NCBI GenBank assembly: GCA_027365485.1
Contig: DAHXNH010000324.1
Span: 1 to 32,802, forward strand
Reading direction: 5' to 3'
DNA: 32,802 nt
From: Clostridiales bacterium
GTDB taxonomy: Bacteria; Bacillota; Sulfobacillia; Sulfobacillales; Sulfobacillaceae
Part shown: piece after piece, positions 1 through 32,802 of the stretch
How positions within the stretch are numbered: position 1 is the first letter of the stretch
Layout: every line of letters starts with the position of its first letter
Made by a program: the position numbers and the translations under genes
The notes under the pieces: generated by a model
The model's input: the letters and a program-made list of their open reading frames with translations, nothing else
Databases searched by the model: none
What the model was told of the DNA's origin: nothing

Positions 1-359
1 CATTGCCCTACTTCGGCGACCATCGGACCAGACAGGGTCTCACTGGGTCAGTACAGAACCTTTCCAAGCGCGCCATCCCTAACCACTCAACAGGACTCGC
101 AGGGGTGTTCACCCATTCCGCTCTCCGCTTACGCGGGAACCCAAAACCTCCGCGACAGAGGACTTCACCACCTACCGAAGGTTGGTCGTCACTGCCAAGC
201 CACCACGAGTTAACAGTTCGTTACAACACACTCGTTTGCCTCGGACCCACCAGATTCCACATTACTATGGACACCTTGCCATCTTGGCTATCCCACTTGA
301 ATAGGGTAATTTGCAGTAGAGGACTTTCACCTGCAAGCTTCTGTACCTGCCAGTCGCAC
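1..359 (-). mobile_element. Group II intron, 5' ribozyme portion (continues past left edge)
   Basis: Read on the minus strand, the segment starts at 359 with GTGCGACTGG, matching the GUGYG 5' end of bacterial group II introns. About 30 bases further in is the GGTGAAAGTCC element typical of the early domain I region. No credible protein is encoded in these 359 bases, as expected for ribozyme domain I. The intron protein and 3' end would lie beyond the left edge. The element is antisense to the transposase remnant that begins at 360, so it probably inserted into or beside that gene. The call rests on short motifs; secondary structure was not computed. Confidence 0.6.
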
Positions 360-1001
360 GGTCAAATCGCCAAAGCGCAGATTCGAATGACCACTTATGG
401 GGCCAATCGAAACAGCGGATCCATAGCTGATCGAATCCTGGGGTTGACCCGCCTGCAAAAGCAGATCCAGGGAGGTCGGTATTAGCCGGTCTCGATCGAG
501 GCCGACGGGACCTTGCGTTTGCGGGCCGATCAGCCGGCGCGTGCGCTCCGACGGGCGGAATTTGGCAAACGCTCGCTCTTTGCCACCGATCGCAGTGGAT
601 CCGTCCAAGAGATTCTCGCCGCATACAACCACGAGAGGCCGTAAATCGAAGGAGACCTTCGGCTCCTCAAGGCGGTGGATTGCCCCCGGATTCAACTCAT
701 TCGACATTGGACGAACAGCAACACTTGGGTCTATGCGCTGATTTGTGTGTTATCCCTCCTCGTCCTGAAATTACTGACGAGAACGTTAGACACCGCCGAA
801 CTCCACATGAGCCCGGACGTTTTACGCATGGAACTCTCCGATATCGAGGCCATCTATTTGAAAATGGCTCCGGGTCATATTCGGCGAGTGCTCCCGCAAC
901 GCTCAACCGTACAACAGCAAATCTTTGATATCCTGCGCCTCGGCCGGTATGAACCGAGCCGCACCACGGCGACCGTACACTTACACACAGGCAACGGCTA
1001 G
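360..1001 (+). pseudogene. DDE (IS4/IS1634-like) transposase, C-terminal remnant
   Basis: One reading frame encodes an IS transposase C-terminal half broken by stops. It has RLQKQIQGGRY near 450-482, FGKRSLFATDRSGSVQEIL near 565-618, and IEGDLRLLKAV followed by an HWT...V.ALICVLSL stretch from about 645. The IEGD-type region carries the last acidic residue of the DDE triad in IS4-like enzymes. The frame is cut by TAG at 483-485 and TAA at 642-644, so the protein cannot be made. The N-terminal part is missing at the boundary with the group II intron. The last stop is TAG at 999-1001, followed at once by a hairpin. The exact IS family is uncertain. Confidence 0.7.
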
Positions 1002-1007
1002 AAGCTT

Positions 1008-1034
1008 AACGGCCCAACGGATGTGGCCGTTTTC
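1008..1034 (+). terminator. Hairpin with short T-run after the transposase remnant
   Basis: AACGGCC (1008-1014) pairs with GGCCGTT (1025-1031) across a 10-base loop, and the 3' arm runs into TTTT and then C. It starts six bases after the transposase stop codon. It fits a weak rho-independent terminator, or a sub-terminal element of the insertion sequence. Confidence 0.4.
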
Positions 1035-1085
1035 AAACCGCTAACGGCGAAAGTTGAGCATCAATCTTTAATGCCGACCATATGG

Positions 1086-1928
1086 TTAGGACACCGCGAC
1101 TGTGGGCAGCGGGAAATGATTAAGCAATCGACAGACCGATCGCGGATGACCGCCGTCGGTCGCGCAAATTGCTGATGTTAGAGCGTTCGCATTCACCAAA
1201 ATGCTCTTTCCGACCTGCCCAATCCCCGAATAGACCGCCTGACTGAGACCCACCCAATTGTGTTGGTCTAGCAACGCAGGATACACGGAACTCCCAATCC
1301 AAAGGTACCGATGTCCAATCAGGAGAAAGGGTATCGCCCCCGCATAACCTTTGGGAACATAGGGTGGCCGGTCATAGAGGTGGAACGTTTCGCTTTGCGT
1401 CTTGGAAAGTGCCATTAAAGGCGGATAAAATCCATTGGGGCCCAACTGCCGACCGGCCGTTTCCATGAGGGCAACGTGAATATACGGACTTTGGTACGTC
1501 GCATGGAAAAAACTAAACGTGGGGGTGTCGGGATGCTGGTCTTCACTGTTCGAACGCATTAACGTTAGGCCGCGGAAGTGCCCAAAGCGTGATAATGCCA
1601 CGATTAGTGGCCACCGTTCGGCGGCGCAAAAGGGACACCCCTCCGCTCCTATGTACAAAACCGTAGCCGTGGTCGAAGAATGGAGGAGCTTTTCTGCCGG
1701 GGTGGCTTGATCCGTGCCGAGGCGTTGCCATGTATGGGGACTTATGGTCGTTAGATTTTTTAACACCGCCACAGGCACCACCGCGCCCACAGATGTGGCT
1801 CGAATGTTGTCCTCGCGACGGATTACGCTGAACAACAAGATCCCGATGAGAACCAAACCCACCAGGATCGCAATGATGATCGGTACCCTGCGCTGTCCAT
1901 GCGATGAACGATAATATTGAGTATTCAA
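1086..1928 (-). CDS. DUF929-family membrane-anchored thioredoxin-like protein
   Basis: The product has 280 residues. A single hydrophobic segment at about residues 15-35 should anchor it, with the rest probably outside the membrane. Further in is a CPFC motif (C98, C101) followed by AAERWP, as in DUF929 proteins, which are thioredoxin-fold relatives found in archaea and acidophilic bacteria. A CxxC site of this type could act in thiol-disulfide exchange, but no specific substrate is known for the family. The start is TTG at 1926-1928, chosen because an AAGGAGG site lies nine bases upstream; no ATG fits as well. It stands alone, with a 0.9 kb stretch upstream and the transposase remnant downstream. 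It has no obvious link to the sugar genes and may belong to the original backbone. Family assignment is by recognition of the motif and overall pattern. Confidence 0.72.
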
Positions 1929-2875
1929 TCTGTAGTCCCTCCTTATGGGAACAGTGAAATCAGTAATCGCAGGGGTCTCGGTTATCTACATTCAACAGTC
2001 GTCGGAGTCCACCATATTGACTCGACTAAGGCGTCCTTCAATCATTCGCGGCTTAGAGCAAATAGTCTTTTTCCAGATCTATCAGTTAGCAGATTCCAGT
2101 CCTCAGTCCGGACCTCAGGTTGGCGCTCCCGTCAAAGTGTGCGGTGCGCGGACCCAATAAAGCGATACTTTTGAGTCGCCCATAGTATAACAAACCTAGC
2201 GGGCACGACCATCAGGGTCTCTTAACCCTCTATTAATGCGCGTTCAGTTCGATGGGATTCCGCGTTCCTGGAATGAGTCCGCTGACGGTCTGACCTGGTC
2301 TTGATCACAGTTACTATTAAATGCGCATGGACAGCAACGCACGTCCGACTCCCTGCATCTCGTAGCTAGGTGATAGCGAGATGTTCAACAGATATACTGC
2401 GCGCCTTTGGGCTGTTCCAAGGCAAATAAATGGCCGTTATGGTAGAGTAATTAACCGCAGTTGGAGTCCACACGATGCAAAGTTCACATGCGAATTCTCC
2501 ACCTGCATTTCTTAAGGTTCGTCCGCTCCTTCTGTCATGGCCTTGGCGGTGAAGATCGAATGGTATTTGGTGGATGGGACTTGCGACTCGATGGTCCTGA
2601 CGAACCATGAAGAGTTCTAACGTTCCGGTCCGCCTTGTCCCCACGATGTGACCAAGCGAAAGGGATCGGAACATAAGATCTTTTGCTGGTCTGCGAAGGA
2701 GCATGGAGTCGCAAGGGCCATCCATCAAACCTTCCAATCCGCCACCGTCAAGGCCATGAAAGAAAGTGCATACGAACCTGGCGAGACTCCCGGTGGTCCA
2801 GAGCTGGCAACCAATTCCAAGCGGCGGGAAGGCCGACCCGGTATTCCTCTCCTCAGCCAGTCTTCCCGTCACCTC
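1929..2875. other. Intergenic stretch with no supported gene
   Basis: About 0.95 kb between the DUF929 gene and the first fucosidase. Open frames on both strands (for example 2366-2872 minus and 2648-2890 plus) have no plausible start signal or recognisable family. The plus-strand frame contains CPHD and TKRKGSEHKIFCW, faintly like a decayed zinc-ribbon transposase, but this is too weak to call. Some of it may be old mobile-element debris. Confidence 0.5.
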
Positions 2876-2906
2876 GTGACCTTAGCCTAGGCTAGGCTAA
2901 GGTCAC
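2876..2906 (-). terminator. Perfect 12-bp hairpin overlapping the GH29 stop codon
   Basis: GTGACCTTAGCC (2876-2887) and GGCTAAGGTCAC (2895-2906) are exact complements with a 7-base loop. The hairpin covers the last codons and the TAG stop (2892-2894) of the fucosidase transcribed leftward. There is no T-run on either side, so it is not a classical terminator. It may stabilise the mRNA 3' end or pause transcription. Confidence 0.5.
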
Positions 2907-4328
2907 TTTCAGGCATTGCGTGTAGTCGCACGGACGATTTTTGGGTAACACGACCGCCAACCCGCGCTCCTCTTGGTGAAAACTGATTGGCCCCTGAGAT
3001 CCCAACAGTTCGACCTGCTGCACCCGCCCGGCCGAGAGCCCGAGACTTCGCACCACGGTATGCCCGCCTTCCGGCCATTTCATCAAAAAGGCATACACAA
3101 CGGAGTCCTTTCGGGTAAATCGAAAGTCCTCAATGGTCCACGGGACCGGTTCTTCATGAAAGTGGTCAATGACCACCGACGATGGACCTTCGCCAGACAC
3201 CTGCCAGGGGCGCGTACCATAAATCCCTTCCCCGTTGACCAAAGTCCACGCTGCCATTTGATGAAGAATGGCTTGACATTCGGCATCAAGCGTCCCATCC
3301 GGCCGTTGGGGGAGATTGAGCAGGAGGTTCCCATTTTTGCTGACCACATCCACCAGAATTTCGGCCACTTGTTTGCCCGTCTTGTAGACAGCGCGCACGT
3401 CATAGAACCAATGACCGACACACGTATCGGTTTGCCAGACCTCGGGCTGAATGGCCGGCAGTTGACTCCGTTCGATGTCGAGCACTCCGACCCGGTAGAC
3501 CATCGGATCCCGGTCCTTTTGGTTGTAGATCGCTTGGTTGACCCCTCCATGCAGGCGTGCACTGGTGTTATAGAGATGGGCAATCGCTTGGAGTCCGACG
3601 TCGTCAAAAGGAACCCCGCCGTCGGAATAAAGCAGGTCGGGCTGGTACTGATCGATGAGGTCTTCCATATACTGTAACCACTGAGCATGCCACGCAGGAT
3701 TGCTCGTATACCAGGGATCAACGTGCTGACTGAGCGCGACGTCCCGATTGGGTAAATACAAGTCTTCAAAGGCCGGGTCGTTGCCGTCATAAGGCACGCC
3801 GGCGTACGGACCGGTGGCATCGGCCCCTTTATTGGGCCGACCCCACGTAAAGGCAGCCCCCAAGTGTTCCGTCACTCCAAATTTGAGCCCGCGATCCAAG
3901 GCCGCCTGACGCCATAGGCCCACGATATCTTTCTTAGGTCCCATGTTCACAGCGTTCCACCGGTGGTGACGACTGTTCCAGTTGTGAAAGTGATCGTGAT
4001 GGGCAGCTTGGGCGGTAAAATAGCGAGCACCGGCAGCCACGTAGAGATCCATCAACCCCTCCGGATCGAACGATTCGGCGTGCCACTGCTTGATGATATC
4101 CTTATAACCCACCTCGGAAGGATGGCCATACACCCGCCAATGGTAGCGATACTGGTCGGATCCCTCAAGGTACATATTGCGGGCGTACCAATCGCCGTAC
4201 ATGGGGACCGACTGCGGGCCCCAGTGCGACCAAATCCCCAACTTGGCATCGCGGTACCACTCGGGACACTGGAAGGTGCGCAAAGACTCCCAGGTGGGCT
4301 GATAGGGTTCGTTGAGTAATAACGACAT
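2892..4328 (-). CDS. GH29 alpha-L-fucosidase (1)
   Basis: Predicted exo-alpha-L-fucosidase of 478 residues, releasing L-fucose from oligosaccharides with retention. It has the GH29 N-terminal strand with SHWGP (H35, W36, G37), a variant of the K-H-H-D-G-F motif as AAHHDHF (about 109-115), and the likely nucleophile D236 in LLYSDGG. A small beta domain ends the protein. There is no signal peptide, so it acts in the cytoplasm. The start is ATG at 4326-4328: AGGAGG lies seven bases before it, and a longer frame start at 4349 would sit upstream of that site. It is last in the lacI-fucU direction, 283 bases after the lactonase stop, so it may belong to that operon or have its own promoter. It is distant from the other GH29 enzymes here, so its linkage preference may differ. 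Family is certain; substrate is inferred. Confidence 0.9.
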   Translation of the reverse strand: MSLLLNEPYQPTWESLRTFQCPEWYRDAKLGIWSHWGPQSVPMYGDWYARNMYLEGSDQYRYHWRVYGHPSEVGYKDIIKQWHAESFDPEGLMDLYVAAGARYFTAQAAHHDHFHNWNSRHHRWNAVNMGPKKDIVGLWRQAALDRGLKFGVTEHLGAAFTWGRPNKGADATGPYAGVPYDGNDPAFEDLYLPNRDVALSQHVDPWYTSNPAWHAQWLQYMEDLIDQYQPDLLYSDGGVPFDDVGLQAIAHLYNTSARLHGGVNQAIYNQKDRDPMVYRVGVLDIERSQLPAIQPEVWQTDTCVGHWFYDVRAVYKTGKQVAEILVDVVSKNGNLLLNLPQRPDGTLDAECQAILHQMAAWTLVNGEGIYGTRPWQVSGEGPSSVVIDHFHEEPVPWTIEDFRFTRKDSVVYAFLMKWPEGGHTVVRSLGLSAGRVQQVELLGSQGPISFHQEERGLAVVLPKNRPCDYTQCLKVTLA

Positions 4329-4611
4329 CCGTCTTCCTCCTTTTTTCACATCACTGGACCCCCGGCTAGGCTGAATGCACCCGACGGTTCGGTCTCACGG
4401 TATTAGGCCACGATTCAGGACTCAAGTCTCTCGTCTGCTATCCAGGTCAATCATCGGAGTCTTACCGAGCATTCCCAGACATCAGAGCGATCATTGGGAA
4501 TCCGTGGACTAGTGCCCCCGGACGCCCCATCGCCCTGCGGAGATTTCTTCGCAATCCAGGAGTTCGCGGCGTCTGAGCCTTGATACCCGCCCATCGATCT
4601 CCGATTTGAGG

Positions 4612-5463
4612 TTACGGGTGCGCCCCACCTCCTTTAGCGTAAAATGCTTGGGCGTTTCGTCCAAATACCGCGGCCACATGGGAGGGGTCTTGGGAGGGCA
4701 ATAGCCTCTTTACCGAGGCCACCGTGTCCGCGTAGGAGAGTCCCCCAGACAAACACACGGGCCAATCGCTACCAAAAACAAGGCGTTCGGGGCCAAACCA
4801 TTCCCAAACGCGATGGACCATCTCCCGCTTCCACGCGGTGTCCGGGGGTGACGGGATAGGTGGCAGCGTCCCCAACCCCGAGACTTTGCAGTAACCCCGG
4901 GGATGGGCGGCCAGCGTGGTTAGCGCTGACGTCCACTCGGGCGTCGGACCCGAGGGTTTGCCCAAGTGATCGACGATATGGTATAAATCTGGAATCTGGC
5001 TCGCCACCTCGGCCACCCAGGGTAGTTCTCGGGGCGTGACCAACCAATCGACTCGAACCCCGGTGGCGGCGCAATAGGCTAGGTTGGAGCGAACTTGCGG
5101 TTGTAAAATCCATCGCGGGTCTGGCAAATCTTGGAGCATCGGGCGGATTCCGACGAAATAAGGCGAAGAGCGCAAAACATCGAGCGTCGCCGCGAAGTGG
5201 GAAGCGGTCAGATCCACCCAACCCACCACGCCCGCAATGAAATCCGTGGACTCAGCCAAATCCAAGAGCCAGTGCGTTTCGGCGACCGTCGGGGCGGCTT
5301 GGACGACAATAGTGCGAGCAATCCCTGCGGCAAGCAGCGCCGGCCGTAGATCATGGGGATGAAAGTCCCGATATAAGACGGTCTCGGTGGGTTTCAACCA
5401 ACCGTAGTCGCCACGTGCCAACTGCCAAAAATGTTGATGAGCATCCCAGTATCTTGGTTCCAC
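4612..5463 (-). CDS. Amidohydrolase, probable L-fucono-1,5-lactonase
   Basis: The product has 283 residues and belongs to the COG3618 metal-dependent amidohydrolases. It has an N-terminal DAHQHFW metal site (H9, H11), a conserved H166 in VDHLGKP and the late D233 in FGSDWPV. Characterised members open sugar lactones such as L-fuconolactone, L-rhamnonolactone and 4-sulfomuconolactone. The neighbours (FucU and a C1 sugar dehydrogenase) point to L-fuconolactone or L-galactonolactone, giving the free acid. The start is GTG at 5461-5463, with AAGGAGG six bases upstream. The gene starts 32 bases after the stop of the zinc dehydrogenase, so the two are surely co-transcribed. No signal peptide. The family is secure; the lactone identity is inferred from context. 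Confidence 0.85.
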   Translation of the reverse strand: MEPRYWDAHQHFWQLARGDYGWLKPTETVLYRDFHPHDLRPALLAAGIARTIVVQAAPTVAETHWLLDLAESTDFIAGVVGWVDLTASHFAATLDVLRSSPYFVGIRPMLQDLPDPRWILQPQVRSNLAYCAATGVRVDWLVTPRELPWVAEVASQIPDLYHIVDHLGKPSGPTPEWTSALTTLAAHPRGYCKVSGLGTLPPIPSPPDTAWKREMVHRVWEWFGPERLVFGSDWPVCLSGGLSYADTVASVKRLLPSQDPSHVAAVFGRNAQAFYAKGGGAHP

Positions 5464-5495
5464 GCAGTACCTCCTTGAAGGGCGAACCCCTTGGG

Positions 5496-6512
5496 TTAGA
5501 GTTCAATCAGCGTTTTGACCTGCTGCCGTTGGCCCGCAACCAAGGCCGGAAAGGCTTCAATTAGGTCATCCCAGGGAATTTTCTGGCTGATGTAGGCGTC
5601 CGAAGCGATTTGGCCCTCGCGGACCGCCTGATGCGCGGTGGCGAAATCTTCCCGGGTGGCATTGCGACTGGCGAGCAGAGTGACTTCGCGTTGGTGAAAC
5701 AAGGGATCGGCGATGCACACCTTATCCTGGCTAAGGCCCACATAGACTACACGGCCGCCGTGGGCCACATAGCTCACCGCCTGGCTCATTGACTGCACGT
5801 TGCCGGTGGCGTCAAACACGACCGAGGGCAAATCGCCTTCGGTGAGGGACGCCAGCTGGTCTTCCGGGCGGTCGCCGGCAGGTAGGGCGGCTTCGACGGG
5901 ACACCAGGTTTGAGCGAATCGCAACCGGTCGGCATCACCGTCGATGACTAGAATCTTGGCCCCTCGCTGGTGGGCCAACGCCATGACCCCGAGGCCAATC
6001 GGGCCCGCTCCGATAATTAACGCAACCTCACCGGGGTTCAGTGCAGCGCGGCGGACCGCATGGGCTCCAATGCTCAGCGGCTCTAAGATCGCGGCTTGGT
6101 CGAGCGACAACCCCTCCGCTTTCACTAGGTGGGTCGTTGGCACTGCGAGGGTTTCCTGCATCCCGCCATCGCGATGCACCCCGAAGACCTCCAGATGCAC
6201 GCAACAGTTGGGTTTGCCCTGACGACAGGCCACGCACTGGCCGCAGTGGAGATACGGCACGATGGCGACCACATCGCCGATTTGAAGGCCGAGGCCGTGG
6301 TCTGGGTCGATGGCTTCAATGACCCCTGAGAGTTCATGGCCCAACACCCGAGGATAGGTAAAATACGGTTGGTTGCCTTGAAAGGCATGAAAATCGGTGC
6401 CACATACGCCGATACGGCGAATGCGGATCAAGGCCTGGCCGGGGCCCATCTGGTTAGGATCGCGTTCGAGGCGTCGAAGTTCCCCCGGTTGGCGGCAGAC
6501 GATGGTTTGCAT
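5496..6512 (-). CDS. Zinc-dependent alcohol dehydrogenase, L-galactonate 5-dehydrogenase (LgoD/YjjN)-like
   Basis: A 338-residue medium-chain dehydrogenase. Catalytic zinc ligands are C37 (GVCGTD) and H59-E60 (LGHE), with E144 as a further candidate. The structural zinc site is C90, C93, C96 and C104. The NAD(P) Rossmann motif is GAGPIG (168-173). The text resembles E. coli YjjN (LgoD), which oxidises L-galactonate at C5 to D-tagaturonate; shared stretches include GNQP.F.YPRVLGHE, GVH.DGG and SRNAT.EDFA. L-fuconate is 6-deoxy-L-galactonate, so this enzyme could oxidise fuconate or galactonate after the lactonase. Alternatively it may act on 2-keto-3-deoxy-L-fuconate. The ATG has GAGGAGG eight bases upstream. 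It begins 18 bases after the aldo/keto reductase stop and precedes the lactonase by 32 bases. Family sure; substrate uncertain. Confidence 0.85.
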   Translation of the reverse strand: MQTIVCRQPGELRRLERDPNQMGPGQALIRIRRIGVCGTDFHAFQGNQPYFTYPRVLGHELSGVIEAIDPDHGLGLQIGDVVAIVPYLHCGQCVACRQGKPNCCVHLEVFGVHRDGGMQETLAVPTTHLVKAEGLSLDQAAILEPLSIGAHAVRRAALNPGEVALIIGAGPIGLGVMALAHQRGAKILVIDGDADRLRFAQTWCPVEAALPAGDRPEDQLASLTEGDLPSVVFDATGNVQSMSQAVSYVAHGGRVVYVGLSQDKVCIADPLFHQREVTLLASRNATREDFATAHQAVREGQIASDAYISQKIPWDDLIEAFPALVAGQRQQVKTLIEL

Positions 6513-6530
6513 GAGATGATCCTCCTCTTA

Positions 6531-7469
6531 TTACAATGACGCGTACTCGGGGAGTCCACTTGGCCAGCTTTGGCCTTGGATGGGTTGCAATTGGGTAAGC
6601 ACGTCTTGCAACAGCCCCTCTTCAGGGAGTTCCTCCGCCCACCGCACGGTCTGTTCGACCTCGGTGGGATTGCACGCACTGAACAGGGTGGTGGCTAGGG
6701 TGGGTTGGCTCACGGCAAATTGAATGGCCAGTTCCGCCAAGGAGTGCCCCTGGGTCCGGCAATAGGCGGCAATCTGCTGGCAAGTCTGTTGGATGACCGT
6801 GGGGGCGGGATGCCAAGCCGGGGGGCCCTGGTCGGTTAACAATCCCATACCGAAGGGGGACGCGTTGATGACCCCAATCTGGCGCGCTTGCAACGCCGGT
6901 AGCAGATCGAGCAAGGTCCTATCATGGAGGGCATAGTGGCCATAGGATAAGATCAAGTCCACGGGAATCTGCTCGGCCACGATACGGTTAAATACCGTGA
7001 GCGGAAATCCCGAGAGGCCATACCACCGAATGGTGCCTTGACGTTGGAAATCGCGCAAGGTCGGCAGGCTTTCCTCCACCACTTGTCGCCAGGGAACGAA
7101 CTCCACATCGTGCAACAAGAGAATGTCTACGGAATCGAGGCCCAGGCGGACCAGACTCGCTTCTAGGCTCTGCTGAAGATGTTGTGGGGACATGTCGAAG
7201 GCATCGAGCCCATCGCGTCCGGCCTTCGTCGAGATAACGTAGCGATCCCGGGGCACTCCTCGAAGCGCCTTGCCTAACACGGTTTCCGCCCGGGTCAGGC
7301 CATAGTACGGAGAGACATCCAGATAATTAATGCCAGCGTCGAGGGCGGCATGCACCGCGCGAATGCTGTCGGCTTCAGGAGCCTCTCCGTAGACGCCGCC
7401 CAGCGCCGATGCGCCAAAACTGAGCGCGGAGACGTGCAATCCCGTCTGTCCTAACGGTCGATACCGCAT
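6531..7469 (-). CDS. Aldo/keto reductase, probable L-fucose (L-galactose) 1-dehydrogenase
   Basis: A 312-residue aldo/keto reductase with the tetrad D51, Y56, K82 and H120. It resembles plant L-galactose dehydrogenase closely by memory, for example VDILLLHDVEF, LSYGHYALHDRTLLDLLP and GLLTDQGPP.WHPA. Bacterial enzymes of this clade oxidise L-fucose, and also L-galactose and D-arabinose, at C1 to the lactone, usually with NAD(P)+. This matches the flanking mutarotase and lactonase. The start is ATG at 7467-7469, with AGGGAGG six bases before it. The frame stays open to 7709, but that part has no family resemblance and no ribosome site, so the 262 bases up to fucU are treated as untranslated. 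A fossil of a second copy forms the start of the GH95 gene at 19.7 kb. Confidence 0.88.
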   Translation of the reverse strand: MRYRPLGQTGLHVSALSFGASALGGVYGEAPEADSIRAVHAALDAGINYLDVSPYYGLTRAETVLGKALRGVPRDRYVISTKAGRDGLDAFDMSPQHLQQSLEASLVRLGLDSVDILLLHDVEFVPWRQVVEESLPTLRDFQRQGTIRWYGLSGFPLTVFNRIVAEQIPVDLILSYGHYALHDRTLLDLLPALQARQIGVINASPFGMGLLTDQGPPAWHPAPTVIQQTCQQIAAYCRTQGHSLAELAIQFAVSQPTLATTLFSACNPTEVEQTVRWAEELPEEGLLQDVLTQLQPIQGQSWPSGLPEYASL

Positions 7470-7731
7470 GTTCGACCTCCCTGGCGGGCGCAAGGGATGG
7501 ACCGGGGTAGCGCCTTCCCCAAAACTTCGCGGCTTCGGCGAAGGCACAACGTTAAGCGGCTGACGAGGTATCCCTCGTGCTCGAGATCGGCCGGATCGTC
7601 GCGCCGAATGAGGAACCATTTCGTCGGCGATGGGGTCGTTGCCTCGGTCGTGACGGTCCCGTCTGAGGGGCTTCTGAGACCTCTGGACCAGCGAAGGTAT
7701 CCAATCCAATGGCGCCCTCGCATTGGCATCG

Positions 7732-8160
7732 TCATTCGACTACCCCCTTTTTCAACAGAATATTTCCGTACATCGCAGAGTCGCCGGTGGCTACGATGGC
7801 GAACGCGTTGAGTGACCGTTGATAGAAGATATCCCGGTCAAGGAGATTAATTTGTAAGGGTCCAATGTGATGCTCATCCAAAATGGCCCGATAGTCGTCC
7901 CATCGAGCAGGACGAACCGTATCGGGTGGAGCCAATTGCATCAGCGCCACCGGTTGCTCGACATAGCGATCTAAAGGAAACCAGGGTAATACGGCATCCA
8001 GGAGGGCAACGATGGAGAGCCCGTCCCCTCGGATCAACCGCTTTGCATGGCTGACCGCCGGAAAGTTCGCATCGGCAAACACAATTTCGTCCCCGTGCCC
8101 CATTTCCATCAGGACTTTGATTAATTCCGGAGAAATCAATGGGGAAATCCCACGTAACAT
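7732..8160 (-). CDS. fucU: L-fucose mutarotase, RbsD/FucU family
   Basis: A 142-residue protein matching FucU end to end. It starts with MLRGISPLISPEL, carries MGHGDEI (H22) and FADANFP (D30), and ends with the conserved AMYGN (Y131) and ILLKKG. FucU interconverts the alpha and beta anomers of L-fucose; here it would supply the anomer used by the C1 dehydrogenase after fucosidase action. AGGAG lies nine bases before the ATG. It is the first metabolic gene after lacI (90 bases downstream of the lacI stop) and lies 262 bases before the aldo/keto reductase. A 3' fragment of a second fucU is found at 19761-19925. The protein is cytoplasmic and forms a multimer in known members. Confidence 0.95.
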   Translation of the reverse strand: MLRGISPLISPELIKVLMEMGHGDEIVFADANFPAVSHAKRLIRGDGLSIVALLDAVLPWFPLDRYVEQPVALMQLAPPDTVRPARWDDYRAILDEHHIGPLQINLLDRDIFYQRSLNAFAIVATGDSAMYGNILLKKGVVE

Positions 8161-8250
8161 ATAGGCTCGCTCCTAGTAACATCAAGTGATGGCTGACGCC
8201 ATCCCAATCAACCCGATCGACAACCGGTGGGCGCCCCAACCGAGTCGGGG

Positions 8251-9276
8251 TTAGGAAGGTTCTAACACGATGCTTCGAGGGGACTCGGATTGACTCCCCA
8301 CATGAACGCTAACGGGCAAAATGAGCGTCGATTTCAAAGGATCGTTGGGTTGATTCAGTCGCCGTAACAATAGATTCGCACTTTCGGTGCCCATCTTATA
8401 GGGATCTTGCTGAGCCACAACAAAAAATCCCGGCGTAATGCCGTAAGGGTCTGGGTTATCAAATGTAGCAATCATCACGTCCTCAGGCGGATGGACATTG
8501 GCTTGTTTTGCCGCCCGGAAAACAGCCGAGGCAGCAATTTGGTTCCAGGCAAACACCGCCCCCCCAGACGGCACTCTGGGACGAATCTCCGACCATAGGA
8601 CGTCTTTGGGATGAATGGGATCACAATACACCACGTTGTTTGGGTCAAAGGTTTGGTGATGATCCGCTAGCGCATCCTGTAACCCTAATAAGCGGTCGCG
8701 AACGACCGAGGTGACGGTCTGGCCCATCACGGCCACAATCGGCTGTCGGTGATTAGCCAAAAGTGTCGAGACAATGGCTTTCGCGCCAATTCGGTTGTCG
8801 CTAATGACGGCATCGAATGAAGGCACGCCAGGTATCAGACGGTCAACCAACACGGTCGGAACATCCGCGTCGAGTAAAATTCGGGCACTCATCGAACTGG
8901 TATCTCCGCAGGGCACCCATATCACTCCAGACGCCCTAGTCTCGCGAATGGCGATTAAGCTTTCCCATTCTCGCTCAGGATCTTCTCCGGTGTTGTGCAG
9001 AGTCATTCCATAACCATGGCGCCGAGCAACCCACTCGACCCCACGTGCGATCTGGGTAAAAAATGGATTGGTAAAGTCGGCGACCACTAAGGCAATACTC
9101 CGCACTTCCGACGATGATACCTTCGTGACCTGTTTAGGAACATAATGCATTTCGTCCATAGCCGTAAGGACTCGTTCCCGAGTGGCCGGATGCACCAGGT
9201 TTGGAGCACTTAGCACCCGGGACACGGTCATGGGAGAGACTCCGGCTTTTCGCGCGACGTCGCGCATCGTCGACAC
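8251..9276 (-). CDS. LacI-family transcriptional regulator of the fucose operon
   Basis: A 341-residue LacI/GalR repressor. An N-terminal helix-turn-helix (AGVSPMTVSRVLS) and hinge region are followed by a periplasmic-binding-protein-like sensor domain (ALVVADFTNPFF onward, including WVPCGD and TVLVDR). The start is GTG at 9274-9276, with AAGGAGG six bases upstream. The frame is open to 9411, but the extension has no helix-turn-helix homology. It is the first gene of the leftward set and sits 1.48 kb from the divergent GH29, so it probably controls fucU and the following genes, with L-fucose or a fucose oxidation product as effector. That effector is a guess. No clear repeated operator was found. 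Confidence 0.9.
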   Translation of the reverse strand: MSTMRDVARKAGVSPMTVSRVLSAPNLVHPATRERVLTAMDEMHYVPKQVTKVSSSEVRSIALVVADFTNPFFTQIARGVEWVARRHGYGMTLHNTGEDPEREWESLIAIRETRASGVIWVPCGDTSSMSARILLDADVPTVLVDRLIPGVPSFDAVISDNRIGAKAIVSTLLANHRQPIVAVMGQTVTSVVRDRLLGLQDALADHHQTFDPNNVVYCDPIHPKDVLWSEIRPRVPSGGAVFAWNQIAASAVFRAAKQANVHPPEDVMIATFDNPDPYGITPGFFVVAQQDPYKMGTESANLLLRRLNQPNDPLKSTLILPVSVHVGSQSESPRSIVLEPS

Positions 9277-9547
9277 AAGCGCCCTCCTTCTGTAGATCCG
9301 CGTAGAATATTGTTCAACCAGAGTCGAACCATACAATCTGCTCTGGAATCGATGCCCGCAATCTACGGGGAACCCTCCGGCTCTGATTATCAAGCAAAGA
9401 AACACCCGCAATATATACTTAGTTCGGCTATCTAGACCTCAATGATACGAACATGTTACTACCATTATTATCTCAGAGTTTTTCGCAAAAGTAAAGGCTA
9501 AGTCACTAAACGCACTTTGTGTTATACGGCCAGGGCCCGCCATTTTA

Positions 9548-9569
9548 GCTTGACCCATCTTGGTCAAGC
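9548..9569. promoter_or_regulatory. Inverted repeat GCTTGACC-N6-GGTCAAGC
   Basis: Perfect 8-bp arms separated by six bases, about 270 bp upstream of lacI. The symmetry suits a dimeric regulator site, but it could also be a small RNA hairpin. The same dyad was not noticed elsewhere in the window. Confidence 0.3.
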
Positions 9570-10150
9570 AACGTTCCACGGCGGAGTGGGTCGGGATGTA
9601 AGATCCCTTAATTTTTCAGGAGGCCCCTGGAGGTGTCAGTGCAATCCACCACATACCATCCGATCCCCAACGCGATAACACAAAGTGCATGAGAGCCGCA
9701 GAAAACCAGCGGTGTCCAGCCTCGACCAGCCGTCCTGCCATCACCATCTAGACCGTAAGTTTTGAGCCGCGCGCAGTGTACCCCCGTTTCGTTAGACGGT
9801 GACACGGTCGATGCATCCCAAAGTCGTCAGGTAAGAGATTCTCCAATGATCCCTTGTGCCCTGGGGGTGAATCTGATTCGTCACACGGCGACCAAAGCGA
9901 GACTCAAAGTACAAGCCGCCCTGGATACATGAACCTGTGAAACTGGCATCTCGATGAAGGACTAGGAGCCGATGCGCTGAAGATTGAGCTTCCAGCAAAG
10001 CAAATCAACCATGGAACGATATGATTCGACCGCATGTCAATGCCTCGGAGGCCAAAATCGCCTGTTAGTGCTTGGTGCTCCGTAAGTCAGTCAGTCAGTA
10101 ATAATATCAATTTTCGCTGTGGCAGGAACATGCTAACAGGCGGATATACT

Positions 10151-10205
10151 TGCCTTGCCTTGCCTTGCCTTGCCTTGCCTTGCCTTGCCTTGCCTTGCCT
10201 TGCCT
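10151..10205. repeat. Pentanucleotide tandem repeat, TGCCT x 11
   Basis: Eleven perfect, consecutive copies of TGCCT with one T before them. A 5-base unit shifts the reading frame with each copy gained or lost. The open frame across it (10034-10255) translates the tract as repeats of L-A-L-P-C, but that frame has no ribosome site or family resemblance. It lies about 550 bp upstream of the GH29-2 start. Confidence 0.95.
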
Positions 10206-10703
10206 GTTGCAAGAGGAAGCGCGCGAGGACTACCTGTTTCGGCAGCGGTGGCTGAATTTCCCTCTTTGCCGGCCGCTGAACTGATTTCGATTATTTCAAA
10301 GTGGATACGATGACCAAAATTGATGTTATACTCCTCTCGTCCCTGCTGGGTAAGTGTTTCTCTTGGCCAACGCTGAGGTTACGCCCATCTCTGATCCGCA
10401 AGCGTAAACTTAATGTGGGGGTTGCCGTCCCTGCGGTGCCCATGTGTAGCACAGCCTAACCGAGCATGAGCTAGGGAACGCCGTCGAACGTGGGAGTGAC
10501 GATGGGTAGCCTTTCCTTCCTAAATGGGGGCCATGCACAGCGGTTCAGCCGAGATTGCCTCGTATACTTGAATCAGTTTCGTCCACCCCAGGTATTGACG
10601 ACCAAATTGCGTGACAGCAGGTTGCTGTACCAGATTACGGGTATGCTTGTCGGGGCGCAACCATTACCCGCTCGTTAAACTGTTCGCCACCGTCTGTCGC
10701 GTT

Positions 10704-10720
10704 ACGATGTTTTAGATCGT
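10704..10720. promoter_or_regulatory. Weak dyad ACGAT-N7-ATCGT before GH29-2
   Basis: A short inverted repeat about 37 bp upstream of the GH29-2 start codon, in the position expected for an operator. Only five bases per arm match, so it may be chance. Confidence 0.2.
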
Positions 10721-10756
10721 CTGAAACAACAACAAGCACAAGAGAGAGGTGCCAAT

Positions 10757-12466
10757 ATGACATCATCCACAGACAGACTCGATTGGTGGCGGGAAAGCCG
10801 CTTTGGACTGTTTATCCATTGGGGGCTCTATAGCCTGCTGGGTCGAGGCGAGTGGGTCATGTACGATGATAAAATTCCTGTCCAAGAGTACGAAAAACTA
10901 GCACATGAATTCAATCCCGCGGAATTTGACGCCGAGAGTTGGGTCAAACTAGCTAAAAGCGCAGGCATGAAGTATATTGTCATCACCGCAAAGCATCATG
11001 ACGGCTTTTCCATGTTTCGAACGAAGGTGAGTCGTTTTAATATTGTCGATGCCACCCCGTATGGTCGAGACGTTATGTCCGAGTTGGCCCAGGCCTGCCA
11101 ACGTGAAGGCCTCACGCTTGGTTTCTATTACTCGCATGTGCGGGAATGGCGTCATCCTCATGCTCAGAGCCTCGAAGTCAAAGGTCCGACCCTATTGGGA
11201 AACTACGGAAACTCCTGGGATTACCGAGAAGAATGGCACAAAAACCTTCAAACGTACCTCGACGAGTTCGACAAGCCGCAACTCAAAGAACTGTTGACGC
11301 AATATGGGCCGATCGGCATCATTTGGTTTGACACCCCTTCCCTAATCCGACCCGACCAGGCGCAAGAATTGGTCGACCTCGTTCGGGAACTGCAGCCGAA
11401 CTGCCTGGTAAACAGCCGGGTGGCGGATGACCCGAGCGTGACCTATGACTACCTCAGCCTAGGCGACTGTGAAATCCCCGGGGTGGATGCGGGCGTGGAT
11501 TGGGAAACGCCGATGACTATTTGTGAAGCGTGGGGGTATAACGCCCAACCCGATAACCAGTATCGATCGCCGGAGGAGCTTATCCATCAACTGGTGGATA
11601 TCGTAAGTATGGGTGGAAATTACTTATTGAACGTAGGACCCACGCCTGACGGCGTGATCCCTCAAGAAGCCCAGGATCGGTTAGCCTCCATGGGCCAGTG
11701 GATACGCGTTAATGGTGAGGCCATCTATGGGACGGAGGGCTCGCCGTTTAAACAGCGTCCGGATTGGGGACGGGTAACGTACAAAGACCATCGGTTATAC
11801 CTGCATGTCTACCGATGGAAGAGCGTGGTCGCGCTTCTCGGGTTAGCAAGCAAGGCTCGACGCTGTTACTTTCTCGCGGACCCGAGTACTGGCGTCGCGT
11901 ACAAGCAGTCTCACGACGATTCGCTGGGAATCCACCGACTGGAACTGGAACTTCCCGCTCGACCCCTGGATCCGTTCTGTACGGTGATCGTCGTCGAACT
12001 CGACGGCCCCCCTCAGGTCAATAACACGATCGTACAAGATGACGCGGGCATTCGACTGTCGGCCATCCAGGCGGCTATCCATCGGGAAGCTGAAGGCAGC
12101 ACCCTGCAAGTCTCCCGAGCGGGATCAACGAATGACTGGTTTGACTCCGCGGACTGGCTAAGCTGGGATTATGTGGTCACCGAGCCCGGAGAGTATGATG
12201 TGGATCTTGTCGTGGAATCGAGCCGGTTCGGTCGGATGTGGGACTATGGTCACGAAGTTGAAGTCATAGTCGGTTCCCAGAAGCTGACCGGTCACTTCGC
12301 CAAAAACGACGCCCCCGCGTCCGACGTACCACTAACCCTTCGAATGGGACGGCTTAGGTTTGACACGCCGTCCCAATATCGGGCCGTTCTGAAAGCTACG
12401 GAGATCACCCGCAGAAACTTGGTGGGGCTGCGATTTATGTCACTGGAACTGGTGCGATCCGAGTAG
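10757..12466 (+). CDS. GH29 alpha-L-fucosidase (2) with C-terminal beta-sandwich
   Basis: Predicted alpha-L-fucosidase of 569 residues. The catalytic domain (about 8-350) has FGLFIHWG (H21, W22), KHHDGF (79-84) and the likely nucleophile D192 in IIWFDTP. A middle beta domain follows. The last 140 residues (from about 425) have the DWFDSADWLSWDYVV and PGEYDVDLVV pattern of carbohydrate-binding-like domains found at the end of many GH29 enzymes. There is no signal peptide, so it acts inside the cell. The ATG follows AGAGAGG by six bases. It is the only plus-strand glycosidase here and appears monocistronic, with a hairpin 55 bases after the stop. The same N-terminal motif (LLGRGEWVMY) appears in the decayed GH29 at 26.6 kb, so the two are related. 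Linkage preference cannot be read from sequence. Confidence 0.93.
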   Translation: MTSSTDRLDWWRESRFGLFIHWGLYSLLGRGEWVMYDDKIPVQEYEKLAHEFNPAEFDAESWVKLAKSAGMKYIVITAKHHDGFSMFRTKVSRFNIVDATPYGRDVMSELAQACQREGLTLGFYYSHVREWRHPHAQSLEVKGPTLLGNYGNSWDYREEWHKNLQTYLDEFDKPQLKELLTQYGPIGIIWFDTPSLIRPDQAQELVDLVRELQPNCLVNSRVADDPSVTYDYLSLGDCEIPGVDAGVDWETPMTICEAWGYNAQPDNQYRSPEELIHQLVDIVSMGGNYLLNVGPTPDGVIPQEAQDRLASMGQWIRVNGEAIYGTEGSPFKQRPDWGRVTYKDHRLYLHVYRWKSVVALLGLASKARRCYFLADPSTGVAYKQSHDDSLGIHRLELELPARPLDPFCTVIVVELDGPPQVNNTIVQDDAGIRLSAIQAAIHREAEGSTLQVSRAGSTNDWFDSADWLSWDYVVTEPGEYDVDLVVESSRFGRMWDYGHEVEVIVGSQKLTGHFAKNDAPASDVPLTLRMGRLRFDTPSQYRAVLKATEITRRNLVGLRFMSLELVRSE

Positions 12467-12912
12467 CGGCGCTGTCTCTGAACGGAGGAGCGCGTGTCCA
12501 TGTACTCGTTAATGCCGCACAGTGGGTTTGGACGGATCCCCTCGTCCAAACCCACACCATGAAACGCCAGGAGGTCCCGATTTCCCGCTGCAGATAGAAG
12601 ACCTGTTGCGAGTTAACTCCGAGGCGCCTGGTTGTATTCCCTGAACCTGACGAATATTACCGGCCACGGAAAATGGGCCCTCAACGTCGAAGAACCGACA
12701 ATGCCTACCTTCGAGGAGGGACCATTCCCCGGTCCCTTCATCCATCGATGAGTGGATTTTCTTGGTCGACAACTGGACCGCCGAAAATCTCAGTCCAAGA
12801 CCTGGAGCATCCCCAGTTTTGAATCACCAATGATCGGCATATTCTCTGAAAGGATTGGGGCTCCTTCTGACGAAAGGCTATCGATCATTTCGCACGACCG
12901 AGGAGGGTGCTC
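12467..12912. other. Segment without a supported gene
   Basis: About 450 bases between GH29-2 and the transposase remnant. It holds the hairpin at 12522-12555. A plus-strand stretch near 12630-12750 reads like a piece of a secreted-domain or glycosidase protein (ITGHGKWALNVEEPT, FEEGPFPGPFIHR), but it is interrupted and not recognised. Confidence 0.45.
12522..12555 (+). terminator. Perfect 13-bp hairpin after GH29-2
   Basis: GTGGGTTTGGACG (12522-12534) and CGTCCAAACCCAC (12543-12555) are exact complements across an 8-base loop, 55 bases after the GH29-2 stop. It is a very stable stem but has no following T-run, as with the hairpin at 2876-2906. It is likely a transcript end or stabiliser. 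Confidence 0.55.
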
Positions 12913-13930
12913 ATGATCCAGTGAGAGTCTCTCGTCGAGTATTTTGATACGCACGGCAAGTTACGACGATCCCAGCGGCAGACGACGCTGCCTTGACCTG
13001 GGCGTTAATTCAGGACACCGTTTTAGGCATTAGGCATTGGTGCCATCGGCAGCGCCGGGTGGATATGGAGGTCGCGTGTCGCGACCTGATTGCGACAGTC
13101 ATTGGGAATGCTCGGGAAATCCTGCTGACCTTGGATCGGACCGACCCCAAAACCCAAGAGGGGCAGTGTCAAACGGCGAGGATGAATGTGGGAGCCCATT
13201 GCCTGGCAAACGGCGCGAAAAACGGAGTGAAAAGGCCGCATGCGGGACGATGAAAAATCCCTCTGTACGGATGTGGCCCCGCTGATCCCGGCGGATTGTC
13301 ACGTGATCTTGCTGGCTGACCGCGACTTGGGCACGGTGCGGTTTTTCCGCGTACTCGGTGGCCCCTCGGCTGGGGTTCGGTGATTCGAGGACAGGGAAAT
13401 CTCTTAGTGCGTTCGAAAAACGCTTAGCGTCCGATCTGCCTGTTAGCCACGGGACGCCCACTGCAAGGGGATGATCACGGGGACAATGACAAAAAGGACG
13501 TTCGTGGACCATACCAGGTCGGTTAGTCATCATCTAGGCGGACAAAGTCCATACCGATCCCGGGTTTCGTCGCGTGTCGCCCGGCCTAGCCGGGTGCTCT
13601 TGGGCTCAGGTGGTCGCGCTGTACGGAACGGGCTTCCCCTGTGAAGAATCGGACAACGATCAAAGGAATCAGCCCAAGGACGGATTCTAAATAAATGCGG
13701 TGCCATGAGGCACCGCCGATCGCTGGGAGCGCGTGGGGTTCGTCTTCGCCTGAGCCGATGATTGGCTCAATGTCCGCGGATAGGCGGTGGACCACCGGGG
13801 AGGGGACCGGGACCGGCGCGCCAACACGCCCGAAACCCGCTCCCATGCGCGATGACGCTTAGGCTCTTGGGGCCTCGCCCACCAAGATTTAGACTGGCCC
13901 ACTCTGGTCCGTAATCAAACAGCGTTTCAA
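12913..13930 (+). pseudogene. Decayed DDE transposase
   Basis: A full-length but broken transposase can be followed through shifting frames. It starts at ATG 12913 (AGGAGG at 12901; TGA at the fourth codon), with ESLVEYFDTHGKLRRSQRQTT. Next is TWALIQDTVLG, then LLTLDRTDPKTQEGQCQT near 13128-13172, which holds the first catalytic Asp. Then comes CHVILLADRDLGTVRFF near 13298-13350, with the second Asp. Finally ALYGTGFPCEESDNDQRNQPKDGF near 13618-13690 holds the likely third acidic residue. Many stops and frameshifts make it inactive. The pattern is IS4-like; the exact family and ends were not determined. It separates GH29-2 from the GH2 gene. Confidence 0.75.
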
Positions 13931-13932
13931 AC

Positions 13933-13966
13933 GAGCATCCCGCCGCTCAGCGAGGCGGGGATGCTC
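13933..13966. other. Strong hairpin at the end of the transposase remnant
   Basis: GAGCATCCC at 13933-13941 pairs with GGGATGCTC ending at 13966, and inner GCC/GGC pairs extend the stem with a bulged G. It lies at the distal end of the decayed transposase and could be a terminator without a T-run, or an element end structure. Confidence 0.4.
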
Positions 13967-14466
13967 ACCGAATCCGGCGCGTACGACTCATAGCCGTTCA
14001 CGCCTGGATCAAACGCTCGCCAGGCCAGGTGGCCGTGAGCTTGCCTGTCATCGAGTCGCACCCCGGTAGAACCCATTTCCAACAGGTCGTGCCCGCTAAA
14101 CCGAACAGTAGTATTGTTCCTTGCCCCGATCGGGGCAAGATTCTACCAGGAAAAGCGCAGCCATATAAGGACTTTAGCCACAAACACAGTCAAAACCGGG
14201 GACCATTCAGGGCTGGAACGGCCATCCTCCGTTCAGGACTTTCACCTTACAGCACAGTCCGATGGCAGCGCCGCCGGACTGTCCGGGGCGGCGTCTGGAC
14301 CGTAGCCGAAAACGAGCGATACCACACCAGGGGGTAACCTCCGGCTTCATGGTGAATAAATGCCGTCACAATCTCGCGCTGATACGAAGCAAGCCCGATT
14401 CCGAACATGCAAGAACGACCATCGACCAGGAGCCGGGACGAAGCGATCCAATGTCGACACGAGTCC
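13967..14466. other. Segment without a supported gene
   Basis: About 500 bases downstream of the GH2 stop. It contains a 20-bp perfect palindrome at 14120-14139. Short open frames on both strands are not recognised. No T-run terminator for the GH95-GH2 transcript was seen. Confidence 0.5.
14120..14139. repeat. Perfect 20-bp palindrome CTTGCCCC-GATC-GGGGCAAG
   Basis: Ten bases on each side are exact complements with no spacer. It could be a protein-binding dyad, a terminator stem or part of a lost mobile element. It sits about 330 bp past the GH2 stop. Confidence 0.5.
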
Positions 14467-17208
14467 CTAAATCGAATTGGCCCCCAAACTCCGGAGATCC
14501 GTTCCTTCGGTCTTCAGGTGTTCGCGTACCGCATCCAGCGGCCATTCTGTTACAGGATTGAAGTCGTTGCCGTGCATATAGGCCAGAATACTGGCAAGCA
14601 ACTGACGCGCTGCGGGACGGCGGTCCATGTTTGACATGAAATCCAATCCACTAACCAGCAATCGTCCTTTCCCCACGGAACACTCAAATAAAAGACCCAA
14701 AGGGTGATTTCGGAGCGGATGGTCGATAGCCTGGATGATCGGAGCGAGGCGCGATGGAGAGGTGCTGATATCGACAACCTTGGCACCGAGAAACACATCC
14801 CACCATTGCCAATCCGAATGGGAATCCGTGGGGAATTTCGTCAAGGCGGGGTGCCGAGGGTCACACCATAACCCCATCGTTTTGGGTTGATTCGGAAACA
14901 ACTGAGTGTTCCAGAAAGGCGTCGTAAACATGGTCGCCTCGCTGCGACGGGCGTGAGTAGCAATAAAGAGAACTTTGCCTCCGTTCCGTAACCGCTGTTC
15001 GACCTCTTCATCCCACACCTCGGTCATCCAAATATCGGTCGGTATCACGGTTCCCATCGTTTGGGGAAACACCCAAATATCCCATGCGTTCGAAATCGCA
15101 GTCCGTCCAATCGATAATTCCAGTTTCAGCCTCTCCGCGCTTTCAAAGTCATGGAACGGGAATTCGATGGTTCCCACATTCGTGACGGTCCCTTGTTCCA
15201 CGGTTGAACCTTCGATATGGCCACGGATTCGAGTCCTTCCCGCCGAATCCTTTAAGGTCCATACGACGGTCAGGTTTTCGAGACGGGAACGACTGTAATT
15301 GGACACCGCGACGATGCCTGTGAACCCATCCTGGGTTTCGTACACACGTTTTGGCATCCGTAGCAAAAGCACGATCGAATCACAGAAGCGGCGAAATTGG
15401 TCGGGCGCAATCAATCCTTTAGAATCCCAAAATGCATCCAACCACCCCACAAGTGACGTCCCTTGTCCAGGATAGTCATGGATATCCAACAACTGAAACC
15501 CACCGTAATTCGGGGTTCGCAGGGATCGTTCTATCTCTTCGCGGTACAGGGCTAATGCGAGTGCACCTGAGGCTCGCACAAAATCGTCCGCCTGCTGGAT
15601 CATCCCACTATCCTCAAGAGACTTCCTAAACCACTCTAAATTACGCGGTGCTAAGACGCCCATATATTTTGGGATTTCGCGATAATTGGGATAGACCTCC
15701 CATTGCCCGACTTCATGAGACACGGTCGGAATGTCAATGGCGTCAAGGGTATACCCATAGTCGCTCATGGTCTCCGGTACTTGGTGGTTGAAGATCAATT
15801 CGCATCGTCTCAGATGCCGAATTCCATCCACTCTCGCTTCGTGGGCAACATAAAAATCCTCCCCGGCTCTGGGGCGAATGCCGACCTGCGGCTCCGCGGC
15901 ATTGTTGGCCACCGTGGTGAAAAGACGCCGCCCGTCGCGCTGTTGGCCTTCCCGCACCAAAGCGTCAAGGACCTCGTAGTCACCTTTCAACTCATTGCCC
16001 ATACCCATCATGCAAAATGACGGGTGGTTTCCGTACGCATCCAAGATGCGCTGAAGTTCTTTTCCTAGGAAGGAATCCCGAGCGACGTCTTGACCAATGG
16101 GGGTCGCTCCGATCCCGAAAAACGGCAGTTCCGCCTGCAAGATGACCCCGGCTTCGTCCGCGGCCTCGAATGCCGCTTCCGGTGGACACCAGGAGTGAAA
16201 CCGGAAATGATTCAATCCGTACGATTTCGCGGTGGAATAAATATGAAGCCAATGGGCCTTGTCCATAGCGGGGTACCCCGTGAGTGGGAAGTTTCCGGCA
16301 TCGTGCGTACCTCGCAGAAAAATATAATAATCGTTCAAACGAAAACGCGTTCCGTCCGCTCGAAATTCCCGAAGACCGAACCGGTCATGCCGCTGGCTTC
16401 GAAACGCCAAAGAACCCGTGTTTGCAGACAAATGCGTGGTCAGTTGATAAAGATTTGGGTCAAATTCGTCCCAGAGTTTTGCTGAGTCGCCCAACTCCAG
16501 TTCCCCACGGACCATCTGAGAGGGCTGGTCCGATTCCCATACGAGGGATACCGTCTGGATCGCATCGCATTCCGGCAATGCTGCTTCGAATTTCAAGGTT
16601 CCCGTTGCACGCTCGCCCGTATGGTTATCAATGCGTGCCGCCAGAACCACTTTTCTATTCACCACGTCCGGATAAATCTGTACGCAGTGGACGTAAACGG
16701 CATCGGCAACCCGGATCTCGACTTTTCCAATGATCCCATTCCATATCGTCTGCACTTCCTCGGACCAGGCGTGACTCCATGCGCCCAGATCCACTTGAGC
16801 CGTGTTATCCACCCGAATACTGATCGCATGCGTTCCAGGGGTCAGCCAGTGCGTCAGGTCGAAGACATGCGACGTGGATAAACTGTTCTCGCTCCCCACC
16901 GGATGTTCGTCGACCCAGACTTGAGTTTCCCACAGGCACCGTTCCAAAAATAAGCAGAGTCGTTTCCCCGCCCAACAAGATGGGATAGTGACAAGCTTTC
17001 GGTACCATGCCACCCCTTGATAGCGACGTTTCCGGTTTAATCTCAAGAGATCGATTTCTACCGTGGGTTCGCCATACCCCCCTTCGTCCGTGGAACCTGG
17101 TAGACCAATGGAGTCTGGAAGCACGCGCGTACACCATTGCTGCTCGACGCCAATGTTCTGCGGGTCCAATGCAAATCCCCACGTACCCGCCAAATTTATG
17201 GTGTCCAT
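14467..17208 (-). CDS. GH2-family glycoside hydrolase
   Basis: A large cytoplasmic enzyme of 913 residues. An N-terminal GH2 sugar-binding jelly roll (NLAGTWGFALDP, with VDEHPVG near 99-105) is followed by an immunoglobulin-like domain and a TIM barrel. The barrel carries the probable acid/base E406 in MGMGNEL and the probable nucleophile E499 in VSHEVGQWE. About 400 C-terminal residues include further beta domains and a GGKVLFIATHARR segment. GH2 members act as beta-galactosidases, beta-glucuronidases, beta-mannosidases or arabinosidases; which one applies is not clear. With fucosidases and arabinosidases nearby, a beta-galactosidase that works once fucose is removed is plausible. The ATG has GAGGAGGG four bases upstream. 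It starts 48 bases after the GH95 stop, so the two are co-transcribed. Confidence 0.88.
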   Translation of the reverse strand: MDTINLAGTWGFALDPQNIGVEQQWCTRVLPDSIGLPGSTDEGGYGEPTVEIDLLRLNRKRRYQGVAWYRKLVTIPSCWAGKRLCLFLERCLWETQVWVDEHPVGSENSLSTSHVFDLTHWLTPGTHAISIRVDNTAQVDLGAWSHAWSEEVQTIWNGIIGKVEIRVADAVYVHCVQIYPDVVNRKVVLAARIDNHTGERATGTLKFEAALPECDAIQTVSLVWESDQPSQMVRGELELGDSAKLWDEFDPNLYQLTTHLSANTGSLAFRSQRHDRFGLREFRADGTRFRLNDYYIFLRGTHDAGNFPLTGYPAMDKAHWLHIYSTAKSYGLNHFRFHSWCPPEAAFEAADEAGVILQAELPFFGIGATPIGQDVARDSFLGKELQRILDAYGNHPSFCMMGMGNELKGDYEVLDALVREGQQRDGRRLFTTVANNAAEPQVGIRPRAGEDFYVAHEARVDGIRHLRRCELIFNHQVPETMSDYGYTLDAIDIPTVSHEVGQWEVYPNYREIPKYMGVLAPRNLEWFRKSLEDSGMIQQADDFVRASGALALALYREEIERSLRTPNYGGFQLLDIHDYPGQGTSLVGWLDAFWDSKGLIAPDQFRRFCDSIVLLLRMPKRVYETQDGFTGIVAVSNYSRSRLENLTVVWTLKDSAGRTRIRGHIEGSTVEQGTVTNVGTIEFPFHDFESAERLKLELSIGRTAISNAWDIWVFPQTMGTVIPTDIWMTEVWDEEVEQRLRNGGKVLFIATHARRSEATMFTTPFWNTQLFPNQPKTMGLWCDPRHPALTKFPTDSHSDWQWWDVFLGAKVVDISTSPSRLAPIIQAIDHPLRNHPLGLLFECSVGKGRLLVSGLDFMSNMDRRPAARQLLASILAYMHGNDFNPVTEWPLDAVREHLKTEGTDLRSLGANSI

Positions 17209-17256
17209 ATGACCCTCCTCAATGGTTGAACGAAGTTGCGATTGGGCAATTGACCA

Positions 17257-19737
17257 TCATACTCGCCGTATGGTATAAATCCCTCCTGGTTGAACAGGGA
17301 AGGATATTATGTTCTTACCTAGAACTTCAAACGGGGCGATCTTTCCGTTCGTCTCGACCGTAACCGAAACTCCTGGACGTACATCGCATCGGCCTGTGCG
17401 ATTTGAGGCAATGATAGCCTCCCGCAGTTGGCCGCCCTCCCACGACAACGTAACATGGAAGCCACCACGAGCGCGGAGTCCACTCGCTCGACCTTCTGGC
17501 CATGCTTGGGGTAAAGCCGGCAGCAATTCGAGCGTGCCCGTGTGTGATTGGAGGAGCATCTCCGCGACGCCGGCGGTAAAACCAAAATTACCATCAATTT
17601 GGAATGGGGGGTGGGCATCAAACAGGTTTGCGTAGACCCCTCCACGGAGGTAGTCGACGGAATTGTCTCTCACGAGTTGGAGCAGATTCGAGACCAATTC
17701 CAGGGCATGATCTCCGTCCTTTAGCCGCGCCCATAAACATATCTTCCACGCCAAACTCCAACCGGTACCCCCATCGCCTCGAATCTCGAGCGACTTCTGC
17801 GCAGCCTTGAACAGGTCCGCTGCAGTATCATTCGTAAGTTGTCGTCCTGGGTAAACCCCAAACAGATGAGAGACATGGCGATGGTGAACATCTTCATCGT
17901 CCCAATCCTTCGCCCACTCCTGGAGTCGGCCATTCCGCCCCACCTGAAAAGGCAAGAGTTTGTCTCGTGTATCGAGAAGCTGACGCCGGAAAGCCGCATC
18001 CTCATCCAACGCTGCAGCGGCTTCAATGCAGTTCGTAAACAAATCCCAAATGAGCGCTAGATCCATCGTAGCGGCCATGCTGACAGCGGCCGTTTGTCCC
18101 GACTCGGTCACGAACTTGTGCTCAGGAGACGTCGATGGCGCCGTGACGAAATGTCCCCGCCCATCCTCCACGAGCCAACCCAGGTAAAACAAAGCCGCCT
18201 CGCGCATGATCGGATAGGCCTGTTTGCGAAGGAACTCCCGGTCCAGACCGAACGCATAATGCTCCCAGAGATGCTGACACAACCATGCAGCACCCATGGG
18301 CCAAGAGATCCACGCCGGATCGCCGTGGCCATAGTCTCCTGCCGGCGCGGACTGACGCCATAGGTCTCCATTATGATGAGCCGTCCAGCCCTTTAGGCCG
18401 TAGTTCACTTCCGCAGTTTTCCGTCCATTCTGAGAGAGTTCCTCAATGTAGGTCAAAAACGGCTCATGGCACTCCGCGAGATTACAGGTCTCTACGGGCC
18501 AATAGTTCATCTCGGCATTGATGTTCAACGTCCAGTTACTACTCCAAGGCGGACGCACTTCATGATTCCAAATCCCTTGCAGATTCGCGGGTTGCGTACC
18601 GGGCCTGGAACTTGCAATCATCAGATATCGCCCGTAGTCGAAGAGCAGTTCCACCAGACGTGGGTCCTTCGCACCGAATTTCATGATGCGCTGATCGGTG
18701 GGCATATTCTCCGGCGCTATCGAAGGACCCAGTTCGAAATGAACCCGATTAAAGAGGCTCTGATGGTCCTGAATATGGGCTTGCCGCAGATCCTTGTACA
18801 ATTTGCGCTCGGCCAACGCTATCTGTTGAGCAACGACTTGGGCAGGATCCTTGCCTTCCCGTCCGGGCGACTTGTCGAACCCATTAAAACTGGTGGCAGC
18901 AGCAAAAATAAGCACCGCCGTCGTTGCCTCCGTCACGTGTAGGCCATCGTGGTCAACCGAGATCGCCCCGCTCTCCACCATCGCCGTTAAGCGGCCGTGA
19001 AAGCGCATCGCTTGGGTAGTATTGGGATCCCCATAAATCACCGGCACATCATGAACATCATAATAGCTGGGGTCGACATGCTCAGGGCATACCCCAGTGA
19101 TCGTAAGACCGCCGTCCTTTGAGGCCGTGTGATAACGCAGTTGACTGTCTAGTTGGACCGTGAAGTCCAGTAGACCTGGATGACTTACACTCAGATGCAC
19201 AACCAGCACGTCGTCAGGGTAAGAGGCAAAGACTTCCCGCGTATACATTGCTTCACCAATCTGGTATTGAATCGTTGCCACACCCAGGCCAAGATCGAGA
19301 CTTCTCTGATAGTGACGCGAAACGCCGCCATGCTGGAACTTGATATAGAGGTTCCCTAGGGGGAGGTAGGATTCGGTATACGGCCCCATCATCCTTTTCG
19401 CCAGATGATCGGCTTCCGTATACCGTTCTTCGAAAATCCGTCGTCGAATATTGGGCAATTCCTCTTTTGCCCTGGGGTTATTCCCATCTTTAGGATATCC
19501 GGACCACAGCGTATCTTCGTTCAATTGAATCCGTTCCGTTTCGACGCCGCCAAACACCATCGCCCCCAGCCGTCCGTTTCCTAAGGGAAGTGCTTCGGTC
19601 CACAGGTTCGCTGGTCGGCGGTATTGGAGTTTCCTTTCAACCCCGTCACTGTCGTGAAACACGGCACCCAGCGACGACGCGTCGAAACTCCGTGCGGAAC
19701 CTTTCGTGGCGGTCTTGCCCAGCGTACGATACTCCAT
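17257..19737 (-). CDS. GH95 alpha-L-fucosidase with a dehydrogenase-derived N-terminus
   Basis: Predicted inverting alpha-L-fucosidase (GH95, often acting on Fuc-alpha-1,2-Gal), 826 residues. The GH95 part begins near residue 37 with YRRPANLWTEALPLGNG. Likely catalytic residues are N405 and N407 in LNINAEMNYW, acid E539 in STSPEHKF, and D715 in QIDGNFGF. Residues 1-36 are not GH95: MEYRTLGK, SARSF and ASSLGAVF follow the start of the aldo/keto reductase at 7469, with changed glycines (SFG to SFD). The ATG follows an AGGAGAGATC ribosome site that matches the expected start of that lost gene. A longer frame reaches 19932, but it runs over a fucU fragment in another frame and is rejected. No signal peptide. 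GH2 follows by 48 bases. Activity is probable because the GH95 core is intact. Confidence 0.9.
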   Translation of the reverse strand: MEYRTLGKTATKGSARSFDASSLGAVFHDSDGVERKLQYRRPANLWTEALPLGNGRLGAMVFGGVETERIQLNEDTLWSGYPKDGNNPRAKEELPNIRRRIFEERYTEADHLAKRMMGPYTESYLPLGNLYIKFQHGGVSRHYQRSLDLGLGVATIQYQIGEAMYTREVFASYPDDVLVVHLSVSHPGLLDFTVQLDSQLRYHTASKDGGLTITGVCPEHVDPSYYDVHDVPVIYGDPNTTQAMRFHGRLTAMVESGAISVDHDGLHVTEATTAVLIFAAATSFNGFDKSPGREGKDPAQVVAQQIALAERKLYKDLRQAHIQDHQSLFNRVHFELGPSIAPENMPTDQRIMKFGAKDPRLVELLFDYGRYLMIASSRPGTQPANLQGIWNHEVRPPWSSNWTLNINAEMNYWPVETCNLAECHEPFLTYIEELSQNGRKTAEVNYGLKGWTAHHNGDLWRQSAPAGDYGHGDPAWISWPMGAAWLCQHLWEHYAFGLDREFLRKQAYPIMREAALFYLGWLVEDGRGHFVTAPSTSPEHKFVTESGQTAAVSMAATMDLALIWDLFTNCIEAAAALDEDAAFRRQLLDTRDKLLPFQVGRNGRLQEWAKDWDDEDVHHRHVSHLFGVYPGRQLTNDTAADLFKAAQKSLEIRGDGGTGWSLAWKICLWARLKDGDHALELVSNLLQLVRDNSVDYLRGGVYANLFDAHPPFQIDGNFGFTAGVAEMLLQSHTGTLELLPALPQAWPEGRASGLRARGGFHVTLSWEGGQLREAIIASNRTGRCDVRPGVSVTVETNGKIAPFEVLGKNIISFPVQPGGIYTIRRV

Positions 19738-19760
19738 GATCTCTCCTCGATTCTCAGAAT

Positions 19761-19925
19761 TTATGCCATCGGTCCAATGAGGCGCTCGACCAGACTGCGA
19801 GCCTGGTCGAACTTCGACCCGGCTAAGGCTGCCGAGGGGTCGATAGGCCCTCTCTTTACTAAAGTGTTGCCGTACATCGCGGATTCCCCCGTGGCCACGC
19901 CAGACAAGGTCCGACCGGTCCTTTG
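19761..19925 (-). pseudogene. fucU: 3' fragment of a second fucU
   Basis: A 54-codon frame has ATGESAMYGNTLVKRGP, matching the end of the intact FucU (ATGDSAMYGNILLKKG), plus a 27-residue extra tail. It is cut off upstream by TAG at 19926-19928, and no fucU 5' part is found there. Its TAA at 19761-19763 is 23 bases before the start of the GH95 chimera. The order fucU then aldo/keto reductase repeats that of the intact operon, which supports a duplicated pair that lost most of its sequence. Confidence 0.8.
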
Positions 19926-19928
19926 CTA

Positions 19929-20472
19929 ACACGGGTGGCGGCCAACATACTCACTCCCGCCGCGGTTCCAGGTGCTGTACAGGCAACATGGTTTAGCAAA
20001 GGTTCCACATCTCAGACGCCTCGGTATCTTGCGGCTCGAGGATCCTGCTGAAATGGTTCTGCACCCAGAATATGGTTCGATAGCCGAAGCAATTATGGTC
20101 CCTGTTCCGCAATTCCTTCCGACGGTCTTCGTAGACGCGGCCACTACACGGTATGCTTCATATTTGCGAACCATCATCGCACATCTCCCATGTTGATTAA
20201 CACCGAGCCGATTCTCGCCAGCAAGCTTCGTCGGACAAATTCAGGGCTTATCGAGGTCATCATCCCCGTCAAGTATAGAGCGCACAGCGTGCTCCGAATC
20301 TCGTCAAAATACCGGCCCTATTTTTTCAGGCCCTCTGCCCTAATCTGGGTCCACTCCTGAGCGGCCCCATTGTTTACCCTAATGCAGGGGGCCGACCTCA
20401 GGGTGTCGATATCGTCCCAACAGCGTCACAAATGTAACGCTGAGTATTTACCGTAAATGGCTGCACATATGG
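19929..20472. other. Gene-free stretch between GH43 and the fucU fragment
   Basis: About 540 bases. On the minus strand near 19960-20130, one frame reads GYRTIFWVQNHF, then TEASEMWNLC, a stop, and MLPVQHLEP. This faintly recalls the C-terminus of sugar mutarotases of the RhaM type (PF05336), but it is broken and short. No terminator with a T-run was seen after GH43. Confidence 0.4.
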
Positions 20473-21978
20473 TCACAATGCTTTCCGATATCGAAACCAA
20501 TCGAAATACGCTGCAACTCCCGTCGTGGAATAGCTGTAGAGTCCAAAGAACACTCCTGTAAAACCACCGGCCACTTCAGTCGATACCCAATGCGTTTCCG
20601 CTTCGCCGAGGATGTGCCAATGCTGATCCGAAGCCTGATAGGAAAACACATACCTTTCCGGGGTTGCTTGAATTCTCAGGTCGACGATGGGCGCTTCGAT
20701 AGGCGCCGAATGTCTATCGATGGTCATGCTTCCGACCTGGCGGCGAAAGGTAATGACCCGACTCCCGTTAATCTCCGTCAACCCAATGAAATAGTGGTGC
20801 CTTTCGTTCATATAGACTGCTAGACCTGCTTCATCTCCCTCCTGAGGATGAAACTCGAGTTTGGTAGAGATCTCGCATTCAAAGTGCCGCTGCCGACAAC
20901 CGATAAATGCGGGGGTTCCCGAATCCGTCAATTTCACATTCGATCCACGTAAAGAGAGCCAGCCCTTCCGCTCCTCCAAAGATAAATCGACATCGTGCGA
21001 GTTGCGGATAAAATTCCATTTCGCCCCGAGTTTCGTCTCGTCAAAATGATCGACCTCAGCCTCCTCTTCCCAAGCGGCCACTGGTAAGGTTTCGGTTTCC
21101 ATCTCCAACTCTACGGTCCCGTGATTCCCAATCACGGGCCAACCATCATCGGTCCAGGCGACAGGAGCCAAGAATGTCTCCCTTCCCAGGTGATGGCGGT
21201 AGGGAAACCTTACTGGTCGAATCCCCAAGAAAACGGCCCACCATCGCCCGTCTTGTGCTTGAACCAAATCGGCATGCCCGGTTGCGTGAATCGGATGGTT
21301 CAGACTTCGGTGCGACAGGATTGGATTGAATGGACAAGATTCAAACGGGCCATACGGAGTTTCACCTCGTGCGATGGTCTCCATATGGCCGTACTCCGTT
21401 CCGCCTTCTGCACACATCAAATAATAATATCCGTTGATTTTATACACATGCGGCCCCTCGGGGAATGCTCCTCCGGTACCTGTCCAAATCAATCGGGTGT
21501 CGCTCAGTTTTTGACCTGTCTCGATATCGATCGCGCACTGATAAATCCCCTCACTCTGCATACCTCCGGTACTCGTAAAATAAACTTTTCCGTCATCATC
21601 AAAGAACAATGAGGGGTCAATGCCAGGCTGGTCCACATAGATGGGATCTGACCATACACCGGCCGGATCGTGGGTCCAGACGTAGAAATGGCCTCCTTCA
21701 TCAACATTCGTCGTGACCATATAAAACCGCCCCGCATGATAACGAAGCGTTGGGGCATAAATTCCACCAGAAGACACCGATGATTTGTTAAGTTGCAGCT
21801 GGCTTTCGCGCGTTAGACAATATCCAATTTGCCGCCAATGCACCAAATCGTTGCTGTGCCAAACCGGCACGCCCGGAAAATAACCAAATGAACTATTGAC
21901 GAGATAGTAATCATCACCAACCCTACATACACTCGGGTCTGGATAAAAACCTGGAATGACAGGATTTTGATATCTCAT
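20473..21978 (-). CDS. GH43 beta-xylosidase / alpha-L-arabinofuranosidase
   Basis: A 501-residue GH43 enzyme. The five-bladed propeller carries the general base D14 (NPVIPGFYPDPS), the pKa-tuning D121 (GIDPSLFFDDDG) and the acid E174 (AFPEGPHVYK). Residues from about 310 form the C-terminal beta-sandwich (GH43_C2 type) seen in two-domain beta-xylosidases. Such enzymes remove xylose or L-arabinose from non-reducing ends; the two activities are not separable from sequence. There is no signal peptide. The start is ATG at 21976-21978, with GAGGAG about 11 bases upstream, a slightly long spacing. The frame extends to 22290, but that part overlaps the end of GH127 and has no GH43 homology. It follows GH127 by 94 bases, probably in one transcript. 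Confidence 0.92.
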   Translation of the reverse strand: MRYQNPVIPGFYPDPSVCRVGDDYYLVNSSFGYFPGVPVWHSNDLVHWRQIGYCLTRESQLQLNKSSVSSGGIYAPTLRYHAGRFYMVTTNVDEGGHFYVWTHDPAGVWSDPIYVDQPGIDPSLFFDDDGKVYFTSTGGMQSEGIYQCAIDIETGQKLSDTRLIWTGTGGAFPEGPHVYKINGYYYLMCAEGGTEYGHMETIARGETPYGPFESCPFNPILSHRSLNHPIHATGHADLVQAQDGRWWAVFLGIRPVRFPYRHHLGRETFLAPVAWTDDGWPVIGNHGTVELEMETETLPVAAWEEEAEVDHFDETKLGAKWNFIRNSHDVDLSLEERKGWLSLRGSNVKLTDSGTPAFIGCRQRHFECEISTKLEFHPQEGDEAGLAVYMNERHHYFIGLTEINGSRVITFRRQVGSMTIDRHSAPIEAPIVDLRIQATPERYVFSYQASDQHWHILGEAETHWVSTEVAGGFTGVFFGLYSYSTTGVAAYFDWFRYRKAL

Positions 21979-22072
21979 GGTCGCCAGGTCTCCTCTTGCA
22001 CCCGGACTGCCAGGTCGGTTCCAAATGGCTTGAAGCGGCTTTCCCTCTCCCAAGCTTTCCTTTCGTCTGCCG

Positions 22073-23980
22073 TCATCCTTGCACCTCGCTCCCATTTTTT
22101 GGCTTTCGAATCGGAAAATAGACCGTGTATGTTTCATCGGTGACATCCAGCAGCGGGATAAAGCGGATGTTTCTTTCCTGGTTGATGGTTTTGTATGAGC
22201 CATCGCGCCAAAAACTGTGGTGCCGTTCATTGTGGGGAGTGAGGATGGTATCCGCACGCTCCGGTTCGCCCTCCAACAACCGCTCTTCATCCACCAGTCC
22301 GGCTAACACCACGGGCCCGTCCATAAAGGCCACCATCCCCGGCTGATCCGGCAATGGCACGGCCGTGAGCACTTTTGGAAATTCAATGGTCACGGTGTCG
22401 TGATCCCAGACCTTGCGGATCCGAATATGAGACGGGGATTCGTCTGCGCTCCAATGTGGCTCCCCGTTAATCCTTATCACCGGGTGTCCGCTCACCCACC
22501 AAGGAACCCGGAACGCTACCTCAAAGTCGGTAGGGTGGTCGCATTGGACCTGCAATTCGCAAACACTCTGTTTCGGCCGCTCGGGTGGGATCTGCGGGCG
22601 GTGCAAACGTTGAATCGATTCCACTCCTTCGCCATCGAACGTCGGCACCGCCGTCGACCCTGTCTGCGAAGGCTGCCGGAGCACCACCTCAACGGTCGTC
22701 TCGCCATAACGCCAAACAACTTGAGATGGAATATACTGGCTTACTACTAAACCGTCCGGGGTTTCGTGAAAAATGGGGTGGTCGTAGGATGCCTGCGCCT
22801 GAACCAGGGTGCCATGACAGCACCAAAAATGATTCGTCGCACTCCCCCAAGACTTCTTGCTACCAGGGCCAAGTTCCAGAAAATAGGAAACCATGCCGGT
22901 CTGTTTGTTTTGTTGCGCCAATACTCCATTCACGAGATTCCGCTCCCAAAAATCGGCGTACTTGGACTCTCCCGTCCAGCGGTACAGCACCTCCGCCAGA
23001 CGCATCATATTGTAAACCACGCAGTGTTCCTGGGCGGATCCAAGTCTTGCCGCGAGCTTTTGTGGCGGTGTCCACACCTCCCCGCAAGACACTCCGCCGG
23101 TGCAGTAAGTGCCGCGAACTTCCACCGCCGCTTCCCAGAAGGCGAGAGTCACGTCTCGCCATCGCCTGTCGCCCGTCACTTCGAAGGCTCTCGCCGCTCC
23201 CAGGATTTCAGGAATCTGTGTATTCGCGTGTTTGTTGGTGAGGACGTCCTCTCCGCGCAGAAGCGCATCGAACAATCTCGGCCGATCATACCGATAGATC
23301 AACGTCAGGTATTTCTCATCGCCCGTTTCACCGTACAAATTCGCCCAGACCTCTAGCATCCCTCCGGTTTCATAGTCAAGAATGCGATCCATCTGCTCAC
23401 GACTAAAAGCGTCGGTCCAACGATAGAACCAGTCGGCGAAGCGGGTCGAAATAGCTAACGCCTCCGGTAAATCCATAAGGCGGTAGACATCATACAATCC
23501 CATAAAAATCTTGTGGATGGTGTACTGGGGAGCCCAAACTGCCTTCCCGGCTGCGATGCGATGCAGGAACGTTTCGGGAAAGGCCGCGATCCATTCTCCA
23601 CCATTAGCTGCTTGACAGCGGGCGAGTTCTCTGACAATAAAGGCGGTCTTCGCCCGAAGCTGCTCATCCCCGGTTTCGGCATACGCATTGGCAGCCGCCG
23701 ATAACCAGTGGCCGAGAAAGTGCCCCCGTAGCTCGCACGTCGGTGCTTCCCAACCCCAATGCCATGTGGTTGGATGATCCTGAGAAATGTCCGGATCAAC
23801 CGACGTGCCCGCACTACCGCTATAACTCCACAGTCCGGCTTGCAGATAGAATGTTCTCAGTAGGTTGAGCGAACTCAGACTCATCAAGTATTTGACGTTT
23901 AGCTCAAACCGCGTCCTAATCGGACTGCTGAGCAATTTTGCCGTGCCCGGCTGCAATGGTTGAAGCACCAGGTTGGTCAT
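22073..23980 (-). CDS. GH127 (DUF1680) beta-L-arabinofuranosidase
   Basis: A 635-residue (alpha/alpha)6-barrel enzyme of the DUF1680/GH127 family, releasing beta-L-arabinofuranose by a cysteine-nucleophile mechanism with a zinc-bound thiolate. Residues equivalent to those of HypBA1 are present: acid E301 (GGVSCGEVW), zinc ligands E318 and C320 (QEHCVVYN), and the cysteine pair C387-C388 (FWCCHGT), one of which is the nucleophile. Natural substrates are the beta-arabinosides of hydroxyproline-rich plant cell-wall proteins and rhamnogalacturonan II. No signal peptide, so its substrate must be imported. The ATG at 23978-23980 is preceded by AAGGAG at an unusually long 15 bases, so the exact start is less sure. 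It lies 228 bases after the GH29-3 stop and 94 bases before GH43. Confidence 0.92.
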   Translation of the reverse strand: MTNLVLQPLQPGTAKLLSSPIRTRFELNVKYLMSLSSLNLLRTFYLQAGLWSYSGSAGTSVDPDISQDHPTTWHWGWEAPTCELRGHFLGHWLSAAANAYAETGDEQLRAKTAFIVRELARCQAANGGEWIAAFPETFLHRIAAGKAVWAPQYTIHKIFMGLYDVYRLMDLPEALAISTRFADWFYRWTDAFSREQMDRILDYETGGMLEVWANLYGETGDEKYLTLIYRYDRPRLFDALLRGEDVLTNKHANTQIPEILGAARAFEVTGDRRWRDVTLAFWEAAVEVRGTYCTGGVSCGEVWTPPQKLAARLGSAQEHCVVYNMMRLAEVLYRWTGESKYADFWERNLVNGVLAQQNKQTGMVSYFLELGPGSKKSWGSATNHFWCCHGTLVQAQASYDHPIFHETPDGLVVSQYIPSQVVWRYGETTVEVVLRQPSQTGSTAVPTFDGEGVESIQRLHRPQIPPERPKQSVCELQVQCDHPTDFEVAFRVPWWVSGHPVIRINGEPHWSADESPSHIRIRKVWDHDTVTIEFPKVLTAVPLPDQPGMVAFMDGPVVLAGLVDEERLLEGEPERADTILTPHNERHHSFWRDGSYKTINQERNIRFIPLLDVTDETYTVYFPIRKPKNGSEVQG

Positions 23981-24208
23981 ATCCTTATCTATCGACTCCT
24001 TCTAAGAAAATGGCTGGTGCCAAGACCGCCGCTTTACCAGGCGGAAGTCCTGACGGACTCAGCACGAAGCTCATAAACGGGTGACGCCGCGTACCGCTAT
24101 GCGAGACTGACAGCGAGTAAATCCGTCCCCTCAGCCTGCATCTTCAGAAAGCGACAACCGCTCCGGGCAGACGAATCCTTGGTCATCGCAGTCACTATGC
24201 CGCGCAGG

Positions 24209-25681
24209 TTACGACCGAAACCCCCGCGGTGTAACGAGCTCTACCTCTTCGCTTAAGCCGGTTCCTGAATACACCCCAACCGAAGATAGGGTCGGACACC
24301 ACCGAGATTCCAGAATGCGGACCCGAAGCCTTTGACAAGTTATGGGTCTCAGCCGCACAATCCGCTTGTATCCGACCACCGTGCCCGTATGCACGGAGAT
24401 CCATTGATCCCCAATCCGGCATTCTAGACTAAACCGCTCGATGCGTTGTCCAGAGGCGATATGTTCTTGAAGGACCACATGATCGAAAGTGGTTTCGCCC
24501 CCAAAGTCAAGCTCGACGTCCGCCGATTCAGTACCAAACGGTGGACACCAGAACGAATCTCTATCGCCATCTATTACGCTGTCTGCGTCGTGGTCACGAT
24601 CCAACGTAGCCGACGCCGTTGCGACAGCCTCCCTCGCCAAATCCCGGGCAAAAGTCCGTCTGAGCACGTCTCCAAGGTTCACCAATACCGTGGCGTCCTG
24701 CGACGCAATCAGCCCACTTGGGTCAGGCGGCACATTCAGTAAAAAGGTGGCATTCCCCCCCACCGCTTCATAGTAAATGGTCAGCAGTTCGTCAACCGAC
24801 CGGACTTGGCCATCCTCGTTCGCATGGTAAAACCACCCCGGCCGAATGGAGGTATTCACCTCAGCTGGATACCAGACCAGATCCTCTACGCCTTGGATGG
24901 CTACCCGACTCCCCAGGTCTTGATCTCCGGTATTCACGCGCCGGGAGAACAAGCCATCGTCGACCGTTTGGGACTGCTCCTGTATCCGCTCTTGAGAGCG
25001 CAACTGTCCCGGAACGACACTCCATTCCGACACGCGACAATGGCCCGCCTCGTTTCCGCACCAGCGTACATCCGGTCCGCATACCGAAATCACGGCGTTC
25101 GGCTGCAGTTCTCGTATGATCGCAAAATAGCCGTCCCAGTCGTAGACTTGCCGCTTGCCGTTCGGGCCTTCGCCGCAAGCCCCGTCAAACCAGACGCAGA
25201 AAATGTCGCCGTAGTTGGTCAACAGCTCGCGCAACTGGGCCTTGAAATAGTCGTTGTATTCCTCGGTGCCATACCTGGTATCGTGCCGATCCCAAGGAGA
25301 AAGGTACACCCCGAACTTCAGCCCGGCTTTGTTACAAGCCTGCGATACCTCTCTGACGACGTCACCGTGTCCATCCCGCCAAGGGCTTTGGCGGACAGAA
25401 TGGTTGGTATGTTGGCTCGGCCAGAGGCAGAATCCATCGTGGTGTTTCGCGGTCAGAATCAATCCCCGCATCCCTGCTGACCGAAACACGTCCACCCACT
25501 GGTCGGCATCTAACCGTTCGGGGTTAAAGAGGGTAGGGCTTTCCTCTCCGGTCCCCCATTCCCGACCGGTGAAGGTGTTGATCGTAAAATGGACAAACGC
25601 ATAAAACTCTAGGGCCTGCCACTGCAGTTGGCGTGCCGAAGGCACCACGTTCGCGGCTCGCATGATTGCGGAATTAGTCAT
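24209..25681 (-). CDS. GH29 alpha-L-fucosidase (3) with C-terminal F5/8-type (CBM32-like) domain
   Basis: A 490-residue enzyme. The catalytic barrel has AFVHFTINTFTGREWG, KHHDGF (79-84) and the likely nucleophile D166 in CVWFDGA. The second conserved region, VSEWSV (E219), is a candidate acid/base. From about residue 345 a discoidin (F5/8 type C) sandwich follows, with SATLDRDHDADSVIDGD, SFWCPP and the ending RLRVRILESR. This combination is typical of GH29 subfamily B, which often needs branched alpha-1,3/4-fucosyl substrates; that is family knowledge. No signal peptide. The start is ATG at 25679-25681, with AGGGAGG six bases upstream, 13 codons inside the longest frame. It heads the GH29-GH127-GH43 run and lies 289 bases downstream of the decayed fourth GH29. 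Confidence 0.92.
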   Translation of the reverse strand: MTNSAIMRAANVVPSARQLQWQALEFYAFVHFTINTFTGREWGTGEESPTLFNPERLDADQWVDVFRSAGMRGLILTAKHHDGFCLWPSQHTNHSVRQSPWRDGHGDVVREVSQACNKAGLKFGVYLSPWDRHDTRYGTEEYNDYFKAQLRELLTNYGDIFCVWFDGACGEGPNGKRQVYDWDGYFAIIRELQPNAVISVCGPDVRWCGNEAGHCRVSEWSVVPGQLRSQERIQEQSQTVDDGLFSRRVNTGDQDLGSRVAIQGVEDLVWYPAEVNTSIRPGWFYHANEDGQVRSVDELLTIYYEAVGGNATFLLNVPPDPSGLIASQDATVLVNLGDVLRRTFARDLAREAVATASATLDRDHDADSVIDGDRDSFWCPPFGTESADVELDFGGETTFDHVVLQEHIASGQRIERFSLECRIGDQWISVHTGTVVGYKRIVRLRPITCQRLRVRILESRWCPTLSSVGVYSGTGLSEEVELVTPRGFRS

Positions 25682-25970
25682 GTGTATCCTCCCTGGGTCT
25701 GCTCTATTCTGGTCTCGCAATCTGGCCCAACACTCGGGTCAACGTTCTTACTCGGTTCGCAACCGCGCGGGTTTCAGGGTATTCGACCCGGCTTTAGGCA
25801 CTGATTCCTTAGCATTCTACCTAAGGATAGGCTTCAAGTCGGCATCAGCATCAGAGAGTCTTAATATTCTTCCATAGCTTCCCATCTTGCCCACCGCCTC
25901 GTGCATGATCACCCCTCGTTTTCTGCTCATTTCACGGGTGATCGAATGATGTTACAAACCTCATCGTCAT

Positions 25971-26648
25971 TCGGGTGTTAGCCTGTTTCTTGTCAGACGC
26001 CCGTGCAGCCGACCCGTTACAGAGTTGGGTTGATACCGGTGGACCTTTTCATTTAGTTGCACAGCATCCCACAACCAAGCGGCATCCGTACCGTGGTGAG
26101 CCAGCCAACCCCCAGTCGTACCACAACACATCAATTGTCTCATATCGAGTCATAAGCTCTTCCACTTGGTCGTAGACCTGCTGTTTCATCAGGGCTACGT
26201 TGTCAGGCATCTCCCGGGGATGAAAATATCCGGGAAATCGCCAGTCCATTAGAGGATAGTACAGCCCCACTTTCAAGCCCACACTTCGAAACACATCGCA
26301 ATACGCGCTAACAAAATCCTTTGGTGCTGCGATCGCGCCCGAATGAAAACCGCCCTAGCTCCCTGGGCTGTCCCACAGTGCGGACTCGTCGTGGTGCCGC
26401 GCTACCATCACGGGATACTTCATCCCAGCCTATTTGCCAAGCTCTGCTCACCTCTTCGGATTAAAACGATCTGATTCAAACCGGTCGGCTAATTTTCGAT
26501 ATTCCTCCGCAGAAATGGATTCGTGATACATTACCCACTCGCCGCGGCCCAAAAGCGAATACAACCTCAGATGGAAGAAAATGCCTCGTGTGGCCTCCTT
26601 CCACCAAACCATCTGTACGTCGGTCAGATTGAGTCCAAGCGCAGACAC
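25971..26648 (-). pseudogene. GH29 alpha-L-fucosidase pseudogene
   Basis: A fourth GH29, decayed. The frame begins at GTG 26646-26648 and reads VWWKEATRGIFFHLRLYSLLGRGEWVMY in pieces, where the usual HWG is changed to HLR. It then has three in-frame stops (TGA 26448-26450, TAG 26430-26432, TAG 26355-26357) around MKYPVMVARHHDESALWDSPGS. It continues through VGLYYPLMDWRFPGYF to the nucleophile region VLWYDWGLAGS. After a frameshift near 26070 it resumes as WDAVQLNEKVHRYQPN and ends at LTPE followed by TGA near 25972, about where an intact GH29 has DTPE. Its 3' third is missing. No good ribosome site precedes it. Confidence 0.88.
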
Positions 26649-27180
26649 GCCGCCCGATTTTTTGAACTGAACCTTACTTTTGATCAGTTTTGATCAGTGA
26701 AGTCCAAATGACCTTCAGGGATTAAGGCATAACCCGTCTATATGATCCTGGTTCTCGGACCACTGAGCCGCACCGCGTGCCCATATCAGTGTTACGCTAG
26801 TCGCCTCAAGCGTGGGTTTGCGCCACTCCAGTTCTACGTGGAGCGTTTAGCAAAATCATTTCGAAACTGGTAGCTCTTCGGATTACCTTGATCGAACCGT
26901 CAATAAGCGCTGCATCTTAAATCACCTCGCGTCACCACGGGAAACGAACGCCGAATTCGAACCCTCCTGGCCTCGCGCGTTTCATCCACACCCACACAAC
27001 ATACCCAGGCATCGCCTGGTCCGGGTAGGGGCTACAGAAACATTGAAAGGTGTCAAACATACCGAGCGATATCTAGAAATCGGCGGGAACCCATCAAAAT
27101 AACCAACCGTCAGAGCACAACGTCCCGCCGATCGCACGATGCGCGCTAACGACACGCATGAACGCACGTATTGATCGATT
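26649..27180. other. Stretch without a supported gene
   Basis: About 530 bases between the GH29 pseudogene and the solute-binding protein gene. It includes a tandem decamer at 26678-26697 immediately upstream of the pseudogene. No gene-like frame was recognised. Confidence 0.5.
26678..26697. repeat. Tandem TTTTGATCAG x 2
   Basis: Two exact copies of a decamer with a TGATCA core, 30 bp upstream of the GH29 pseudogene start. It could be a leftover operator of that gene or chance. Confidence 0.5.
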
Positions 27181-27218
27181 GCGCTCCCGGAAAATTGCCT
27201 CGACCCTCCCGGGAGCGC
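27181..27218 (-). terminator. Hairpin downstream of the solute-binding protein gene
   Basis: GCGCTCCCGG (27181-27190) pairs exactly with CCGGGAGCGC (27209-27218) across an 18-base loop, about 65 bases past the stop. There is no T-run in the leftward direction, so it may be a non-classical terminator or stabiliser. Confidence 0.5.
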
Positions 27219-27282
27219 TTCCTCGGTTGATTTAATGATTTTCTGTCACCGGCGTTACGCCGCCAGGAAGCCACATCCGGTA

Positions 27283-28986
27283 TTACTGATACAGGCTGAA
27301 GTTCCCGGTTTGTTTCTCGTTTTCCATTCGGCGCACCTGAGCGACATCTTCTTTGAAACTGCTCGTGTTGAAGGGTGCCACCATACCAGACTTCGTGAGA
27401 CTAAGGTACTGGGCCAGTCCCAGGCTCTTAACGCCTGACACGTAAGACGTCCACCCACTCGAAAGCGGCTCACTACCGGTAATGAACTCTTCAGTCCACT
27501 GGTCTACGTAGTTGTTGATGTTTGTCTGCAAGGTGGAGTAATTTTGTACCTGATTCGGCTTCACCCAGATATCCGTAGGCACCGTGTACTTCGGTTGATG
27601 ACCGATCATGTACTTTTCCGTCACAAACTGAAGCAGGGACTGGGCACCTGCGCCATCAGGAGCGAACGGAGGTGGACTGGCCTGCTCGTATCGCTCGGCA
27701 TTGGTTTGATACATCGGTCCCATTTGGTACCATCCGGCGTTAAAGTTTGAGGTTGGCAGGTTGCTGTTGACCCAATACGTAGCTTGCTGACCGTTCATAT
27801 CCTTAACACCTTTGGCAGCGGGTCCCCAGTAATAGCCCTTGGCATCGGCTGGATTACTCGTCTTCGCCTCCGGGCCAAAGTTCCATGTCATCAGACCGGG
27901 GTAGGTCCAAATGTAATTAATGAGCTCAAGAACCTTCTTGTCTTCTTGCAAATTGGACTTGTTAGTGATTGCAAAGACGTACTGACCAAGACCATTACCA
28001 TAGAATGCCACCCCTTTGTGGCCACTGGGGCCTGTGAGCGGTGGCACCAATTCCCAATTGGCTTGCTGCGCAGGGTTGGATGTAGGCCAAACTCCACCGG
28101 GCACAAACCCGATCTTATTTTTTTCGGCCGCATCGTCGAGTTGGGTGTTATCTTGGGTAAACGTGGCGGACGAAATCAACCCCTTCGCGTTCAGGGTGTG
28201 CAAATACTCAAGACCTTGTTTCCATCCCGGTTGGGTGGGTCCAAATATCAGATTTTTGCCGTTGGAGGAGACATTGACATATTCGTCCCCGCCATAGCCT
28301 ACCGTGTTCTGACCTCCGTCGTAAGTAAACGCATTCATAATCCACGTAATGGGTTCCGTCTGCCACCCGTTGGTCGCTCCCGACAACGGAACGATGTTGT
28401 GACTTTTGAATACCTCGAGGTCGTGTTCAAACTCGGCGGTCGTTTTCGGCATGCTCAAGTGATACTTGTCGAGCAGCTTGACATCCACCCACATCCTGGA
28501 TGAAAAGTTGCAGTGCATACACGAATTATAGTTGGGAAGAGCGTAGATGTTCCCGTTTGGCGCAAACGAGCTTTGCCTTAGTTCGCCTGTGGCCTCAATT
28601 TTTTTCCACACAGCCGGCGCGTATTTCTTGATCAGATTGTTGAGTGGTACGAAGACACCCTCTTCCCCGTACTGCAGCACCTGAGCCGACGTGAAATTGC
28701 CGTCCCAGAAAATGGCGGGGTAATCTCCACTGCTGAGAATAACCGACTGCTTGGTTAACTCATCAGCGGCTGGCGCGATAGTCCAATTAAAGTTGATGTT
28801 GAACTTCTTTTCGACAAGCTTGGTAAACTCGTTGTTGTTCAAGTTACCAAGTTGTGCAGGCGGAGAGGTAAACATGCTCAGCGTCGTTGGCGCCTCTCCA
28901 TGGGTTGCCGCCATAGCTCCACTTCCGAATGCCAGCATCCCAGCACTAACGACCAATGCGGCAGACGAAATCGCAACCTTTCTCAT
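27283..28986 (-). CDS. ABC transporter sugar-binding protein, CUT1/LplA-like
   Basis: A 567-residue extracellular solute-binding protein of family 1. The signal peptide (MRKVAISSAALVVSAGMLAF, cleavage probably after AMA at about residue 26) has no lipobox cysteine, so no lipid anchor is visible, although Gram-positive homologues usually have one. The mature part has PLNNLIKKYAP, NGNIYALPN and the long LplA-type layout used for oligosaccharides. The start is ATG at 28984-28986, with GAGGAGG nine bases upstream; the frame runs to 29106 without a signal. It is transcribed away from its two permeases across a shared 627-base region with a strong promoter. The neighbours suggest it binds fucosylated or arabinosylated oligosaccharides. 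The ligand is inferred. Confidence 0.92.
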   Translation of the reverse strand: MRKVAISSAALVVSAGMLAFGSGAMAATHGEAPTTLSMFTSPPAQLGNLNNNEFTKLVEKKFNINFNWTIAPAADELTKQSVILSSGDYPAIFWDGNFTSAQVLQYGEEGVFVPLNNLIKKYAPAVWKKIEATGELRQSSFAPNGNIYALPNYNSCMHCNFSSRMWVDVKLLDKYHLSMPKTTAEFEHDLEVFKSHNIVPLSGATNGWQTEPITWIMNAFTYDGGQNTVGYGGDEYVNVSSNGKNLIFGPTQPGWKQGLEYLHTLNAKGLISSATFTQDNTQLDDAAEKNKIGFVPGGVWPTSNPAQQANWELVPPLTGPSGHKGVAFYGNGLGQYVFAITNKSNLQEDKKVLELINYIWTYPGLMTWNFGPEAKTSNPADAKGYYWGPAAKGVKDMNGQQATYWVNSNLPTSNFNAGWYQMGPMYQTNAERYEQASPPPFAPDGAGAQSLLQFVTEKYMIGHQPKYTVPTDIWVKPNQVQNYSTLQTNINNYVDQWTEEFITGSEPLSSGWTSYVSGVKSLGLAQYLSLTKSGMVAPFNTSSFKEDVAQVRRMENEKQTGNFSLYQ

Positions 28987-29161
28987 TGAGTCAAACCTCC
29001 TCTTGACAATCGTATCTAACGTGCAACGATAACGAGTCCAAACGAAGATGTGCAATCCCAAGGTTAACCATTCAATACAAAGGCGCAACCAACATGTCCA
29101 ACCCAATTACCCAAAACATCACACATTCCGTTTCAACGAGCATCGTATGTGTAACATAAAT

Positions 29162-29190
29162 AACATTATCTGCTCCATCTCATATTGTCA
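29162..29190 (-). promoter_or_regulatory. Promoter for the solute-binding protein gene
   Basis: On the minus strand TTGACA (29185-29190) and TAATGT (29162-29167) are separated by 17 bases, an almost ideal sigma-A promoter. The predicted leader before the ATG is about 170 nt. Confidence 0.65.
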
Positions 29191-29312
29191 ACAGTTGTTT
29201 ATTCAATTTGGCCGCAAGACGTTTACCAGATCCGAAACCCCCGGAGAATGCCAAAAAAGCCTTTGAAGCACCCAAGACCGCTGCAGTGACGTTGGGTTTA
29301 GAAATTGAAGTA

Positions 29313-29342
29313 TTGACAGTGAATCGCAGGCCGGCGTAACAT
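29313..29342 (+). promoter_or_regulatory. Possible promoter for the permease genes
   Basis: TTGACA (29313-29318), an 18-base spacer and TAACAT (29337-29342), about 270 nt before the first permease. It is a plausible sigma-A promoter, weaker in the -10 than its leftward partner. Confidence 0.45.
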
Positions 29343-29613
29343 GAAGCACGACAACCAAATAACAGTATATTGTTTTATTTTGTGATGTAGTTTTTACTGA
29401 ATTTAGTCTATTTTTACCGTGGCTCGTTGTGATGAAGTTGGATTTAGTGTGGGAAGATGCAGAGGGCAATTCGTGTGGCTGGCAATTAGGTGTGACCATG
29501 CTAGTACCCGGAAGGCAGCCGTAAATACCCTGGCTTCTCCACATCGGGTTGGCCCTTCCCTCACGGATCTTGTTCGGGTTTATAAATTTGGAGTGAACAG
29601 GGGGTAGTCACGC

Positions 29614-30603
29614 TTGAAGAGCATTCCGCAAGAAGATTCGGTGGCTGGAGAAGTTACTGACATCCGGCAACACCGATCCGCCACCAGGATGAAGCGCATG
29701 AACCTCAAACGGGATGTCGTAAAACATTGGCAGTTGTATGCGCTCATGGCGGTGCCAATGGCGTTCCTGCTCGTTTTTAACTATTGGCCCATGCTGGGCA
29801 CCCAGATCGCCTTCCGGAATTACAATCCGATCCTAGGAATTTGGCGGAGCCCATGGGCAGGCCTGCAACAGTTTCGCAGCCTTTTCTCTGGACCGTACTT
29901 TTGGCCGTTAATTGATAACACCCTGACCCTTAGCATCTATTATATTATTGTCTCGATTCCCGCCCAGGTTATTGTAGCCATTGCCCTGAACGAGGTGCGT
30001 CATCGGGGATTTCAGAGATTCATCCAGACGGTAACATACTTGCCGTATTTCATTTCGGTCGTAGTGGTAGTCGGGATGATGCAAATTTTGCTTTCCCCCA
30101 CGGCCGGGCCCTTGGCACAAATATTTCATCTGTTTGGCAACATCAATCCCCCGAACTTGTTGGGCAGCGCCTCGGCCTTTTCGTCCGTCTACGTCTGGTC
30201 CGGGGTGTGGCAGGAAACCGGGTACGGTGCAGTGATATATCTCGCGGCGCTGGTGGGGATAAGCCCGGACCTGTACGAAGCGGCAAAAATTGACGGCTCT
30301 ACACGGCTTCAGAAGATTTGGTACATTGATTTACCCTCCTTGAGACCCACCATCACTATTTTGATGATTTTGAGTCTCGGAGGTCTTCTCACGGTGGGGT
30401 TCGAAAAAGTATATCTGCTTCAGAACTACTTGAATATGAGTCATTCACAGATTATCGCAACATATGTGTACGAGACTGGGATTCTCGACGGCAACGTCAG
30501 CTTTGCCGAGGCGGTGGGACTGTTTCAATCAGTGATTGCTTTGATCATGATCGTCATTGTCAACTTTACAGCCCGGCGCGTGTCGGATACCAGCTTATTT
30601 TAG
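29614..30603 (+). CDS. Sugar ABC transporter permease 1, LplB-like
   Basis: A 329-residue CUT1 inner-membrane permease with about six membrane spans, the first at about 41-60 (LYALMAVPMAFLLVF). The EAA loop that contacts the ATPase is at about 222-240 (EAAKIDGSTRLQKIWYIDLP). The opening FNYWPMLGTQIAFRNYNP is typical of LplB/YteP-type proteins. The chosen start is TTG at 29614, with AGGGGG eight bases upstream. An ATG at residue 26 is an alternative but has a poor ribosome site. The second permease follows after 12 bases. No ATPase gene is nearby; CUT1 systems of Gram-positive bacteria often share one encoded elsewhere. With the divergent binding protein it should import the oligosaccharides cut by these glycosidases. 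Confidence 0.93.
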   Translation: MKSIPQEDSVAGEVTDIRQHRSATRMKRMNLKRDVVKHWQLYALMAVPMAFLLVFNYWPMLGTQIAFRNYNPILGIWRSPWAGLQQFRSLFSGPYFWPLIDNTLTLSIYYIIVSIPAQVIVAIALNEVRHRGFQRFIQTVTYLPYFISVVVVVGMMQILLSPTAGPLAQIFHLFGNINPPNLLGSASAFSSVYVWSGVWQETGYGAVIYLAALVGISPDLYEAAKIDGSTRLQKIWYIDLPSLRPTITILMILSLGGLLTVGFEKVYLLQNYLNMSHSQIIATYVYETGILDGNVSFAEAVGLFQSVIALIMIVIVNFTARRVSDTSLF

Positions 30604-30615
30604 GAGGGATATCGA

Positions 30616-31551
30616 ATGATCGGAACGGAAGGGCAAAAAACACTCCGGGAACGACCAATCCTAATTCAGGAAACGCGAGCCGATCGGACGTTTGGTATCC
30701 TCGTGTATGTATTCTTGGGTTGTATTGGGGCAATCATCCTCTATCCGGCCATTTATATTTTGAGTTCGTCTTTTAGTTCCGGAGCTGCGGTGTTGGCCGG
30801 AAAAGTTTGGTTATGGCCAGTAGATCCGGTTCTAACAGGATATCGCGGTGTGTTTTCGGATACGGCGGTGTGGACCGGATTTGCAAATTCCCTTGTCTAT
30901 ACGGTTGGCGGAACGATCTTAAGTGTCTGCCTGACCATCGCCATGGCCTATCCGCTGTCACGGAAGGATCTGCGCGGACGTAGCCTCGTGACGTTCATGA
31001 TCCTGTTTGCCTTGTTGTTTTCGGGTGGCTTAATTCCCTTGTACTTGATAGTCAAGAACCTTGGCTTAATGAACACGCGGTGGGCCATCATTTTACCCAC
31101 GGCCATGAACATTTTTGCCATCATTGTGGCGAAAACCTTCTTTCAAATGACCATTCCCCAGGACCTGTATGAAGCGGCGCAATTGGACGGGTGTGGTGAT
31201 TTCCGATTTCTTCGCTCGATCGTTTTGCCGCTGTCGACTCCCATCATTGCGGTGCTTGTGTTGTGGGCGGCTGTGGCCCAATGGAACTCGTATTTGCCAG
31301 CCCTAATTTACTTGAACAGCCAGGCCCTGTATCCTTTGCAATTGGTCCTACGTGACATTTTGGTTCTTAATGAAATGAATTTCAACACGATAGGGAACTT
31401 GTCCCCGACTGAGTTGCTGCACTTGCAGAATATGGAAGAGTTGCTTAAGTACTCACTCATTGTAATTAGCACCGTTCCGATGTTGTTGCTGTATCCTTTT
31501 GTCCAGAAATACTTTGTTCGGGGCATCTTCTTAGGATCCGTCAAAGAGTAG
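30616..31551 (+). CDS. Sugar ABC transporter permease 2, YtcP/LplC-like
   Basis: A 311-residue CUT1 permease with about six membrane spans (first at about 28-50) and an EAA loop at about 186-205 (EAAQLDGCGDFRFLRSIVLP). The motif LFSGGLIPLYLIVKNLGLMN and the ending YPFVQKYFVRGIFLGSVKE are hallmarks of the LplC/YtcP group. It pairs with the preceding permease to form the channel. The ATG has AGGAGGG seven bases upstream and lies 12 bases after the permease 1 stop, so translation is probably coupled. No clear terminator follows. Confidence 0.95.
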   Translation: MIGTEGQKTLRERPILIQETRADRTFGILVYVFLGCIGAIILYPAIYILSSSFSSGAAVLAGKVWLWPVDPVLTGYRGVFSDTAVWTGFANSLVYTVGGTILSVCLTIAMAYPLSRKDLRGRSLVTFMILFALLFSGGLIPLYLIVKNLGLMNTRWAIILPTAMNIFAIIVAKTFFQMTIPQDLYEAAQLDGCGDFRFLRSIVLPLSTPIIAVLVLWAAVAQWNSYLPALIYLNSQALYPLQLVLRDILVLNEMNFNTIGNLSPTELLHLQNMEELLKYSLIVISTVPMLLLYPFVQKYFVRGIFLGSVKE

Positions 31552-31994
31552 TTTCGCTTTCCGTGCCCCCTCGAGAGCTTAAAACAAGCCGATAGGTTCC
31601 TGGCCATAGTGTGCGGCAGCCTGGTATTTTGGACAAAGTTAAGGGCTGCTGGCTCAGAGGGACTGCACGAAGCGTGGCTGTTCTTGATTCCCGAATCGGT
31701 AACAAGTCAGGGATGCTTCCAATCCTATTATGGCTGCCACGACTATTGCCTTTTACTGCGGGTCTTTTTGTTTCAAGATCTCCCATCTGGATGCCGCCAC
31801 AGCGGGTTCCTTCTAGGCGTGTAGGGGAATGCCTTCGGACCCACCCGACGGCACACGACGCTTCCTATTCGCGTATTGTCAGCCGGGGCCCGCTACCCTG
31901 CGGACTAGTACTGCGCGGCGTTAATACCTAATCACCTTCGGAGAACAATAGAAGAACATTAGATCTTTGGACACGATCGTTTGCTTTCATTGTA
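31552..31994. other. Stretch without a supported gene
   Basis: About 440 bases after the permease operon. Open frames here (31609-31824, 31611-31931 plus) have no ribosome sites or recognised families. No terminator with a T-run was identified. The bases may be worn mobile-element sequence at the island edge. Confidence 0.5.
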
Positions 31995-32216
31995 TTGGGT
32001 AGGCAAAGGACCTGGCGAGTGGTGACCTTATTTCGTATCCCAATCATTCATCAAAGCGCCAAACAACGCACAATTCTGACGGCCCTTCAACGAGGGCCTC
32101 ATAGTCCTCTGCACTTGAAGCAACGCGCAACGATCATTTTGAGAGCGGCTCAAGGGCTCTCCAATCGGCTGATTGCGAAAACAGATGGCGTGAGCCGCAA
32201 CACGGTCAAACTCTAG
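31995..32216 (+). pseudogene. IS630-family transposase, N-terminal fragment
   Basis: The frame has QRTILTALQRGPHS, RATIILRAAQGLSNRLIAK and DGVSRNTVKL, the typical helix-turn-helix at the start of IS630-type transposases. It ends at TAG 32214-32216, exactly where homologues continue (usually NTVxxW). The DDE domain is absent. The group II intron begins 58 bases downstream. Confidence 0.75.
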
Positions 32217-32274
32217 TTGTGACACGAAGGTATTGGGAGTCATGTGGTTCGAATCCACCCACTCTGAATGGTGA

Positions 32275-32802
32275 GTGCGAGCCTACCGTGGCATGGAGCC
32301 TTGGTAACGAGGCCTTGTGAATCCCACGGAACAATGTAGCCGCGTCCTGAAAAAGTGTATTCAGACCGGAGCTAGGCTGGAAGTGCATGGTGAGTCAGGC
32401 AAAGCTCAGATAAACCGCGTGATGACTAACAAGCGAAACCACTTTGATACGCTTGCACCAAAATGGCACGTAGCCGGGCCTACCGCTCCAGAGTCGCCGG
32501 GTCACCATTCCGACGGCTACCGCGGGACATGAGCCACCTAAACACTTCACGCAAGGACTCTCAGTGCAACGTGGTAAGCCTCATGGGGTCTGCCTGCGGG
32601 CAGTAGGGCTGCCGCAAGGGGGTCACAATTCCTTAGGAGGTAACGGAACGGGTACCAAGCGAAGGCCCTCCCGTAATCGGAGGGATAGGAACCGCACGGC
32701 GACGCCGTGCCATGTTCCACCGCGAAAGCGGGCTGACTTACCCAAGGTCATTCGACGAGAACACGCTTTCGCAAGACCATGAAAGGAGGACCGGTGATGA
32801 AC
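32275..32802 (+). mobile_element. Group II intron, 5' ribozyme portion (continues past right edge)
   Basis: It starts at 32275 with GTGCGAGCCTACC, a GUGYG-type 5' end. The downstream RNA-like region has features of bacterial group II introns: CAACGTGGTAAGCC near 32573, then AACGGAACGGGTACCAAGCG, AGGCCCTCCCGTAATCGGAG and GGAACCGCACGG at 32641-32700. It ends with AAAGGAGG and a start codon. About 520 bases of domains I-IV precede the intron protein, a normal arrangement. The remainder is outside the window. Class (perhaps chloroplast-like) is by resemblance only. Confidence 0.8.
32794..32802 (+). CDS. Start of the intron-encoded protein (reverse transcriptase/maturase), truncated by window
   Basis: Only the first three codons (GTG ATG AAC) are visible. 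AAAGGAGG at 32783-32790 lies three bases before the GTG and six before the ATG; the ATG at 32797 is the better-spaced start. The identity is inferred solely from position inside the group II intron. Confidence 0.5.

Follow-up and report, generated by a model that had tools for sequence, protein, structure and literature searches.

A GH95 alpha-L-fucosidase gene that begins with the decayed start of an aldo/keto reductase gene: probable capture of a neighbor's translation start by operon deletion

The Chimeric GH95 Open Reading Frame

The window analyzed here, the whole stretch of 32,802 nucleotides from a Sulfobacillaceae genome, contains on its (−) strand a predicted open reading frame for a chimeric GH95 alpha-L-fucosidase (17257..19737, 826 codons, ATG start). 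The Pfam matches of its product (PF14498, E = 1.9e-71; PF22124, E = 3e-183; PF21307, E = 2e-26) comprise the N-terminal, catalytic, and C-terminal GH95 domains, which places it in family 95 by domain content, and no Pfam domain was found before residue 37. It shares 61% identity with a protein of Paenibacillus rigui. Alignment to 31 homologues assigned residues 36-826 (17260..19632, (−) strand) to the GH95 part, in which the invariant family columns, such as L50, G53, N54, G55, and G58, were retained throughout. In the same 32-sequence alignment, N405, E539, and D715 were invariant and N407 was at least 90% conserved, and all four residues are present in the query. Going by the general features of the family, they would correspond to the paired Asn, the acid Glu, and the base Asp of the GH95 active site known from AfcA of Bifidobacterium.

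The BH0842-type GH95 protein (PDB 2RDY) matched residues 35-825 of the query over its full length, sharing its domains and conserved residues, but it aligned from its own residue 3 to query residue 35 and lacks the leader described below. The onset of GH95 homology was found at residues 35-37 (PF14498 from 37, 2RDY from 35, and the methionine of close homologues at 35), in line with a preliminary description of this DNA that had put it near residue 37. The closest GH95 proteins begin with M-KLQYDKPA (loci L005, L007, L008, and L119) or M-KIQF (L181), and their start codon corresponds to query residue 35. Codon 35 of the query, AGG (Arg; 19633..19635, (−) strand), therefore stands at the old GH95 start codon and is the probable fusion joint, which can be placed at codon 34/35 with an uncertainty of a few codons. 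The GH95 ATG may have been cut by the deletion proposed below or have mutated afterwards.

Origin of the 34-Residue Leader

The preliminary description of the open reading frame, from its start through residue 36, was confirmed, and the first 34 codons (19636..19737, (−) strand) were traced by tblastn and DNA matches to the start of a fucose-dehydrogenase-type aldo/keto reductase (AKR) gene. The leader, MEYRTLGKTATKGSARSFDASSLGAVFHDSDGVE, aligned without gaps to AKR N-termini, always from residue 1, at about 45-65% identity and with a lowest E-value of 1.5e-7; 20/34 residues were identical to N-termini such as MKYRKLGKTGLEVSALSFGASSLGSVFRETDEAE. In a pool of 1.58 Mb of fetched loci, tblastn with the leader gave 48 matches with E < 0.001 besides the query (1.5e-7 to 1.4e-4), all of them AKR start regions matched from residue 1. 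Because this pool is rich in AKR loci, some of them fetched twice, the count of 48 is not meaningful in itself, whereas the gap in E-value is: the reversed leader peptide reached a best E of 0.77 in the same pool. At the DNA level, the start region matched the intact AKR gene of the window at 54/81 bases (67%, E = 2e-6). The AKR motif LGKTGLxVSxLSFGASSLG was recognizable over all 34 residues, and similarity extended up to E34, a position occupied by E in 40 of 41 AKRs. The AKR part thus stops at residue 34 and not at residue 36, as had been proposed, although its AKR origin stands.

The leader has lost the invariant AKR residues L11, V13, L16, and G19, and also the nearly invariant G10, so that it is a homologous but not a functional AKR segment. 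The constraint that once acted on it is therefore gone, as the preliminary description had concluded from the loss of conserved glycines. Nothing else of the enzyme remains, the complete AKR barrel with its catalytic residues being absent, and no remains of the AKR body or of an alcohol dehydrogenase (ADH) gene were detected above noise beside GH95, either upstream or just downstream. The GH95 part, with its retained columns, has stayed intact while the leader decayed. A frameshift patch within the leader was also considered and is unneeded, since point changes are enough to explain an alignment that has no gaps. Chloroflexota were rejected as a source of the AKR, with one distant match among 301 genomes.

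The contig belongs to a draft genome of 440 contigs, in which two genes could have been joined by assembly. However, the AKR part lacks invariant residues, which it should have kept if two live genes had been joined. Moreover, the window AKR, whose sequence differs from that of the leader, is the only close one in the genome. As the E-value gap speaks against a chance resemblance, it is extremely unlikely that the leader arose by chance or by misassembly. It was absent from about 100 other GH95 N-termini (those read from 80 genome-collection loci, 19 phylum-search loci, and eight Paenibacillaceae operons); its presence on unrelated GH95 proteins, which had been named beforehand as evidence against a fusion, was thus looked for and not found. 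A literature search on AKR-GH95 fusions returned nothing relevant.

A Decayed fucU Gene Upstream of GH95

Frameshift-tolerant alignment revealed a decayed fucU gene in front of the chimera (20040-19839, (−) strand), which covers approximately FucU residues 76-142 and is interrupted by two frameshifts and two stops. Its alignment score was 94, against 42 for the best of 15 shuffles, and 39/53 bases matched at the DNA level. It contains no RbsD/FucU reading frame of about 140 codons, and its first half was not recognizable above noise. A weak candidate for the fucU start, LTGMMTSISPEFVR (20231..20272, (−) strand), lies at a distance that fits a full-length gene, but it scored 31 against a shuffle maximum of 32, which is noise level, and its collinear position is all that speaks for it. 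The relic is a decayed copy that was probably once full-length, and more than an end piece.

The end of a second fucU had been placed 23 bases upstream of the fucosidase. A fucU relic is indeed found in front, but the TAA at that distance from the GH95 ATG terminates a run-on frame, with no recognizable FucU end there, and recognizable homology stops at 19839, about 100 bases upstream of this ATG. Comparison of plasmid records with the upstream region and the run-on end of the fucU frame gave matches to the GH95 core and weak matches only.

Comparison with the Intact Operon of the Window

The window also carries an intact fucose operon in the order LacI, FucU, AKR, ADH, amidohydrolase, and GH29. 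Its fucU (7732..8160; Pfam RbsD_FucU, E = 1e-37), AKR (6531..7469; Aldo_ket_red, E = 6e-49), and zinc ADH genes (5496..6512; ADH_N and ADH_zinc_N) all lie on the (−) strand, and the ADH gene has no counterpart before GH95. The preliminary description had read the chimera as the outcome of a duplicated fucU-AKR pair and a deletion. In such a local duplication, the pair of the intact operon (8160-6531) would have been copied in front of a GH95 gene already in place, with the AKR start becoming fused to it through a deletion or an imperfect insertion. The genome is rich in mobile-element remnants, and fucU adjoining AKR was seen in this genus only, in the order of the intact operon, both of which favor such a copy. 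However, at five sites (K8, S22, F27, D31, and E34) the leader carries the Paenibacillaceae consensus residue where the window AKR departs from it, and the opposite holds at one site (A15). A recent origin as a copy of the local pair is therefore improbable. In addition, AKR-ADH-GH95 is already a standing gene order, which makes copying unneeded. As originally stated, the local duplication is thus not supported by the informative sites or by the order common in Paenibacillaceae. An old duplication, with the window AKR diverging later, is unlikely but keeps some weight because 34 residues are few and because the fucU-AKR adjacency is limited to this genus.

Gene Order in Paenibacillaceae and the Proposed Deletion

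The AKR subfamily was present in 169 of 297 Paenibacillaceae genomes, and ADH directly followed AKR in all but one of the Paenibacillaceae loci read. In eleven of the best 30 Paenibacillaceae AKR loci, counted within the short flanks available per locus, AKR and ADH were followed immediately by GH95 on one strand, and longer stretches of eight such loci confirmed it. These loci (L180, L181, L145, L146, and others) share the AKR subfamily, the order, and the strand of the query locus, and L180 and L181 also encode GH95 proteins of its subfamily (54-56% identity). Unlike the query locus, they have complete AKR and ADH genes and a GH95 gene with a start codon of its own, and no fucU occurs in the flanks read. 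In a tree built by a quick method, the GH95 protein of the window was placed beside ten mostly Paenibacillaceae proteins including those of L180 and L181, and both also fell within the smallest well-supported group containing it (13 rows). Relatives that keep fucU, a full dehydrogenase, and GH95 side by side had been suggested as a check; the AKR-ADH-GH95 part of this order was found in Paenibacillaceae, and no relative was found with the intact order fucU-AKR-ADH-GH95.

In the Paenibacillaceae AKR-ADH-GH95 loci, about 1.9 kb separate AKR codon 35 from the GH95 start. We propose that the ancestral locus was a fucose operon ordered fucU, AKR, ADH, GH95. One deletion of about 1.9 kb would have begun within or beside AKR codon 35 and reached as far as the start codon of GH95, leaving AKR codons 1-34 fused in frame to codon 2 of GH95. 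The start codon of GH95 would have disappeared in this event or become AGG by a later mutation. Since then, translation of the fucosidase would have begun at the AKR ATG, served by the AKR Shine-Dalgarno site, and added a leader of 34 residues. The leader and the stranded fucU would then have decayed, the GH95 part remaining intact. Since AKR-ADH-GH95 is common in Paenibacillaceae and the informative sites divide five to one, the deletion more probably removed the AKR body and the whole ADH gene within an existing operon. A shorter deletion is also possible, as in Bacillus sp. SA1-12 an AKR gene lies directly before a more distant GH95 gene, without ADH between them. We consider it likely that a single operon deletion made the chimera; the in-frame AKR-GH95 fusion of the preliminary description is retained, and we infer that one event, of the extent given above, produced it.

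Translation Start of the Fucosidase

A Shine-Dalgarno-like GAGGAG (19743..19748, (−) strand) lies 5 bases before the ATG at 19737, with a duplex energy of −8.7 kcal/mol, which puts it in the top 4% of the region's positions by strength. The AKR's own ATG is the only start that combines a good Shine-Dalgarno site with the whole GH95 domain. Given this combination, the weakness of most other in-frame starts, and the conserved residues that would be lost by starting at residues 60-61, the fucosidase is most likely translated from the AKR ribosome site and ATG. The earlier proposal that the enzyme uses the translation start of a pathway neighbor is upheld to this extent, the AKR site being the best candidate.

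Alternatively, the leader might be untranslated: GH95 would start further inside its frame, and the AKR start would persist only as a 5′ relic left open by chance. The in-frame ATG and GTG at residues 60-61 have fair Shine-Dalgarno energies (−8.4 and −8.8), and a leader this short could well stay open during decay anyway: in simulations of point decay at 0.3 to 0.05 changes per site, 39-81% of runs left it without a stop. However, a start at residue 60 or 61 would drop conserved GH95 residues between 37 and 58, the GTG at residue 26 is poorly served by its weak ribosome site, and the native GH95 start is now AGG, which makes an untranslated leader quite improbable.

Disabling changes numbered 4 in the 67 codons of the fucU relic versus 0 in the 34 codons of the leader. 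Selection for the open frame of the leader is only hinted at by this difference, and the open frame is weak evidence for it because simulated decay often leaves the leader free of stops. It is doubtful that the captured start itself was selected, the takeover of the AKR ribosome site matching fucosidase synthesis to that of a core pathway enzyme, with the leader frame kept by selection while the rest of AKR and fucU decayed. No promoter was found between GH43 and GH95, where, as anywhere in the region, the scan gave no more than chance.

Surroundings of the Locus and the Sister Genome

Several other features were observed in the window. A decayed extra GH29 fucosidase gene (25950-26750, (−) strand) includes an open reading frame at 26049-26294 that matches Alpha_L_fucos (E = 5e-9), and the frames upstream of it, which are interrupted by stops, are similar to the beginning of the intact GH29 gene at 10757. 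Like the fucU relic, it indicates that the fucose cluster is losing genes. A mobile-element remnant at 12780-14230 has 15 further pieces in the genome at 72-87% identity and several in the sister genome, where one match encodes a protein weakly resembling a DDE transposase. The gap between LacI and GH29 holds a dispersed repeat (9511-10090), for which the sister genome gave about 20 matches (71-82%), and also a short tandem run of CCTTG-type units. The end of a group II intron was detected near the window edge (32258-32394; Rfam group-II-D1D4-7, 45 bits). A 607-residue protein encoded at 27283-29106, near two ABC permease genes, gave no Pfam match and may be sugar-binding by its position.

The genome of a sister species (G001) encodes FucU and AKR at 98-99% identity, on a contig that ends beside fucU. 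It was considered as a pre-deletion state and rejected: comparison with positions 8200-27200 of the window revealed, repeats aside, no glycosidase cluster and no GH95, so that no pre-deletion copy was seen.

Discussion

Read from the DNA, residues 1-34 of this fucosidase are of AKR origin and have lost AKR residues, GH95 follows intact from residue 36, and a fucU relic precedes the gene. These features point to a genuine relic of a deletion within an operon, through which the fucosidase probably took over the translation start of a neighbor.

Deletional gene fusions are the classical operon fusions of bacteria, in which the loss of intervening DNA brings the body of a downstream gene in frame behind the translation start of another. 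The present case shares this arrangement, but it is natural, its leader is old enough to have decayed, and it lies inside a single catabolic pathway. The event is thus of a known kind, and its value here is the clarity of a natural example. The locus offers a readable snapshot of natural chimera formation: both parents can be recognized, the joint is located to a precision of a few codons, and it is visible that the start codon was lost and that the passenger part decayed. It also allows bench tests of frame retention and start use. The case further warns that the N-terminal residues of annotated enzymes may be relics of deleted neighbors.
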